Positions 1 to 64,000 of a stretch of DNA of 64,000 bases are shown here, one piece after another. The notes under the pieces are model-generated. The model was not told where the DNA came from. It made no database searches and was given only the letters and a program-made list of their open reading frames with translations. The stretch comes from Butyricimonas synergistica DSM 23225 (GTDB lineage Bacteria; Bacteroidota; Bacteroidia; Bacteroidales; Marinifilaceae). The stretch's first letter is position 1; each line of letters starts with the position of its first letter. The stretch spans positions 62,001-126,000 of the forward strand of contig NZ_KB903374.1 in assembly GCF_000379665.1 (NCBI RefSeq). Reading direction: 5' to 3'. The translations under genes were made by a program, and so were the position numbers.

Positions 1-215
1 TGCCGAAATATGACGTGGACTCTGTGCGAAAGGATAACCGCTATGATGAACGTTCTACGATTTACTGGAAACCTGTCATTACCATAGATCGGGAGAATCC
101 GGCAAGCGTGTCATTCTACACGGCGGATACGTACGGAAAGTATTCGGTTATCGTGGAAGGAATCACCTCGAATGGGATTATCTGCCGGAAGCGGGTGCCG
201 TTGGTGTTGAAATGA
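1..215 (+). CDS. C-terminal fragment of a large surface/periplasmic protein
   Basis: An open frame enters from the left edge (codons begin at base 3) and stops with TGA at 213-215. About 70 residues are visible. The stretch with STIYWKPVIT and SVSFYTADTYGKYSVIVEGI resembles the extreme C-terminus of the large Bacteroidetes proteins that carry alpha-2-macroglobulin-type (MG2) and TonB-plug-like domains, where an 'RSTIYWNP' segment precedes the last beta-sandwich. That family match is from memory of the motif. The start lies outside the window, so length and domain order cannot be given. A sigma-factor promoter follows within 20 bases of the stop. Confidence 0.5.
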   Translation, partial: PKYDVDSVRKDNRYDERSTIYWKPVITIDRENPASVSFYTADTYGKYSVIVEGITSNGIICRKRVPLVLK

Positions 216-230
216 TATTGTCAGGTGTAA

Positions 231-261
231 TTTGTTTTCTCCGAATTTATTTGCATCTTTG
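231..261 (+). promoter_or_regulatory. Bacteroidetes housekeeping-type promoter of sigma gene 1
   Basis: TTTG at 231-234 is followed after exactly 19 nt by CATCTTTG at 254-261. This is one mismatch from the known Bacteroidetes primary-sigma pattern TTTG-N19-TAnnTTTG. The predicted transcript start lies about 10 nt before the sigma gene's ATG at 278. Confidence 0.6.
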
Positions 262-277
262 CTTCTTGAAGTAGTGA

Positions 278-838
278 ATGTTGGATGTATTTATGAATAG
301 GAATTACAGTATTATATTGAAGAATGGAACACGTCTTGAGTTTAAGCAGGTGTTCAATCAGTATTTTAATTCCTTGGTTCTTTTTGCCGATCGTTATTTG
401 AAGGAGCGAGAAGAATGCGAATCATTGGTTCAGGACACTTTTCTAGCTTTGTGGGAAAATCGGTTGGAATTCCCGGACGAAATCTCGATTAAGGCGTATC
501 TTTATACCACGGTGCGGAATAAAGCCCTCAACGTGTTGAAACACCGTAAGGTGGAACAGGAATACATGAATGATGTCCTTCAAGAGGAAGATTCCGAACT
601 TTATTACATGAAATCCGTGATCGAGGAAGAAACTCGTCGGTTAATTTTCTCGGCTATCGACAGTCTGCCGGAACACGCCCGGAAAGTATGCTTGCTTAAT
701 TTGGAAGGTCTTGATAATCAGGATATTGCCAATGAATTAAAAATCTCGTTAAATACGGTGAAGTTCCACAAGAAAAATGCGTACCAGTTGCTGCGTGATA
801 AGTTGAAAGATAAATTTTACTTGTTATTTCTCGTGTGA
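278..838 (+). CDS. ECF RNA polymerase sigma factor (FecI-like), locus 1
   Basis: The 186-residue protein is a sigma-70 family extracytoplasmic-function factor that would direct RNA polymerase to the promoters of its own uptake locus. Region 2 spans about residues 25-85 and contains the core-binding helix ESLVQDTFLALWENR. Region 4 spans about 125-178, with the helix-turn-helix around DIANELKISLNTVKFHKKNAY. The length is usual for Bacteroidetes FecI-type factors. A second ATG 15 nt downstream could also serve as start, but the first one sits at the right distance from the promoter. A FecR gene follows after a palindrome-bearing gap, so the factor is expected to be held at the membrane by that FecR until SusC signals. 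Confidence 0.93.
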   Translation: MLDVFMNRNYSIILKNGTRLEFKQVFNQYFNSLVLFADRYLKEREECESLVQDTFLALWENRLEFPDEISIKAYLYTTVRNKALNVLKHRKVEQEYMNDVLQEEDSELYYMKSVIEEETRRLIFSAIDSLPEHARKVCLLNLEGLDNQDIANELKISLNTVKFHKKNAYQLLRDKLKDKFYLLFLV

Positions 839-893
839 AAAGCTGGGATTACTTTACCTTTTCTCTACTGCTTCCTGCGGATATAAACCAATT

Positions 894-959
894 ATGAACG
901 AATCATAGACGAAGCATGAACGTAAATTTGCGTTTATGCTACGTTTATGAATGGTTCAT
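894..959. repeat. 66-nt imperfect palindrome between sigma and fecR
   Basis: Two 34-nt arms (894-927 and 926-959) are reverse complements apart from three mismatches and three positions that would be G-U pairs in RNA. It could form a long hairpin in the transcript or act as a DNA operator. No T-tract follows, so it is not a standard intrinsic terminator. The equivalent gaps of loci 2 and 3 do not contain it. Confidence 0.7.
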
Positions 960-1034
960 GGTTGGTTTTTGGGGTAGCGAATCGGTAGAGCAGGTGTTGA
1001 CGAATGATTTTTTTTTCGTTTTTCCACTACCCGT

Positions 1035-1057
1035 TTTCTTTTTTTGGTTGTTTTATG
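1035..1057 (+). promoter_or_regulatory. Possible ECF-sigma promoter in front of fecR 1
   Basis: A T-rich block ending in GGTTGTTTTAT is closely matched by GGTTGTTATAT about 25 nt before fecR 2 (24834-24856), and more loosely by a GCGTGTTATAT block before fecR 3. Conservation at the same place in front of three fecR genes suggests a promoter element read by the cognate ECF factors. This is inference from three examples only. Confidence 0.35.
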
Positions 1058-1075
1058 GATGTAAAAACAACAAAA

Positions 1076-2239
1076 ATGACGAAGAAGTATATTCACATAG
1101 CGGATTTAATCTACAAGGATAAAGTCGGAATCGCTACCGAAGAAGAACAACGGGAGTTGCGGGATTGGTTGGATGAGTCTGATTTTAACCGGCAGGTATT
1201 TGACGAGTTGTCGAAAGGCAGCACGTTGAGTCGGAGTTACGAGGAATACCGGGCAATTCATCGGGAACAAGTGTGGAATCGTATCGAGCAACAGATTGCT
1301 CCCCGGCGGCGAAATCTATCGTGGCGATGGATGGGATATGCGGCTTCTGTGGTCGTGTTGATTGTGGCGGGTTGGTTTATGGGCACGATGTCAGGGCATA
1401 AGGGGAAACATGAGGACGTGAAAACTGTCGCCGTGATTTCTCCAGGCGAACGAAAGGCTATTTTGCATTTGGAAGAGGGTAAAAAAGTTGTTTTGGGGGG
1501 AAGGAATGGTGTGATCGTGGATGATAGTTTGTCCGGAAGGATCGAACAGGTGAATGAAGCTTTGTTTTATCAATCGGAAGCGGGGATGAAAGAGGAGAGG
1601 ATGAATGTACTGGAAATACCCAGGGGTGGCGAGTTTAACGTGACATTGGCTGACGGAACCCGGGTGTGGTTGAATGCCGGGACGAAGTTGACTTACCCGG
1701 TGGCTTTTGTCGGGGACGAACGTCACGTTCGTCTTGAAGGGGAGGCTTATTTTGAAGTAAAAAGAGATGAGGACAAGCCGTTCGTGGTAGATTTGAACGG
1801 GATGAAGGTAACGGTGTTGGGAACTTCTTTTAATTTGAAATCATTTAAAGAGGACGGGCGAACGACAGCAACGTTGGTAAGCGGGAAGGTTGAGGTTGAG
1901 GCTGGTGCAAGGAAGATTGTATTGGAACCGAACCAACAAGCTAATTTGTTCGTGGGAAAAGATAGTTTGGAAATACGGGAAGTGGATGCCGAGGCGTATC
2001 GGGCATGGACGAAAGGACAATTTGTATTTCGGCGCGAACGCTTGGAATCGATATTGGATGACGTCGCTCGCTGGTATAACGTGACGGTGTTCTACGAGCA
2101 GGCAGGGGCGAAGGATATCGTGTTCTCGGGAATCATGGAGCGTTTTGCGGATATTTCGGAAACATTGAAAATGCTGGAAAAGACGGGTAAAGTGTCTTTT
2201 GCCGTCGATGAAAAGAAAATTATAGTGAGATTGAGATAA
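1076..2239 (+). CDS. FecR-type anti-sigma factor, locus 1
   Basis: This 387-residue inner-membrane protein binds the ECF sigma factor through its cytoplasmic N-terminus and senses the SusC signalling domain in the periplasm. The N-terminal region (1-80) is charged and cytoplasmic. One transmembrane helix lies at about 85-107. The FecR domain lies at about 183-275, with the typical GGEFNVTLADGTRVWLNAGT and GEAYFEVKRDEDKPFVV segments. The C-terminal DUF4974-like domain begins near 315 (FVFRRERLESILDDVARWY). The frame is open up to 1004, but the ATG at 1076 is chosen because it gives the usual N-terminus and places the shared upstream block outside the gene. ATG 1055 is the alternative. Confidence 0.9.
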   Translation: MTKKYIHIADLIYKDKVGIATEEEQRELRDWLDESDFNRQVFDELSKGSTLSRSYEEYRAIHREQVWNRIEQQIAPRRRNLSWRWMGYAASVVVLIVAGWFMGTMSGHKGKHEDVKTVAVISPGERKAILHLEEGKKVVLGGRNGVIVDDSLSGRIEQVNEALFYQSEAGMKEERMNVLEIPRGGEFNVTLADGTRVWLNAGTKLTYPVAFVGDERHVRLEGEAYFEVKRDEDKPFVVDLNGMKVTVLGTSFNLKSFKEDGRTTATLVSGKVEVEAGARKIVLEPNQQANLFVGKDSLEIREVDAEAYRAWTKGQFVFRRERLESILDDVARWYNVTVFYEQAGAKDIVFSGIMERFADISETLKMLEKTGKVSFAVDEKKIIVRLR

Positions 2240-2245
2240 AAACAA

Positions 2246-2309
2246 GGACGTGCGCCAACACGTCCCTGCTAGAGTTTCATAACTGTTTGCTTGCGCCAAC
2301 AAGCGAACA
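2246..2309 (+). promoter_or_regulatory. Two tandem RNA hairpins with loop CGCCAA after fecR 1
   Basis: Seven nt after the fecR stop, GGACGTG (2246-2252) and CACGTCC (2259-2265) enclose the loop CGCCAA. A second hairpin, arms 2284-2293 and 2300-2309 with one G-U pair, encloses the same loop CGCCAA. The stems differ while the loop and its closing G/CA are the same. Matching hairpins follow fecR 2 and fecR 3. No T-tract follows, so simple termination is unlikely. An attenuator, processing site or binding site for a regulator of susC expression is plausible. Confidence 0.7.
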
Positions 2310-2343
2310 ATGACGTTTAACTTTAATAATTACAGACAAATCT

Positions 2344-5300
2344 ATGAAAAAAAAACGAGGATTAGACTTTCTCGTTAAAAGAAAGTTGCAATTTAATCTG
2401 TTAAAAATGAAAGTGACAGTATTACTATTAATGGTGAGTGTCTTGCAAAGTATGGCAGGTGTTTATTCGCAGACGGCGAAATATGATATTTCGATGTCGG
2501 GCGGGAAATTGGAGAACGTGTTTAAGATTATCGAACAGAAAGGGGAATTTACTTTCTTGTATTCTATCGAGGATGTGGATCGTGTCTCATCTGTTCATAT
2601 CGACGTAAAGCAAGCTGATTTGAAAGAGGTGTTGGATATTTGTCTTGCCAACACGAAGTTGACTTACGAGATTAACGGACGTCTGGTGGTCATTCGGGTG
2701 AAGGATGATGAGAAGTCGGCAAAAAAGCTGACGGTTATCAAGGGCGTGGTGAAAGATGTTAAAGGGGAGCCGTTGCCCGGGGTAACCATTATGGAGAAGG
2801 ACACGAAGAGCGGTGTGGCAACCAATGTCAATGGTGAGTTCTCCTATTCTACATTCAAGGATACCGTGACGTTCGTCGTTTCGTTTGTCGGGATGAAAAC
2901 GAAAACGGTCGTGTGGAAGGGACAGAAATTATTGACCGTTATTTTGGAGGAAAATGCCCTAGTGGTGGATGAGGTGGTGGTTACCGGTTACCAGACCGTG
3001 AAAAAACGCTCCATGGCAGGATCTACCAGTTACGTGAAAGCAGAAGACTTAGTGTTGACCGGTACGCAAACCCTGGAGCAGGCTTTGCAGGGAAAGATTC
3101 CCGGGATGGTGGTCATGAACAAGAGCGGTTTGACAGGAACCCGCCAGCGGGTGAGAGTACGCGGAACGTCCACCCTATTGGGGAGCGCCGAACCGGTATG
3201 GGTAGTGGACGGCGTGATACAGGAAGATCCGCTTCCGTTCAAATCCAATGACTTGACCAACCTGAACCCGGATAACACGGACATGATTAAAGACTTCGTG
3301 GGAGGCGCCATCTCTTGGTTGAACCCGAACGACATCGAAGACATCACCGTGCTGAAAGATGCATCCTCCACCGCCATCTACGGAACGAAAGCCGCTAATG
3401 GCGTGATTGTCATTAATACAAAAAAGGGAGAAAAAGGACGTATGTCCGTGAACTATAATGCCAATATGTCGCTTACTCCCCGTTTGAATTACAACCGGAT
3501 GGAGTTGATGAACTCCAAGGAACGCGTGGAGGTATCCCGCGAGGCTTACGAGAACGGACTGGTGCTGGGCTCGGATCAAAAAATGGGATACTTAGGCTTG
3601 GCTCTTGCATTCGAGCGGCGTGAGATCAGCCTGGAAGAATTCAGCAAAGGGGTACACGAGCTGGAAACGAATAACACAGACTGGTTTGATCTTCTTTTCC
3701 GCAATTCATTCAGCCACAACCACAACATCAGTATCTCGGGCGGAAGCGACAAAGCCACTTACCGGGCATCCTTCGGATACAACAATACGCGGAATACCGC
3801 TATCGGGAACGACCAAGAGCAATACACGGGAAACGTGAATTTGTCGACCACCATGTGGAACTGCGTGACTTTCAATGTCGGTTTGAACGGAAGCACGTCA
3901 AAAACCTCTGCCTTTGTCGGGAATGACCCTTACGGGTATGCCACTTCGACCAACCGTGCCTTGAGAGCCTACAACGAAGACGGGAAGTATTTCTTTTACA
4001 AGGCAACGAACGGGTATGAATTTAATGTACTGAATGAGTTGCGCAATAGTAGTAACGAGAACACGAGTTCTAATGTAAATACCAATTTCTCGTTACGCTG
4101 GAAGATCCGGGACGATTTGAATTTCAATACGACCTTTTCCTACGGCTACAACTCGACTCACGGGGAAACTTACTACACGGAGCAGTCGAATCACATCGCT
4201 GTTATCCGGCAATACGATTTCGAAGCGGTAGCCGAGGGCAGTGATGCCTATAACAACTCCTGGTTGCCGGTGGGCGGTGAAATGACCGAACTGAGAAACA
4301 GCAGTGAAAACTGGGGTTGGAGAAACCAACTGGAGTACACGAAGGTGTTCAACGAGGTACACTCTTTCTCCGCCATGCTCGGGCAGGAGATGCGTAGCGG
4401 CTCCACTTCCAGTTACAATCAAACCAATTACGGTTATTTGCCCGACAAAGGACATATCTTTGTCAATTTGCCCGAATACCAGACAGAGGGAAGCGGGAAC
4501 GGAATTATTGTACGTGTCAATCCCTATTTGAAAAACCAACCCAAGTTGACCCGGACGAAATCGAATAACATCTCCTTTTACACGGCTTTGTCCTACATGT
4601 ATGACAACCGTTACGCCGTGAACGTGAGCGTGCGTGCCGATGCCTCCAACCAGTTCGGGCAAGATAAAAGCACCCGTTTCCGCCCCATTTGGGCTCTTGG
4701 GTTCCGTTGGAACGTGGGTTCGGAACATTGGCTGCAAGGGCAAGATTTGTTGAGCGACATGAACATCCGCTTTACCTACGGGTTCCAAGGGAACGTGGCT
4801 AACGGCGTCAGCCCGGACCTGATCGCTACGATTACTGCCAATTCAGCCCTTAGTGGTGGCGGTTACTCGCTGAAAGTGCCCACGTTGCCGGCACCGGGAT
4901 TGAAATGGGAAAAGGTACAGAGCATTAACTTGGGGACGGACTTCAGCCTGTTCAAAAACCATATCATGGGATCGTTTGAATACTATTACAAGAAGACCAC
5001 CGACATGGTGGTGCAACAGGAGGTGCCTCTGGAAAACGGTGTCGCTTCCCGCGCCATCAACGGCGGGGAGATGAAAAACTCCGGATGGGACGCCTCGATC
5101 AGTTTCACCCCGTGGCGGAGCAAGGATTGGTTGCTTACCTTGGGATTCAATTTCGGCAAGGTGAACAACAAAGTCAACTCCACCCTCGAACCGAATGGCA
5201 GTTGGCAGGAAGCTGCATCCGGGAACCTGAACAAAGAGGGATACGCCGTATCCAGTTTTTGGGCATTCCGATTCACGGGCTTGAATCCCAAGAACGGAGG

Positions 5301-5916
5301 ACCGCAATTCGACCTCACGGGAATCGATTTGGACGCTGCCGCCTCGGACGCCACCCTGTACATGGACTATGCCGGAAAAATGGATCCGGACTTCACCAGC
5401 GGGATGTCGTTTACTTTGCGCTACAAAACGTTGAGCCTGACGAGCGGATTGTATTTCAGTTTCGGGAACAAAGCCTTCATGGCGCCGATGTCTTCCAATT
5501 ACGAGGCAATACCGGGCGAAGAGTACAATATGTCGACCGAATGGCTGAAACGTTGGCGGAAACCGGGCGACGAGAAAACGACCCAGGTTCCCTCCTTGCC
5601 GAATATCTCTACCAGTGCCCAACCGATAAAAGTTCCCGTGACGGTCGGCACCCTGTTGAAACCGTACGAATTGTATGCCAAATCCGATGTGCGGGTAGTG
5701 GACGCCTGGTTTATCCGTTGCAGCTCGATCCAGTTGGCTTATACCCTTCCGCCTGCCAAGTTGCCTCATTTCCTGCAAAACCTTTCGGTTTCGTTCTCCA
5801 TGAGCAACCCGTTCCAGATCCGGAGCAAGGATTTCTTGGGCAGGGATCCGGAAGTGGCTTTGGGCAACCAGCCGATGAGCCACGATTATTCGTTGGGTAT
5901 CAGTCTTAGTTTTTAA
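2344..5916 (+). CDS. SusC/RagA-type TonB-linked outer membrane transporter with STN domain, locus 1
   Basis: The 1190-residue protein is a TonB-dependent beta-barrel that imports a ligand captured with its SusD partner. After a signal peptide (about residues 20-42) comes an STN signalling domain (about 48-112), the piece that contacts FecR. A carboxypeptidase-regulatory-like beta-sandwich follows (about 127-205; VKGVVKDVKGEPLPGVTIMEK), then the TonB box and plug (from about 205; DEVVVTGYQTVKKRSMAGS, WVVDGVIQEDPLPF, VLKDASSTAIYGTKAANGVI), and then the barrel ending in LGISLSF with the terminal Phe typical of outer-membrane proteins. It is strongly similar to the locus 2 SusC throughout the plug. 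The substrate is unknown. Confidence 0.96.
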   Translation: MKKKRGLDFLVKRKLQFNLLKMKVTVLLLMVSVLQSMAGVYSQTAKYDISMSGGKLENVFKIIEQKGEFTFLYSIEDVDRVSSVHIDVKQADLKEVLDICLANTKLTYEINGRLVVIRVKDDEKSAKKLTVIKGVVKDVKGEPLPGVTIMEKDTKSGVATNVNGEFSYSTFKDTVTFVVSFVGMKTKTVVWKGQKLLTVILEENALVVDEVVVTGYQTVKKRSMAGSTSYVKAEDLVLTGTQTLEQALQGKIPGMVVMNKSGLTGTRQRVRVRGTSTLLGSAEPVWVVDGVIQEDPLPFKSNDLTNLNPDNTDMIKDFVGGAISWLNPNDIEDITVLKDASSTAIYGTKAANGVIVINTKKGEKGRMSVNYNANMSLTPRLNYNRMELMNSKERVEVSREAYENGLVLGSDQKMGYLGLALAFERREISLEEFSKGVHELETNNTDWFDLLFRNSFSHNHNISISGGSDKATYRASFGYNNTRNTAIGNDQEQYTGNVNLSTTMWNCVTFNVGLNGSTSKTSAFVGNDPYGYATSTNRALRAYNEDGKYFFYKATNGYEFNVLNELRNSSNENTSSNVNTNFSLRWKIRDDLNFNTTFSYGYNSTHGETYYTEQSNHIAVIRQYDFEAVAEGSDAYNNSWLPVGGEMTELRNSSENWGWRNQLEYTKVFNEVHSFSAMLGQEMRSGSTSSYNQTNYGYLPDKGHIFVNLPEYQTEGSGNGIIVRVNPYLKNQPKLTRTKSNNISFYTALSYMYDNRYAVNVSVRADASNQFGQDKSTRFRPIWALGFRWNVGSEHWLQGQDLLSDMNIRFTYGFQGNVANGVSPDLIATITANSALSGGGYSLKVPTLPAPGLKWEKVQSINLGTDFSLFKNHIMGSFEYYYKKTTDMVVQQEVPLENGVASRAINGGEMKNSGWDASISFTPWRSKDWLLTLGFNFGKVNNKVNSTLEPNGSWQEAASGNLNKEGYAVSSFWAFRFTGLNPKNGGPQFDLTGIDLDAAASDATLYMDYAGKMDPDFTSGMSFTLRYKTLSLTSGLYFSFGNKAFMAPMSSNYEAIPGEEYNMSTEWLKRWRKPGDEKTTQVPSLPNISTSAQPIKVPVTVGTLLKPYELYAKSDVRVVDAWFIRCSSIQLAYTLPPAKLPHFLQNLSVSFSMSNPFQIRSKDFLGRDPEVALGNQPMSHDYSLGISLSF

Positions 5917-5936
5917 AAACCATTGTAATAAAACCT

Positions 5937-7439
5937 ATGAAAAAATTAATAGTTATACTTGCAGCTTTGGCGTTTTTCGGGTGTGATGATTTTCTTGAAG
6001 AGACCAGCCAAAACCAGATACGCCCTTCAACTGTTTCCGATATGGAAAAAATACTGGAAGGGGAAGCTTATCTGACGGAAACGGAGTCGGAGATGTTCAA
6101 TTATGTCACCGCTTTCCTGACGGATGAGGTAAAATGCGGCCTATATGACGAGAATAATATGTCTATTGCAGGTGCTTTTAAAACCCTGAAAGAAACTTGG
6201 CGCAGATTGTTCTGTTACGATATTACCATGTTTGACGAAGGGGATGAGGACGAGAAGGCGCACACGGATTATTGGTCGTTGCCGTACGAACGGATCAAGG
6301 GGTGTAACATCGCATTGGACTACGTGGACGATATGCAAGGCGATGACGACCGGAAAGCCTATTTAAAGGGTGAGGCTTTGGCGTTACGCGGGTTCTATTA
6401 CCTCCATTTGGTGAATTTCTTCTCCCTGCCGTACACTTACGGGGATCCCGCGAAAAACCCGGGAGTGCCTTTGAAATTAAGATCCGGCGTTACGGAAGAG
6501 AAACCTTCCCGCGGGACGGTGGCAGGCGTGTACGAACAGATTGAAAAAGACCTGTCGGAAGGGGCTCGCTTAATGCAGGCAAATCCGCAGAACCTGACGC
6601 TATACCGGATGAACGGTCCGGCGGCTTACGGGCTGCTTTCCCGGGCATACCTCTACATGGGAAAATGGGACAAGTGCATCGAGTACGCCGATTCGGTGTT
6701 TAAAGTCAACGAGAACTTGGCTTATTTCCCGGACTATACCGGATACGGTAAAATATGGAGTGTCCGGTATTGCCCGGATGAAATTTTATGGGCATGTCAT
6801 TATACTTCTCCAACAGGTAGCAAGATGATCTTTGGTTGGAGTTACCCCAGCCCTTGGTTGCCCTCGGACGAACTGGTCAACCTGTTCGGGCAGGACATCG
6901 ATCCGGAACAGGAGCAAGATATCCGGGCAACCGTAACACACAGTAAAAGTTATCTGCAAAGAGCTATAGGTTACGTCAATGGAGTCCGTCAAGAGTGGAT
7001 TAACGGCATCTTTAAAGCACTTGACTCTTACGCCGGTATCCGGACGGGCGAGGTGTATCTGAATCGGGCAGAGGCTTACATCCGGCAATACGTGGAGAAT
7101 GGCGATGCTGTTGCCGGGCAGAAGGGATTGGATGACCTGAATGAACTGCGGAGCAACCGGATTCGGAATTGCATCGAGAAGCAGTTGAGTGACTTCGCTT
7201 CCCCTCAAGAGCTGTTGGATCTTTGCCTGCGGGAACGCCGCCGGGAACTTTGCTGGGAAGGCAACTTCCGCTGGTTCGATATGCGTCGCACGGGAATGCC
7301 CCGGATCGAGCATGAGTTCTTCTACCAGGAATCGGAAAAGAGCAAATATGTACTGGAAGAAAACGATCCCCGCTATGCCTTGCCCATACCGCGGGTAGCC
7401 TTGGAAAAGAATAGTAATTTAAGACAAAACCAATATTGA
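5937..7439 (+). CDS. SusD/RagB-type surface lipoprotein, locus 1
   Basis: This 500-residue protein is the surface lipoprotein lid that captures substrate over the SusC barrel. A lipoprotein signal ends at Cys16 (AFFGC), followed by the family start DDFLEETSQ. The RagB/SusD helical-repeat body includes RGFYYLHLVNFFSLPYTYGDP and YGLLSRAYLYMGKWDKCIEYAD. The C-terminus carries the family signature CLRERRRELCWEGNFRWFDMRRTGMPR and ends in YALPIPRVALEKNSNL. It starts 20 nt after the susC stop, which fits co-transcription and complex formation. It is closely related to the locus 2 SusD. Confidence 0.95.
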   Translation: MKKLIVILAALAFFGCDDFLEETSQNQIRPSTVSDMEKILEGEAYLTETESEMFNYVTAFLTDEVKCGLYDENNMSIAGAFKTLKETWRRLFCYDITMFDEGDEDEKAHTDYWSLPYERIKGCNIALDYVDDMQGDDDRKAYLKGEALALRGFYYLHLVNFFSLPYTYGDPAKNPGVPLKLRSGVTEEKPSRGTVAGVYEQIEKDLSEGARLMQANPQNLTLYRMNGPAAYGLLSRAYLYMGKWDKCIEYADSVFKVNENLAYFPDYTGYGKIWSVRYCPDEILWACHYTSPTGSKMIFGWSYPSPWLPSDELVNLFGQDIDPEQEQDIRATVTHSKSYLQRAIGYVNGVRQEWINGIFKALDSYAGIRTGEVYLNRAEAYIRQYVENGDAVAGQKGLDDLNELRSNRIRNCIEKQLSDFASPQELLDLCLRERRRELCWEGNFRWFDMRRTGMPRIEHEFFYQESEKSKYVLEENDPRYALPIPRVALEKNSNLRQNQY

Positions 7440-7443
7440 CGTT

Positions 7444-8451
7444 ATGAAGTGGATTTATTTATTGTTGGTGCTTGCCTTGGTGGCAGGATGTAATGACGAG
7501 GATGAACTCACCCCGTCGGAAGGGGAAGAGACGTTTTATAAATTACCCCAAGGGAATCATGATTATGACTCCAAAATCGTGGATTATCACACGAAGTACG
7601 GTTTTTATATCCTGTATGAATTCGAGAAAAAGGATCTCTTTTGGAATAATATGTCATGGTCGGAGTTTTTGATGGATGATAAAGATTTTGTTTACATAGC
7701 TACAGCTACAGGAGAGATACGAGGGAAACAAGCCGATCCCAATTACGTGGGGCAAGTGTTGGACATGTGCGAGAAGTGCTGTTTCAAAATTTATCCCGAG
7801 GAATATTTAAAAGATTATATGCCGCTCCGTTTCTTGATTTGTTCCAATTTGGGGAAAGTGTACACGGTCGGAACAAAATATGAAAACGGTACAACGACGA
7901 TCATTCGCGATACGGCAAAATTAAACGTTTATCGTAGCTTTAATCGCTTGGCAGTCAATTGGGCAAGTACGGATTACGATACGATCAAACCGAATGACAA
8001 ACTTTATTTCTCCAAGGACTTGAATGACGCATTTATGTCCATCTTGAAAGAAAACGATGTATTCGAGTATGATAACGGTTTTACGATGACGGGGCATATT
8101 TATACTTACGCACAATTGCAGGGGGAGAATTTGTTTAAAAGAGGGTTCTTGACGAATACAACTTTGGTCAATGGGAATATCACCCAATCGCGGATAAACG
8201 ACTTCATGGCTTTCCTGAATTTGGCAACGGTGCCTTTGGATATCCTGAACGCGGAACCGGTGGCAATAGATAGACAGGATAACAATCCCTCTGTCGTCGG
8301 GTTGTTCAGCCGGGTGTACGCGGATGCCGATGACGGGAGAGTAGATGGAAAAACCGGTATCGACTGGATTAAACAAAAATACAATTTCGTGATCGAACTG
8401 TTGAAAAAATACGGCATCGACACGGATAAGTTGCAACATCCGGAAATTTAA
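7444..8451 (+). CDS. HExxH-less homologue of substrate-import zinc metallohydrolase lipoprotein, locus 1
   Basis: A 335-residue lipoprotein, with Cys16 after LALVAGC. It begins 4 nt after SusD. The segments LPQGNHDYDSKIVDYHTKYGFYILYEF and the closing IDWIKQKYNFVIELLKKYGIDTDKL fit the SusC/D-linked lipoproteins annotated as substrate import-associated zinc metallohydrolases (TIGR04549 type). That family normally has an HExxH zinc site. Here no HExxH occurs anywhere; the region that appears to correspond reads DLNDAFMSIL. The protein is therefore probably a non-catalytic binding lipoprotein. The family assignment is from recognised sequence patterns and needs a profile search. Confidence 0.65.
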   Translation: MKWIYLLLVLALVAGCNDEDELTPSEGEETFYKLPQGNHDYDSKIVDYHTKYGFYILYEFEKKDLFWNNMSWSEFLMDDKDFVYIATATGEIRGKQADPNYVGQVLDMCEKCCFKIYPEEYLKDYMPLRFLICSNLGKVYTVGTKYENGTTTIIRDTAKLNVYRSFNRLAVNWASTDYDTIKPNDKLYFSKDLNDAFMSILKENDVFEYDNGFTMTGHIYTYAQLQGENLFKRGFLTNTTLVNGNITQSRINDFMAFLNLATVPLDILNAEPVAIDRQDNNPSVVGLFSRVYADADDGRVDGKTGIDWIKQKYNFVIELLKKYGIDTDKLQHPEI

Positions 8452-8478
8452 TCATTTACATTAAAACATCAATCGGAT

Positions 8479-8510
8479 TTCCCGGTATTCCTTCATCGGA
8501 ATATCGGGGA
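8479..8510 (+). terminator. Terminator-like hairpin after uptake locus 1
   Basis: Arms TCCCGGTATTCC (8480-8491) and GGAATATCGGGGA (8498-8510) pair over 12-13 bp with G-U pairs and enclose TTCATC. Only a short T-poor tail follows, so termination may be partial. It marks the end of the locus 1 operon. Confidence 0.5.
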
Positions 8511-8539
8511 GTCTTCAAAAGTATTGCGCTTTATAAATT

Positions 8540-8926
8540 ATGACAGCTTTTTTAGGAACAGCAATTATCAGTATCTCGCTGGCATTGGTATTTTACTCCA
8601 TCGGGACGTGGGCGGAAAGAATACAACGCACGCTAAAATTATGGCACATTATCTTTTTCTTGCTTGGACTTTGTGCCGATACGTTGGGAACGGCTTTGAT
8701 GTCGCAAATTGCCGAGGCAAACGGAGGGAATACAGACCCCCTGCATGCCGTTACAGGGCTTTTGGCCATCATTCTCATGGCGATTCATGCCTTGTGGGCC
8801 GTCTGGACGTATTGGAAAGGCAGCGAGCACGCGAAGAAAAATTTTAGCAAATTCAGCGTGTTCGTTTGGGCTTTCTGGTTGATCCCGTATGTAGGCGGAG
8901 TATTTTTGGGAGCCTCTGCGGCTTAA
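8540..8926 (+). CDS. HsmA-like (TIGR03987-type) small membrane protein
   Basis: The 128-residue protein has four hydrophobic segments, at about residues 3-22, 34-55, 70-90 and 106-125. The sequence around GLCADTLGTALMSQIA, DPLHAVTGLLAIILMAIHALWAVW and FVWAFWLIPYVGG resembles the uncharacterised HsmA/TIGR03987 family. The histidines in HAVTG and IHALW sit in membrane helices. No enzymatic role is known. It stands just upstream of the ABC genes, with a 66-nt gap, so it may or may not share their transcript. Confidence 0.75.
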   Translation: MTAFLGTAIISISLALVFYSIGTWAERIQRTLKLWHIIFFLLGLCADTLGTALMSQIAEANGGNTDPLHAVTGLLAIILMAIHALWAVWTYWKGSEHAKKNFSKFSVFVWAFWLIPYVGGVFLGASAA

Positions 8927-8992
8927 ATCGTAATTAGGAACCTGAGGGTTTGATTTTATGAACTTTAGCACTTGTGCTTAATATTTATATTT

Positions 8993-9922
8993 ATGGAAGA
9001 GGATGTAATATTGAATGTAAATCACTTGAGTCACCGCTATTCTGCCGCCTGGGCATTGCGGAACGTGAGTTTCGAGGTCCGCAAGCATGATATCTGCGGC
9101 TTGCTGGGACCGAACGGGGCGGGGAAGTCTACGGTGATGAATATCATTTGCGGCATCGTGCGGCAATCGGACGGGAAAGTGTCCATTGCCGGTATCGATG
9201 TGTTGAAACACCCGTTGGAGGCGAAAGCGCACATTGGTTTTTTGCCGCAAAATCCGCCGATATACCCGGATTTCACGGTGGAGGAGTATTTGCGGCATGC
9301 CGCCGAAATTCGCCGGGTGCCGGATCGGGAAATCCCGAAGGCAATGGATGAGGTGTTGGAGTTGTGCGGTATCACCCATTTCCGGAAACGGTTGTTGAGT
9401 AACCTCTCCGGGGGATACAAGCAGCGCGTGGGAATCGCCCAAGCGATTATCCATAAGCCCGATCTGGTAATTTTTGACGAGCCGACGAACGGGTTGGACC
9501 CGACCCAGGTGCTGGGAGTCCGCCGCCTGTTGCGGGAGATTGCCCAAAATTCCACGGTATTGATCTCAACGCACATCCTTTCGGAGGTGCAGGCGGTGTG
9601 CAATAAAATCGTGATGGTGAACCGGGGAAAAATCATTTTCAAGGGGAGCACGAGTGATTTTGACAACAGCATCGTACCGGACAGTATTTTCTTGAAAGTA
9701 CAGCCGGAACCGGCGATAGAAGAGGTGCAGGCGATCGTGGGAGTTACCGGCGTGGAAGCCTTGGGGGGCGGAAGTTTCCGGGTACGTTTCGGGGATGATA
9801 CCGAAGTGTTGGAGAATATAGTTGCAGCCGCTGCTTCCAAGGGATGGCATCTGGAGGAGATGGGTGTGGAGCGTAGCTCGATGGATGCCGTATTTGCAGC
9901 GTTAACCAAACAACAGCGTTAA
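8993..9922 (+). CDS. ABC transporter ATP-binding protein (GldA-like), first pair
   Basis: A 309-residue ABC ATPase that would power the permease encoded immediately downstream. Walker A reads GPNGAGKST near residue 40, the signature LSGGYKQR near 140, and Walker B LVIFDEPTNGLDP near 160. The H-loop is STHILSEV. The C-terminal 80 residues form the extra domain seen in GldA/NatA-type ATPases. The frame is open to a TTG at 8972, but the ATG at 8993 gives the normal N-terminus. The next gene starts 3 nt after the stop. The gene resembles the ATPase at 12268, which suggests a tandem duplication. Confidence 0.93.
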   Translation: MEEDVILNVNHLSHRYSAAWALRNVSFEVRKHDICGLLGPNGAGKSTVMNIICGIVRQSDGKVSIAGIDVLKHPLEAKAHIGFLPQNPPIYPDFTVEEYLRHAAEIRRVPDREIPKAMDEVLELCGITHFRKRLLSNLSGGYKQRVGIAQAIIHKPDLVIFDEPTNGLDPTQVLGVRRLLREIAQNSTVLISTHILSEVQAVCNKIVMVNRGKIIFKGSTSDFDNSIVPDSIFLKVQPEPAIEEVQAIVGVTGVEALGGGSFRVRFGDDTEVLENIVAAAASKGWHLEEMGVERSSMDAVFAALTKQQR

Positions 9923-9924
9923 TT

Positions 9925-12234
9925 ATGAGAATGATATTGAAAATAGCGAAAAAAGAGTGGATGCAACTCTTTTTTTCACCGATAGCCTGGTTGCTTTTGG
10001 TGGCTTTTATCGTGCAGACGAGTCTGATTTTTATCCACCGTTATATGAGCATGGTGGATGCCTCTGCCTATCAGGGCGGTAATATGGCGATGACTCATTA
10101 TATTTTTAGTAACGTGAACGTCTCCGCCATGCGGGCGGGAACCGGCGGGTTGTGGATCAATATCCAGGATTTCCTTTTCCTGTATATTCCTTTGTTGACC
10201 ATGGGAATTGTCAGCCGGGAGATTGCCAACGGGTCGATCAAGTTGATGTACAGTTCCCCTTTGCGTAATTCGCAGATCATCCTGGGGAAATTTTTGGCGT
10301 TGGTGGGCTATGCCGCCGTGATGATGACACCTTTGCTGTTTTACGTGTTGTTCTCGTATGCCACCATCGGGGTGTTTGATCTGCCTTGGGCATTGACGGG
10401 GCTGTTGGGGCTTTTCCTGTTGGCGTGTACTTATATGGCCATCGGTATTTTTGTCTCCTCGTTGACCCATCACCAGGCGATTGCCGCAGTAGGTACTTTT
10501 TTCCTGTTTACTTTTTTGAATATTGTAGGCGGAATGTGGCAACAATATGACTGGATGCGCGAATTTGCTTATTGGCTTTCCCTGAAGGGTCGGGTGACCA
10601 CTTTTATTCACGGGATGTTGTGCAGCGAGGATTTGATCTATTTCCCGTTGATTTGCGCCGCTTTCCTGGCGTTGACGGTGATTAGGTTGAATTCCGTGCG
10701 GCAGAAGTTGTCTGCCGGTTTGACGGCATGCCGTTATGCCGGTGTGGTGGTGTTGCTTTTTGTGGTAGGGGGCTTGTCCCGCGTGCCGCAACTGATGTGT
10801 TTCTGGGACACGACCGCCGACCAACATAATTCGCTGCTTCCCGAAAGCCAGGAGGTGATGAAGGCGATCGATGAGGAGGTGACCATTACCTCGTATGTCA
10901 ATATTTTGGATTACATTTATAATAACGACTTGGCTTATCCCGGTTTCATCATGCGTAACCAAAAAGAGTTTGAAGGATATATCCGGTTCAAGCCCGACAT
11001 GAAGGTGAAGACGGTTTATTATTACGCGATGGATACACCGGACTTTAATCTCCGGTTTGCCAGTGATTTCCCGGAGGCATCGGAGAAAGAGCTTGCCTTG
11101 AAATTCTGCCAGAAGAACGGGATTGATCCTGGAATTTTGAAGTCGAAAGAGGATTTGGACCCGAGTGTGGGCTTGAAGGAGGCGGGGTATCCCACGGTCC
11201 GCGTGTTCCGGACGGAAAGCGGGAAACAGGCTTTTTACACGAATATGTTTAAAATATTTAATTACGAAGAACCCGAGGTGATTGCGGCTTTCAAACGTCT
11301 GGTGAAAGATGCCCCGCAGATCGGTTTTGTCCGGGGACACGGGGAGAGACGCCTGGACAGCAAGGAACCGTTGGAGTACCAGACCGTGTTGAACGGGAAG
11401 CGGGAAAAACGGGCTTTGTGCAATAACGGGTTTGACATCCGGGAGATTACCTTGGAACAATCCATCCCGTCGGATATCTCTATCGTGATGTTGGCGGATC
11501 CCCGGAAAGAGATTCCGGCAGCGCATGAAAAAGTGTTGGAGGAGTATATTGCCCGCGGGGGAAATCTGATCCTGTTGGGAGAACCTCGCCGCCGCGATAT
11601 TTTTAACCCGGTGCTTCGCCGGTTGTTAGGAGTTGAGTTGACACCGCAGGTGGTGTTTGCGGGAGATGTGGCGACCCCTCAAAATAGATTGAAGGTACGT
11701 TTTGATAAGGAAAATGTCAAGGCATTAAACATGAAGAGGCTGGTGCTGAGTGAACAGATGTTGCTTCATGCCGCGGGAGGGGTCGACGTGGTGGAAGAGC
11801 GGGGCTTCCAAACGTACGTGTTGACCCACACGAATCCGGAGGTGAGCCATTGGACGGAATTGGAAACCACGGATCTGTCGGATGAAAAGGCGGAATACCA
11901 TCCCGCGGCGGGAGAGGAAGAGCGTGTGTTCAACACGATGGTGGCTTTGAGCCGGGAGGTGAACGGCAAGCAACAGAAGATCCTCGTGGCGGGAGATACC
12001 GACTTGTTTGACAATGAAAACCAGGCGTCCGGTTGCCACGTGATGCACGGTATTGCCAGTTGGATGACCGACGGGGAGTTTCCTTTGTTCATGGTCCGTC
12101 CGCTTGGCCAGCGAACGAAAGTAAACCTGACCCCGGACCAGTTCGGAGTGATTCAATGGGTGTTCTCGACCGTGTTGCCCTTGTTGTTGCTGATCGGGGG
12201 ATGCTTCCTGTGGTTCAGGAGGAGGGCGAGATAA
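9925..12234 (+). CDS. ABC-2 permease fused to GldG-like auxiliary domain, first pair
   Basis: The 769-residue membrane protein joins a GldF-like ABC-2 permease to a GldG-like extracytoplasmic domain. The N-terminal 260 residues hold about six transmembrane segments (IVSREIANGSIKLMYSSPLRNSQI is the typical ABC-2 loop). From about 290 to 740 lies the soluble ABC-transporter-auxiliary/GldG region, with GFVRGHGERRLDS and EYIARGGNLILLGEP. A final helix and RRRAR end the chain. In gliding bacteria GldF and GldG are separate; the fused form is common in other Bacteroidetes. The exported or moved substrate is unknown. Confidence 0.88.
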   Translation: MRMILKIAKKEWMQLFFSPIAWLLLVAFIVQTSLIFIHRYMSMVDASAYQGGNMAMTHYIFSNVNVSAMRAGTGGLWINIQDFLFLYIPLLTMGIVSREIANGSIKLMYSSPLRNSQIILGKFLALVGYAAVMMTPLLFYVLFSYATIGVFDLPWALTGLLGLFLLACTYMAIGIFVSSLTHHQAIAAVGTFFLFTFLNIVGGMWQQYDWMREFAYWLSLKGRVTTFIHGMLCSEDLIYFPLICAAFLALTVIRLNSVRQKLSAGLTACRYAGVVVLLFVVGGLSRVPQLMCFWDTTADQHNSLLPESQEVMKAIDEEVTITSYVNILDYIYNNDLAYPGFIMRNQKEFEGYIRFKPDMKVKTVYYYAMDTPDFNLRFASDFPEASEKELALKFCQKNGIDPGILKSKEDLDPSVGLKEAGYPTVRVFRTESGKQAFYTNMFKIFNYEEPEVIAAFKRLVKDAPQIGFVRGHGERRLDSKEPLEYQTVLNGKREKRALCNNGFDIREITLEQSIPSDISIVMLADPRKEIPAAHEKVLEEYIARGGNLILLGEPRRRDIFNPVLRRLLGVELTPQVVFAGDVATPQNRLKVRFDKENVKALNMKRLVLSEQMLLHAAGGVDVVEERGFQTYVLTHTNPEVSHWTELETTDLSDEKAEYHPAAGEEERVFNTMVALSREVNGKQQKILVAGDTDLFDNENQASGCHVMHGIASWMTDGEFPLFMVRPLGQRTKVNLTPDQFGVIQWVFSTVLPLLLLIGGCFLWFRRRAR

Positions 12235-12267
12235 AAAATGTCGGTCAATGAAATTTAAAAGAGAGTT

Positions 12268-13200
12268 ATGGGAGCTATCATAAAAGTAGAGCATTTGTCG
12301 CACCGTTACAGTGTGCAATGGGCGATAAAGGATATTAATATCGAGATTCCCCGGAAAGGCATTTACGGGCTGTTGGGTTCGAACGGGGCGGGAAAGTCGA
12401 CGTTGATGAACAGTATTTGCGGGATCATCAAACCCACGGAGGGGAAGATATACATCGATTCGGTGGAAGTCGGGGAGAACCCGATCCTGGCGAAATCGAA
12501 GATCGGTTTTTTGCCGCAACAGCCACCCGTGTACGGGGATTTGAACGTGTACGAGTATTTGTATTATGCCGCAGAATTACGGGGCATGGAGACGCGGGAT
12601 ATACCTGCCGCGATTGAGCGGGTGTTGGAGTTGTGCCAGATTGCCCACTTCCGGAAACGGTTGATCCGCAACCTTTCGGGCGGGTACCAGCAACGCGTGG
12701 GGATTGCCCAGGCGATCATCCATCAGCCGAGCATCGTGATCTTCGATGAACCGACGAACGGATTGGACCCGAATCAGGTGGCGGACATCCGTTCCCTGAT
12801 CCGCTTGATCGCGAAAGAGCACACGGTGATTTTTTCCTCTCACATCCTGCAGGAGGTGCGGGCGTTGTGTGAGCACATTTATATGATCGAACAGGGAGAG
12901 GTGGCTTTTGACGGGTCGATCGAGGAGTTTGACAGTTTGGCGAGCCCGGATTCTATTTTCGTGACCTTGCGGGATGCTCCGGCATTATCGTCGATCGAGT
13001 TGATTGACGGGGTGATGGGTGTCGAGGAGTTGGGGGACGATAATTTCCGGATCCGTTTCTCGGATGCCCGCTTGGCGATGGACGGTCTCGTGCGAGCCAG
13101 TACGGAAAACCGTTGGCGGATGACGGAAATCCGCCTGGAAAAGAAGAGCCTTGAAACCATTTTCGCGGAATTGGTGCAACGGGCGAAAGAACGTCAATAA
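12268..13200 (+). CDS. ABC transporter ATP-binding protein (GldA-like), second pair
   Basis: A 310-residue ABC ATPase with Walker A GSNGAGKST near residue 38, signature LSGGYQQR near 137, Walker B IVIFDEPTNGLDP near 155, and H-loop SSHILQEV. It is aligned end to end with the ATPase at 8993 (same LSHRYS start, same LCxIxHFRKRL block), so the two ATPase/permease pairs are paralogues. It is followed after 18 nt by its own permease. The two ATPases could form a heterodimer or serve separate permeases; the sequence does not decide. Confidence 0.93.
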   Translation: MGAIIKVEHLSHRYSVQWAIKDINIEIPRKGIYGLLGSNGAGKSTLMNSICGIIKPTEGKIYIDSVEVGENPILAKSKIGFLPQQPPVYGDLNVYEYLYYAAELRGMETRDIPAAIERVLELCQIAHFRKRLIRNLSGGYQQRVGIAQAIIHQPSIVIFDEPTNGLDPNQVADIRSLIRLIAKEHTVIFSSHILQEVRALCEHIYMIEQGEVAFDGSIEEFDSLASPDSIFVTLRDAPALSSIELIDGVMGVEELGDDNFRIRFSDARLAMDGLVRASTENRWRMTEIRLEKKSLETIFAELVQRAKERQ

Positions 13201-13218
13201 TGGATTAAAATCGATGTT

Positions 13219-15564
13219 ATGAGAAATATATATAGAATAGCGAAAACCGAGTTGCGGATGTTGTTTTGTTCGCCGATCGTGTGGGTATTGTTGCTGGTTT
13301 TTGTGATGCAGGCATCCGGCATTTTTTCCGGGCTGTGCTGGCGGATTGCCCATAACAATGAATGGGGGGACGGGTACTTTTCACCCGGTTCCTTCGGATT
13401 TATCATGGGGATGTGGATGAGTACTTGCGGATCCCTTCATTTTTACATTCCGTTGCTGACCATGGGATTGATCAGCCGGGAGTTGAGCACGGGTTCGATT
13501 AAGTTGCTTTATTCTTCCCCTATCAGTAACGCGCAGATTGTTTTGGGTAAATTCTTCTCGACGGTCATGTTTGCCGTGGTCCTTTGCGTGATCCTCTTGT
13601 TGTACGTGTTTGTCGCGGGCAACATTATCGAGGCTTTCCAGTGGCAGGCCACATTTGTAGGGTTGTTGGGAATTTTCCTGTTGGCTTGTACCTATATATC
13701 CATCGGCTTGTTCGTGTCGAGCCTGACCTCCTACCAGTTTGTGGCGGCTTTGGGAACCTACCTGCTGTTGGCTTTGTTGTCTGCTATTGGAGGCTGGTGG
13801 CAAGAGTATGACGTGGTGCGGGATATTACCTATTGGCTTTCCATCAGCGGCCGGGCGTACACGTTTGTGGCGGGTATGATTTGCAGCGAGGATTTGATCT
13901 ATTTCCCCGCGGTGACGGTGATGTTCCTGTTACTGACGATTATCCGCTTGAATTCCAAGCGCCAGACCATATCGTCGTTGAAAGTGTTCAGCCAATATGC
14001 CGGCGTGGTGGTCGGGATCAGTTTGATTGCCTACTTCTCTTCCCGCCCGATGCTCATGGCGTATTATGACGCCACGACCCGGAAAGACAATACCTTGACG
14101 CAACAGAGCCAGGATGTGGTGAAGAAATTGGACGGAGAGTTGAAAATCACGGGTTATGCCAATCTTTTCAATAATCGTTACCGCGACGTGGCCTTTCCGT
14201 TTTTCGTGCAGCAAAACCGGGAGACATTCCGTTTGTACGAACGTTTCAAACCGGACATGAAATTGAAAATGGTGTATTACTATGACAGTATCACGGTGGA
14301 AGACCGGGTGGGAGCCGCTGTTTCATTTGATGAAATCTGCAGGACGATGCCTGATAAGACTATGCGGGAACGTGCAGAACAGAGGGCTAAACAGTATAGA
14401 GTGCCATTTCGCATATTTAAGAGTCCGGAAGAGTTGAAAGCGCGGGGCGTGGATTTGAAGGGGGAACGCACGACCAACTGGTTGTTGGAGTGGAAAGACC
14501 GGAAAGTGTGGTTGAGAAGTTACCCGGGAGAGGTCAATCACACGTTGCCCTTGGAGCGGGAGATCAGTGCGGCACTGAAAGGGTTGGTGACGAAATTGCA
14601 TAAGGTGGCTATTGCCACGGGGCATGGGATGCGGCAATTCTCCACGACTGCCCCGGGAAGTTATCACGATATTGCCATTGAAAAAGATAAACGTAATTCC
14701 CTTATTAACCAAGGGTTTGATCCCGAGGAAATCGACTTGAACAAGCGGGTGGCGGATGATGTGGATATCTTGATCGTGGCGGACATGCAAGAACCGCTCA
14801 CGGAGACGGAGTATGTTTTTTTGAAGGAGTATGTGGACCGGGGAGGTAACTTGATCATTCTCGGGGAGCAAAAACGGCGTGCGATTATGAACCCGTTGCT
14901 GGAAGATTTGCTTGGGGTGCGTCTTTTGGATGGTATTTTAGTGCAATACCGTTTGCCGGGACTCCGTCCGGATGTATTCATTTCGCGTGCCCGTCCGGTG
15001 GCGGCATCGCTCTCTTACCTGTTGGATGACCTGACGTTGTCGATGCCTTCCGCTTCGGGATTGGAGCAGACTGCGGATAAAGGTTTCACGTACACTCCTT
15101 TGTTCTGTTCCGATACAATCGTTCCGGAGTTGAATAACAAGCAGCGGGAAGACCGTTCGTATGCCACTTGGAACGAGATGGAGTCGGTGGATATCGATGC
15201 GGGAAGACTGGTTTGCAACCCGGCGGCAGGAGAGGTCGCCAAAGAGTATTGCACGGTTGCCGCCTTGAGCCGGAACGTGGGCGACAAGGAGCAACGGATT
15301 ATCGTTTGCGGAGATGCCGATTGTTTAGGAAACGAGGAAGTCACCTCCATGAGAGGCGGTAACTATTTCTTCGGGTTGGCTGCCTTGCATTATCTCACGA
15401 ATCACGAGATGCCTTTTGATGTGCGCCGCCCGGAAGCGAAGGATGTCCGTTGCCATTTGACGATGAAACAGTACGCTTGGATCAGCAGAATTTTCACGAA
15501 ATTCCTGCCGTTGTTATTGCTTGGGCTTGCCGTGACCATTTGGTTGCGCCGGCGTTCCCATTAA
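13219..15564 (+). CDS. ABC-2 permease fused to GldG-like auxiliary domain, second pair
   Basis: The 781-residue paralogue of the protein at 9925 has the same order: an N-terminal ABC-2 permease with about six helices (GLISRELSTGSIKLLYSSPISNAQI), a long extracytoplasmic GldG-like region with IATGHGMRQFS and EYVDRGGNLIILGEQKRRAIMNPLL, and a C-terminal helix ending in RRRSH. It starts 19 nt after its ATPase. Together the four genes would build one or two exporters whose large outer domain probably engages a substrate or a partner in the periplasm. Confidence 0.88.
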   Translation: MRNIYRIAKTELRMLFCSPIVWVLLLVFVMQASGIFSGLCWRIAHNNEWGDGYFSPGSFGFIMGMWMSTCGSLHFYIPLLTMGLISRELSTGSIKLLYSSPISNAQIVLGKFFSTVMFAVVLCVILLLYVFVAGNIIEAFQWQATFVGLLGIFLLACTYISIGLFVSSLTSYQFVAALGTYLLLALLSAIGGWWQEYDVVRDITYWLSISGRAYTFVAGMICSEDLIYFPAVTVMFLLLTIIRLNSKRQTISSLKVFSQYAGVVVGISLIAYFSSRPMLMAYYDATTRKDNTLTQQSQDVVKKLDGELKITGYANLFNNRYRDVAFPFFVQQNRETFRLYERFKPDMKLKMVYYYDSITVEDRVGAAVSFDEICRTMPDKTMRERAEQRAKQYRVPFRIFKSPEELKARGVDLKGERTTNWLLEWKDRKVWLRSYPGEVNHTLPLEREISAALKGLVTKLHKVAIATGHGMRQFSTTAPGSYHDIAIEKDKRNSLINQGFDPEEIDLNKRVADDVDILIVADMQEPLTETEYVFLKEYVDRGGNLIILGEQKRRAIMNPLLEDLLGVRLLDGILVQYRLPGLRPDVFISRARPVAASLSYLLDDLTLSMPSASGLEQTADKGFTYTPLFCSDTIVPELNNKQREDRSYATWNEMESVDIDAGRLVCNPAAGEVAKEYCTVAALSRNVGDKEQRIIVCGDADCLGNEEVTSMRGGNYFFGLAALHYLTNHEMPFDVRRPEAKDVRCHLTMKQYAWISRIFTKFLPLLLLGLAVTIWLRRRSH

Positions 15565-15583
15565 TTATTTAAAAGATGAGATT

Positions 15584-16921
15584 ATGAGTTTTAGAACAGA
15601 TAAACAGACCTTGGAAGACTTGATGCTATTCGGGCGTTCCAACAGCCGTTCGGTTTTCGAGATTTTTAACCACACGCATTCGCGGGGGGCGATGCGGGTG
15701 ATGGGCGATATGTTCCGGAACCCCTTGTCCGATGACCGGGCGATTCGCCGCCGGGTGGAGAACATCTCCTTCTTCACTTCGCATACGATCGATTTCCCGT
15801 TCACGGGGGAGATGTTCGATGCCTTGGAGTTTTACTTGAATAACGTGGATCGGCGGACGCAATTGTCTAAAGACCAGAATAACATGTCGCAGAAGTTGAG
15901 AAATATCCTGCGGGGCGACGTGGAGTTTGCCTGGATACATAACGGGATTATCGCTTCCTTGAATTTGTTGAATCACCTGGACGCTTTTTTGGGCGAGTTG
16001 CGGAAGCATCATTACCCGGATGCCGATAACCGGTGCGAGGAGTTGGCGAAACTGTTGGCTTTCGAGGAGTGGAAATGGTATAAGGAGTATAAGGGGAAAA
16101 AGAAATTGACGCAGGATCAATCCATCGAGTTGGATCGGGCATTCCGTTTCCAGTACCGGGATAAGTTGTCGCGCATGTTGGAGCATATCTTCTTTATTGA
16201 CGTGTACATGAGTGTCGCTTCCGTGGCGGTGGAGCGCAAGTACGTGTTCCCGGAGGCGTGTCCGGCGGAGGATATTTGCTTGAAATTGAAGGGGGTGTAT
16301 CACCCTCTTCTGGACAAACCCGTGGGGAATGACTTGGAGATGGACAAGGAGACGAACGTCATCTTCCTGACGGGGGCGAACATGGCGGGGAAATCGACCA
16401 TGATGAAGACGCTCTCGATTGCCTTGTTCCTGGCACACATGGGATTCCCCGTGCCCGCGCAGTACATGAAATTCTCGGTACGCAACGGGATGTTTACCAC
16501 CATTAACTTGCCGGATAACCTGAACCGGGGATACAGCCACTTCTACACGGAGGTGATGCGCGTGAAAAAAGTGGGGGAAAACCTGCATAATACCGGGCGG
16601 TTGATCGTGCTTTTCGACGAGCTTTTCCGGGGTACGAACGTGAAGGACGCGTACGATGCCACGCTTGCCGTGGTGCAGGCTTTTGCCAAGAACCGGGATT
16701 CTCTGTTCATTATATCCACTCATATCACGGAGGTGGGCGAGGCGCTGAAAGGCGTTTGCAAGAATATACGCTACCTGTATATGCCGACCCGGATGGAAAA
16801 CATGAAGCCCGTGTATCCTTATAAATTGACGGAAGGGATCACCACCGACCGACACGGTTTGGTGATCGTGAATAATGAGCATATTGTAGAAATTATAAAA
16901 GGAGAGTATCATGATTTTTGA
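15584..16921 (+). CDS. MutS-like ATPase without mismatch-recognition domain, copy 1
   Basis: The 445-residue protein starts directly in the MutS core (TLEDLMLFGRSNSRSVFEIF, then NPLSDDRAIRRRVENISFF), continues through lever helices, and has the MutS ATPase at about 230-430. Walker A is GANMAGKST at 264-272; Walker B is VLFDELFRGTNVKDAYDA; the H-loop is STHITEVGEAL. The N-terminal mismatch-reading domain with its Phe-x-Glu motif is absent, so this is not the general repair MutS. The next MutS-like gene overlaps its end by 11 nt, and both have Walker A at the same residue number, which suggests a heterodimer. The role is unknown; the neighbours are exporters. Confidence 0.85.
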   Translation: MSFRTDKQTLEDLMLFGRSNSRSVFEIFNHTHSRGAMRVMGDMFRNPLSDDRAIRRRVENISFFTSHTIDFPFTGEMFDALEFYLNNVDRRTQLSKDQNNMSQKLRNILRGDVEFAWIHNGIIASLNLLNHLDAFLGELRKHHYPDADNRCEELAKLLAFEEWKWYKEYKGKKKLTQDQSIELDRAFRFQYRDKLSRMLEHIFFIDVYMSVASVAVERKYVFPEACPAEDICLKLKGVYHPLLDKPVGNDLEMDKETNVIFLTGANMAGKSTMMKTLSIALFLAHMGFPVPAQYMKFSVRNGMFTTINLPDNLNRGYSHFYTEVMRVKKVGENLHNTGRLIVLFDELFRGTNVKDAYDATLAVVQAFAKNRDSLFIISTHITEVGEALKGVCKNIRYLYMPTRMENMKPVYPYKLTEGITTDRHGLVIVNNEHIVEIIKGEYHDF

Positions 16922-18242
16922 AACAGACCAACAGACGTTGAATGACCTGAATATTTTAGGAAAATATAAAGCGAATTCCATTTATTCCTTGTTTTGTCAA
17001 ACCGTAACGGAAGGGGGAGAGGTGTTGTTGGAACAAATGTTCATGAACCCCTTGACCGATGCGGCTAAGATAGAGGAGCGGGTAGCCGAATTCCGTTGGT
17101 TCGAGCAGTACGGGAAAGAGTTCCCGTTGGACTCGGAGGCGAGCGGAGAGGTGGAACACTACCTGATGACGAGCGGATTCAAGATGTTGCCCAAAATCTA
17201 TGAAGCCTGTAAGTTCCGGATGCTGGAATTGATCGGTAACGATCCGGCGTTGGAGTTGTGGCGGGAACAGGTGACCCAGGTCATTCGTTATTTGCGGCAG
17301 GTGAAAGAGTACGTGAACGGTTTGCATCCTTCCGTGGAAGCTAGTCCGTTGAAAGCGCAACTTCAAGAGGTGCGGCGTACACTGAACGGGGAGAATATGA
17401 GCGAATTGTTCCGCTACGGGGAGAAAAAGAAAATGTCGCTGAAACAATTGGTCCGTAGTGACCGGATCCTGTTGTTTCTCGAACGCGGCGCTTTGCAGAA
17501 TGTGCTGGAATTCGTCCACCGGGTGGACGTGGGAACCGTCGTGGGGAGAGTGGCTCGCGAGAGGCATTTCTGTTTTGCAGAGACAACCGGCAAAAACGAT
17601 ATCAATATCCAGATCGAGGGATTGTCGCACCCGTGCCTGACCAAGGCGGTATCCAATAACATGGAGATTACGCCGGAGCGGAATCTCTTCTTCCTGACGG
17701 GAGCGAATATGGCGGGGAAATCGACCTTGATGAAGTCCTTCGGCATCGCCGTCTACATGGCGCACATGGGATTCCCGGTGTCGGCAAAACGTATGCTGTT
17801 CCAGGTGCAACAGGGGATGTACACCTCCATTAACGTGTCGGATAATCTGAGCATGGGATACAGCCATTTCTATGCCGAGGTGCTTCGGGTGAAGAAAGTG
17901 GCGATCGAGGTGAGCCGTAACAAACGGTTGGTGGTGATTTTCGATGAGCTTTTCAAGGGAACGAACGTGAAGGACGCGTACGATGCCACGCTGTTGGTTG
18001 CCGACGCCCTTGCCGAACGGCAGAATTGCTCGTTGCTCATATCCACCCATATCATCGAGGTTGCCGAGGAGTTGAAGAAAAAGCGCGACAACATCAATTA
18101 CGAGTACTTGCCCACTGTGATGAAGGGAAGCGTGCCGACCTACACGTACAAGTTGGAACCGGGCGTGACCCGCGATAAGCACGGTATGATCATCCTGCAA
18201 AACGAACGGGTGATTGAAACCATCTTAGGAGAAAACAAATGA
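16911..18242 (+). CDS. MutS-like ATPase without mismatch-recognition domain, copy 2
   Basis: The 443-residue paralogue of the preceding gene starts with TLNDLNILGKYKANSIYSLF. Walker A is GANMAGKST at 264-272, Walker B VIFDELFKGTNVKDAYDA, and the H-loop STHIIEVAEEL. It also lacks mismatch-recognition domain I. Translation is probably coupled to both neighbours: it overlaps the upstream gene by 11 nt and shares an ATGA with the downstream thioredoxin gene. The pair may bind DNA or RNA structures as a clamp, as other MutS homologues do, but no substrate can be read from the sequence. Confidence 0.85.
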   Translation: MIFETDQQTLNDLNILGKYKANSIYSLFCQTVTEGGEVLLEQMFMNPLTDAAKIEERVAEFRWFEQYGKEFPLDSEASGEVEHYLMTSGFKMLPKIYEACKFRMLELIGNDPALELWREQVTQVIRYLRQVKEYVNGLHPSVEASPLKAQLQEVRRTLNGENMSELFRYGEKKKMSLKQLVRSDRILLFLERGALQNVLEFVHRVDVGTVVGRVARERHFCFAETTGKNDINIQIEGLSHPCLTKAVSNNMEITPERNLFFLTGANMAGKSTLMKSFGIAVYMAHMGFPVSAKRMLFQVQQGMYTSINVSDNLSMGYSHFYAEVLRVKKVAIEVSRNKRLVVIFDELFKGTNVKDAYDATLLVADALAERQNCSLLISTHIIEVAEELKKKRDNINYEYLPTVMKGSVPTYTYKLEPGVTRDKHGMIILQNERVIETILGENK

Positions 18243-19459
18243 ACATAATGATGAAACAAATACTATTCTTTTTATTGATAACCTGTGTGTTTACCCCAAG
18301 GGTAAACGCACAAGATTCCGGTGTCCGCTTTGAAAAGGGAGTCGAGTGGAAACAAGTGGTGAAAAAAGCGAAAAAGGCGAAGCGATTGATCTTCCTGGAT
18401 TGCTATACCTCGTGGTGCGGCCCGTGTAAAATGCTGGCGAATAAAGTGTTCCCGAACGATACCGTGGGTGCGTTCTTTAACGGGCATTTTATCAACGCGA
18501 AATACGACATGGAGAAGGACAGTTCCGGGGTGATGTTGAAGAAGAAATACAAGATTGCGGCTTTCCCGACCTTGCTGTTCATCGACCCGAAGACGGAAGA
18601 GGTGGTGCACAAGGTGGTCGGAGCCTGTGACGTGAAGTTGATGGTCGAAGAGGGAGAACAGGCTATCAATACACGAGAGAATTTAAAGGGACTCCGGGAG
18701 CGTTTTGCCGCGGGAGATCGGGATGTGGCTTTCTTGAAGGGATATTTGTTCACGGCGATGTATGCCCGTGAAAGTGAAGACCAAGCCCGGGCGATGCAGG
18801 CTTTTTTGGATGTGGTGCCGATTCGGGATTTGGCGGACCAGGCAACTTGGCATATCGTAAGCAATGCCCCGTTAAATCCGCTTTCCATGCCTGTGAAGCA
18901 CGTGATGGACAGTCTGGATTACACGTATCAGGTGGTGGGGAAAGAGAAAACGGACGAGTGCCTGAGGTGGGTGTTCTATAATTCCGCTTATGGAATTGCC
19001 CGGTGGACGCCGGAAAGCGGCCAGCCCTTCGATGAGGAGGCGAACGATTTGTTGGTGAAGTACTTGTTGCGTTTCGATCATGTTTCCTCTCCTGCCCGGC
19101 TGGCATACGTGTACACGGCAAAGTGCGTGCGGGAAGGAGATTACAAGGGAATGTTGGACAAGATGCAGGAGGCTTTCAGTTACAATGTTTTCCGCGAGAA
19201 TGATGGGGTAACCTATTTCCACATCTTCATGGACCAGTTGGCCCGGAGCACGGATGTCGCTGCTTTGAGGCGAGGCATTGACTGGGTGGACAAGGAAACC
19301 TTGAAAACGACAGATTTGATGCTGTTGAGCAATTTGATGAAACGGAGAGGCAATTTGTTGAAAGCAATGGGAGAGCCGGATGCCGCGGAAAAGGCTTTCG
19401 AGCTTGAAAAGAAATACAAGGAGGATTGGGGAAAGGCAAACGCTCGTCCGAAACATTAA
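18239..19459 (+). CDS. Exported thioredoxin-fold protein with long helical C-terminus
   Basis: The 406-residue protein has a signal peptide ending near residue 24 (RVNAQ) and a thioredoxin domain at about 30-145 with the active site WCGPC at 59-63 (LDCYTSWCGPCKML). A cis-Pro segment reads AAFPTLLF. The remaining 250 residues are helical and resemble TPR-like tails. It would reduce or isomerise disulfides in the periplasm. Its start overlaps the MutS-like gene stop (ATGA). It is clearly related to the protein at 49748 in uptake locus 3, both in the active-site region and in having a long C-terminal extension. Confidence 0.85.
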   Translation: MNIMMKQILFFLLITCVFTPRVNAQDSGVRFEKGVEWKQVVKKAKKAKRLIFLDCYTSWCGPCKMLANKVFPNDTVGAFFNGHFINAKYDMEKDSSGVMLKKKYKIAAFPTLLFIDPKTEEVVHKVVGACDVKLMVEEGEQAINTRENLKGLRERFAAGDRDVAFLKGYLFTAMYARESEDQARAMQAFLDVVPIRDLADQATWHIVSNAPLNPLSMPVKHVMDSLDYTYQVVGKEKTDECLRWVFYNSAYGIARWTPESGQPFDEEANDLLVKYLLRFDHVSSPARLAYVYTAKCVREGDYKGMLDKMQEAFSYNVFRENDGVTYFHIFMDQLARSTDVAALRRGIDWVDKETLKTTDLMLLSNLMKRRGNLLKAMGEPDAAEKAFELEKKYKEDWGKANARPKH

Positions 19460-19477
19460 TATTGGGAAAAGATTTAT

Positions 19478-20845
19478 ATGAAAAAATGTGATATTTATTC
19501 ACGTTCCCGGAACGTGAAGCGGGGGATTATTGTGTTCTTCGGGAGCATGTGTGTGCTATTGGGACCGAACGATGCGGCGGCTCAATCTAAAGCAGGAGCT
19601 TGGTCATTGCGTGCTTGTATTGAACATGCCCGGGAGCATAATATTCAAGTGGGGTACTCTCGCTTGTCATTAGAGAATGCATCAACCGAATTGCTTCGGG
19701 GAAAAGCCCAGCGTTTGCCTTCATTGTCTTTTTCCTCTTCCCAAGGCTGGGGACATCAAAAGAAAGCGGATGCGAGCGGGAAGTTGTCTTCATCGAGCGC
19801 TTACACGGGTAATTACTCGTTGAATGGTGATTTTTCGATTTACGAGGGAGGGAAAATTTCCAGGACAATCCGGCAACGGGGTTTAGAAGAAAAGGCAATG
19901 CAACAGGAGGTGCTGGTTGTCCAAAATAATATAGAGGAGGCTGTAGCCAAGGCGTATTTGCAAGTTTTATACGCAAATGAAACCTTGAAAACGGACAGAC
20001 AAACCCTGGAAAGTTCGGAGGTGCAACTCTCACGGACAAAGGCTTTGTTCGAGGCGGGATCCATCTCGTCGAGCGATTTCTCCCAGATGGAAGCCCAATA
20101 CAGCAGCGACCGGTACCGGGTGGTGCAATCCGAGAATAGTCTGGCTTTATCCAAATTGCAATTGAAGCAACTGCTGGAACTGGAGCCGGAAGAGGGTTTT
20201 GATGTTATCTTCCCGGAGCTTGACGAGAGCTATGTGCTCGTCCCCGTTCCCGGGTTGGAGGAGGTGTACCGGGAGGCACTGCGGTTGCGCCCCGAGATGA
20301 AAAGCGAACAGATCAGCGTGGAGGCATCCGTGTTGGGCGAGAAGGTGGCACAAGGGGATTATCTCCCGAGTGTTTCCCTTTCGGCTTCCGTTTCGACGGG
20401 GCATGATTCGAAAGGTTCCGGTTCCTATTTTTCACAGATGGATGACCGGCTCGTGGAGAATGTCGGCATCAATGTCAGTGTGCCCATTTTCAACCGGAAA
20501 CAGGCACGCCTGAACGTGGCGAAGGCAAAACTGCAAACCGAACAGGCCCGGTTGGATGAACGGAATACCCGGAAGGATTTGTTGCAGACGGTGGAATCTT
20601 TGCATCAGGATGTTGTCGCGGCGCAAAGCCGTTACCAGGCAGCCCTGCAACGGGTGAAATCCACGTATGAAAGTTACCGGCTCGTGCAGGGCGAGTTTGA
20701 CGCGGGACTGAAAAACGCGGTGGACCTGTTGGTGGAAAAGAATAATTACCTGTCCGCCTTGCAGGAGCAAATCCAGGCGAAGTACCAGGCGGTGCTGGCA
20801 TTCAAGCTATTGAATTTTTATCGGAATGAAGCTATTGATATGTAA
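19478..20845 (+). CDS. TolC-family outer membrane efflux protein
   Basis: The 455-residue protein would form the trimeric outer-membrane channel of the tripartite exporter encoded by the next three genes. A signal peptide ends at about residue 36 (PNDAAAQ). Two outer-membrane-efflux repeats follow, each with long coiled helices; LKTDRQTLESSEVQLSRTKAL and KAYLQVLYANETL are typical, and the second repeat has NVSVPIFNRKQARLNVAKAK. It lies 18 nt after the thioredoxin gene and 21 nt before the adaptor gene. Confidence 0.9.
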   Translation: MKKCDIYSRSRNVKRGIIVFFGSMCVLLGPNDAAAQSKAGAWSLRACIEHAREHNIQVGYSRLSLENASTELLRGKAQRLPSLSFSSSQGWGHQKKADASGKLSSSSAYTGNYSLNGDFSIYEGGKISRTIRQRGLEEKAMQQEVLVVQNNIEEAVAKAYLQVLYANETLKTDRQTLESSEVQLSRTKALFEAGSISSSDFSQMEAQYSSDRYRVVQSENSLALSKLQLKQLLELEPEEGFDVIFPELDESYVLVPVPGLEEVYREALRLRPEMKSEQISVEASVLGEKVAQGDYLPSVSLSASVSTGHDSKGSGSYFSQMDDRLVENVGINVSVPIFNRKQARLNVAKAKLQTEQARLDERNTRKDLLQTVESLHQDVVAAQSRYQAALQRVKSTYESYRLVQGEFDAGLKNAVDLLVEKNNYLSALQEQIQAKYQAVLAFKLLNFYRNEAIDM

Positions 20846-20866
20846 TAATTTGTAAAGATCATTGAA

Positions 20867-22039
20867 ATGAAGAAGATTGTTATCGCGATAATCGTTATCC
20901 TCGCGGGGGTTCTCTGTTTTTTCATTTTCCGCCCGAAAGAGAAGGAGAAGGTAAATTACGAGGTGTTTGAAGTGAAGAGAGGAAATATCAGAAACACGGT
21001 GACCGCCACCGGAACCGTGGAGCCGATTGTCCAGGTGGAGGTGGGTACCCAGGTCTCCGGCACGATTGCCCGTATCCTCGTGGACTATAACTCGGAAGTG
21101 AAAAAAGGCCAGCTTGTGGCGGAATTGGATAAAACCGTACTGGAGGCCGAATACAAATCGCAATTGTCGCTGTTGTATTCCAACCAGAATGAATTCGATT
21201 ACCAGAAAAGGAATTATACGCGTATGGCGGGGTTGCATGCCCAAAAAATGGTGAGTGACTCGGAATTTGAAACTGCCGAGTATCAATACGAGAATGCCCG
21301 TCGCGCTTTGGATAAATCCCGTTCCGATTTGTTGAAGGCGGAAACGAATTTGAAGTATTGCATGATCTATTCGCCGATTGACGGGGTGGTCATCTCCCGT
21401 GCCGTGGATGAGGGGCAAACTGTGGCGGCAACGTTTAATACCCCCAAGTTGTTCGTGATCGCGAATGATTTGCGGAATATGCGGGTGATCGCGGATGTGG
21501 ATGAGGCAGATATCGGCCAGGTCAAAGAAGGACAAAAGGTGATCTTTTCGGTGGACGCTTTCCCGGACGAGTATTTCGAGGGCGAGGTGACCCAGGTGCG
21601 CCTGGAGCCGATCGTGGAATCCAACGTGGTGACTTACGAGGTGGTGATTAACGCTCCCAACCCGGACTTGAAATTGAAACCCGGGTTGACGGCCAATATC
21701 ACGGTGTTGATTCACGAGAAAGAGAACGTGTTGATGATGCCTTTGCGCGCCTTGCGTTTCCAACCTGAAGAGGTGGACGGGGAACCTGTCATCTCCAAGC
21801 AACCCGCGGCGAAAGGAAGCAAATCCGTTTGGGTGCAGAACGCGGAGGGGTTGGCTTGCAAAAACGTGCGCACGGGTGTTTCGGATGGCATTTACACGGA
21901 AGTACTGGAAGGCGTGAACGCGGGCGAACGGGTAGTGACCGGGGTCGAGTTGCCCGAGAATGCTTCCGGTTCCAAGAAGAAGAACGCCCCGGGAAGCAAT
22001 CCCTTGATGCCTAATATGACGGGACAAAGACCGCATTAA
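20867..22039 (+). CDS. Periplasmic adaptor (MacA/HlyD family) of tripartite exporter
   Basis: The 390-residue membrane-fusion protein links the MacB-type permease to the TolC channel. An N-terminal anchor helix lies at about 3-20. The first lipoyl half reads TGTVEPIVQVEVGTQVSGTI near 45-65, an alpha-hairpin spans about 90-150, the second lipoyl half is IYSPIDGVVISRAVDEGQTV near 168, and beta-barrel and membrane-proximal domains follow. The C-terminal 25 residues are Lys/Asn/Pro-rich and low in complexity. The order TolC, adaptor, ATPase, permease is that of MacAB-type systems. Confidence 0.92.
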   Translation: MKKIVIAIIVILAGVLCFFIFRPKEKEKVNYEVFEVKRGNIRNTVTATGTVEPIVQVEVGTQVSGTIARILVDYNSEVKKGQLVAELDKTVLEAEYKSQLSLLYSNQNEFDYQKRNYTRMAGLHAQKMVSDSEFETAEYQYENARRALDKSRSDLLKAETNLKYCMIYSPIDGVVISRAVDEGQTVAATFNTPKLFVIANDLRNMRVIADVDEADIGQVKEGQKVIFSVDAFPDEYFEGEVTQVRLEPIVESNVVTYEVVINAPNPDLKLKPGLTANITVLIHEKENVLMMPLRALRFQPEEVDGEPVISKQPAAKGSKSVWVQNAEGLACKNVRTGVSDGIYTEVLEGVNAGERVVTGVELPENASGSKKKNAPGSNPLMPNMTGQRPH

Positions 22040-22067
22040 TCCTGTACATTATTATTGTATTGAACAA

Positions 22068-22808
22068 ATGGAAGATATTATAAGAATTGAAAATCTTTGC
22101 CGGAATTTCGTGGTAGGATCGGAAACCGTGCACGCCTTGCGGAATGTGTCGTTTTCCATCCGGCCGGGAGAGTTCGTGACGATTATGGGAACCAGCGGTT
22201 CGGGGAAATCTACCTTGTTGAATATCCTGGGTTGCCTGGATACGCCGACGTCGGGAGAGTATTATTTGGACGGGATGTCCGTCAGGAAGATGGGGGCGAA
22301 TGACCGGGCTTCTTACCGGAATTTGAAGATCGGCTTTATATTCCAGTCCTATAATTTGTTGGCAAAGACCACCGCTTTGGAAAACGTGGAATTGCCGTTA
22401 TTATACAATCCGGCCTACACGCGGCGGATGAGAAGGGAAAAAGCCCTGGAAGCCTTGAAGGCTGTGGGTTTGGAACATCGGATTTTTCACCGTTCCAACC
22501 AGATGTCGGGGGGACAGCAGCAACGGGTGGCGATTGCCCGCGCGATGGTGAACGACCCGGTCATTTTGTTGGCCGATGAAGCCACGGGTAATCTGGATAC
22601 CCGTACTTCATACGAGATACTGGCTCTATTCCAACGTCTTCACGCGGAAGGGCGGACGCTCATTTTTGTGACTCATAACCCAGAAATTGCCGAGTTCAGC
22701 AGCCGGAATATTCTGCTTCGGGATGGACACATTATTGAAGATACCAGAAATTCTCGGATCGGGTCGGCGCAAAAGGTGTTGGACAGTTTGCCCAAAGAAA
22801 CGAATTAA
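22068..22808 (+). CDS. MacB/LolD-type ABC ATPase
   Basis: A 246-residue ABC ATPase with Walker A GTSGSGKST near residue 40, Q-loop IFQSYNLL, signature MSGGQQQR near 147, Walker B VILLADEATGNLDT near 166, and H-loop VTHNPEIAEF. The ADEATGNLD form is characteristic of the MacB/LolD/FtsE group that pulls substrates from the periplasm rather than the cytoplasm. It would energise the separate permease starting 11 nt downstream, a split arrangement compared with E. coli MacB where the ATPase and permease are one chain. Confidence 0.93.
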   Translation: MEDIIRIENLCRNFVVGSETVHALRNVSFSIRPGEFVTIMGTSGSGKSTLLNILGCLDTPTSGEYYLDGMSVRKMGANDRASYRNLKIGFIFQSYNLLAKTTALENVELPLLYNPAYTRRMRREKALEALKAVGLEHRIFHRSNQMSGGQQQRVAIARAMVNDPVILLADEATGNLDTRTSYEILALFQRLHAEGRTLIFVTHNPEIAEFSSRNILLRDGHIIEDTRNSRIGSAQKVLDSLPKETN

Positions 22809-22818
22809 TTGGTGATTT

Positions 22819-24039
22819 ATGAATTACGGGAATTTGATAGTTATAGCCTTTCGGGCATTGAGCAATAATAAATTGCGAGGATTTTTGACCATGCTCGGGA
22901 TCATTATCGGGGTAAGCTCGGTGATCTCGATGCTGGCGATCGGTGAGGGTTCCAAGATCAGTATCGAGAAACAGATACAGGAACTTGGGGCGAATATGAT
23001 TGTCGTGACGCCCGCCAACGCGATGGTGGGGGGGATCCGGCAGAACGGCGTGATCGAGCAGACGCTGAAATTGAAGGATTACCAGGCGATCGCGTCGGAG
23101 GTGCCTTATCTGGAAAGTTGTTCACCTTACGTGACCAAGTCCGGGCAGGTGATTTCCGGGGCGAACAACGCGCCGACGTCTATCTACGGGATCAACGAGG
23201 ATTACATGGATATCCGGCGCTTGTCGGTGGCCAAAGGGGAGATGTTCAGCGACCAGGATATGAAAATGGCCGCCAAAGTGTGTGTGGTGGGGCAGACGGT
23301 CGTGGATAATCTTTTCAAGAACGGGGAGGATCCGCTGGGGCAAGTGATTCGTTTTGACAAAGTGCCTTTCCGGATTATCGGCGTGTTGGCTCCCAAGGGC
23401 TACAACTCGATGGGACGGGACCAGGACGACATCATCGTGGCTCCTTTCACGACGATACAGAAGAGGTTGCTCGCGATACCCTATATGCACGGGATTTATG
23501 TTTCCGTGATCGGGGAGCAATACACGGCGAAAGTGATTCAGGAGATAACGGGCGTGTTGAGGCAGACCCACGGGATCACCGGGGGGCAGGAGGATGATTT
23601 CAACGTGCGTTCGTTGGAGGAGATGAGCAAGGTATTGACTATGGCGACGAAAGTATTGACCATCCTGCTGGCTTGTATCGGGGGAATCTCTTTGCTGGTC
23701 GGGGGTATCGGGATTATGAATATCATGTACGTATCGGTGACGGAACGTACCCGTGAGATCGGTCTGCGGATGTCGATCGGGGCAAAGGGAAGACACATTT
23801 TGTTCCAGTTCCTGATAGAATCCATTATCATCAGCGTATCCGGAGGAGTCATCGGTGTCGGGCTGGGAATCGGTGCGGCTTTGGCTTTACGTTTCTTTTT
23901 GGGATGGCCGGTATCCGTCCTGCTCTATTCGGTCGTGATATCCTTCCTGGTTTGTACGGTCACGGGAGTATTTTTCGGTTGGTATCCGGCGCGTAAAGCT
24001 TCCCGTTTGAATCCAATCGATGCTATTCGTTACGAGTAA
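22819..24039 (+). CDS. MacB/FtsX-type ABC permease
   Basis: The 406-residue permease has an N-terminal helix (about 20-42; GFLTMLGIIIGVSSVISMLAI), a MacB periplasmic core domain (about 45-260), and three C-terminal helices carrying the FtsX domain (about 270-400; IGIMNIMYVSVTERTREIGL and AIRYE at the end). This four-helix layout is that of MacB-type mechanotransmission permeases, which drive export of periplasmic peptides, toxins or lipoproteins through TolC. It ends the long same-strand run that began near 8540. Confidence 0.93.
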   Translation: MNYGNLIVIAFRALSNNKLRGFLTMLGIIIGVSSVISMLAIGEGSKISIEKQIQELGANMIVVTPANAMVGGIRQNGVIEQTLKLKDYQAIASEVPYLESCSPYVTKSGQVISGANNAPTSIYGINEDYMDIRRLSVAKGEMFSDQDMKMAAKVCVVGQTVVDNLFKNGEDPLGQVIRFDKVPFRIIGVLAPKGYNSMGRDQDDIIVAPFTTIQKRLLAIPYMHGIYVSVIGEQYTAKVIQEITGVLRQTHGITGGQEDDFNVRSLEEMSKVLTMATKVLTILLACIGGISLLVGGIGIMNIMYVSVTERTREIGLRMSIGAKGRHILFQFLIESIIISVSGGVIGVGLGIGAALALRFFLGWPVSVLLYSVVISFLVCTVTGVFFGWYPARKASRLNPIDAIRYE

Positions 24040-24070
24040 TTTTATGCATAGCCTCTAGTTTATAAGGTTC

Positions 24071-24115
24071 ATAAAGTTTATAAGGTCGAGTGATTCGAGA
24101 CTTTATGAACTTTAT
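24071..24115 (+). terminator. Long hairpin after the efflux operon
   Basis: Arms 24071-24087 and 24099-24115 pair over 17 bp with two wobble positions, and the loop can pair further. It stands 31 nt after the permease stop and before the promoter of sigma gene 2. The T-tract is weak, so it is a terminator-like structure rather than a textbook case. Confidence 0.5.
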
Positions 24116-24175
24116 AGCTAGGGAGGTGTGCACTTTGAAAATGATAGGCAGAAAAAGAAAAATATTTGCCTGTTT

Positions 24176-24206
24176 TTTGTGAAATTCCGCTTAATACTTA
24201 TATTTG
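24176..24206 (+). promoter_or_regulatory. Bacteroidetes housekeeping-type promoter of sigma gene 2
   Basis: TTTG at 24176-24179 is followed after 19 nt by TATATTTG at 24199-24206, an exact match to the Bacteroidetes primary-sigma pattern. The sigma ATG follows 21 nt downstream at 24227. Confidence 0.75.
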
Positions 24207-24226
24207 TTCCGTAACTATGGTAAACT

Positions 24227-24778
24227 ATGGATATAGTTATCGGGATAAATAGCAAAGACCGGCAAGTTTTCAAATTTTTTTTCGAGAAGAATTTCTCGTC
24301 TGTAGTTATGTTTGCCGATAAGTATGTGAAAGATATGGAGGTGGCGGCAGACATCGCCCAAGAGTGTTTTATCCGTTTGTGGCGAGAGAAATTGAGTTTC
24401 GAGTCAGAGGAAAAGATTAAGGGATTCTTGTATACATCGGCGAGAAATCTAGCCCTGAACGAGTTGAAACATGAGGCTATTGTTAATCGGTACGTGCAGA
24501 AAGGTATAATTGAATCGGAAGAATATTTTTTGGATAACGTGGCGGAGGAAGAGGTGTACGCGTTGGTTTATAAAGCTATTGATGAGTTGGCGCCTCAATC
24601 CCGTAAGGTTATTTTGATGTCGCTTCAAGAACTTTCGAACGGGGAGATTGCAGAACAATTGAATATTTCAGTCAATTCAGTAAGAACATTGAAACAAAAT
24701 GCCTATAAGAAACTAAAGGGATTGCTGAGGGACTATTTTTATCTTCTTTTTTTGGTCGATTGGACTCGTTTATCTTGA
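24227..24778 (+). CDS. ECF RNA polymerase sigma factor (FecI-like), locus 2
   Basis: The 183-residue ECF sigma factor has region 2 at about 20-80 (VMFADKYVKDMEVAADIAQECFIRLW) and region 4 at about 122-170, with the helix-turn-helix at GEIAEQLNISVNSVRTLKQNAY. It stands alone with its own exact housekeeping promoter, so basal expression does not depend on the uptake signal. The FecR gene follows after 103 nt. It is distinct in sequence from the sigma factors of loci 1 and 3, which suggests separate promoter specificity. Confidence 0.93.
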   Translation: MDIVIGINSKDRQVFKFFFEKNFSSVVMFADKYVKDMEVAADIAQECFIRLWREKLSFESEEKIKGFLYTSARNLALNELKHEAIVNRYVQKGIIESEEYFLDNVAEEEVYALVYKAIDELAPQSRKVILMSLQELSNGEIAEQLNISVNSVRTLKQNAYKKLKGLLRDYFYLLFLVDWTRLS

Positions 24779-24833
24779 CCTTTTCGGCATGATACAATTT
24801 TTAACATTAAATTTTTAGAAGGGGATTCATCGA

Positions 24834-24856
24834 TTTCTTTTTCTTGGTTGTTATAT
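24834..24856 (+). promoter_or_regulatory. Possible ECF-sigma promoter in front of fecR 2
   Basis: This block, ending GGTTGTTATAT, is nearly the same as the one at 1035-1057 and lies 25 nt before the fecR start. The two match over most positions, although the flanking gaps do not. It is a candidate promoter for self-activation of the locus. Confidence 0.35.
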
Positions 24857-24881
24857 ATATGATCAGATGAAATAAATTGAA

Positions 24882-26051
24882 ATGACAATGCAAGATAAAA
24901 GAATATATCAATTGATAGCCAAGCAACTCGTGGAAGGGTTGAATGAGGAGGAAAAGCAGGAGTTGAACGATTGGATCGCAGAACCGGGAAATGACTCGTT
25001 CTACCAGGAAATAACGGAGAAAGAGTATGTGAAGTTGAGGTTAGAAAAATGGTCGTCCATTGATGTAAAAAAGCATACTACCGCTTTTGAGAAGGAAATT
25101 GGGATAAAACCTGTCAGGAGAGTGAGTGTATGGTGGCAGTATGCTGCTGCTGTTGTTATTTTCTGTGTTATCGGAATCGGATTTTGGATGGCTGTAGGGA
25201 AAGATGCGGAGGTGAAAAAAGTGGCAGGTATGGATATCGTGCCAGGGGAGACCAAGGCTGTTTTGGTATTGAATGATGGACGACAAGTAGATCTGGGTGT
25301 AAAGAAAGTCGATAGAATTATTGAAAAAGACGGGAAAGTAATCATGAATGATTCTCTCGGAATTAATTACAACCAGGAATCAGGGGAACAAGGTGTGGGG
25401 TTGAAAAATGAAATTATTGTACCAACCGGAGGGGAGTACAATTTGATTTTGAGTGACGGTACCATCGTTTATTTGAATGCTGAAAGCAGGATAGAGTTTC
25501 CCGTGAAATTCTCGGGTAAAGAGAGGGTAGTGACTTTGGTGGGGGAAGCGTATTTCCAGGTTACTGCCTCTAAAGAACATCCATTTATCGTGAAAACAAA
25601 GGATATGGATGTGTTGGTGACGGGGACAGAGTTTAACGTGAAGGCATACCCGGATGAATTAGAGGTGCAAACGACGTTGTTGAAAGGGGAAGTGACCGTT
25701 TTTGCCGGTTTCGAGAAAAAGGAAAAAATGACAATTTCTCCTAATCAACAAGCTCAATGGGACCGGGAACACGTGGCGTTGGAGGTTCGGGAAGTGGATC
25801 CCGGTTTGTTTATGGCTTGGAGAAACGGGCGGTTTATCTTCCGGCAAGATCGTTTGGAAGATATTATGAGGACATTGGCACGTTGGTATGGCGTGGAAGT
25901 AGTTTTCTCTGATGAGTCTATAAAGAATATGACTTTTGCCGGAAAACTTGATCGAAGTGAAGACATTGCGCCGATATTGGATGTGTTAAGGGCTACAGGT
26001 AAATTAACCGTGAATGTAAAAGGAAAACAGATCGTTTTGGGGGTGAAATAG
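24882..26051 (+). CDS. FecR-type anti-sigma factor, locus 2
   Basis: The 389-residue membrane anti-sigma factor has a cytoplasmic N-terminus that begins IYQLIAKQLVEGLNEEEKQELNDWI, one transmembrane helix at about 86-107 (YAAAVVIFCVIGIGFWMAV), the FecR domain at about 182-275 (GGEYNLILSDGTIVYLNAES, then GEAYFQVTASKEHPFIV), and the DUF4974-like C-terminal domain from about 316 (FIFRQDRLEDIMRTLARWYGV). It should hold the sigma factor of 24227 inactive until the STN domain of the SusC at 26139 signals. Confidence 0.93.
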   Translation: MTMQDKRIYQLIAKQLVEGLNEEEKQELNDWIAEPGNDSFYQEITEKEYVKLRLEKWSSIDVKKHTTAFEKEIGIKPVRRVSVWWQYAAAVVIFCVIGIGFWMAVGKDAEVKKVAGMDIVPGETKAVLVLNDGRQVDLGVKKVDRIIEKDGKVIMNDSLGINYNQESGEQGVGLKNEIIVPTGGEYNLILSDGTIVYLNAESRIEFPVKFSGKERVVTLVGEAYFQVTASKEHPFIVKTKDMDVLVTGTEFNVKAYPDELEVQTTLLKGEVTVFAGFEKKEKMTISPNQQAQWDREHVALEVREVDPGLFMAWRNGRFIFRQDRLEDIMRTLARWYGVEVVFSDESIKNMTFAGKLDRSEDIAPILDVLRATGKLTVNVKGKQIVLGVK

Positions 26052-26055
26052 AAAA

Positions 26056-26080
26056 CGGGTGATGCTGCGAACATCTCCCG
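26056..26080 (+). promoter_or_regulatory. RNA hairpin with conserved loop after fecR 2
   Basis: Arms CGGGTGATG (26056-26064) and CATCTCCCG (26072-26080) pair with one mismatch and enclose CTGCGAA. It starts 5 nt after the fecR stop. Together with the loop-closing bases the loop reads GCTGCGAACA, matching the loops after fecR 1 (GCGCCAACA) and fecR 3 (GCTGGCAACA), although the stems are unrelated in sequence. Confidence 0.7.
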
Positions 26081-26138
26081 CTTGGATTTTCACTTTATGT
26101 AAAATAAAGCGTTTAAATAAAATCAGTTAGACAAAAGT

Positions 26139-29100
26139 ATGAAAAAGAAGTGGAAAAAATACGTTCCTTATGGGGAATTGTATGTAAAAATTTTGAGGAT
26201 TATGAAATTATGCGTGTGTTTATTGCTATGTTCAATGATGTCGATTTCGGCAAATGTACGAGCTCAATATGCCAAGATGAGCCTTGAAATGAAGGACGTG
26301 ACGTTGGAGGAGGTGATTTGGGCATTGGAGAAAAAGAGTGACATTACCTTCTTTTACAATGTTGCGGACGTGTCTGAGGTGCGGAAGGTGGATGCAGTGT
26401 TTAAAGATGTTTCTTTGGAGAAGATCTTGGATAAAGTGTTGAAAGGAACGAATCTTTATTACGAGATACAAGGAAAGGTCGTGGTGATCAAACGAGGTTC
26501 TCCGGTATCCATGTTGGATACATTGAAAATCACGAAGGTAAAGGGAGTTGTGAAAGATAAACAAGGAGAACCGTTGCCCGGGGTAACGGTCATGGAAAAA
26601 GGTACTACTATTGGGGTGGCTACCGGGATAAATGGAGAGTTCACGTTTACAACCACCAAGCAGGATAGTGTGACTTTGATTTTTTCTTTCGTGGGGATGA
26701 AAACGAAGTTTGTGACTTGGAAAGGGGAGAAAGAGTTGAAAGTCGTGTTGGAGGAAGATGCGCAGGAGATGGATGAAGTGGTTGTGACAGGGTATCAGCG
26801 TGTGAAGAAATCGAATATGGCGGGTTCCGTGAGTACAATCAAGGCGGAAGATCTTGTATTGAACGGAACACAGTCTCTGGAGCAGGCGTTACAAGGTAAG
26901 TTGCCGGGAGTGGTTATCCAAAATCAAGACGGTTTGGTCGGTACCCGCCAAAAAGTACGGGTACGGGGAACTTCGACGTTGTTAGGTAGCCAGGAACCCG
27001 TGTGGGTTGTGGATGGAATTATACAAGAGGATCCGCTTCCTTTTAAAGCGACGGATTTGTCCACGTATAATACAAGTCCGGATAATATTGATATGATTCG
27101 GAATTTCGTGGGTAGTGCCATTGCTTGGTTGAATCCTTCCGATATCAAAGATGTAACCGTGTTGAAAGATGCTTCCGCTACAGCAATTTATGGGGTGAAG
27201 GCGGCGAACGGAGTTATCGTGATTACCACGAAAAAGGGAGAAGAAGGGCGTATGTCTATCAGTTATTCCGGTAATTTCTCTATCGGCTCAAAGGTGACGT
27301 ATGATAAGTTGAATTTGATGAATTCTAAGGAGAGAGTAGATGTTTCCCGGGAAATATACGAGAGAGGATTAGTAGGTAGTCAGCCTTTGGCAAACGTGGG
27401 ATATCAGGCTTTGTTGCAACAATATTTGCAGGAAAAAATTTCTTACGATGATTTCAATGCCGGGGTAAAGAAATTGGAAGTTGTAAATACGGACTGGTTT
27501 GATCTTTTGTACGAGAATCCGTTTAGTTATTCCAATAACATCAGTGTTTCCGGTGGCAGTGATAAAACTACGTATTATGCATCTTTCGGTATAACCAATA
27601 ACAATGGTACTGCCAAAGGGAACGACTCGAAGAGTTACCAAGGAAGTGTAAACGTGAACACGATTTTTTGGGATCGGTTACAATTTTCAGCTAAAGTAGC
27701 CGGAAGTGTTTCAAAAACGAATGGTTTTCATAGTAGTGTTTCGCCTTATTCCTATGCTTCCACCACAAGCCGTGTGCTTCCTGCGTTTGAAGAGAATGGG
27801 GAATGGGCATATTATGTCACTCGTTCCGGGTATAAATATAATATATTGAATGAGTTGGCGGAGTCCGGTAACGGAAATACGTCCAATTCCCTGAATGTAA
27901 ATATTGGTTTGAATTGGGAAATCATTAAAGGATTGAAATATGAAATGTCGCTGGGATACAACTATTCTTCAACGCATGGAGAATCTTGGGCGACGGAAAT
28001 GACAAATTATATCGCAAAAATACGTGGATATGAATTTGGAATGTATGGTCCTAATGATACTCATTATCAGGCTTCAAGGTTGCCTCATGGAGGACAGTTG
28101 AATATGTCGGATTCTCGTAACGAGAATTATACATGGAGAAATCAGATCTCTTATGTGAAGAATTTCGGCAGGCATTTGCTTACGGCAACCGTGGGACAAG
28201 AGGTTAATAGCACGAAATACGACGGGTTCACGGGGACGTTTTACGGGTATTTGCCTAACAGGGGACAAACGATAAAGAACCCTCCTTTGACAAACACGGG
28301 TGTTTATGGTAATATTTCGGAGAATACCGGGTATGCACAACCGACGACTTCAATTATTGATAATAAGTCGAATAAGCTTTCTTTCTACGGGGCGTTTACC
28401 TATACTTTTGACGAGCGTTATGTTTTTAATGCCAGTATTCGTTCGGATGCATCCAATCGTTTCGGGCAGGATAAAGATGCCCGTTATCTGCCGGTTTGGT
28501 CTTTGGGTTTACGTTGGAATATGGGACGGGAACATTTTCTGGAGGGACAAGACTTCTTGAATGAATTCAGTTTACGCTTAACTTACGGCTACCAGGGAAA
28601 TGCAAGTGAGGCTGCAGGTCCGGATTTGATTGCCAGGATTCCTTCCGGAGCGGGGATATCTAAAGTGACTGGCGAATATTATTTGGAGATAAAGAGTTTG
28701 CCGAACCCGAAATTGAAATGGGAAAAGACAGCAACCGTGAATGCCGGTGCGGATTTTGTGTTCTGGAAGAATAAGATTAACGGATCGTTTGAATATTATT
28801 ATAAAAAGACCACGGATGCGATTATCAATAAGGAGGTGCCTTACGAAAATGGGGTGTTGAGCATGCCGATGAACGGAGGTTCGCTGGAAAATTACGGATG
28901 GGAGTTATCCTTTAGCTTTGCACCCGTGCGGACAAAGAATTTTATCTGGACGATGGGATTAAATACTTCCAAGAACTATAATAAGGTGACTAGTAAATTG
29001 GAATCGAACGAGAATTGGCAGCAGGCTGTTGCTGGAAATATAAATAAGCAAGGGTATCCCGTGTCGGGATTTTGGGCGTTTGAGTTTGCGGGGTTGAACC

Positions 29101-29720
29101 CGGAGAATGGAATTCCTTTGTATAATTTACCCGGAATAGATACCCCGGAGGCAAAAACAGACGCTACGGTGTACATGAAATACATGGGTAAGTTGGACCC
29201 TGATTTTACCGCCGGTTTGAATATGGGATTTAGATTTAAGGATTTAACCCTTTCTACTTCTTTTTATTTGTCGGTTGGTGGTAAGAAATTTTTGGCGAAA
29301 ATGTTTGATAATGATATGATCAATAGTACCCCGTATGAATATAATAATTTGCCCAAAGATTTGGTGAACCGGTGGCGTAAACCGGGAGACGAGAAGTACA
29401 CGAATATTCCTTCTTTGCCGGAATTCGGTAAAGCTTCAGTTGATTTATCTTCGTCAAGCGCTTATAGTTACGAATTGTATAATTACACGGATATTCGTGT
29501 CGTGAATGCTTCTTTCCTGAGATGTAACAGTATTTCATTATCTTATAATTTGTCGAAAGGGTGGATTAAAAAGTTTGCCCAAAATATGGGATTTACGTTT
29601 AGTGTATCCAATCCTTTTATGATTGTAAGCAAGGATTTCAAGGGAAAGGATCCGGAAGTTGCAACCGGTTCTCAACCTTTGTCACAAAGCTACACGTTGG
29701 GTGTGAATTTAAGTTTCTAA
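26139..29720 (+). CDS. SusC/RagA-type TonB-linked outer membrane transporter with STN domain, locus 2
   Basis: The 1193-residue transporter has a signal peptide (about 18-44), an STN signalling domain (about 47-110; LEEVIWALEKKSDITFFYN), a carboxypeptidase-regulatory-like domain (about 132-215; VKGVVKDKQGEPLPGVTVMEK), a plug (about 215-360; DEVVVTGYQRVKKSNMAGS, WVVDGIIQEDPLPF, VLKDASATAIYGVKAANGVI), and a barrel ending in LGVNLSF. It is closely related to the locus 1 SusC over the whole plug and much of the barrel, so both probably take a similar ligand class. Its codons are visibly richer in A/T than those of locus 1. Confidence 0.96.
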   Translation: MKKKWKKYVPYGELYVKILRIMKLCVCLLLCSMMSISANVRAQYAKMSLEMKDVTLEEVIWALEKKSDITFFYNVADVSEVRKVDAVFKDVSLEKILDKVLKGTNLYYEIQGKVVVIKRGSPVSMLDTLKITKVKGVVKDKQGEPLPGVTVMEKGTTIGVATGINGEFTFTTTKQDSVTLIFSFVGMKTKFVTWKGEKELKVVLEEDAQEMDEVVVTGYQRVKKSNMAGSVSTIKAEDLVLNGTQSLEQALQGKLPGVVIQNQDGLVGTRQKVRVRGTSTLLGSQEPVWVVDGIIQEDPLPFKATDLSTYNTSPDNIDMIRNFVGSAIAWLNPSDIKDVTVLKDASATAIYGVKAANGVIVITTKKGEEGRMSISYSGNFSIGSKVTYDKLNLMNSKERVDVSREIYERGLVGSQPLANVGYQALLQQYLQEKISYDDFNAGVKKLEVVNTDWFDLLYENPFSYSNNISVSGGSDKTTYYASFGITNNNGTAKGNDSKSYQGSVNVNTIFWDRLQFSAKVAGSVSKTNGFHSSVSPYSYASTTSRVLPAFEENGEWAYYVTRSGYKYNILNELAESGNGNTSNSLNVNIGLNWEIIKGLKYEMSLGYNYSSTHGESWATEMTNYIAKIRGYEFGMYGPNDTHYQASRLPHGGQLNMSDSRNENYTWRNQISYVKNFGRHLLTATVGQEVNSTKYDGFTGTFYGYLPNRGQTIKNPPLTNTGVYGNISENTGYAQPTTSIIDNKSNKLSFYGAFTYTFDERYVFNASIRSDASNRFGQDKDARYLPVWSLGLRWNMGREHFLEGQDFLNEFSLRLTYGYQGNASEAAGPDLIARIPSGAGISKVTGEYYLEIKSLPNPKLKWEKTATVNAGADFVFWKNKINGSFEYYYKKTTDAIINKEVPYENGVLSMPMNGGSLENYGWELSFSFAPVRTKNFIWTMGLNTSKNYNKVTSKLESNENWQQAVAGNINKQGYPVSGFWAFEFAGLNPENGIPLYNLPGIDTPEAKTDATVYMKYMGKLDPDFTAGLNMGFRFKDLTLSTSFYLSVGGKKFLAKMFDNDMINSTPYEYNNLPKDLVNRWRKPGDEKYTNIPSLPEFGKASVDLSSSSAYSYELYNYTDIRVVNASFLRCNSISLSYNLSKGWIKKFAQNMGFTFSVSNPFMIVSKDFKGKDPEVATGSQPLSQSYTLGVNLSF

Positions 29721-29739
29721 TGATATAGAGATAAGTCGT

Positions 29740-31236
29740 ATGAAAAATATATTATATTTTATTTTATTGTTAGGATTCGTTGGATGCAGCGATTTCCTGG
29801 AGGAAGCCAGTCAGGATGAGGTTCGTCCGACGACGGCGGATGATTTGATGCAGGTGATGGTGGGTGAAGGTTATCCTATGGATTATTTCCAATATGTTTA
29901 TGTTGATTTCTTGACGGATGATGTACAGTGCAATGGTGCTGGCGGACAGGAAACTTTGGAGAGTTCCGTGGAGGATATGTATCCCTTGTTTTCCTGGAGT
30001 GATGATATGTACGAGAAATTGACTCATGATAAGTATAATACTTGGCAGATTTGTTATAATAAAATCATGGGGTGTAATACGGTTATCGATTATATGGATC
30101 GGGTGAGTGGAGAGGAAAAAACAAAGAATAATATGTTAGGGCAGGCTCTTGTATTGCGGGCGTATTATTACTTGTTATTGGTAAATTATTATGCCTTACC
30201 TTATAATTATGGTGACCCGACTAAAAATCTGGGAGTACCCTTGAAATTGGAGATGGAGGTGGTTGATGGTTTTTTACCCCGGAAAACTGTGGCTGAAGTT
30301 TATGAACAAATGATAACTGATCTGGAAAAGGGAATTAAATTGCTGGAAGAGAATAAAATGGAAATGTCCTTGTATAAGATTAGCGCTTTGGCGGGAAAAG
30401 CTATTTTGTGTAGGGTGTATCTTTATATGGAGGATTGGGATAATGCTTTGAAATATGCCAATATGGTGTTGGGAGAGAAGCCTGCCTTGACTTCGTTGGC
30501 TAGTGCTCCTGAAGATGCCATGCAATATCAGGGAAGTAATACGTGGTGTGTTTACAATGAATCTACCAGTAACGAGATTATTTGGATGTATGGAGGAAAT
30601 CGGGAATATTCATGTTATCCTGGTGGTAATGGTGTTGCTACTAGTCCGTACACGGCATCTGATGAATTGATGGATTTGTATGAGTTTTCAACGGATAGTG
30701 ATAATCACTGGGATTTACGACGTTATATGTATTTCAAATACGAGGCTTGGATGGATTGGTCTATTTTTAGACCAACGATTTTCCCCGCTTATGGATTTAA
30801 GGGAGGGAAAAATGAAAAATGGGCTTCGCATGGAATTCGAACGGCAGAATTGTATTTAAACCGGGCAGAGGCATATGTCCGCAAATTTATGAAAACAGGC
30901 GAGGATAATTACCGGACTTTGGCTTTGGCGGATTTGAACAAATTACGAGAGAATCGTTATGATACGCGTAATGTGGCTTATAATAAAGTTGATTACACGA
31001 ATGCAGAGGAGTTATTGCAGTTCTACAAGGACGAGCGCCGCAGGGAGTTATGTTTTGAAGGTCATCGCTGGTTTGATCTGCGTCGTTACGGGATGCCGGA
31101 ATTGACACACGTGTATTTTATCAAAGCGGATTCAAAACAACAATTAGTTTTAGGGAAGGAAGACCCTCGTTATGTGTTGCCGATACCGCAATCTGCTTTA
31201 GATCGTAATCCTTATTTGGAACAAAATAAACGTTAA
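29740..31236 (+). CDS. SusD/RagB-type surface lipoprotein, locus 2
   Basis: The 498-residue lipoprotein has Cys16 after LLGFVGC, then SDFLEEASQDEVRPTTADD as in SusD 1. The helical-repeat core includes LRAYYYLLLVNYYALPYNYGDP and ILCRVYLYMEDWDNALKYAN. The C-terminal signature is YKDERRRELCFEGHRWFDLRRYGMPE, ending YVLPIPQSALDRNPYLEQNKR. It starts 20 nt after SusC and should cap that barrel at the cell surface. Confidence 0.95.
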   Translation: MKNILYFILLLGFVGCSDFLEEASQDEVRPTTADDLMQVMVGEGYPMDYFQYVYVDFLTDDVQCNGAGGQETLESSVEDMYPLFSWSDDMYEKLTHDKYNTWQICYNKIMGCNTVIDYMDRVSGEEKTKNNMLGQALVLRAYYYLLLVNYYALPYNYGDPTKNLGVPLKLEMEVVDGFLPRKTVAEVYEQMITDLEKGIKLLEENKMEMSLYKISALAGKAILCRVYLYMEDWDNALKYANMVLGEKPALTSLASAPEDAMQYQGSNTWCVYNESTSNEIIWMYGGNREYSCYPGGNGVATSPYTASDELMDLYEFSTDSDNHWDLRRYMYFKYEAWMDWSIFRPTIFPAYGFKGGKNEKWASHGIRTAELYLNRAEAYVRKFMKTGEDNYRTLALADLNKLRENRYDTRNVAYNKVDYTNAEELLQFYKDERRRELCFEGHRWFDLRRYGMPELTHVYFIKADSKQQLVLGKEDPRYVLPIPQSALDRNPYLEQNKR

Positions 31237-31246
31237 TCGAGAAATT

Positions 31247-32155
31247 ATGAAACTGCATTTAATTTATATATTTATATTGGCAGCGAGTCTGGTCGCTTGT
31301 AATGACGATAATAGTTTAACGCCGACAGAAACGCCTGAATTCGGGTATAGTGTGCCCCAGGGGAATCATGATTACGATGATCGTATCGTGGATTGGAATA
31401 AGAGATGCAACACGTTTATCCTGTATAAATTTGATTTGAAGGAGTTGTATTGGGACGTGAACCGTTGGAATGAATCAACGCCGACACCAGAAGATAGTAG
31501 TTATCCGTATCCTTACAGTAATGGATTGCTGGGAGCAATTGCGGATGAAGTTTACGTGGGAGAACAGTTGGATTTGGTTGAAACGTTGTTTTTAGATTTT
31601 TACCCAGATTCTACATTGTACCGTTTACTTCCGTTGAAGTTATTGTTATGCGGGGAGTTAAATTGGCGTACGGTGGATGGTAAGGTTACATTTTATAATG
31701 TATATAGTGGTTATGATTATTTGGCGTTTAACTGGGGAAACGAAGATGTCCTGACGATGACAAACGTACAGAAAAATACTTTCAAAAACGAAGTTAATTA
31801 TGCCTTTTTAACCCGGTTGTTGAATAGTGGTAGGATCGTGGAAGATGCGAGTTTTTACGAGGGAATGAATTACGAGGATAAAGTGACGCAAACGAATATG
31901 TATGAGCGCGGCTTTATAAAATCCGGAACAAAGCAAGAGGATGATGTGGAAATCTATATTCAGGCGATTATTCAAACCCCGTATGAAGATTTGATTGCAG
32001 AACCGGCAGATAAAGACTACACGAATAAAGGAATATTGCACGCCAAAAAGGATGTGAATGGCTATATCCGGAAGAAATATGATATTCTAGTGAACAAGTT
32101 TAAGGAGAATTACGGAATAGATTTGCAGTCGATTGGCAATGTCGTTTTGAAATAA
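31247..32155 (+). CDS. HExxH-less homologue of substrate-import zinc metallohydrolase lipoprotein, locus 2
   Basis: A 302-residue lipoprotein, with Cys18 after AASLVAC. It is homologous to the protein at 7444: both begin with a VPQGNHDYD-type segment and an ILYKF/ILYEF stretch, and both end with a KKYDILVNKFKENYGIDLQ-type helix. As in that protein, no HExxH exists. The segment that appears to correspond reads EVNYAFLTRLL, so the two zinc-binding His and the catalytic Glu are missing. It is likely to bind rather than cut. It sits 10 nt after SusD and 7 nt before the TlpA gene. Confidence 0.65.
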   Translation: MKLHLIYIFILAASLVACNDDNSLTPTETPEFGYSVPQGNHDYDDRIVDWNKRCNTFILYKFDLKELYWDVNRWNESTPTPEDSSYPYPYSNGLLGAIADEVYVGEQLDLVETLFLDFYPDSTLYRLLPLKLLLCGELNWRTVDGKVTFYNVYSGYDYLAFNWGNEDVLTMTNVQKNTFKNEVNYAFLTRLLNSGRIVEDASFYEGMNYEDKVTQTNMYERGFIKSGTKQEDDVEIYIQAIIQTPYEDLIAEPADKDYTNKGILHAKKDVNGYIRKKYDILVNKFKENYGIDLQSIGNVVLK

Positions 32156-32162
32156 AAGATAT

Positions 32163-33209
32163 ATGTTGAAGATTGTTTTCATTTTTTGGGTCTTTCTCGG
32201 GGGAATTACCCCCGGGATTGCCCAAACTGGTCTGACATTGTCCGGGAGATTGCGTTTGTTGGAACCCGTGGAAATAAAAGTGACTTCCATCGAGGGTGAA
32301 AAGATATTATCTGTTCTTGTTGAGAATGGTAAAGAGTTTCGTTCGGAGTCTGTAGAAATCGTGCCGGACGTGTATATATTGAATATCGGAAACACGGTAC
32401 AGCCGATCTATTTGAATAATCGGGAGGTAACAGTGAAGGGATTTTATGATGAGAAAAATCCGGAGAATAGTTCTCTTGCTTTTAGTGGGATTGATGAATT
32501 TTTAGAATTATCACGATGGCTTCCGACTGAAAAAGCGGCAAAGAATCGAGTGATTAATCCCGAGGTAAAAGGAAAGTTGAGCGGAACGATGTATAGTGCC
32601 TTGGCTTATATAGCTGATATGGAGCAATACGAACCGAATAAAATGTTGCTGGATCTTGTGCCGAAGGCCGGGCAGAATGCAGCTTCATTTCGTTGGTTAG
32701 CACATCGTGTGGATAGCTTGGGGCGTTTTGCCGTTGGGGCGCAGGCGCATGATTTCGAGTATGTTGATCCGAACGGGGAAATGGTCCGTTTGAGCGATTT
32801 CCGGGGAAAACTGGTGTTGGTTGATTTTTGGGCATCGTGGTGTGGACCTTGCAGGCATGAGATGAAAAGTCTTTTGCCGATTTATAACGAATTGAAAGGG
32901 AATGATCTGGAGTTTATCAGCGTGTCGTTGGATAAACGGGAGAAGGACTGGAAAAAGATGTTGGCGGAAGAGGATTTGCCTTGGGTGATGTTGTGGAATC
33001 AGGAAGGATTCACGATTGGTAATGAACCCAACGAGATTCAAAAAGCATATGGTTTTTACGGTATTCCTTTTATCGTGTTGATCGATAAAGAAGGGCGAAT
33101 TCTCGCAAGGGGGTTACGGGGGAGAGAAGGTGAAAGAGGCGATATTGGAAGCCAGAGAGTAATTGGCGATTATTGTGTCTATAAGTTTTTTAGGTTTCGT
33201 ATTGTATAA
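32163..33209 (+). CDS. TlpA-type thioredoxin with frameshifted C-terminus
   Basis: The 348-residue exported protein has a signal peptide ending near residue 20 (GIAQT), a DUF4369-like beta-rich N-terminal domain (about 22-130), and a TlpA/AhpC-type thioredoxin domain (about 195-320) with WCGPC at 226-230 and cis-Pro segment YGIPFIVLID. After ARGLRG the frame reads an atypical tail ending KFFRFRIV. Reading one G fewer in the run 33118-33122 instead gives LRGEKVKEAILEARE and a stop at 33160-33162, which is a normal family ending. The catalytic domain is intact in both versions. Confidence 0.85.
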   Translation: MLKIVFIFWVFLGGITPGIAQTGLTLSGRLRLLEPVEIKVTSIEGEKILSVLVENGKEFRSESVEIVPDVYILNIGNTVQPIYLNNREVTVKGFYDEKNPENSSLAFSGIDEFLELSRWLPTEKAAKNRVINPEVKGKLSGTMYSALAYIADMEQYEPNKMLLDLVPKAGQNAASFRWLAHRVDSLGRFAVGAQAHDFEYVDPNGEMVRLSDFRGKLVLVDFWASWCGPCRHEMKSLLPIYNELKGNDLEFISVSLDKREKDWKKMLAEEDLPWVMLWNQEGFTIGNEPNEIQKAYGFYGIPFIVLIDKEGRILARGLRGREGERGDIGSQRVIGDYCVYKFFRFRIV

Positions 33210-33226
33210 CAAGATAAATTCTGTAA

Positions 33227-34930
33227 ATGATGAAAAAATATTTCTTATTATTACTGGTGTGCATCGGGATAGGTAAGGTGAATGCACAGCTTGTCAAGCA
33301 AGATAATCAAGCACAAAAGAAACAAGCTGATTTGGACTGGTATAACTGTTCCTTTGACAAAGACGGGGTTTACGGGGTAGAGGTGAATAAGGCTTATGAA
33401 TTTCTGAAAGGGAAAAAGATAAAGAAAAGACCGGTAGTCGCTTTGATCGGGACTGGATTGGATGTTGAGCATGAGGATATAAAGCAAGCTATTTGGGTGA
33501 ATCCGAAAGAAAAAGCAGATGGGAAGGATAATGATAAAAACGGTTTTGTGGACGATATTAACGGGTGGAATTTTCTTGGAGGCAAGAACGGGCTGGTGAT
33601 GGAGGCTTTGATGCAGGAGGGAGACCGGGAATTCTTGCGTTTGAAGGATAAATACGCGGATTATATGACGAGCAACGGGGAGTTTTTTAAGATCGTGAAC
33701 GGAAAACGGACAAAAGTTGCAGCCCCGGCGGATCTTGCGGAGTATTCTTATTATAAAAATAAGGTTATGCCGGAATCGCAGCTTGCTAGGACTTATGGAG
33801 GTTGGCAAGTAGCTTATGTAATAGAGGAATACGCTCAAAAATTTAAGGAAGAATTGGATGCAAAATTTCCAGGTAAGAAACATACGTTGGAAGAGTTCCA
33901 GACTTATTATGACCCGAAAGCCCCCCAGGATACCTTGAGAGATGTGGCTTTCACGCTTATTGCCATGGGATTTAACTTGTATAAAACCGATGAACTTGAC
34001 GTGATTTATAAAAATTTTGTAGAATCTTCGGTAGCAAGAGGCAAGGATACATATGAAAAGGCTTTGCAAAGGGGTGGTAACGACGGGCGGAAAGATGTTG
34101 TTGGGGATAATTACTTGGATATAAAGGATAATAAATACGGGAATAATGTGTTGTTGACTTCAGAGGCGGCAACGGGAACCATGCAAGCCGGTATTATCGG
34201 GGGAAAAAGAGGAAACGGTCTTGGTGGAGATGGTATCATGGATCAAGCTGAGATTATGTGTTTGCGAGTGAGTGCGGCTGGCGGGGAACCTTATTTGAAA
34301 GATATGGCTCTGGCTATTCGTTATGCTGTTGACCATGGTGCGGATGTGATAACCCTGCCGCAACAGAACACCTTGTATCCGGAAGCACAAAAGGTATGGA
34401 TGACAGAGGCTTTGCGTTATGCAGAAAGTAAAGGGGTGTTGGTGATCGTTCCTGTTTGGGAGTTATCTCGTGATTTAGCCAAACAGGTGTTTTTCCCGCA
34501 TCGTTGGATGGACGGAAGCAAGGAGTTGACGAATTTGATGGTGATCGCTTCTTCCGATAAGAATGGTAATCCTTCCATGAATTCTAATTATGGCGCGAAA
34601 GAGCTGGATTTGTTCGCTCCAGGGACGAATATCTATGCCTCGTACATGGGGGATACTTATAAGACTGGGACCGGAGCGGGGTTGGCATCTGCAACCGTGG
34701 CGGGAGTGGCAGCTTTGGTTAAGGCTTACTATCCGCATCTGACAGGGGCGCAGATACGGAATATATTGTTGGAATCGGTGACATCCCGGAAAGGCACAGA
34801 AGTAGAAAAAGGGATTATCGTGGATGGGAAACAGGCTCAGGACTTATTCCTTTTTGAGGATTTATGTTTGTCCGGAGGTATATTGAATGCTTATCAGGCT
34901 GTGGTGACTGCAGATAGGTTTGATAAATAA
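33227..34930 (+). CDS. Subtilisin-fold (S8) pseudoprotease
   Basis: The 567-residue protein has a signal peptide ending near residue 20 (KVNAQ) and an S8 peptidase body typical of Bacteroidetes (PVVALIGTGLDVEHEDI, then GFVDDINGWNFLGG). All catalytic positions are changed. The Asp of the usual D-T/S-G motif is Gly75 (IGTG). The His of HGTxVAGII is Thr316 (TGTMQAGII). The Ser of GTSxAxP falls in GTGAGLASATVAG at 481-493, where no Ser is available. The oxyanion Asn region reads VPVWELSRD instead of the usual AAGN form. The fold markers are kept, so it is probably a binding protein or chaperone. It is encoded between TlpA and the aspartic-protease-like genes. Confidence 0.88.
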   Translation: MMKKYFLLLLVCIGIGKVNAQLVKQDNQAQKKQADLDWYNCSFDKDGVYGVEVNKAYEFLKGKKIKKRPVVALIGTGLDVEHEDIKQAIWVNPKEKADGKDNDKNGFVDDINGWNFLGGKNGLVMEALMQEGDREFLRLKDKYADYMTSNGEFFKIVNGKRTKVAAPADLAEYSYYKNKVMPESQLARTYGGWQVAYVIEEYAQKFKEELDAKFPGKKHTLEEFQTYYDPKAPQDTLRDVAFTLIAMGFNLYKTDELDVIYKNFVESSVARGKDTYEKALQRGGNDGRKDVVGDNYLDIKDNKYGNNVLLTSEAATGTMQAGIIGGKRGNGLGGDGIMDQAEIMCLRVSAAGGEPYLKDMALAIRYAVDHGADVITLPQQNTLYPEAQKVWMTEALRYAESKGVLVIVPVWELSRDLAKQVFFPHRWMDGSKELTNLMVIASSDKNGNPSMNSNYGAKELDLFAPGTNIYASYMGDTYKTGTGAGLASATVAGVAALVKAYYPHLTGAQIRNILLESVTSRKGTEVEKGIIVDGKQAQDLFLFEDLCLSGGILNAYQAVVTADRFDK

Positions 34931-34941
34931 TAGGTTATGTT

Positions 34942-36081
34942 ATGAAGGTGATATACAGGATCATTATTATATGGTTGTTTTGTATGGTGGTTCTTCCGGT
35001 AGCAGCACAGCAGTATAGGACTGTGCTGCCTTACCGGATGGTCGGGGGCAAGATGGTCGTGGAGATGGAGATGAACGGAACCCCTCGTTCCTTTATTTTT
35101 GACACGGGGGGACGCACGGCTCTGACCGGGGAGGTTTGCGAGGAACTGGGTTTAGTTGTCGTAGATTCGCTGGTCGCCACAGACGTGAATAGCAAGAAAG
35201 CGGCTTACCCGATCGTGGCGATAGAAAGTCTGCTCACGCCCGACAAGAAAATTAATTTCACAAATGTGCCGGCAATGAAATTGCCTGAACCTTCTCCTTT
35301 CGCGTGTTTTCAGGCGGATGGATTGATCGGTAGCGATTTGTTGGCACGTACTATTGTGGTGATTGACGGGAAGGCAAAAACCATCACTATTACTTCTGCC
35401 GAGAATCCGTCAACCGTGTCATTGCGGAAGATGATCCCTTTCGTGAAAGCGGGGATGCCTATTATCTCTTTGCAAGCCGGGGCGGGGAATAATATTACTT
35501 GCCTGTTCGATACGGGGAGTCCGTCTTTCTTTTCCTTGAAAGACACCGATTTTGATGTATTGCGGTCTGCCGGTGCTTTTGATATCCTGTCCGAGGGATA
35601 CGGGGAAGGTTCTATCGGGGTTGCCGGGATGGCAGACGCAGATGTTTCCCACCGTGTGCGTTTTCCCTTGTTGTCCGTGGGGAGTACAAGATTTAGGAAT
35701 GTAAGTTCCGAGACTTCTACCCCGCCTTTTACTTTGTTAGGAGTGGAATTGTTGGATTATGGCAAAGTAACGCTGGATTATCCTAGGGCTCGTTTCTACT
35801 TCGAGGCGTATGAACCGGAGAATGATTTGGAAAGTAAGCATTACAACTTGGGGTTAAGGGTGAAGGATGGTGAATTAGTGGTGGCTACCGTGTGGAGTGC
35901 CATGAAAGGGCAGGTCGAAGTGGGAGATAAGGTAACTAGAATAAACGGGAAACCCGTGGGAAGATACGATTTTTGCGAGAGTATTATTAATGGGATTCCC
36001 GAGTTGAAGGCGAAAAAGAAGACGAAGTTGACGATACAGACCCAGCAAGGGGAGAAAGTGATTGTCTATCAAAAAGAATAG
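34942..36081 (+). CDS. Two-domain retropepsin-like aspartic protease with PDZ domain, copy 1
   Basis: The 379-residue exported protein has a signal peptide ending near residue 23. Two retropepsin-type halves each carry a DTG: FIFDTGGRT with Asp54 and CLFDTGSPS with Asp190. Each is followed by a flap-like and a hydrophobic-hydrophobic-Gly segment (ADGLIGSDLL, FTLLGVELLDYGKV). The C-terminal 85 residues resemble a PDZ domain (LVVATVWSAMKGQVEVGDKVTRINGKP). Both DTG sites are intact, so the protein could be an active monomeric aspartic protease in the periplasm. It starts 11 nt after the pseudosubtilase and ends 3 nt before the next homologue. Confidence 0.85.
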   Translation: MKVIYRIIIIWLFCMVVLPVAAQQYRTVLPYRMVGGKMVVEMEMNGTPRSFIFDTGGRTALTGEVCEELGLVVVDSLVATDVNSKKAAYPIVAIESLLTPDKKINFTNVPAMKLPEPSPFACFQADGLIGSDLLARTIVVIDGKAKTITITSAENPSTVSLRKMIPFVKAGMPIISLQAGAGNNITCLFDTGSPSFFSLKDTDFDVLRSAGAFDILSEGYGEGSIGVAGMADADVSHRVRFPLLSVGSTRFRNVSSETSTPPFTLLGVELLDYGKVTLDYPRARFYFEAYEPENDLESKHYNLGLRVKDGELVVATVWSAMKGQVEVGDKVTRINGKPVGRYDFCESIINGIPELKAKKKTKLTIQTQQGEKVIVYQKE

Positions 36082-36084
36082 AGA

Positions 36085-37251
36085 ATGAAAAATATCAGGA
36101 TATTATTCGTTTTTGTTGCTGTTTCTTTCTCTTTAGCAGGAAATGCGCAACAACAAGCGACTCGTCGGGTTTGTGACACGGTTCATTACGAGTTCGTTCA
36201 CGAGAAGATTATTATTCCCGTGACAGTGAACGGGGTGAAAGTGAAGTATATCGTGGACACGGGTGGGCAGACCGGGACAATAAGAGAAAATGCCATGGAA
36301 ATGAAAGCCATGGGCGGGATTGGAGCACGAGGGGTATCTGATGTGAACGGGATGAGTCTGTCTTATGACGAGGCGATCTTGAAGGACGTGCAGTTGAGCC
36401 CGAATTACAAGTTGGCTCAAATGAAAAGTATTATTTTTCCGCCAAATGGCTTCTTCCGGGAACTGGGAGTTGCCGGTATTTTGGGGAGTGATGCTTTTGC
36501 GCAAGCGGTGGTTACTTTTGATGCTCGTGATAAAATCATGGTCATCAATTACCCATATCGTCCGGGAGGTTTGAAAATCACGGAAGGTGTGCCGTTTTAC
36601 CCGGGCAGCACGAATCACCCTATCGTGGACGTGGACTTTAGTGGAACGACGAAGCGAATTTTGTTTGATACAGGGGCGCAGGGATTGTTGGCTCTTGCTG
36701 CCAATGATTACGAGAGTTTAAAGAAGACTGGAAGTCGGTTGTTAGCTAAAGCCTTTGGAATTAATAGTGTTGGGATAGGTGGCTTTGATTACAAGAATGC
36801 GGCAGAAATAGACAAAGTAAGTGTCAATCGGGTTAATTTCGTGGGGAAGGAATTTGTAAACATGGAGAGTATCACGGTCAAGATGGGAAGGTCTTTGATT
36901 GGTGTGGATATGTTGAAATACGGGAAAGTGGTGATAGATTACGCACGTAACCGGTTTTATTTTTTCCCTTATGGAGATGTGGTTGAAGATTTATCTGGAA
37001 ACTTGAAAACGTGGAACGTGGGTATTTTACCCGTGAACGGTCATTTCGAGGTAACCACGGTATGGGACGACATGAAAGAGCTGGTTGCCTTGGGTGATCG
37101 GGTCGTGCGTGTAAACGGAAAGGAATTGTCGGAATTGAAACAGAGTCAATTGGAAGTAGAGGCATTGCTTGATAGTATTGAAGGAGATAAAACCGAGATC
37201 GTGATCTTGAAGGATGGTAAAGAAAAGAAGGTTGAAATCAGAAAAATTTAA
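36085..37251 (+). CDS. Two-domain retropepsin-like aspartic protease with PDZ domain, copy 2
   Basis: This 388-residue paralogue of the preceding gene has a signal peptide ending near residue 22 (AGNAQ). The DTG motifs are YIVDTGGQT (Asp58) and ILFDTGAQG (Asp195), with AGILGSDAF and RSLIGVDMLKYGKVVIDY as the later conserved parts. A PDZ-like C-terminus contains VTTVWDDMKELVALGDRVVRVNGKEL. Both catalytic motifs are present. The short spacing on each side (3 and 5 nt) indicates tight co-expression with copy 1 and with the thioredoxin-fused homologue. Confidence 0.85.
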   Translation: MKNIRILFVFVAVSFSLAGNAQQQATRRVCDTVHYEFVHEKIIIPVTVNGVKVKYIVDTGGQTGTIRENAMEMKAMGGIGARGVSDVNGMSLSYDEAILKDVQLSPNYKLAQMKSIIFPPNGFFRELGVAGILGSDAFAQAVVTFDARDKIMVINYPYRPGGLKITEGVPFYPGSTNHPIVDVDFSGTTKRILFDTGAQGLLALAANDYESLKKTGSRLLAKAFGINSVGIGGFDYKNAAEIDKVSVNRVNFVGKEFVNMESITVKMGRSLIGVDMLKYGKVVIDYARNRFYFFPYGDVVEDLSGNLKTWNVGILPVNGHFEVTTVWDDMKELVALGDRVVRVNGKELSELKQSQLEVEALLDSIEGDKTEIVILKDGKEKKVEIRKI

Positions 37252-37256
37252 CGAGT

Positions 37257-38528
37257 ATGAAAACTAAATTGTTTATAGGTTTGGTAATAATGTTGTTGCC
37301 ATTGTTGACAATTGCTCAATCCAAGAACACTGCCACGGAGGTAAAGGATTACCGGGAAGTGGACGGTAAAATAATTATTGGAATGGTTGTGAACGGGGTG
37401 CAGGCGGATTTTGTGCTGGACTTGGCTGGACATAATGCTATCTTGCCGGAATACGTGGAGAAATTTAATATAGACCCGAATCAGGAAGGTGATTTTCATT
37501 ACGATTCTTTTCTGTACAAGAAAGTCCCGACGTCCAAAAGTGTTTCTATTAGCACAATTTCTTTCGGGAATAATGTGTTCGGGAATAGTGTGGCGGCATT
37601 CGTGCTGGAAGATGAACCTTATTTGCGAAAACTCGGGGTTGCTGGAGTTGTTGGCGGGGCGTTGTTCCGTAACGTGGTATTGACGATCGATAGTAAACGC
37701 AAAAAGATTACCACGTCTGTCCCGTACCGTCCCTCGTACATGAAGTTAGATCATCGTGCTGATCTGAGTATCCTGCCGGGTTCGGTGGTTGCTTTCTCGG
37801 TAACGATAGACGGGGAGGTGTTCTCTTTGGCTTTTGACACGTGGAACGAGGGGATGGTTACTTTGACATCGTCGGATTATGCTAAAATAGGGGGGAGTGC
37901 CGGGAATGAGGTTGCGTTGTATAATGGTTACGGGCAGCTTGTGAAAACGAGTAACACGAAAGTGGCGGGCAAATGTGACTTCGTAAAAAATAGTTTCCCG
38001 GGGATGGTCGTGGCAGAAAATAAGGATTTGCCTCGTTCTGTCTTGGGAACCGGAATCCTGAAGGAAGGAATACTTTCTATTGATTTCCAGAAACAAAAAG
38101 TGTACTTCCAGGCTTTTGATTTGGCGGAAGTGAAAGACGAGGTCCTGTCCGGTTCGACAGTAACGGTGGAGGCGGGTAAGTTGAACCCGATCACCCGTGA
38201 TTATTTTTTGGAGCATATCTACGATTATCGGAAAGATAAAGAGTTTGTTTTTAAGGGCGATAAGCCCGTTGTGATCGATTTTTGGGCGACGTGGTGCGGT
38301 CCTTGCATGCGGTTGATCCCGGAATTGGAAAAGATGGCGGAGAAGTATAAAGATAAGGTCATTTTTTTGAAAGTAAATGCCGACAAGGAAAAAGAGTTGT
38401 GCAGTATGTTTAATGTTGTTGCGCTTCCTACCTTGTTTTTTATTCCTGTCGGGGGAAAGCCGATTATTGAAACGGGGGCGATGCCAGAGAAGTTCGAGAA
38501 GATTATTCAGGAACAATTACTAAAATAG
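37257..38528 (+). CDS. Degenerate retropepsin-like protein fused to thioredoxin
   Basis: The 423-residue exported protein has a signal peptide ending near residue 20 (LTIAQ). The first 290 residues follow the two-half layout of the two upstream genes, but the catalytic motifs are altered: DTG becomes DLA at Asp55 (FVLDLAGHN) and DTW at Asp194 (LAFDTWNEG). In place of the PDZ domain the chain ends in a thioredoxin domain (about 318-423) with WATWCGPCMRLIPELE, Cys347 and Cys350, and cis-Pro segment VVALPTLFFI. The protease half is probably inactive while the thioredoxin looks functional. I do not recall this domain pairing as a described family. It closes the operon. Confidence 0.85.
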   Translation: MKTKLFIGLVIMLLPLLTIAQSKNTATEVKDYREVDGKIIIGMVVNGVQADFVLDLAGHNAILPEYVEKFNIDPNQEGDFHYDSFLYKKVPTSKSVSISTISFGNNVFGNSVAAFVLEDEPYLRKLGVAGVVGGALFRNVVLTIDSKRKKITTSVPYRPSYMKLDHRADLSILPGSVVAFSVTIDGEVFSLAFDTWNEGMVTLTSSDYAKIGGSAGNEVALYNGYGQLVKTSNTKVAGKCDFVKNSFPGMVVAENKDLPRSVLGTGILKEGILSIDFQKQKVYFQAFDLAEVKDEVLSGSTVTVEAGKLNPITRDYFLEHIYDYRKDKEFVFKGDKPVVIDFWATWCGPCMRLIPELEKMAEKYKDKVIFLKVNADKEKELCSMFNVVALPTLFFIPVGGKPIIETGAMPEKFEKIIQEQLLK

Positions 38529-38548
38529 TTGTTTGGTGTATTAAAAAG

Positions 38549-38582
38549 AAGCAGTTCGGATTGGTTTTCGAACTGCTTTTGT
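38549..38582 (+). terminator. Intrinsic terminator of uptake locus 2
   Basis: Arms 38549-38558 and 38569-38578 form a 10-bp stem (AGCAGTTCG core), followed by a T run (CTTTTGTT). It stands 20 nt after the last stop codon and is the clearest intrinsic terminator among the three uptake loci. Confidence 0.8.
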
Positions 38583-38624
38583 TATGCAAATAGATAGCTA
38601 AATATAAATGGATTTTTGGGGATA

Positions 38625-38656
38625 TTTGTTCTGTAACCGAATAATATTTATTTTTG
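38625..38656 (+). promoter_or_regulatory. Bacteroidetes housekeeping-type promoter of sigma gene 3
   Basis: TTTG at 38625-38628 is followed after 20 nt by TATTTTTG at 38649-38656. The GTG start of the sigma gene lies 20 nt beyond, which leaves only a short leader and supports that start. Confidence 0.7.
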
Positions 38657-38676
38657 CCCGGTAAATAATTTGGACC

Positions 38677-39228
38677 GTGAGTATAAAGCAGGATATAGTA
38701 TCAAATATTAAGCGAGGAGATTTATATGCCTTCAAAGAATTCTTTGATGATTACTATATCATGTTGTGTGTATTTGCAGCCCGCTATTTGAAAGATGACG
38801 AACAATGTAAGGATGTGGCTCAGGAAACTTTGACCGGGTATTGGGAGAGGCGAGAGGATTTTGATGATATTTATAAGGTGAAAGGATATCTTTATACTGT
38901 TACGCGGAATCACTGTTTAAATATCTTGCGTCACGAGAAAGTGAGTTTGAATTACCGGAAGATGTATGAGGAGGAATTAGAATCCGAGCGTGTTTTTGAA
39001 GAACAGGTTATCGAACAAGAAACTTATCTTTTGGTGCGAAATGCTGTGGATAAATTGCCGCCTCAAATGCGGAAGATTATCCGTTATTCTCTAGATGGAA
39101 TGAGTAATCCGCAGATAGCAAAGGAGATGGGAATCGGAGAGGGCTCTGTAAAGTCGCTGAAACAAACGGCATACCGTAAATTAAGGGCGCAATTAAAAGG
39201 GCATTTTTATTTATTGTTATTTATTTGA
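38677..39228 (+). CDS. ECF RNA polymerase sigma factor (FecI-like), locus 3
   Basis: The 183-residue ECF sigma factor appears to start at GTG 38677, because the first in-frame ATG lies inside the essential region 2 helix. Region 2 (about 20-80) contains CVFAARYLKDDEQCKDVAQETLTGYW, and region 4 (about 125-172) contains PQIAKEMGIGEGSVKSLKQTAY. FecR follows after 69 nt. Sequence differences from the other two factors in region 4 suggest a private promoter set. Confidence 0.9.
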   Translation: MSIKQDIVSNIKRGDLYAFKEFFDDYYIMLCVFAARYLKDDEQCKDVAQETLTGYWERREDFDDIYKVKGYLYTVTRNHCLNILRHEKVSLNYRKMYEEELESERVFEEQVIEQETYLLVRNAVDKLPPQMRKIIRYSLDGMSNPQIAKEMGIGEGSVKSLKQTAYRKLRAQLKGHFYLLLFI

Positions 39229-39297
39229 CGATTTTTTTTACTTTCTGACTATTCCTGTTTGAGGGTTCGCGTGTTATATGAGTAAAATAAGATAACA

Positions 39298-40524
39298 ATG
39301 GAATCGTTCAAAAAGCATTTTAGGATAGCTGAGTTTTTGGCGGCATTTTTTACTGATGCTCCGACGGAACAGGACAAGAGGGATTATGAGGAATGGGAGA
39401 AAGAGCGGGAAAGCAATCGAGATTTAGCCAAGCATGTGTTGGATTTGAATAATTATATCCGGTTTGAATCTACGACAAGGCGGTTTGACCAACAAGAAGG
39501 CTGGAAGGTTTTTAAAGATCATTTGGCAAGAAAATCCAATATGCTTGCTGATAAAACAGGTATGATAAAGAAAAAGCCTTCTGGAAAAGTGTGGAATAGG
39601 TTCAAATATATAGCTGGATATGCGGCAGTGGGTATCATATTGATTATTTATGGTATTTTCTATTGGATAAACCAACCGGTCAAGGAAGAGCCGGGAGCTG
39701 TTTTCGCTTACCGGATTGAAGCCGGGACGACCGGAGCCCGTTTGACCATGGCAGACGGGAAGGTTATGGATATAGTGAAAGACCAGACCTTTTTATTGAA
39801 AGAGTCAGATGGAACTGTAATTATGGCGGATTCAACGGGAATAGGTTATCAGATCCACGAAGTTAAGAATGAAAAAGAAGTGCGGAATATGATTCAGACG
39901 TTGACTGGGATGGAGTACTCGTTGACTTTGTCGGATGGTACAAAAGTTTATTTGAATGCGGAATCGAAATTGAGTTTCCCGGTGAGTTTCAAGGGGGCGC
40001 AAAGAATCGTGGCGTTGTCCGGAGAGGCGTATTTTGATGTAGCCAAAGATGCCGAACATCCGTTCGTGATAGAAACTCGGGATTTGTCAGTTAAGGTGTT
40101 GGGAACTTCTTTTAATTTGCGGGCTTATGATGACGAAAAGGTGGTAACGACAACTTTGGCATCAGGGAAAGTGCAGGTTTTTGACGGTCGACAATTTGAA
40201 GATATTATTTCCGGGGAACAAGTCGTTTACGAAAAGGCGGCAAGAACCATGGTGGTGAATGAAGTAGATGTTGCACGTTATGTCGCGTGGCGAAGCGGTA
40301 GGTTTATTTTTAGGAACGAGCGTTTGGAGGATATAATGGCTTATTTGGCTCGATGGTATCATGTAAAATACCAATTTGTGGATGACGACGTGAAGAATAT
40401 CAGAATCGGGGCTAAATTGAATCGGTATGACAACATGAATCCGATTATCGATATGTTGAAAATGAATTCGTTGATGGAGATAACCTTACGGGATAGTGTG
40501 TATTTGATTTCGAGTAAAAAATAA
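39298..40524 (+). CDS. FecR-type anti-sigma factor, locus 3
   Basis: The 408-residue anti-sigma factor has a cytoplasmic N-terminus of about 100 residues, longer than in loci 1 and 2, and one transmembrane helix at about 105-125 (GYAAVGIILIIYGIFYW). The FecR domain lies at about 204-300 (MEYSLTLSDGTKVYLNAES, GEAYFDVAKDAEHPFVI), and the DUF4974-like end from about 336 (FIFRNERLEDIMAYLARWYHV). It partners the sigma factor of 38677 and the SusC of 40599. Confidence 0.93.
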   Translation: MESFKKHFRIAEFLAAFFTDAPTEQDKRDYEEWEKERESNRDLAKHVLDLNNYIRFESTTRRFDQQEGWKVFKDHLARKSNMLADKTGMIKKKPSGKVWNRFKYIAGYAAVGIILIIYGIFYWINQPVKEEPGAVFAYRIEAGTTGARLTMADGKVMDIVKDQTFLLKESDGTVIMADSTGIGYQIHEVKNEKEVRNMIQTLTGMEYSLTLSDGTKVYLNAESKLSFPVSFKGAQRIVALSGEAYFDVAKDAEHPFVIETRDLSVKVLGTSFNLRAYDDEKVVTTTLASGKVQVFDGRQFEDIISGEQVVYEKAARTMVVNEVDVARYVAWRSGRFIFRNERLEDIMAYLARWYHVKYQFVDDDVKNIRIGAKLNRYDNMNPIIDMLKMNSLMEITLRDSVYLISSKK

Positions 40525-40526
40525 AA

Positions 40527-40557
40527 GATGCGTTTACGCTGGCAACATAAACGCATC
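40527..40557 (+). promoter_or_regulatory. RNA hairpin with conserved loop after fecR 3
   Basis: A perfect 10-bp stem, GATGCGTTTA (40527-40536) with TAAACGCATC (40548-40557), encloses CGCTGGCAACA. It starts 3 nt after the fecR stop. The loop GCTGGCAACA matches those after fecR 1 and 2, while the stem is different. No T-tract follows. Confidence 0.75.
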
Positions 40558-40598
40558 AGAATCAATAAATAAGTGTTCTTTATTAATTGTTCAAAATT

Positions 40599-43500
40599 AT
40601 GAAAAAAAAACGAGATTCTGGTTCCTTTTTTAACGGGAATTGGCGAAAAATTTTGTGGATTATGCAGTTAAAATTGTTTTTAGTGTTGTTTTCTTGTTTT
40701 CAAGTTACAGCGGCTGTGCATTCTCAAGGCAAGTTGCTGGATCTGCGTTTGGAAAACGCTTCCTTGGAGCAAGTGATTTGGAAATTGGAGGAAAAGACCG
40801 ATTTCACGTTTATGTATTGGACAGACGAGATCAAGGATGTGAAAGTGTCTTTGGATATGCGACAGAAGACGGTGAATGAAATTCTGGATTATTGCTTGCG
40901 TAATACGAAGTTGAAGTACGAGATCAATGAAGAGACGGTGGTGATCTACCGGGTGAAGAATGGCGAGCCGGAAAAGAAGAAGGTTGTCATTACCGGTGTC
41001 GTGAAGGATCAGAACGGAGAGCCGTTGCCGGGAGTCACGATCGTGTTGAAGGGAACGACTATCGGGGTTTCCTCGGATGTCAACGGAAAATTCCGCTTGG
41101 AGTTGCCCGAGCAGGCGTCGATTGTTTTGGTCGCTTCTTTCGTGGGAATGCGCGAGGAGGTGGTGAAAGTCACGCCGGGAAAAGAGGTGAATATCGTGAT
41201 GAAAGAAGAAGTTGAATCGATAGACGAAGTTGTAGTGAACGGTTATTTCACGCAAAACCGGAATAGTTACACGGGTGCGGTGACCTCGGTGAAAGGAGAG
41301 GATTTGTTGACCGTGTCGAAGACCAACGTGCTGAAGGCTTTGAGTTTCATGGTTCCCGGTTTGCGTATCGTGACGGATGACGTGAACGGTTCTAACCCGA
41401 ACAAGATTCCCGAGATCATTCTTCGCGGTATGAATTCGCTCGATAGCGAAAAGATGGAGATGGGGTTGAATCGCCCGTTGATTATCATGGACGGGGTGGA
41501 GATCAGCATGGAGCGTTTGTACGATTTGGATATGTTCGATATCGAGCGTATTGATGTGCTGAAAGATGCTTCCGCCACGGCGATGTACGGGGAGAAGGCG
41601 GCTAACGGCGTGATCGTGGTCGAGAGAAAGCGCGTGACAGATAGTAAAGTGAGAGTGCGTTACAATTTTGTACCGAACATTGGTTTCCCGGATGTATCTT
41701 CTTTCAATCTTTGTTCCCCGTGGGAGAAGTTGGAACTGGAACGTTTGTACGGGAAATATGATAGCCCGACGGGAGAGTATGACGAGTTGTATAACGAAAA
41801 ATTGAAGCGGGTTACTGCCGGAGTGAACACGGATTGGAAATCTATCCCGTTGCGCAATTCCTGGTCGCATGCCCACTCGTTGAGCATCACCGGGCGCGGT
41901 GGCGGCATGGATTACGGGATTACTGCCAATTTCTCGGATGACCGGGGTGTGATGAAAGGTGACTATCGCCGTAATTTGGGATTAGGTTTCTATTTCTCTT
42001 ATCATTTGAATGATAAATTGACGGTTAGTCTCCGTACTGATTTTTCTAAGATGGCAACAAAGGATTCGCCTTATGGAAGTTATAGCGATTGGGTGACGAT
42101 CAATCCTTATGATGCCCCCAAGGATGAGAACGGGGAGTGGGTGAAGGTGTTGTCGTATGACAAGATCAATCCACTTTGGAATGCCACTTTGAGCAGTTTC
42201 AGTAAAGCGGAAGAGAAAGGTTTTTCCAGTAGCTTGAGCATGAGGTGGGATATTTTGAAAGGATTTTATTTTACCGGTACTGCCGGATACAACATGAGTA
42301 ACGGGCAGTCGGATGTGTATGTTTCACCGGATCACACCAAATTCCAAAGGGAGGAATACCCGGAAGACGAGAAAGGCAGTTACGATGTGTCAGGAAATAA
42401 AGGGACTGGATGGAGTTTGTCCGGGGTGTTGAATTACAGCCTTCCTTTGGATGAAGAGGGAACTTTGTTGAGCCTTCACGGGGGAGTTAACGTGTCGCAA
42501 AGTAAAGGAAATTCATTTAGTTTCCAGGCAGTCGGATTCTCGAAAGACCGTTTGGATGATTTGAACTTTTCACAGAAATTCCCGGAGGGTTCTCACGCGG
42601 GAGGTGGTGAATCGTATAGCGCCACGGTGGCTTATTTCGGGAATGTCAACTTTATTTTGAAAAATCGTTATTTTGTTGATTTTTCGTTCCGTACGTCAGG
42701 TAACTCCGTGATCTCCAAGGATCGTCGTTGGTCACCTTATTGGTCGGTCGGTTTTGGTTGGAATGTTCACAACGAACAGTTTATCGCGGACTTAGGCTGG
42801 GTGAAGAGTTTACGTATCAAGGGAAGCGTGGGGTATGTGGGAAGTAACAATTTCGGGGGAACGCTCGCGCAGACTACTTATAAATACAATGCGACATACG
42901 ATAGTTATCTTGGGGCTTTACCTTCTGCCATGGGAAATGACAAGTTGAAATCACAGCGCACGTTGAAATGGAACGGTGGAGTTAATGTCGAATTGTTCGA
43001 GGGACGTTTGGGCGTGAATGTGGATTTTTACAAAGAGGCGTCGAAAGATTTGTTGATGGCGGTTTCGTTGCCCCCTTCAACGGGATATAATTCCGTTAAT
43101 TATAATTTGGGAGAGAGTGTCAACCGCGGTTACGAACTTTCCATCTCGGGGCAGATTATTCATACGCGGGATTGGGGTTGGTCGATGAGTTTCGGCACGA
43201 GCCATACGGTCAACAAAATCAAAAAGATCAGTAATTCGTTGAAAAATATCAATGCCGAGAATCGTGACAAGTACAGTACATTCACGGCACCGAGGATCCA
43301 ATTGGAAGAGGGTGAGTCTGCCACGGCAATTTATGCCGTCCGTTCGGCTGGTATAGACCCCGCTACCGGGAAAGAGATTTTTATCAAGAAGGACGGTTCT
43401 TACACGTTTACTTACGATCCGCAGGATAAGGTGGCGTTGGGAAATACTATCCCGAAGTTGCACGGGACGATTTCCACCGGAGTCCGTTGGAAGAATCTTT

Positions 43501-43898
43501 CGGTATTTGCCGGATGCTCGGTAACCTTCGGGGGAGATATTTACAATGTCACTCGGGCAAATAAGGTCGAGAATATCAATGTAGAGGATAATGTGGACCG
43601 TCGGGCTTTCACGGAACGTTGGAAACAGATGGACGATTACGTGATGTATCCTAACGTGCAACGTCCCACGAGTGGTCACACGGAACGTTTCGTGGAGCGG
43701 AACAACGAGTTTTATCTTTCCTCACTCAGTGTATCCTATAACTTGGAAGGAGACTGGTTGAAAAAGATCGGTTTGAAACGTTTGGCGTTGGGTGTCGGTT
43801 TCAGCGATATACTTCGGGTCGGTACGGTGAAGTATGAACGGGGAACCAGCTATCCCTACATGAGAGGATACAATTTTACGATTAGTCCGACATTCTAA
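40599..43898 (+). CDS. SusC/RagA-type TonB-linked outer membrane transporter with STN domain, locus 3
   Basis: The 1099-residue transporter starts at ATG 40599; an upstream in-frame TTG at 40587 is less likely. A signal peptide (about 22-45) precedes the STN domain (about 47-110; LEQVIWKLEEKTDFTFMYW), a regulatory-like sandwich (about 129-205; VVKDQNGEPLPGVTIVLKGTT), and the plug (from about 210; IDEVVVNGYFTQNRNSYTGAV, IIMDGVEISMERLYDLDMFD, VLKDASATAMYGEKAANGVIV). The barrel ends in YNFTISPTF. It is more distant from SusC 1 and 2 than those are from each other, in agreement with its different partner genes. Confidence 0.95.
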   Translation: MKKKRDSGSFFNGNWRKILWIMQLKLFLVLFSCFQVTAAVHSQGKLLDLRLENASLEQVIWKLEEKTDFTFMYWTDEIKDVKVSLDMRQKTVNEILDYCLRNTKLKYEINEETVVIYRVKNGEPEKKKVVITGVVKDQNGEPLPGVTIVLKGTTIGVSSDVNGKFRLELPEQASIVLVASFVGMREEVVKVTPGKEVNIVMKEEVESIDEVVVNGYFTQNRNSYTGAVTSVKGEDLLTVSKTNVLKALSFMVPGLRIVTDDVNGSNPNKIPEIILRGMNSLDSEKMEMGLNRPLIIMDGVEISMERLYDLDMFDIERIDVLKDASATAMYGEKAANGVIVVERKRVTDSKVRVRYNFVPNIGFPDVSSFNLCSPWEKLELERLYGKYDSPTGEYDELYNEKLKRVTAGVNTDWKSIPLRNSWSHAHSLSITGRGGGMDYGITANFSDDRGVMKGDYRRNLGLGFYFSYHLNDKLTVSLRTDFSKMATKDSPYGSYSDWVTINPYDAPKDENGEWVKVLSYDKINPLWNATLSSFSKAEEKGFSSSLSMRWDILKGFYFTGTAGYNMSNGQSDVYVSPDHTKFQREEYPEDEKGSYDVSGNKGTGWSLSGVLNYSLPLDEEGTLLSLHGGVNVSQSKGNSFSFQAVGFSKDRLDDLNFSQKFPEGSHAGGGESYSATVAYFGNVNFILKNRYFVDFSFRTSGNSVISKDRRWSPYWSVGFGWNVHNEQFIADLGWVKSLRIKGSVGYVGSNNFGGTLAQTTYKYNATYDSYLGALPSAMGNDKLKSQRTLKWNGGVNVELFEGRLGVNVDFYKEASKDLLMAVSLPPSTGYNSVNYNLGESVNRGYELSISGQIIHTRDWGWSMSFGTSHTVNKIKKISNSLKNINAENRDKYSTFTAPRIQLEEGESATAIYAVRSAGIDPATGKEIFIKKDGSYTFTYDPQDKVALGNTIPKLHGTISTGVRWKNLSVFAGCSVTFGGDIYNVTRANKVENINVEDNVDRRAFTERWKQMDDYVMYPNVQRPTSGHTERFVERNNEFYLSSLSVSYNLEGDWLKKIGLKRLALGVGFSDILRVGTVKYERGTSYPYMRGYNFTISPTF

Positions 43899-43912
43899 AA
43901 ATTGAATACACG

Positions 43913-45331
43913 ATGAAAAAATTAGCGATACTATGGATTTGGGCAGCACTCCTGTTGGGAGGGTGCGACGATTTTCTTACCTCGCGCGATAAGTCGACGG
44001 TATTGGAGAATAAATTGTTTACCAACCGGGAGGGCGTAGAAGATGCGTTGTACGGGATATATGCCGGGTTGGCGCAATCTACGGTGTATGGCGTGGATGT
44101 GCCTTTCTGGATGGATTTTTTGGCACAGTTTTACATTCCCGCTAACGCATCCTTGAACTCTATGCTGGAATATGAACATGATCGGGAGGAATGCAGGAGG
44201 GTTTACAATTCGATATGGCAGGGGATGTATCATTCGATCAGCGATATTAATAATTTCCTGTCGAATTTGGATGCTTACGAGGGTGAGCGTCTCCGGTTCG
44301 AGGATCTTTACCGGGGTGAGGCGTTGGGTTTGCGGGCTTACCTCCATTTCGATTTGCTTCGGATGTTTGCCCCGGTGAAATTGTCGGAGAGGGGAATCCC
44401 TTATGTCAAGCATTTCGGTCCTGATGTGACTTCATTCTTCACGGTGAAAGAGTGTTACGATCTTATTATCCAGGATTTGCTGGATGCCGAGAAATTGTTG
44501 CGGGAGGATGAAACGCTTTTGACGTGGCCGCGGGTGCGCTCGCATGAATTTATTATCTGTCGGAACCGTGAGGTACATTTCAACTGGTACGCGGTACAGG
44601 CGACTTTGGCCCGGGTGTATTACATGCGCGGGGAACCGGGCGATTTGGAGAAGGCGGGAGAGTATGCACGGGCATTGATTGAGTCGGAGAAGTTCCCCCT
44701 GGTGAGGGAGGTGAAAGATGTCACGTATATGATGGCGGGTGTAATTGCCGAAACGGAGGCAATTTGGGGATTGTCTACTAAGACATTGTATGACAAATTG
44801 TATCCCCGTTATATCGGGAGAGGTATGGATTCGTACGATCCGACTGCAAGCCAGATTGGACTTTATGCGTCGGTAGCGGGAGAGATGGATGCCCGGCGGG
44901 ATTGGTTTGGCAATACGGTGGCAACCGGAGATTACACGAGAACGCTTAAATTGTTGGATCCCGTGGAGTTGGCAAATTCCTCAACGCCACCTGCCGGGTT
45001 GGAAGGGATAAATCAGATCCGCATTGCGGAGATGTATCTGATTGCGGCCGAGGCTGCTTTAGCTGCCAATCCTACAGCGGCACAGGGGTATCTTGATGAC
45101 CTCGTGATTTCCCGTGGTTTGTCGAAATTCCCGGGCACGTTGACACTGGAAAATATTGACAAGGAGTGGAGAAAAGAGCTGGTGTGTGAAGGGCAGGTGT
45201 GGTTTCAGATGAAACATCGTTACCCGCAGACGGTGATCTCTGCATACGGACAGGAACTTACGATGAGCGAGAACATGTGGCAATTGCTTATCCCGGATGA
45301 TGAGTTTGATTTTAGAGAGGATTTAAATTAA
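43913..45331 (+). CDS. SusD-family surface lipoprotein, locus 3
   Basis: The 472-residue lipoprotein has Cys19 after ALLLGGC, then DDFLTSRDKSTVLENKLF. The core has RGEALGLRAYLHFDLLRMFAP and VQATLARVYYMRGEPGDLEKAGEYA; the C-terminal part has IRIAEMYLIAAEAALA and RKELVCEGQVWFQMKHR. It belongs to a different SusD subgroup from loci 1 and 2, one usually found with DUF4843 and PKD-like lipoproteins as here. It follows SusC by 14 nt. Confidence 0.93.
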   Translation: MKKLAILWIWAALLLGGCDDFLTSRDKSTVLENKLFTNREGVEDALYGIYAGLAQSTVYGVDVPFWMDFLAQFYIPANASLNSMLEYEHDREECRRVYNSIWQGMYHSISDINNFLSNLDAYEGERLRFEDLYRGEALGLRAYLHFDLLRMFAPVKLSERGIPYVKHFGPDVTSFFTVKECYDLIIQDLLDAEKLLREDETLLTWPRVRSHEFIICRNREVHFNWYAVQATLARVYYMRGEPGDLEKAGEYARALIESEKFPLVREVKDVTYMMAGVIAETEAIWGLSTKTLYDKLYPRYIGRGMDSYDPTASQIGLYASVAGEMDARRDWFGNTVATGDYTRTLKLLDPVELANSSTPPAGLEGINQIRIAEMYLIAAEAALAANPTAAQGYLDDLVISRGLSKFPGTLTLENIDKEWRKELVCEGQVWFQMKHRYPQTVISAYGQELTMSENMWQLLIPDDEFDFREDLN

Positions 45332-45344
45332 AGGGGCAAAATAT

Positions 45345-46139
45345 ATGAAAACAAGTATATTATTGAATCGATTTTTTAGGCTTTGTTGTACTATGCTGGT
45401 GATTTCCGCTTTTTTAGGCGGTTGTGACCGCGATTATTTGTGGTATGATACCGATCAAAAGGCCGGTGTGTATTTTTTAGGCTCATACGATACATTGGAT
45501 ATTCGCCCGTCATCGTTGGGTAATGAATGGTGCGAATACAGTGACCGTATTGATGTTCTCGGTTTCTCCGCGAATGTAGACCGCCATTTCAAGGTGGAAC
45601 TGGTGGACTCTTTGAGCACGATACCTGCCGAGCGGTTGAGATTCGAGGACACGTGCTATATCCCGGCAGGGCAGACGTTCGGGATGTTGAATTTTTCCTA
45701 TGCCTATTCGGAAACAGATACGGTGTCGGTTGTTTTTAAGCTCGTGGAGAACGAGCATTTCCAACCGGTGATCTCTTCGCAGGTATGCTATATTATCTAT
45801 CCGTTTAAGTTGTATCAACCGATGTGGTGGAGCTGGAGCGGTTATATGTTCGGGACGGCATGGTCGCCTAAATATAACGAGCTGGTACTTCGTTTTTACC
45901 ATCAGGTGGAAGAATTGGAACCTTACGTGTGGACGGAGTATTTCCTGCCGAATTTTGGGGAAAATATAGAAAAGATATGGAATTATGATTTTGCCGTGAT
46001 GCAGGGGTGGTTCCGTTATTTTTGGAAAGAACCTTATAATACCATGCTTAAGCGATATGTGGCGCGTCCCTTGTACGACCATTTGAAAGCTCATCCGGAA
46101 GACGGGGATTACACGTTAATGCCGGATCCGTATTTATAA
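45345..46139 (+). CDS. DUF4843-family lipoprotein
   Basis: The 264-residue lipoprotein has Cys27 after ISAFLGGC, and the family-like start YDTDQKAGVYFLGSYDT. A middle stretch of beta-strands with PAERLRFEDTCYIPAGQT and VVFKLVENEHFQP is typical of DUF4843, a surface lipoprotein family encoded behind SusCD. No catalytic motif is visible. It probably contributes to substrate binding at the cell surface with SusD. Confidence 0.8.
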   Translation: MKTSILLNRFFRLCCTMLVISAFLGGCDRDYLWYDTDQKAGVYFLGSYDTLDIRPSSLGNEWCEYSDRIDVLGFSANVDRHFKVELVDSLSTIPAERLRFEDTCYIPAGQTFGMLNFSYAYSETDTVSVVFKLVENEHFQPVISSQVCYIIYPFKLYQPMWWSWSGYMFGTAWSPKYNELVLRFYHQVEELEPYVWTEYFLPNFGENIEKIWNYDFAVMQGWFRYFWKEPYNTMLKRYVARPLYDHLKAHPEDGDYTLMPDPYL

Positions 46140-46145
46140 TTATAA

Positions 46146-47693
46146 ATGAAGTGCATTATGAAAAAGATATATATACGATTGTTGTTATGTTTGCTCGGGC
46201 TATCGCTGGGAATGGTTTCTTGTATTCATGACGGTACGACCGGGTTCGTGAATGAAGTTTCCGACATCACGATTGCGAAGATGTCGGGCGATGGGATGAA
46301 CGAAAGTGGGGATGCGGCGTTTGTGGAATTTATGAAACCGGTGCATTTCGAGGCTGAAGTATCACAGAGTTTGAAGGAATACGAGTTGGCGTATGAATGG
46401 CGCGTGGGATACATATCTGATTACAAAGACGGGAAGCCGGTGATCGATTCGATGCGTTTTGTTTCCACGGAACCGGCGCTTGAGTACGCGTTTAATCGCG
46501 TGGGTGAATTTCTGGTACGTTTGCGGGTCTATAACGAGTTCGGGAGTACCTTCCATTACGTGACAGTCACGGTGAAAGCCGGGATGGAAACCGGTTTGCT
46601 GGTGTTGAGTTCGGATGATGCCGGGAATGGGCGATTGTCGTTTTGTCCCGTGTTGAGCGATGCAAATGAATTGTTGCAGGCAAAGGCAGAGGACTTTAAC
46701 GTGGATGTCTGGTCGATGATCAATCCGGATTTCGAGTTGCGGGATGCCTGGGATATTTGTTTGATGAATAGTGGAAACTATAAAGGAAGCGTGTTTGTGC
46801 TTTCGGAGTCTCAAAAATGTATTTATGAATTGGAGAAAAACACGTTGATGGTGTTGCGTAAAATGGATTTGACTCCATTGTTGGAATGGGATATACAACC
46901 GGTAGCCTTGTCCGTGTACAATACGAATTTGGGCGTCCTGTCCAAAGGCGGCCAGGTGGTGGGGTCTCAATTGACCGCTAATGGATTGGTAAATGATTCT
47001 TGGTGGGGAAAGGATATGAAAGCCACGAAGTTGTATCAGGCGGATTTCATTAATGCTGCGGAAGAGGCGACTATCATCTCGTTCCCGATGATTGCGGATA
47101 ACGATCAGGAGAAGATGTTCCTTTATCAGGGGAGCAGTAAGGTGTATAATTCAGGGAATGAGTTTTCGGGACATCGGATCATCAATTACCTGTTAGTCGG
47201 GGAGCGGGTCAAACGGTTGGTTGTCGTGAGCGAATCGAAAAACAGTTCGGGTAAGGTGCGGATTACGGTTTTTAACCAGGTACCGGATCATTGGACGTTG
47301 GGAGAATTGTTCGCTAAAGAGAGCGAAAGTCAAGTTCGAGATTATAGTGTATCTTCCCCATTGACGTTGACCCCAGAGTCGCAGGTGTTGTATAACGGGT
47401 TGTGGAATGAAGTTTTTTACACCAGTGGTAACAAGGTGTATCGTTGGCGTTACACGGATGCATTGCCTGATGCTTCGGCGAGTGGCCGTAACGTGTTGAC
47501 GATACCCGGGGAGGCGACTTGTATTGCACAAAGCCCGGATGGAGAATACTTGTACGTGGGGGGATACGATGCGGGAGCATCCGGATTGAAAGGGAACGTT
47601 TATGTTTACAAGACGCAAGATTTTTCGTTCGTGGCAAAGTTTGAAGGGGTGGCCGATAAGCCCTTGAAGTTGTTCTATAAAGATGTAAAATGA
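46146..47693 (+). CDS. PKD-like family lipoprotein
   Basis: The 515-residue lipoprotein could start at ATG 46146 or at the in-frame ATG 46158, which gives a cleaner signal peptide. The lipid-anchored Cys follows LGMVS. A PKD-like beta domain comes first (EYELAYEWRVGYISDYKDG, EFLVRLRVYNEFGSTFHYVTVTV), and the remaining 350 residues look like a beta-propeller (repeated strands; IAQSPDGEYLYVGGYDAGASG near the end). This family regularly follows DUF4843 genes in such loci. It probably binds substrate at the surface. It shares an ATGA with the next gene. Confidence 0.8.
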   Translation: MKCIMKKIYIRLLLCLLGLSLGMVSCIHDGTTGFVNEVSDITIAKMSGDGMNESGDAAFVEFMKPVHFEAEVSQSLKEYELAYEWRVGYISDYKDGKPVIDSMRFVSTEPALEYAFNRVGEFLVRLRVYNEFGSTFHYVTVTVKAGMETGLLVLSSDDAGNGRLSFCPVLSDANELLQAKAEDFNVDVWSMINPDFELRDAWDICLMNSGNYKGSVFVLSESQKCIYELEKNTLMVLRKMDLTPLLEWDIQPVALSVYNTNLGVLSKGGQVVGSQLTANGLVNDSWWGKDMKATKLYQADFINAAEEATIISFPMIADNDQEKMFLYQGSSKVYNSGNEFSGHRIINYLLVGERVKRLVVVSESKNSSGKVRITVFNQVPDHWTLGELFAKESESQVRDYSVSSPLTLTPESQVLYNGLWNEVFYTSGNKVYRWRYTDALPDASASGRNVLTIPGEATCIAQSPDGEYLYVGGYDAGASGLKGNVYVYKTQDFSFVAKFEGVADKPLKLFYKDVK

Positions 47694-48217
47694 TGACGAA
47701 AATTTATCTATTTCTTATGCTTGTTCTCCTGGGAATCCCGGGGGGACAAGCTGTTGCGGCCGATCAGATGACGGCGCCGGTGGCGGATACACTGAAAGCG
47801 GGAATGGCTTCACCGGATTTCAGATACCGGGATGTGAATGGCAAGGTGGTGACATTGAAGAGTTTGAAAGGAAAGTACGTGTATATTGATGTTTGGGCGA
47901 CGTGGTGCGGCCCTTGTTGCGCGGAGATTCCCTATCTGAAAAAATTGGAACAGAAGTTACATGGCAAGAAGATCGTTTTCGTGAGCATGTCGGTGGATGA
48001 AAACCGGAGTGTATGGCAAAAATTTGTGAAAGAGCGAGAGATGGGAGGGGTGCAGTTGAATGCAGAGGGAAACGAGACCTTTATGGAGGCTTATCGTATC
48101 AAGGGAATTCCCCGTTTTATTTTGTTGGACAAGAAGGGGAAAATCGTGGATGCCGATATGACGCGTCCTTCCGATCCGAAAACGTTGGAACGATTGTTAA
48201 AATTGAAAGGAATATGA
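47690..48217 (+). CDS. TlpA-family thioredoxin
   Basis: The 175-residue exported thioredoxin-fold protein has a signal peptide ending near residue 24 (GQAVAAD). The active site is DVWATWCGPCCAEIPYL, WCGPC at 72-76 with a third Cys at 77. The cis-Pro segment is KGIPRFILLD. Its job would be disulfide reduction in the periplasm. It overlaps both neighbours by 4 nt (ATGA), which indicates coupled translation with the PKD-like lipoprotein and the C25-like gene. Confidence 0.9.
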   Translation: MMTKIYLFLMLVLLGIPGGQAVAADQMTAPVADTLKAGMASPDFRYRDVNGKVVTLKSLKGKYVYIDVWATWCGPCCAEIPYLKKLEQKLHGKKIVFVSMSVDENRSVWQKFVKEREMGGVQLNAEGNETFMEAYRIKGIPRFILLDKKGKIVDADMTRPSDPKTLERLLKLKGI

Positions 48218-49746
48218 GAAAAAGTGTTGTTGTTGTGTTTTTTTTGATTGTCGGCAGTGTATTTGCCGGCAATCGTCGCCCTGTAAAAGTTGAAGGATGT
48301 GAATACGTGGTATTGGCAAGTCGCTCGGTGGAACAAGAGCAGGCTTGGAAAGAGGTGGTGGAAGTTTTACGGGAGTTGCACGCCGCGGAGGTAGTGTATT
48401 ACGTCAAGGAGCCGCGGGAGGCATTGGAGGAATTGCGGCGTATACACCCCCGTTACGTGGCGGTAGTAGAAAAACCGGAGCGGATTACCCGGGATTATGT
48501 TATCGGGATGCACCGTTTGTCGCGGCAGATGACCCCCTCGATTTATGCCGATTTTATTTGGGGAATTATCACGGGGATCGATGCGGAGATGGCAATGAAA
48601 TTGGTGACGAATGCCAAAGAGCCGCTCGAGATACATAACGGATTGGTGGCGCAAAAGAGAGTTGAATTGACAGAAGCGGATTGGGAGCGATTCGGGTACG
48701 TGAGTTGGGGAAAGTCAGGAATGAAAATGAATAGTTGCGACACGCTTGCCGTGGAGCATTGGGAGGCAGACAAGCAAACAGATAAGTTTAACGAACTTTA
48801 CCGGAAGTTAGAGCCGGATTTCGTGTTGTGTGAGTCTTACGCACCTAATTATCAGTTGTTGATGCCGGATAATTCAAGCGTGCACGAGCGGATTTATGCT
48901 CAAAACGGAGTTTTTCGTCACGCGATGCAGGAGGTGAAGGTAGAAGATAATCGCGTTTCCCGGCGAGAAGTATTGAATCGGGAATTGGAGTGGTCGGGAA
49001 AGCCAAAAGTGTATATTGCCGCCGGGTGTTTCGGTTGTGATGTGGATCAGCCGGAAAAGAGTTGTGCTTTGGCGTGGATGGGAAGCCCGAATGTGACAGC
49101 CATGGTGGGGTATCCTGCTAACCAGATATTGTTGGGACAGGCAGTATGGGGCGGTTTGAAATTCTGGCACGCAACCCCCGGGCGTTACACGATGGCAGAA
49201 GCTTATTTTATTGGACAACAGCATCTATTGCATACGTTGCAGGAGTTTTTTCCCCGATTGCTGGAGCTTAGTTATGATTTCACTCGGGATGCGATAACAA
49301 ATTTGTCTGTTATAAATGCCCAAATGGAAGAGGTAACAGCTAAACGTGTCGATGGAAATATTCTCGGATTTTGGCAGGAGCGGGATTTGTTGGCTTATTT
49401 CGGAGATCCGAAATGGAATGTCCGTTTCCGTCCGGGAGAAGAAACTTACACGGTGAAGATGGTGCGCAAGGGGAAAAAGTGCGTGATTACCTTGGAAACG
49501 AAAGAGAATTTTTCGGTGGACCAGTTGGAAGGAGAGGGAATCCGGACGTTTGATAACCGAATACCCGGGGAACCGGCAACCGTTGGCAAGATACCATTCG
49601 GTTTTATTTTCCCGGAGCGATTGAAAAATCCTCGTTTGGTATCCAAGCAGGATTGGAAGGTGGCTGTGTCTGAAGATATGTTGTTGGTGTATGACGCTTG
49701 GTTTGAGCCAGGTAAAACGTATAAATTTGTGTTGCAGGAGGATTAA
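48214..49746 (+). CDS. Exported protein, possibly C25/gingipain-like caspase fold, degenerate
   Basis: The 510-residue exported protein starts at ATG 48214, overlapping the TlpA stop; the signal peptide ends near residue 18 (VFAG). The first part alternates strands and helices (EYVVLASRSVEQEQAW, PRYVAVVEKPERITRDYVI, then MHRLSRQ, YADFIWGIITG). Around residues 270-310 lies KVYIAAGCFGCDVDQP, then ALAWMGSPNVTAMVGYP, which recalls the nucleophile-Cys region of gingipain-like proteins. The upstream segment where a catalytic His would be expected reads CESYAPNYQLL and has none. The family call is tentative. If correct, this is another protease fold without an active dyad, again beside thioredoxins. 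Confidence 0.5.
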   Translation: MRKSVVVVFFLIVGSVFAGNRRPVKVEGCEYVVLASRSVEQEQAWKEVVEVLRELHAAEVVYYVKEPREALEELRRIHPRYVAVVEKPERITRDYVIGMHRLSRQMTPSIYADFIWGIITGIDAEMAMKLVTNAKEPLEIHNGLVAQKRVELTEADWERFGYVSWGKSGMKMNSCDTLAVEHWEADKQTDKFNELYRKLEPDFVLCESYAPNYQLLMPDNSSVHERIYAQNGVFRHAMQEVKVEDNRVSRREVLNRELEWSGKPKVYIAAGCFGCDVDQPEKSCALAWMGSPNVTAMVGYPANQILLGQAVWGGLKFWHATPGRYTMAEAYFIGQQHLLHTLQEFFPRLLELSYDFTRDAITNLSVINAQMEEVTAKRVDGNILGFWQERDLLAYFGDPKWNVRFRPGEETYTVKMVRKGKKCVITLETKENFSVDQLEGEGIRTFDNRIPGEPATVGKIPFGFIFPERLKNPRLVSKQDWKVAVSEDMLLVYDAWFEPGKTYKFVLQED

Positions 49747-49747
49747 G

Positions 49748-50803
49748 ATGAGAAGGTTTGTTTGTTTTGTTATTTTTTTCACTATTTGTGTTGCGGTTAA
49801 GGGACAGGAAGGCGTGAATTTTGAAATTCTCTCTTTCGATGAGGCTTTAGCGAAGGCGAGAGAAGAGAATAAGTTGCTTTTCGTGGATTGCTACACAACG
49901 TGGTGTGGACCTTGTAAGTTGATGTCTGAAAAAGTATTTTCTCAAAAGAAAGTGGGTGAGTTTTTTAACCCGAGATTTGTTTCCGTGAAATTTGACATGG
50001 AAAAAGAGGAAGGAAAGAAATTTGCTCGGAATTATGATGTTGCTTCCTATCCTACGTTTTTCTTGATTCGACCTGACGGGACGCTTCTGCATAAGATTTC
50101 CGGCGCTTACGAGGTGGATGAATTTATCCGGTTGGTGAAAGAAGGGATAGAGGGAACCGAATCATTGGGAAGCTGGGAGGTGAAATATCGTACCGGCAAT
50201 CGAGATAAAGCATTTTTGTACGAGTATCTTCAATTGTTGAACGAGTGTGGCGAAAGGTCGAAATTGCCGGTTGTGGCAGACGAATTGTTGAAAGTTGCGA
50301 GCGATGAAGAAAAGATATCTCAAGAATATTGGTTTATTTTTGCTAATTCGCAATTGAGTCCTTCTGATTCCAAGGCGTTTCAGTTTTTGAGGAATAAACG
50401 GGAAAGATTTTATGCAACTATTGGTCGGGAAAAGGTGGATAAGCGATTGGGAGAAGATCTTTGTAATGAGATTTTGGCTATAATGGGAGGTGAGATTATT
50501 AATGTTGGGATCAAGCGTTTAAAGGCAGTAGAGAAAGAGATTAAAAAAATGAAGTTGTTGAATGAGTGTCATTTATTGGCTGCTTTGAAAATCGCTGAGG
50601 CAGTGGGAAGCGATGATATAGATAAATTGTTGGATGTGTGCGAAAAAGAGATGCCTATTTTGCAAGATGATTCTCAGTTGGCTGTTTGGGTCGTTTTTCG
50701 TTTAGCCGGTCCTTTTTGCCAGTATCAAGATTGTCCTTTAGCTTCGGCTACTCCGGCTCAAAAGGCACGTTGGGAGAAGATTATTCAACTGGAGAGAGTG
50801 TGA
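49748..50803 (+). CDS. Exported thioredoxin-fold protein with long C-terminal extension
   Basis: The 351-residue protein starts at ATG 49748, one base after the upstream stop. The signal peptide ends near residue 18 (AVKGQ). The thioredoxin domain (about 20-135) has VDCYTTWCGPCKLM with WCGPC at 52-56 and cis-Pro segment ASYPTFFLI. A helical region of about 210 residues follows. It is a paralogue of the protein at 18239: the blocks around the active site, FDMEKEEGKKFARNYDV, and the tail correspond. It is the last gene of uptake locus 3. Confidence 0.85.
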   Translation: MRRFVCFVIFFTICVAVKGQEGVNFEILSFDEALAKAREENKLLFVDCYTTWCGPCKLMSEKVFSQKKVGEFFNPRFVSVKFDMEKEEGKKFARNYDVASYPTFFLIRPDGTLLHKISGAYEVDEFIRLVKEGIEGTESLGSWEVKYRTGNRDKAFLYEYLQLLNECGERSKLPVVADELLKVASDEEKISQEYWFIFANSQLSPSDSKAFQFLRNKRERFYATIGREKVDKRLGEDLCNEILAIMGGEIINVGIKRLKAVEKEIKKMKLLNECHLLAALKIAEAVGSDDIDKLLDVCEKEMPILQDDSQLAVWVVFRLAGPFCQYQDCPLASATPAQKARWEKIIQLERV

Positions 50804-50822
50804 GATTTATAAATAATTGTAG

Positions 50823-50852
50823 ATAAGAGGTGTGTTGAAACGCACCTCTTAT
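50823..50852. terminator. Bidirectional terminator between convergent genes
   Basis: Arms 50823-50834 and 50841-50852 form a 12-bp stem (ATAAGAGGTG core, one G-U pair) with loop TTGAAA. It serves the plus-strand locus 3 and the minus-strand hydrolase, whose stop codon lies inside the stem. Confidence 0.75.
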
Positions 50853-51931
50853 TTAATATCTATCGGGATTATGGGTTGTTGTTGCACGTTGTTTAGGGGA
50901 ATGGCACGGTATTTTACGCGGGTGAAATTGATCTTGTTGAGGTCAATGCTACGGATTGCACTGTCGTGCATCGTGCGGTAGTAGATTACCCGGTTTGTCA
51001 TGTCGGTTGCCGAAGTCCATTGTGTCGCACTAGGTATGTCGATGGGGGGAGTGTTCGGTGAATATTCAATCCCGATGGGAATGTCAAAATTGTTTAGGAT
51101 TTGAAAGCATTGAAGAACGGTTTTCAAGCCAGTTTCTTGCTGCGGGGCGGTTGCTTGGTAAAAAGTGGCTCGTACGAAGCGGGAAGGGGGTGTGATATCA
51201 CCCGGGATACCCAAGAATCCGCTACCGTTTCCGAAAGAGGAGAGTTTTATATCGTCCAGTTGTTGCGGGGAAGCCATGCCGGGGAAAAGGTTTACGTAGT
51301 TGTTAAGATTGGTCATTTGCCACTCGAATCCCGGCGAATTGGTCAGTACCCCGAGTTTATTTTCATAAAAGACGGGTTTCCCGTTGATGATCTCGAGAAC
51401 TACTTGCCGTCCGGAAGGATCGGCAAAGCGCCAGTGTACTGTGGAGGCTTGCGGGACAATACCAACAACGTGAACTTTCCCGATGGCTTCTTTTACTTCA
51501 TCGATGTTTTTGCAACAGCCAAGTATCCATGGCACGAGTTGCAGGTCGGAGATTGTGTTCGCTTTTTGGGCGGGATTGTATTCCTCGTATTTCCCGTAAT
51601 TGGGAAAGTAGAACAACCCGGCAGAAAGTCCGGTTTCGTTAAGACCTTCTGCCACGAATTCTTTTTGTTCCACGGAAATCCCGATGTACCCGTACCGGGC
51701 CGAGAATGGCATCCCGTTGATCCCGTCCGGTGTGTAGGATTGTTGTTCGAAACCTTGCGGCACGATCACGTATTGACTGTTAAGGTAGCTGCCGCCCCAT
51801 TCTATGGTACGAGCCACGATGCGGGAACCGTCTTTTGCTGTCAAAGATATTCCGGTGCAAGCATCCAAGGTTTGTGGTTGTAAATAGATGATGAGGGAGA
51901 AAAACAGTGAAATTTGTAGTTTATGTTTCAT
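50849..51931 (-). CDS. Ntn-type linear amide C-N hydrolase (choloylglycine hydrolase / penicillin acylase family)
   Basis: The 360-residue protein is an N-terminal-nucleophile hydrolase of the bile salt hydrolase/penicillin V acylase family, which cleaves amide bonds such as those of conjugated bile acids or acyl-amino compounds. A signal peptide ends at LDA, leaving Cys25 (ACTGISLTAKDGSRIVARTIEW) as the new N-terminal nucleophile, with the family Arg in ARTIEW. Other family blocks are AEGLNETGLSAGLFYFP and LTNSPGFEWQMTNLNNY. An exported form is common in Bacteroidetes. Substrate preference between bile salts and other amides cannot be told from sequence reading. Confidence 0.88.
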   Translation of the reverse strand: MKHKLQISLFFSLIIYLQPQTLDACTGISLTAKDGSRIVARTIEWGGSYLNSQYVIVPQGFEQQSYTPDGINGMPFSARYGYIGISVEQKEFVAEGLNETGLSAGLFYFPNYGKYEEYNPAQKANTISDLQLVPWILGCCKNIDEVKEAIGKVHVVGIVPQASTVHWRFADPSGRQVVLEIINGKPVFYENKLGVLTNSPGFEWQMTNLNNYVNLFPGMASPQQLDDIKLSSFGNGSGFLGIPGDITPPSRFVRATFYQATAPQQETGLKTVLQCFQILNNFDIPIGIEYSPNTPPIDIPSATQWTSATDMTNRVIYYRTMHDSAIRSIDLNKINFTRVKYRAIPLNNVQQQPIIPIDIK

Positions 51932-52061
51932 AATGACAAATAATTAGGACTGGTTGTTTATGAATTTCGCTTTGTATTTGATAATACGGGAGGAGTGAAT
52001 TTTTGTTTCAAGCGATTCGGTATAAGTTATGTATGTCTATTCCGTTGAATGTAGCGTAAAA

Positions 52062-52105
52062 AAAAGCACCCCAAAAGTTTTGTGTCTAACTTTTGGGGTG
52101 CTTTT
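52062..52105. terminator. Bidirectional intrinsic terminator
   Basis: Arms 52062-52079 and 52088-52105 are perfectly complementary over 18 bp, including the A-run and T-run that serve both directions, with loop TTGTGTCT. It lies between the STAS gene (minus strand, ends at 52128) and the region upstream of the amide hydrolase. Confidence 0.88.
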
Positions 52106-52127
52106 CAAAATTTGGTTATAAGCACTT

Positions 52128-52475
52128 TTATTTGCTATATGAAGCGATACAACTTTCACGTGTACCCGTGATGTCAAAAATGACTTGCAAGTGGAGAAGT
52201 TCGAATATTTTTAAAACTTCCGGTGAAAGATTGCAGAGCTTCAAGTTGGACCCCATGCTTTTAGCCGTTTTGAAAAGAGCGATAACGGTGCCGATGGCGC
52301 TACTATCCACGAATTCGATGTGGCTAAAGTCAAATATCATCCGGCAATTGGGATTATTTAAGTAAGGTCTGAGGTCTGATTTCACTGCTTCTGCCAACGC
52401 TAACGTGAAGCGAGTCACGTCTTCCGTGAATTCGGCGAAGGTAATACCGTTTTGTTCTGTTACTTTAATTATCAT
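52128..52475 (-). CDS. STAS-domain anti-sigma factor antagonist
   Basis: The 115-residue single STAS domain of the SpoIIAA/RsbV type has the characteristic strand-helix IFDFSHIEFVDSSAIGTVIALF, with the phosphorylatable Ser in DSSAIG near residue 58. Such proteins bind an anti-sigma or kinase partner depending on phosphorylation. No kinase or anti-sigma partner gene of that class is in the window, so its partner must be elsewhere. It is monocistronic between a strong terminator and its own promoter. Confidence 0.88.
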   Translation of the reverse strand: MIIKVTEQNGITFAEFTEDVTRFTLALAEAVKSDLRPYLNNPNCRMIFDFSHIEFVDSSAIGTVIALFKTAKSMGSNLKLCNLSPEVLKIFELLHLQVIFDITGTRESCIASYSK

Positions 52476-52510
52476 GATTTTTTCGTGTTTCTAAATTATT
52501 GGTTATTTAG

Positions 52511-52541
52511 CAAAAGTAATCATTTCCGCTGATATTGCAAA
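52511..52541 (-). promoter_or_regulatory. Promoter of the STAS gene
   Basis: Read on the minus strand, TTTG (52541-52538) is followed after exactly 19 nt by TACTTTTG (52518-52511), an exact fit to the Bacteroidetes primary-sigma pattern. The start codon lies 36 nt further on. Confidence 0.78.
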
Positions 52542-52732
52542 TAATATTGGTAAGAGATTCTTTGGATAATTTCTTGAAAAAGAAACTGTCAATCGTTTGC
52601 AGAAGCCGTTTGTGGCACGGGAATGAGGAAGATAAGTTTTTGGATGAAAGGAATATATATGTGTTTGCTTCTAACTTTTTCAGCGGGAAGTAATATTTTT
52701 AAAGAAAGGGTGGGCAGGATGAATAAAAGTTA

Positions 52733-52740
52733 TAACTTTG
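52733..52740 (+). promoter_or_regulatory. Likely -7 element of gcvT
   Basis: TAACTTTG matches TAnnTTTG. No clear TTTG lies 19-20 nt upstream, so only the -7 half is supported. The gcvT start is 55 nt downstream. Confidence 0.45.
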
Positions 52741-52794
52741 CGGAGCGTTATTGTTAATAGTATAATAATATAATGAATATTTAAGCGAAAAATA

Positions 52795-53895
52795 ATGATG
52801 AAAACTACTCCATTTACACATTTTCATGAGGCGTTGGGAGCAAGAATGGCTCCGTTTGCCGGATACAATATGCCTATAGAATACACGGGTATCAAGGATG
52901 AGCATAATACTGTTCGCGAAAAGTTGGGCGTGTTTGATGTTTCTCACATGGGTGAATTCTGGGTAAAAGGTCCGAAGGCTTTCGAGTTGGTGCAGAAAAT
53001 TACATCTAACGACGTGGCAGCCCTTACGGACGGCAAAGTACAATATAGTTGCTTCCCGAATGAAACGGGTGGTATTGTGGACGATTTGCTGGTGTACCGT
53101 TTCAGTGCTGAGAAATATTTGTTGGTGGTGAATGCCGCAAATATCGATAAAGATTGGGCATGGTGTACCAAATGGGCGAAAGAATTAGGAATGAATTTGG
53201 AAACAGATTTGGAAAATGCTTCCGAAAATATCTGTCAGCTTGCTGTTCAAGGACCATTGGCATTGAAGGCTATGCAAAAATTGACTTCGGCTAATGTCGT
53301 GGATATGGAATATTACACTTTCCAGGAAATTCCGTTTGCCGGAGTGGAAAAAGTTATTTTCTCCACGACCGGGTATACTGGGGCTGGCGGATGTGAGATT
53401 TACGCTTACGTGAAAGATGCAGAGAAAATTTGGAATGCGGTATTCGAGGCTGGTGCCGAGTTCGGTATTAAACCTTGCGGTCTAGGTTCTCGTGACACGT
53501 TGCGTTTGGAGGCTGGTTTCTGTTTGTACGGTCATGAAATCGATGACGACCATTCTCCGATTGAAGCCGGATTAGGCTGGATCACGAAGTTTGTACCGGG
53601 AAATGATTTCATCAATCGTGCTTACCATGAGAAATTGAAAGCAGATAAACCGACTCGTTATATGAAGCCGTTTGAACTTCAAGATAAAGGTATCGCTCGT
53701 CAGGGATACGTGATTGAGGATGCGGAAGGAAACGAAATCGGGGTGGTTTGCTCGGGTACTGTTTCTCCGTGGACAGGAAAGTCAATCGGTACGGGATACG
53801 TGAAGAGCGGTTTCCATAAATTGGATTCCGAGATTTTCATCCGGGTAAGAAATAAAGCTTTAAAAGCGAAAATTGTCAAAACCCCGTTCTTTTAG
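52795..53895 (+). CDS. gcvT: Glycine cleavage system T protein (aminomethyltransferase)
   Basis: The 366-residue enzyme transfers the methylene group from the aminomethyl-lipoyl H protein to tetrahydrofolate and releases ammonia, one step of glycine breakdown. It has the usual full length and family blocks: [15 protein letters not shown] near the N-terminus, [15 protein letters not shown], the folate-site [33 protein letters not shown], and the C-terminal [16 protein letters not shown]. The first ATG (52795) and the next codon (52798) are both possible starts. It is followed by a terminator and is not next to gcvH or gcvP here. Confidence 0.95.
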
Positions 53896-53921
53896 TCGGG
53901 TGCTTTTGAGCTGAACGATAC

Positions 53922-53945
53922 AAGGCACCCGCTTCCGGGTGCCTT
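53922..53945 (+). terminator. Intrinsic terminator after gcvT
   Basis: A perfect 10-bp stem, AAGGCACCCG with CGGGTGCCTT, encloses the tetraloop CTTC and is followed by TTGTCTTTT. It lies 27 nt after the gcvT stop. Confidence 0.85.
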
Positions 53946-54057
53946 TTGTCTTTTAAGGTACAAAAACGTTTTCGAAGGACGGAAGTTGTTGATAATAAGA
54001 AAGTAATAAAAGCGAATAAAAATTACGGAAAAAAGTCTTTTATACCGACTTATTTTG

Positions 54058-54065
54058 CATCTTTG
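54058..54065 (+). promoter_or_regulatory. Possible -7 element of serC
   Basis: CATCTTTG, the same variant of TAnnTTTG as at the sigma 1 promoter and also preceded by TTTG immediately upstream, stands 55 nt before the serC ATG. The -33 half is poor (CTTT), so the call is moderate. Confidence 0.4.
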
Positions 54066-54119
54066 CAACGTGATTATAAACAAGATTTTAGTATTAATTA
54101 TCTATTAAATATTTTAGAG

Positions 54120-55193
54120 ATGAGAAAACACATTTTTAATGCCGGACCTTGTAAATTGCCGGATTCTACATTGGAAAATGTATCAAAAGCAGTACTTGAG
54201 TTTGGTAACACGGGACAATCTATCATGGAAGTGTCTCACCGCTCTTCTGATTTTCAAGCTGTTTATGATGAAGCTGTAGCTTTATTCAAAGAAGTATTGA
54301 ACATTCCGGAAGGATATTCAGTTTTGTTCTTGGGAGGTGGGGCTAGTATGCAATTCTGTATGATTCCGTTCAACTTCTTGAATAAAAAAGCTGCTTACGT
54401 GAATACTGGTACCTGGTCAACTGCCGCTATTAAGGAGGCTAAAATGTGGGGTGAAGTAGAGATCGTGGCTTCTTCCGAAGCTGATGGTTTCACTTATTAT
54501 CCGGAGTTCACGATCCCTTCTGACGTGGATTATATGCACATTACTTCTAACAACACGATCCGCGGTACGGAAATCTTCTATGATCCGACTTCTCCGGTGC
54601 CCTTGATTTGTGATATGTCATCAGACATTTGCAGCCGTCCGGTTGACGTGTCTAAATATGCCATGATCTATGGTGGTTGCCAGAAGAACCTCGGGCCTGC
54701 CGGTGTTACTTTCGTGATTATCAAGAATGATTTCTTGAATAACGTGGTTGCAGATAGAATGATCCCGACTATGTTGAGATACAAGACTCACGTGGATAAA
54801 GAATCCATGTACAATACTCCTCCTTGCGTGAACATCTTCGGAGTTAAAGAAACTTTGAAATGGGTTAAAGCTATGGGTGGCGTTGAAGCTATGGAGAAAT
54901 TAGCTATCGAAAGAGCTGATATGATCTATGCTGAATTGGAAAGAAGTAAAGTATTCCGTCCGGTAGTGAAAGAAGGTTCTCGTTCAAGAATGAATATTCC
55001 TTTCTTGTTAAGAGAAGGGTTCGAGTCATTGGAGAAAGAATTCCTTGATTTTGCTAAATTCAAGAATATCGTGGGTATCAAGGGACACCGTTCAGTAGGC
55101 GGATTCCGCGCTTCTACTTACAATGCTTGTACAATTGAGGACGTGAAGGCTTTGGTTGCTGCAATGCAAGAATTTGAAGCAAAACATATTTAA
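54120..55193 (+). CDS. serC: Phosphoserine aminotransferase
   Basis: The 357-residue PLP enzyme converts 3-phosphohydroxypyruvate and glutamate to phosphoserine, the second step of serine synthesis. The start at 54120 gives the family N-terminus [11 protein letters not shown]; the open frame further upstream is ignored because it overlaps the promoter and is not conserved in type. Key blocks are [15 protein letters not shown] [16 protein letters not shown], the PLP Lys in [15 protein letters not shown], and the C-terminal [18 protein letters not shown]. It is followed by serA after a hairpin, the usual Bacteroidetes gene order. Confidence 0.95.
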
Positions 55194-55203
55194 TTACTGA
55201 CGG

Positions 55204-55274
55204 TTTACGATTTTGGCTCGATGATGGTATTCACTTCGTGAATGCGATTCTGAGCCAGAATCGTAAATCTTTTT
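55204..55274 (+). terminator. Terminator or attenuator between serC and serA
   Basis: Arms 55204-55219 and 55252-55267 pair over 16 bp with one wobble, an inner hairpin (ATTCAC/GTGAAT) sits in the loop, and TCTTTTTTT follows. The structure could end serC transcripts or tune read-through into serA, which starts 23 nt later. Confidence 0.75.
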
Positions 55275-55296
55275 TTACATCAAAAATTAGAATATC

Positions 55297-56214
55297 ATGA
55301 CTAAAGTATTGATTGCAACTGACAAACCGTTTGCACCGGTTGCTGTAAATGGAATTCGTGAGATCGTTGAGGCTCAAGGATACGAATTAGTATTATTAGA
55401 AAAATATACTTCTCAGGACGAGTTAATCGCAGCTGTGGCTGACGTTGACGCTATGATTATCCGTTCAGACAAAGCCACGAAAGAAGTGATCGAGGCTGCT
55501 AAAAAATTGAAAGTGATCGTTCGTGCAGGTGCCGGATTTGACAATATCGACTTGGCTGCTTGTACCGCTCACAACGTGGTTGCTATGAATACCCCGGGAC
55601 AAAACTCAAACGCTGTGGCAGAGTTGGCTTTCGGGATGATGGTGTACATGGCTCGTAACTTCTTCAACGGTAAATCAGGTTCTGAGTTGAAGGGTAAGAA
55701 AATCGGTATCCACGCTTACGGAAATGTGGGTCAGAATGTAGGTCGTATCGCTCGTGGTTTCGGAATGGAAGTGTATGCTTTCGACCCATTCATGACTGAC
55801 GAACAAATCAAGGCTGCTGGTGCTACCCCGTTACATTCAGCAGAGGAAATGTACAAGATGTGCCAATACATCTCATTGCATATCCCGGCAACGGAACAAA
55901 CCAAAAAATCTATCAACTACGATTTGTTGAAGAATATGCCGAAAGGTGCTGTGTTGGTAAATACTGCTCGTAAAGAGGTTATCGACGAAGAAGGTTTGGG
56001 TAAATTGATGGAAGAAAGAGCTGATTTCCACTATATCACTGATATTGCTCCGGATTGCGAATGCTTCAATAAATTTGAAGGTCGTTTCTTCGCAACCCCG
56101 AAAAAGATGGGTGCTCAAACCGAAGAGGCTAATGTGAATGCCGGATTGGCTGCCGCTCACCAAATCGTGAACTTCATCGAGAAAGGTGACGAGAAATTCA
56201 GAGTAAACAAATAA
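55297..56214 (+). CDS. serA: D-3-phosphoglycerate dehydrogenase (short form)
   Basis: The 305-residue NAD-dependent 2-hydroxyacid dehydrogenase oxidises 3-phosphoglycerate in the first step of serine synthesis. It has VRAGAGFDNID near residue 72, the Rossmann GIHAYGNVGQNVGRI near 130, and the catalytic Arg segment VNTARKEVIDE. It is a short form without the C-terminal ACT regulatory domain. Where related enzymes carry the catalytic His in a PHxG motif, this one reads TPKKMGAQT, with Lys. The pairing with serC supports the assignment despite that change. Confidence 0.9.
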   Translation: MTKVLIATDKPFAPVAVNGIREIVEAQGYELVLLEKYTSQDELIAAVADVDAMIIRSDKATKEVIEAAKKLKVIVRAGAGFDNIDLAACTAHNVVAMNTPGQNSNAVAELAFGMMVYMARNFFNGKSGSELKGKKIGIHAYGNVGQNVGRIARGFGMEVYAFDPFMTDEQIKAAGATPLHSAEEMYKMCQYISLHIPATEQTKKSINYDLLKNMPKGAVLVNTARKEVIDEEGLGKLMEERADFHYITDIAPDCECFNKFEGRFFATPKKMGAQTEEANVNAGLAAAHQIVNFIEKGDEKFRVNK

Positions 56215-56223
56215 ATCAATTTT

Positions 56224-56297
56224 AGATTGACGATTTAGTGATTTTGTGATTTACCGAGCGTTGAGTTATGGAAGGGAAATCACTAAATCGGCAATCA
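56224..56297. repeat. Inverted repeat between serA and the DUF1015 gene
   Basis: Arms 56224-56244 and 56277-56297 are reverse complements over 21 nt with about two mismatches, centred on GATTTAGTGATTT. No T-tract follows the second arm. It may be a terminator-like or regulatory structure. Confidence 0.6.
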
Positions 56298-56316
56298 TTA
56301 AATTTAAAATCAATAT

Positions 56317-57567
56317 ATGGCAATAGTAAAACCATTTAAAGGATTACGTCCACCAACCCAAGAGGTGTGCGAAGAGTTGGCGTGCTTACCTTATGATGTG
56401 ATGAATTCGGAAGAGGCTGCGCAAATGGCAGCGGGAAAACCTTGTTCATTATTACATGTTACCAGAGCTGAAATTGACTGTCCTGCTGGAACGGATATTC
56501 ACTCGGAAGTTGTTTACAACAAGAGCGTGGAAAACTTCAATATGTTCCAGGAAAAAGGATGGTTGGTACAAGACGAGGAAGCTAAATTCTATATTTACGC
56601 CCAAACGATGGACGGAAGAACACAATATGGTATAGTAGGTTGCGCTGCTTGCGAGGACTACATGAACGGAATTATCAAGAAACACGAGTTGACTCGTCCG
56701 GATAAGGAAGAGGATCGTATGATCTTGACCCGTTACGTGAAAGCTAACTTGGAGCCCGTGTTCTTTGCTTACAAGGCTGTACCTGAGATCGACGCTATCG
56801 TTGAGGATATCGTGAAGAACCGGAAAGCAGACTACGATTTCGTGGCGGAAGACGGTTTCGGTCATCATTTCTGGGCTATCAACTGCCCGGATACCAACAA
56901 ACGCCTGGAAGAATTGTTTGCGACTAAAGTTCCTTTCACTTATGTTGCCGACGGACACCACAGAACGGCTGCAGCCGCTCGTATCGGTGCTGAGTTCAGC
57001 GCGAAGAACCCGAACCACAACGGAACGGAAGAGTATAACTTCTTCATGGCTGTTCACTTCCCGGATCATCAGTTGAAGATCATCGATTACAACCGCGTAG
57101 TGAAAGACCTGAACGGTTTGACCGAGGCTCAATTATTGGCTAAATTAGGCGAACATTTCACGGTAGAGGATATGGGTACGGAGATTTATCATCCGGCTAA
57201 ATTGCATGAATTTAGTATGTATTTGGGTGGAAGATGGTATAAATTGACCGCAAAACCCGGAAGTTATGACGATAACGATCCGATCGGGGTATTGGACGTG
57301 ACAATTCTTTCTAACCATGTGTTGGCTGACATTCTTGACATTCAAGATTTGCGTACTTCCAAACGTATCGATTTCGTTGGTGGTATCCGCGGATTGGGTG
57401 AATTGAAACGTCGGGTTGACAATGGCGAAATGAAAGTAGCTTTTGCTTTGTATCCCGTTTCTATGGAGCAATTGATTAATATTGCCGATACCGGTAATAT
57501 TATGCCCCCGAAGACAACTTGGTTCGAGCCGAAGCTTCGTTCAGGTATGGTTATCCATAAAATCTGA
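56317..57567 (+). CDS. DUF1015-family protein
   Basis: The 416-residue protein belongs to the DUF1015 family (start MAIVKPFKGLRPPTQE, central YVADGHHRTAAAARIG, and C-terminal VDFVGGIRGLGELKRRV-like segment). The family is often encoded next to serine-pathway genes, as here, which points to a role near serA/serC. No reaction is established from the sequence. It has no signal peptide and is expected in the cytoplasm. The HHRTA block is the best candidate for an active or ligand site. Confidence 0.88.
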   Translation: MAIVKPFKGLRPPTQEVCEELACLPYDVMNSEEAAQMAAGKPCSLLHVTRAEIDCPAGTDIHSEVVYNKSVENFNMFQEKGWLVQDEEAKFYIYAQTMDGRTQYGIVGCAACEDYMNGIIKKHELTRPDKEEDRMILTRYVKANLEPVFFAYKAVPEIDAIVEDIVKNRKADYDFVAEDGFGHHFWAINCPDTNKRLEELFATKVPFTYVADGHHRTAAAARIGAEFSAKNPNHNGTEEYNFFMAVHFPDHQLKIIDYNRVVKDLNGLTEAQLLAKLGEHFTVEDMGTEIYHPAKLHEFSMYLGGRWYKLTAKPGSYDDNDPIGVLDVTILSNHVLADILDIQDLRTSKRIDFVGGIRGLGELKRRVDNGEMKVAFALYPVSMEQLINIADTGNIMPPKTTWFEPKLRSGMVIHKI

Positions 57568-57574
57568 TAGAGAT

Positions 57575-57602
57575 AAAAAAAGCGGCGAAAGCCGCTTTTT
57601 TT
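57575..57602. terminator. Bidirectional intrinsic terminator
   Basis: AGCGGC, loop GAAA and GCCGCT are flanked by an A-run and a T-run. It serves the DUF1015 gene on the plus strand and the ABC permease gene on the minus strand, whose stop codon touches its right edge. Confidence 0.9.
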
Positions 57603-58942
57603 TATGCCTTGTATCTAAGCCATTTGTAAAGTTCTTTCCAAGTGACTTTCTTCCCGTACATGAGAATTCCCACCCGGTAAATCTTGCCGGATAACCAAGT
57701 AAAGAACAAGAACGAGGCAACTAGCAATGCCATTGAAGTTATGATTTCCCATGCAGGCACCCCGAACGGGATACGCACGAGCATCACGACCGGCGAGGTA
57801 AACGGGATGAGTGAACTCCAGAATACCATAGGCGATTCGGGACTTCTCATGGCAGCAACACCGATGTAAAGGGCAACGACTAATATGATCGAAAGCGGTG
57901 TCATGAATTGCTGGGAATCGGTTTCGTTATCCACGGCAGCACCAATGGCGGCAAAGAGGGAAGCGTAAAGTAAATACCCTCCGATGAAATAGAAGAGGAA
58001 TGCTGCAAGGAATTTCATGATAAACATGGGATCAATGGTCTTTGCCAGGTTCTGTATCACTTCCAGTTGTTCGGTATTTATTTTCGAGTTTTGGGCGAAC
58101 ATCGTGAGATCGCTGGCGTTTTTCAAGGCTTCTAAATCGAGGTTTGGCATAAACAAGGCTTGGAAGGCGATCATGATAATTCCCCCGAGTACAATCCATA
58201 TCAGGAATTGCACGAGTCCCACGGCAGCGACGCCGATGATTTTACCCAGAAGGAACTGGAACGGTTTCACGGAAGAAACGAGCACCTCGATAATCCGGTT
58301 TGTCTTTTCCTCGATCACACCTTTCATGACTTGCGAGGCGTACATGAAGACAAAGAAATAGATAATCATTCCAGCTACGAGCCCGATGATAGAAGTGATC
58401 TCGGATGAACCTTCCTTCGTGTCCCCCTTGTCCGTGACTAATAGCGTTCTAACGAGTACAGGAGTTTTTGTGGCTTCCAATTCTTCTTCGAGGTCGGGAA
58501 CCTGACTTTTGGCAATTACTTCGGCACGTTTGACACTTTCTATATTTTGGCGCAATTGAGCGGCTAACTCGTTTTTTAATTCCATGGGTACCTGCGACGT
58601 CGAGAACACGGGAATTTCCGCGTAGGTCATTACATTTGCCGGAATCCGGGTGATGGCGTAATAATCGTTCTTTTTCAGGAACTCGGCATAGTCGCTTTCC
58701 GGTACATTTTGATCGAGATATTGGAAGGTTGTATTGTTGATCTTTTGGAACGGTGTTTCAAGGGTCGATTCGTTGATGACCGCAATAGTTCTTTTCTGCG
58801 TGTCATCGCGTAATAGCATCCACATCAGGAAAGCATAGAACAGGGCAAATAGGATCGGAACAAAAATAGTAACCACCAAGAATGTTTTCTTACGTACTCT
58901 GGTGGAAAATTCCCGACTTATGATGATGAATATCTTGTTCAT
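57602..58942 (-). CDS. ABC-2 type permease (NatB-like)
   Basis: The 446-residue exporter permease has a first helix at about 20-42, a large extracytoplasmic domain (about 45-185; IAVINESTLETPFQ), and five or six further helices (about 190-425). The loop VMKGVIEEKTNRIIEVLVSSVKPFQFLLGKI is the ABC-2/NatB hallmark. It overlaps its ATPase gene by 4 nt, so the two are translationally coupled. NatAB systems move sodium or drugs, but the substrate here is not readable. Confidence 0.9.
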   Translation of the reverse strand: MNKIFIIISREFSTRVRKKTFLVVTIFVPILFALFYAFLMWMLLRDDTQKRTIAVINESTLETPFQKINNTTFQYLDQNVPESDYAEFLKKNDYYAITRIPANVMTYAEIPVFSTSQVPMELKNELAAQLRQNIESVKRAEVIAKSQVPDLEEELEATKTPVLVRTLLVTDKGDTKEGSSEITSIIGLVAGMIIYFFVFMYASQVMKGVIEEKTNRIIEVLVSSVKPFQFLLGKIIGVAAVGLVQFLIWIVLGGIIMIAFQALFMPNLDLEALKNASDLTMFAQNSKINTEQLEVIQNLAKTIDPMFIMKFLAAFLFYFIGGYLLYASLFAAIGAAVDNETDSQQFMTPLSIILVVALYIGVAAMRSPESPMVFWSSLIPFTSPVVMLVRIPFGVPAWEIITSMALLVASFLFFTWLSGKIYRVGILMYGKKVTWKELYKWLRYKA

Positions 58943-59862
58943 GATAATTGTTCCTTTACGAGTTTGATAAAAATATCATTCATGCTGGGGATAATCTTCT
59001 GGTAAGAGATAATATCCGCTTGGGGTAAAACTCTGGATAGAAGTGTGTTTGCCGAGCAGTACGTGTTCTGTTGTAAAATAATATCTTGGCGTTCGTCTTC
59101 GACACGCTGGGATACTATCTCGAATTCGGTGCCGACAATCGTTTCCGGATCGAATTCCGGGTTGTAACGGCAACTTAGTTGATAAGTATTGCTGGCATAT
59201 TTCTCCCGGATCTGGTTGATCGGTCCCTCGATGATCTTTTGCGATTTGTTGATTAGGGCGATGTGGCTGCAAATCTCTTCAACGGAACCCATGTTATGGG
59301 TAGAGAAAATAATTGTTGTCCCTTTTTTGCGAAGTCCCAGTATCTCTTTCTTTAATAATTCCACGTTAATCGGGTCGAAACCGCTAAAAGGTTCATCGAA
59401 TATAAGTAATTCCGGCTCGTGCAACACGGTCGTGATGAACTGTACTTTTTGAGCCATACCCTTGGAAAGTTCTTCAACCTTTTTGTCCCACCATGCCTCG
59501 ATGCCGAATTTTTCGAACCACATTTTCAGCCGGGTGATGGCTTCGCTCTTGCTGATGCCTTTCAACCGAGCGAGATAGACGGCTTGCTCCCCGACTTTCA
59601 TCTTTTTATAGAGTCCTCGTTCCTCTGGAAGATACCCGATACGATTTACGTCGGTCGGTTTCAAGTGTTCGTTTCGGAAGAAGATTTCACCCGAATCGGG
59701 GGCAGTGATTTGATTGATGATACGGATCAATGAAGTTTTTCCGGCACCGTTCGGACCTAACAAACCATAGATAGAACCTTCTGGGATATTGATGGAAACA
59801 TCGTCCAATGCCTTGTGGTTAGCGTATGTCTTGACAATGTTTAAAGCTTTAAAAAAACTCAT
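58939..59862 (-). CDS. ABC transporter ATP-binding protein (NatA-like)
   Basis: A 307-residue ABC ATPase with Walker A GPNGAGKTS near residue 38, a signature ELSKGMAQK in place of the usual LSGGQ near 133, Walker B LLIFDEPFSGFDP near 154, and H-loop STHNMGSVEEI. The C-terminal 80 residues form the accessory domain common in NatA/CcmA-like exporters. It partners the overlapping permease gene downstream on the same strand. Confidence 0.92.
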   Translation of the reverse strand: MSFFKALNIVKTYANHKALDDVSINIPEGSIYGLLGPNGAGKTSLIRIINQITAPDSGEIFFRNEHLKPTDVNRIGYLPEERGLYKKMKVGEQAVYLARLKGISKSEAITRLKMWFEKFGIEAWWDKKVEELSKGMAQKVQFITTVLHEPELLIFDEPFSGFDPINVELLKKEILGLRKKGTTIIFSTHNMGSVEEICSHIALINKSQKIIEGPINQIREKYASNTYQLSCRYNPEFDPETIVGTEFEIVSQRVEDERQDIILQQNTYCSANTLLSRVLPQADIISYQKIIPSMNDIFIKLVKEQLS

Positions 59863-59877
59863 ATTCGTTTAGTAAGC

Positions 59878-59903
59878 AAAGGCTGCCGAAGGGGCAGCCT
59901 TTG
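59878..59903 (-). terminator. Terminator of the carboxylase gene pair
   Basis: AAAGGCTGCC and its complement GGCAGCCTTT enclose a short loop, immediately beyond the stop of the biotin carrier gene on the minus strand. The T-run is short (three Ts). Confidence 0.65.
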
Positions 59904-59907
59904 AGGT

Positions 59908-60222
59908 TTATTTTATTTCAAACATTAAAGCGTCTTTATGGAGTTTGTCGCCTTTGTTCACGTGAATTTTGGCGATGCTTCCGCTTATGGGAGCCAAAAT
60001 CTTGTTGTGCATTTTCATGGCTTCCAGAAGACATAATAAGTCTCCGGCTTTAACTTCTTGACCTTCTTTCACGTACATTTCGATAATAGAACCGGGTATG
60101 TGCGTGGTGACGATTCCAGGATCTGGTTTCTCCCATTTCTTCCGGTTGATAAATTTCTCCGTGAATTGGGTCTTGTACTGCAATCCGTCAATTTCCAATA
60201 AGTCATATTTTGGTGTACTCAT
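59908..60222 (-). CDS. Biotin carboxyl carrier protein
   Basis: The 104-residue protein has a C-terminal biotinyl domain with the attachment Lys in LLEAMKMHN near residue 70, and GSIAKIHVNKGDKLHKD closing the fold. The N-terminal 30 residues are a linker. It would shuttle carboxyl groups to or from the carboxyltransferase encoded 18 nt upstream on the same strand. A biotin carboxylase or a membrane decarboxylase subunit is not encoded nearby. Confidence 0.9.
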   Translation of the reverse strand: MSTPKYDLLEIDGLQYKTQFTEKFINRKKWEKPDPGIVTTHIPGSIIEMYVKEGQEVKAGDLLCLLEAMKMHNKILAPISGSIAKIHVNKGDKLHKDALMFEIK

Positions 60223-60240
60223 TCGTGGTATAATTTGAGA

Positions 60241-61785
60241 TTAAAATGGAGGGATACCATGTTTCTTTGCCGGGGTTAATACCGACTTGTTGCTGGATAC
60301 CTCGATAGAGTGTTTCAAAATTTTCCGGGTTTCCTCGGGTTCGATGACAGAATCGATATACCCTTTGGAGGCCGCCACGTAAGGGTTCGCGAATTTCTCA
60401 CGATATTCGGCAACTTTGATCTTCCGCATTTCTTCCGGGTTCTCGGCTGCCATGATCTCTTTTTTGAAGATGATGTTGGCGGCTCCTTCCGGACCCATTA
60501 CGGCGATCTCTGCCGTCGGCCACGCAAACATGAAGTCTGCTTTCAAGTGGCGGGAGTTCATGGCGATATAACCACCTCCGTATGCTTTTCTCAAGATAAC
60601 CGTGATTTTCGGTACGGTAGCCTCGCTGTACGCGTAGAGTACTTTTGCCCCGTGGCGGATGACGCCCATGTGCTCTTGCTCTACTCCCGGCAAGTAGCCC
60701 GGCATGTCCTCGAAGGTCACGATCGGGATATTGAAGGCATCGCAGAAACGGATGAAACGTCCGGCTTTATCGGAAGAATCGCAGTCCAATACTCCGGCTA
60801 GCACGGAAGGTTGGTTTGCCACGAATCCGATGGTTTCTCCGTCGATACGTCCGAAACCGACCACGATATTCTTTGCAAATTCCTGTTGTATTTCCAAAAA
60901 GTCCGAATCGTCGGCTACGGCACGGATAATATCTCTCACGTCATAAGGCTGTGTCGGATCGGAAGGAATGATCTTCTCGATCTTGTATTCCGGTCTTGGC
61001 GGTTTGGACGGGAATGGTTTGGCCTTTGCCTGGTTGCTCCACGGGATGAACGTCAGCAATTTTTTGATCTGCTCGAAACATTCGTATTCCGAGTGAGCGA
61101 AGAAGTGTGCGTTACCGCTGATCTCGCTATGTACTCTTGCTCCCCCGAGTTCCTCCATGGTCACTACTTCACCAAGAACAGTTTTTACCACTTCCGGTCC
61201 CGTGATAAACATTTTGGAGATATTGTCCACCACGAACACGAAGTCGGTCAATGCGGGTGAATACACGGCACCTCCTGCGCAAGGTCCCAAGATGACGGAT
61301 AACTGGGGAATAACTCCGGATGCCTGTGTGTTACGGAAGAAAATTTCCCCGTATCCTGCCAGAGAGTCAACACCTTCTTGGATACGTGCACCACCCGAGT
61401 CGTTGATCCCGATCAGAGGCACCCGCATTTTCAAGGCGTGATCCATGATCTTGGTGATCTTACGCGCATGCATCAATCCTAAAGAACCACCGGCAACGGT
61501 GAAGTCTTGTGCGTAGATACACACGGGTTCTCCGTAAATAGTTCCAGTTCCGATGATAACACCGTCACCATGCAGAACCTTTTTATCCATGTCAAAATCT
61601 TTTGACTGATGCTCAACGAACATGTCGTATTCATGGAAAGAATCTTTGTCGAGAATTGCTTCGATACGCTCCCGGGCTGTCAATTTTCCCATTGCAGCTT
61701 GCTTCTTAATAGCCTCTTCGCCACCACCTTGAAGAACAATCTCTTTTCTCTTTCTTAAATCAAGAACATTTCTTTTTAGTGACAT
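60241..61785 (-). CDS. Acyl-CoA carboxylase / methylmalonyl-CoA decarboxylase carboxyltransferase subunit
   Basis: The 514-residue carboxyltransferase uses ATG 61785 (start MSLKRNVLDLRKRKEIV); an upstream in-frame ATG at 61821 is less typical. Both crotonase-like halves are present. The N-terminal half has LTARERIEAILDKDSF, YAQDFTVAGGSLGLMHARKI and GGARIQEGVDSLAGYGEIF; the C-terminal half has ITVILRKAYGGGYIAMNSRHL and AEIAVMGPEGAANIIF. This is the propionyl/methylmalonyl-CoA type. With only a biotin carrier as neighbour, the partner could be biotin carboxylase (carboxylation) or a Na+-pumping decarboxylase encoded elsewhere. Confidence 0.92.
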   Translation of the reverse strand: MSLKRNVLDLRKRKEIVLQGGGEEAIKKQAAMGKLTARERIEAILDKDSFHEYDMFVEHQSKDFDMDKKVLHGDGVIIGTGTIYGEPVCIYAQDFTVAGGSLGLMHARKITKIMDHALKMRVPLIGINDSGGARIQEGVDSLAGYGEIFFRNTQASGVIPQLSVILGPCAGGAVYSPALTDFVFVVDNISKMFITGPEVVKTVLGEVVTMEELGGARVHSEISGNAHFFAHSEYECFEQIKKLLTFIPWSNQAKAKPFPSKPPRPEYKIEKIIPSDPTQPYDVRDIIRAVADDSDFLEIQQEFAKNIVVGFGRIDGETIGFVANQPSVLAGVLDCDSSDKAGRFIRFCDAFNIPIVTFEDMPGYLPGVEQEHMGVIRHGAKVLYAYSEATVPKITVILRKAYGGGYIAMNSRHLKADFMFAWPTAEIAVMGPEGAANIIFKKEIMAAENPEEMRKIKVAEYREKFANPYVAASKGYIDSVIEPEETRKILKHSIEVSSNKSVLTPAKKHGIPPF

Positions 61786-62092
61786 AAGTAATAATTTATG
61801 TTTGTAAATGATAGGTTTCAACCAAAATAGAATCCCACCTACCCAAGTTGCGAAATTACGAAAAAAAATGGAGAAAAAAACACTTCCGGATTAATCTTCA
61901 AAACGGCTTCTATTTGAACCGTTTTTGTTCTGCTTTTCGTAACACGGGGCGAGTTTCAGCCGTAAAATCAGCATTCCATTTTAAGGGAGTGGTGAGGGAA
62001 AGGTGGGTGAGGAGTTTTCCTTATAGCTCGTGGGATTTAAAGAAATAATTGTAGTTTTGTAGTTGGTTTACAATCTCCGAAATGAAGATATA
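61786..62092. other. Divergent intergenic region between the carboxyltransferase and TamB-like genes
   Basis: The 307-bp gap contains a possible plus-strand -7 element (TAGTTTTG, 62052-62059). I find no confident minus-strand promoter, no repeat and no convincing small gene. Short open frames here lack recognisable motifs. Confidence 0.55.
62052..62059 (+). promoter_or_regulatory. Possible -7 element of the TamB-like gene
   Basis: TAGTTTTG matches TAnnTTTG and lies 33 nt before the start codon. No TTTG is found at the expected -33 position, so support is partial. Confidence 0.4.
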
Positions 62093-64000
62093 ATGAAGAG
62101 TTTGCACAAGATTTTTAAATATATACTTAGGGTAATGCTGGGGCTTTTGGCTCTGGTTGTGCTTGTGATGGTTCTCCTGTATATTCCCGGGATTCAGAAT
62201 TTTGTGAAGGGGAAGGCGGAGCAATACGTGGAGCGCAACATGGGGATGAAGCTATCCGTGGGGAGAGTCTTATTGAAATTTCCCCTCGATTTGGCGGTAG
62301 AGAAGATTTATTTTGGGAAAACGGAACAGGATACTATGTTGAGTGCCGACTTGATTCAAGTAAATGTAACTTTAGCGAAATTACTAAAGAAAGAGATTGA
62401 GGTGCGGCGCCTTGTGGTAGAAAATGCAGCTTTGAATTTCGGGGATTCCCTTTCGGGCATGAAGATGAAAGTTGCTGTTCATGAACTGAACCTTCGGGTG
62501 GATCGGTTGAATCTGGCGAAGCAAGAAGCTGATATACCTATGGTTTCTTTGCGGGGAGGGATTGTTGCCATGCACTTGGGAGAGAGCCAACCGGACACGA
62601 CGGAGGCGGGGGAACCGGTACGTTGGAAATTTAAAGTAGGTGAAGTCGTACTGGATAGCATTGATTACGTGATGAATGGATTGCCCATGGGGCAAATGCG
62701 GGTGGGCATAGGTGAGGGACGTTTGAGAGGGGCGGAGATACAACTCGGGGGACAGACGGTTAACTTGGATTCGATACGATTGACACGGGGATATTGTGAA
62801 TTGTTGACGGAGAGTGATAGCACGTCGACGGAGGGAGAGGTCATTCAAGATACCATGCCGAGCGTCCCGTGGGAAGTACATGCGGGAAGCGTGGAATTGG
62901 CTGATTGTCGTTTTTTGATGAAACCCCGTGGCATGATGGTTTCCGAAGAAAGATTCCCGGAAGCCATACGGTTGTCGGCACTTTCTTTACAGGTGGATAG
63001 CGTGTTTAACCGGGGAACGGAGATTGCCGCTATCGTGCAGCGGTTACGGGTGAAAGAGGGAAACGGGCTCGATTTGCGTAATTTGTCTTGTCGGGTAAAT
63101 GCGGGAAGCGATAAATCCAAAGTTTCCGATTTGTCTTTGAAAACGGCTTACAGCCAAATAAAAATGAACTTGCAGGCGGGTAGCGGGCTTACGGATTTCG
63201 GAATGACTACACCGCTGCAATTATCGGTGAACGGAACGGTTGGCGGTAAAGATATACTGCTGTTTATGCCAGACACGAACGAGATGATAGAAGCATTTCT
63301 GCAAAATAAAACTTTTTCTCTTGCCGGATTATTGGACGGGGCGATCGATCAATTGAATATTAACCATTTGAACGTGGGTGCCGGGGACGATTTCCTGTTA
63401 GAAAGTAAGGGAAAGGTTTCTTCCGTGACGGATATGGAACAGATGATTGCGGATTATCATATGACCTTGACCGTGCGGAACGGGCGTTTCTTTGAACCCT
63501 TCCTGGCGAGTGGCGGGGAGGCTGGTTTCGTTGTGCCGGATAACCTGACGATGAATGCCGACTTGAAAATGGCAGATCAGACGGCACGAGCCGAGGTGGA
63601 AGTAAAACCCCGGGAAGGAAGCCTGAATGTGATAGCCGGATACGGATTGAAGGATGATTCTTATTATACCGTCGTTCGGTTGAGGGAATTTGCCTTGGAT
63701 GAGTTTATGCCAAAGGATTCGCTGGGGGAAGTTACGGCAACCCTTTCTGCCTCGGGGAAAGGGTTGGATTGGAAAACTGCATCGGCTAAGGCGAACTTGG
63801 TATTGACAGCATTGCAGTATAACGGTTATGATTACAAGGACCTCACGCTAAACGCTACCATGAAGGAGGGGGCGTTGAATGGTGAATTGAGAAGTGCCAA
63901 TAAGGAATTGGATATGGATATGAAATTCCACCTTGTTGCGGAAAAGGATGGGTATAAAGCTAAGCTGGAAAGTGATATCCGGAACGTGGATTTGAAAGGT
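62093..64000 (+). CDS. TamB/AsmA-like envelope protein, N-terminal part
   Basis: An uninterrupted frame of 636 codons runs from ATG 62093 to the right edge with no stop. Residues 10-34 form a transmembrane helix (YILRVMLGLLALVVLVMVLLYIPG). A region of repeated short strands follows, typical of AsmA/TamB bridge proteins: VGRVLLKFPLDLAVEKIYFG, SADLIQVNVTLAKLLKKEIEVRRL, and later LNATMKEGALNGELRS. Such proteins span the periplasm and help move lipids or outer-membrane proteins. In Bacteroidetes they are usually over 1,400 residues, so more than half is probably outside the window. Confidence 0.8.
   Translation, partial: MKSLHKIFKYILRVMLGLLALVVLVMVLLYIPGIQNFVKGKAEQYVERNMGMKLSVGRVLLKFPLDLAVEKIYFGKTEQDTMLSADLIQVNVTLAKLLKKEIEVRRLVVENAALNFGDSLSGMKMKVAVHELNLRVDRLNLAKQEADIPMVSLRGGIVAMHLGESQPDTTEAGEPVRWKFKVGEVVLDSIDYVMNGLPMGQMRVGIGEGRLRGAEIQLGGQTVNLDSIRLTRGYCELLTESDSTSTEGEVIQDTMPSVPWEVHAGSVELADCRFLMKPRGMMVSEERFPEAIRLSALSLQVDSVFNRGTEIAAIVQRLRVKEGNGLDLRNLSCRVNAGSDKSKVSDLSLKTAYSQIKMNLQAGSGLTDFGMTTPLQLSVNGTVGGKDILLFMPDTNEMIEAFLQNKTFSLAGLLDGAIDQLNINHLNVGAGDDFLLESKGKVSSVTDMEQMIADYHMTLTVRNGRFFEPFLASGGEAGFVVPDNLTMNADLKMADQTARAEVEVKPREGSLNVIAGYGLKDDSYYTVVRLREFALDEFMPKDSLGEVTATLSASGKGLDWKTASAKANLVLTALQYNGYDYKDLTLNATMKEGALNGELRSANKELDMDMKFHLVAEKDGYKAKLESDIRNVDLKG

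Follow-up and report, generated by a model that had tools for sequence, protein, structure and literature searches.

The window analysed here, a stretch of 64,000 nucleotides from Butyricimonas synergistica DSM 23225 (contig NZ_KB903374.1, positions 62,001 to 126,000), carries eight open reading frames at 26139–38528, all on the plus strand like every feature below and separated by 3–19 bases, in the order SusC, SusD, lipoprotein, TlpA, pseudosubtilase, AP1, AP2 and AP3-Trx. Family searches agree with the gene content given in a preliminary description of this DNA, which had also placed a terminator at the end of the operon; there, a terminator-like hairpin with a T-rich 3′ side lies at 38547–38580, in a region with a folding energy of −31.4 kcal/mol that none of 200 shuffles equalled (z −8.1), though it was not among the calls of a consensus terminator scanner. 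That description had left out a sigma factor and FecR pair upstream of SusC (24227–26051), consisting of an ECF sigma factor (24227–24778; TIGR02937, 84.2 bits against a cut-off of 42.9; PF08281, 51.5 bits) and a FecR-type anti-sigma factor (24882–26051; PF04773, 59.6 bits; PF16344, 77.3 bits). The pair is part of the operon, and the unit is better drawn as 24227–38580. A Pfam scan of the eight proteins found no glycan-active enzyme, so that the operon in the window is rejected as a polysaccharide utilization locus, in agreement with the preliminary description.

The first two of the eight genes identify a SusC/SusD uptake system. The SusC/RagA TonB-dependent transporter (26139–29720) reaches 731 bits against TIGR04056 (cut-off 368 bits) and carries an STN signalling domain (residues 70–118, 42.4 bits), and the adjacent SusD-like lid lipoprotein (29740–31236) matches PF14322 at 93.9 bits and PF07980 at 82.8 bits (cut-off 23.1). 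Together with the ECF sigma factor and FecR, the STN domain on the receptor identifies FecIR-type transenvelope control. SusC aligns with RagA at 212 bits and with two other SusC homologues, which we take to be levan transporters, at 209 and 204 bits; because these scores are approximately equal, its sequence does not indicate peptide import. The nearest solved structure pair is 8ypt/8ypu.

The lipoprotein encoded next (31247–32155) had been counted as one of three protease folds whose active sites were lost; the loss stands for the pseudosubtilase and AP3, but the lipoprotein is not established as such a fold. Its match to TIGR04549 is confined to the C-terminal third and scores 20.7 bits against a cut-off of 75, and the absence of HExxH remarked on earlier extends to its homologues (0 of 17 tabulated rows and 0 of 10 rows in a separate alignment). 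With a score under the cut-off and no HExxH, it is a distant relative rather than a TIGR04549 zinc metallohydrolase lipoprotein. None of the eight TIGR04549 matches in the window's own genome lies above the cut-off, Pfam gave no match, and the 10-row alignment found none among PDB sequences at E 1. Its distances co-vary with those of SusC and SusD (r 0.96–0.99). The fourth gene (32163–33209) encodes a TlpA-like periplasmic thioredoxin with a WCGPC motif, assigned by PF00578 (67.2 bits), PF13905 and alignment.

The pseudosubtilase (33227–34930) has a subtilase domain (PF00082, 83.4 bits), and thus the S8 fold, and lacks the catalytic tetrad of an active S8 peptidase: the Asp, His, oxyanion Asn and Ser positions, which we assume to be correctly assigned by subtilisin, hold G75, T316, E412 and G485. 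The missing triad reported earlier is therefore real, and the comparison across homologues that had been suggested showed its loss to be conserved. Catalytic Asp, His and oxyanion Asn are absent in 22/22 pseudosubtilases, including a fused copy in locus L017, with Asp or Glu in place of the Asn in every one; Ser is absent in 21/22, L017 being the exception with a serine. The residues that replace His and Ser vary. In a tree of 56 rows, built with the catalytic columns kept in and after removal of 7 of 63 rows as copies or fragments, the 22 pseudosubtilases form a single clade (support 100/100), and a separate branch holds the partly lost subtilases of L010 and L047, in which the Asp is retained but Glu has replaced the His and Arg or Lys the Ser. 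The window's genome holds nine subtilase genes at E 1e-30, of which three are pseudosubtilases, all inside AP3-Trx operons, one is partly lost, and five are intact and located elsewhere.

Loss of the active site was accompanied by the fixation of other residues. One strand of the S8 domain, which presumably lines the protease groove, has the sequence [M/I/C]S[F/L]G in eight intact rows compared and LPxQN in 15/22 pseudosubtilase rows, and Gln380 is found in 21/22 of the latter where 35/38 intact rows have Gly. These newly fixed residues argue for a new function, and the old groove may no longer bind as before, another ligand being possible. Pairwise Nei-Gojobori estimates gave dN/dS ratios of 0.060, 0.126, 0.066 and 0.083 for the pseudosubtilase in four pairs of nearest relatives, beside 0.104 for one intact subtilase pair, and 0.070 to 0.141 for AP3-Trx; ratios from window/L013 pairs are rough, as dS there exceeds 1. 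Such low values indicate purifying selection, by which the inactivated proteins are maintained.

The last three genes encode aspartic-protease-like proteins. AP1 (34942–36081; PF13650, 34.0 bits; D54 and D190) and AP2 (36085–37251; PF13650, 43.4 bits; weak PDZ_2 match at residues 333–385, E 0.0099) keep both DTG motifs, as previously described, and two DTG or DSG motifs occur in all full-length rows, which marks both families as retropepsin-like; AP1 of L019 is a 189-aa fragment carrying the first motif only. AP3-Trx (37257–38528) has DLAG (D55) and DTW (D194), followed C-terminally by a thioredoxin domain with CGPC (C347/C350; PF00085, 86.3 bits) in the place of the weak PDZ match of AP2. Two D[T/S]G motifs are found in 0/23 AP3 proteins, which sets them outside retropepsin-like aspartic proteases; across loci the motifs read D[L/I/M][A/S/T/N]G and then D[T/S]W. 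To call the DTG motifs of AP3 damaged, as had been done, overstates the change, for both aspartates are kept in 23/23, as is Trp196. The thioredoxin CxPC is present in 21/21 tabulated rows and additionally in L017 and L122. AP3 (23 rows, 100/100), AP1 (94/98) and AP2 (100/100) form separate clades whose branching order is unsure, the program having warned of long branches meeting. AP3 of L009 aligns with AP2 of the window at E 5e-20, and AP3 found a single chance-level match among PDB sequences (E 0.069).

A search for the same gene association in other Bacteroidota, also suggested earlier, showed that it recurs. AP3-Trx loci number 23 in 12 genomes, 10 from the window's family and 2 from other families of the order, including 6/6 genomes searched in the window's genus. 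With the AP3 profile, 12/56 whole genomes of the family pass 1e-12, 10 with matches above 300 bits and two (G015 and G047) with weak matches to intact-DTG relatives. Five of 393 genomes pass in the order sample, four strongly (the window's own, G045, G123 and G277) and G380 weakly, and 1/395 in the phylum sample, namely the window's own; a scan of genome contigs gave eight loci, all titled Butyricimonas or Odoribacteraceae. Gene maps of the 23 loci contain the pseudosubtilase in 22, SusC and SusD in 21, TlpA in 18, full-length AP1 in 18 and AP2 in 9, with one or both of AP1 and AP2 in 19. SusC and SusD are missing from L017 and L088, and the SusD gene of L018 and the SusC gene of L020 seem to be split. 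A FecR gene stands directly ahead of SusC in 13 of the 23 loci, the window's among them, with none in L017, L088 or L092 and the fetched stretch stopping short of its position in seven loci. One more pseudosubtilase, in genome G020 (L091), runs up to a contig end and is left out of these counts. Neither intact relatives at these places nor a lack of gene association, which the preliminary description had named as results that would speak against it, was found among the 23 loci.

The window's genome itself contains three operons with the periplasmic module (the window's, L009 and L011) and a divergent sister, L010. Among these paralogues the receptor side diverges, whereas the periplasmic side is for the most part conserved: identities of the window's proteins to those of L009 and L011, respectively, are 41 and 40% for SusC, 37 and 35% for SusD and 26 and 23% for the lipoprotein, as against 69 and 57% for the pseudosubtilase, 72 and 64% for AP1, 70 and 64% for AP3-Trx and 58 and 43% for TlpA. 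The sister L010 has no AP3-Trx; along with its partly lost subtilase it encodes an AP1-like protein and a GH85 endoglycosidase. Elsewhere, L084 lacks AP1 and AP2 and has an intact subtilase next to the module. L088 runs lipoprotein–TlpA–S8–AP1–AP3, then an M16 peptidase with HFLEH (HxxEH motif) and, downstream, an alpha-galactosidase-like gene, with no SusC or SusD match within the 19.5 kb fetched. L122 keeps SusC–SusD–lipoprotein–AP3-Trx and lacks S8, AP1, AP2 and TlpA; its AP3 is fast-evolving and sister to that of L081 from the same genome, which makes L122 a derived reduction.

Two observations connect the pseudosubtilase with AP3-Trx. In L017 they form a single frame of 966 aa (S8-AP3-Trx), found on one 5.6-kb MAG contig that does not include SusC; the model of this fusion has a pTM of 0.45, at which its domain packing is unreadable, and subtilases filled the match list of a structure search made with it. 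In addition, S8 and AP3 distances correlate at 0.91 across 16/23 loci, and with SusC at 0.50 and 0.49. In the same set, which omits L014 and L020 (incomplete SusC), L018 (split SusD) and L017, L086, L088 and L122 (genes lacking), SusC, SusD and the lipoprotein correlate with one another at 0.96–0.97 and with the S8/AP3 set at 0.43–0.50. Over seven genes and 11 loci (the 14 with all seven genes, minus L014, L018 and L020), the distances separate into a SusC-SusD-lipoprotein block and a TlpA-S8-AP1-AP3 block, with correlations of 0.82–0.99 within and 0.51–0.65 between blocks; the boundary falls between lipoprotein and TlpA. When the distant L093 is omitted, the blocks touch (0.78–0.99 within, 0.65–0.79 between), the lowest within-block value (TlpA/AP1, 0.78) falling below the highest between-block value (lipoprotein/AP3, 0.79). 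These correlations may stem from linked recombination, and are support for contact rather than proof of it.

The system is real and represents a conserved variant on SusCD uptake, and the mechanism we infer to be most likely is peptide capture with disulfide reduction. SusC and SusD, together with the co-varying lipoprotein, would take up a peptide or a fragment of a protein. Once in the periplasm, this cargo would meet a single complex of pseudosubtilase and AP3-Trx, whose two protease-derived parts grip it without cleavage while the fused thioredoxin, with help from TlpA, reduces its disulfides; in most copies AP1 and AP2, whose motifs are intact, would then act as aspartic peptidases and cut it. 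The genome encodes a DsbD-type membrane protein, which could recharge the periplasmic thioredoxins. Recurrence in 23 loci, a pseudosubtilase in 22 of them, single clades and low dN/dS count in favour of this reading, as does the retention of AP3-Trx in the reduced L122, and the L017 fusion and S8/AP3 co-variation argue for the partnership at its centre. The M16 peptidase of L088 points to peptides; the same gene, the intact subtilase of L084 and the GH85 of L010 also point to proteins or glycoproteins. The rebuilt S8 strand and the retained aspartates of AP3 count against it, and it is weakened by the origin of the fusion in one MAG contig, by the derived state of L122 and by SusC scores that do not favour RagA. 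We therefore put forward only tentatively, as a plausible account somewhat short of probable, a recurring sigma/FecR-controlled SusCD operon whose periplasmic pseudosubtilase/AP3-Trx complex holds and reduces imported peptides. That two inactivated proteases of unrelated folds clamp the substrate for a thioredoxin, giving a peptide-specific disulfide reductase fed by interchangeable SusCD receptors, is possible but more doubtful. The earlier interpretation is partly supported, namely in gene association, site loss and selection on the dead proteins; the binding and the disulfide handling that it proposed are putative.

Several other explanations have to be weighed against capture and reduction. 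The pseudosubtilase and AP3 might serve the AP1/AP2 peptidases as allosteric partners or chaperones, for which the pseudosubtilases of Clostridioides difficile in spore germination offer a precedent (PMC6636752), and with which the tracking of S8 (0.90) and AP3 (0.96) by AP1 distances over 11 loci is consistent. This seems unlikely given that AP3-Trx occurs without full-length AP1 or AP2 in 4/23 loci (L017, L019 with its fragment, L084 and L122), in one of which, L084, an intact subtilase takes their place. It is less likely still that AP3 is not dead and that its two aspartates carry out an unconventional hydrolytic or other acid-base reaction beside the thioredoxin. Invariance of D55, D194 and W196 fits such a reaction; however, aspartic proteases need the Thr and Gly of the DTG motifs, and in AP3 the first motif has Leu, Ile or Met for Thr and Ala, Ser, Thr or Asn for Gly, and the second has Trp for Gly.

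We give little credence to a periplasmic module that senses ligand and relays to FecR and the sigma factor instead of processing anything: FecR precedes SusC in the 13 loci noted above and SusC has an STN domain, but STN-FecR signalling normally works without such a relay and variation in the module is largely uncoupled from that in SusC. A glycoprotein or glycopeptide substrate, of which the module handles the protein part, appears equally improbable; the GH85 of L010 and the downstream alpha-galactosidase-like gene of L088 suggest one, whereas the window's operon has no glycan enzyme and L010 no AP3-Trx. Glycoproteins may nevertheless be a substrate in the wider group, as the GH85 of L010 suggests. 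Finally, random loss of active sites in a decaying operon, with which the variable replacements of His and Ser would agree, is scarcely credible and was rejected in view of purifying selection, the single pseudosubtilase clade, recurrence in 23 loci and new residues that are fixed or nearly invariant.

What emerges is a repeated, selected locus family with a pseudoprotease pair, one member fused to thioredoxin, as its periplasmic core. If capture and reduction are correct, these gut Bacteroidota would gain a specific route to disulfide-containing peptides from food, host or rival proteins, and the family would clearly illustrate how protease folds can be turned to binding and redox functions. 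A search of titles and abstracts, partly blurred because "SusC" also matches "susceptible", found no description of the system. SusCD loci are mostly interpreted as serving glycan use, and sigma/FecR, SusC, SusD and a lipoprotein are usual in polysaccharide utilization loci; the present operon shares these and differs in having protease-like and thioredoxin genes without a glycan-active enzyme. RagAB of Porphyromonas gingivalis, which imports oligopeptides, is likewise a SusC/SusD-type TonB-dependent pair, but the available text of PMC11817032 mentions no pseudoprotease-thioredoxin module for it. CspC and CspBA of C. difficile share a subtilisin fold without the catalytic triad, and CspC reportedly activates CspB; the window's pseudosubtilase, at 32.8 bits against the NCBIfam CspC cut-off of 675, is not a CspC, and it has a signal peptide and lies in an uptake operon, whereas CspC belongs to the spore. 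The S8 peptidases of Bacteroidota are of the same family, intact relatives occurring both in the window's genome and in its order, and the pseudosubtilases differ from them in lacking the catalytic residues and having other positions fixed anew. AP1 and AP2 have the two-DTG architecture of Asp_protease_2 proteins, from which AP3 departs by joining DLxG and DTW to a thioredoxin.

All 22 pseudosubtilases, S8-domain proteins with lost catalytic residues (window 33227-34930 in the main operon), carry an acidic residue, Asp in some and Glu in others, in place of the oxyanion Asn at position 412, and this acidic residue may itself be functional.

Between L079 and L080, two other loci encoding the thioredoxin-fused aspartic-protease relative AP3-Trx, dS is uneven along one operon, standing at 0.02-0.04 in SusC, SusD and the lipoprotein as against 0.52 in the pseudosubtilase, which suggests recombination or gene conversion. 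Both of these loci have three extra TlpA-like proteins 3' of AP3-Trx, together with a protein of unknown family that is 271-276 aa long, and the same additions are present in L009 (15210-19397, in the same genome as the window), L014 and L020. At a further AP3-Trx locus, L086, two DDE transposase genes are placed between SusD and the pseudosubtilase (5789-8325), a stretch with no match to the lipoprotein or TlpA. In the divergent sister locus L010, a GH85 endoglycosidase (11158-13392) adjoins the subtilase that has lost part of its active site, as well as an AP1-like protein that is intact.

The main operon is preceded by an additional sigma-FecR-SusC-SusD-lipoprotein run (within window 278-24039), after which come ABC exporters with an ABC_transp_aux part, a pair of MutS-like proteins with domains III/V only, a thioredoxin-like protein and genes of the TolC-HlyD-ABC-MacB type. 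A third sigma-FecR-SusC-SusD operon (window 38677-50803) includes DUF4843, PKD, TlpA and thioredoxin members and an unknown 577-aa frame at window 48013, relatives of which are held by L010, L084 and L094.
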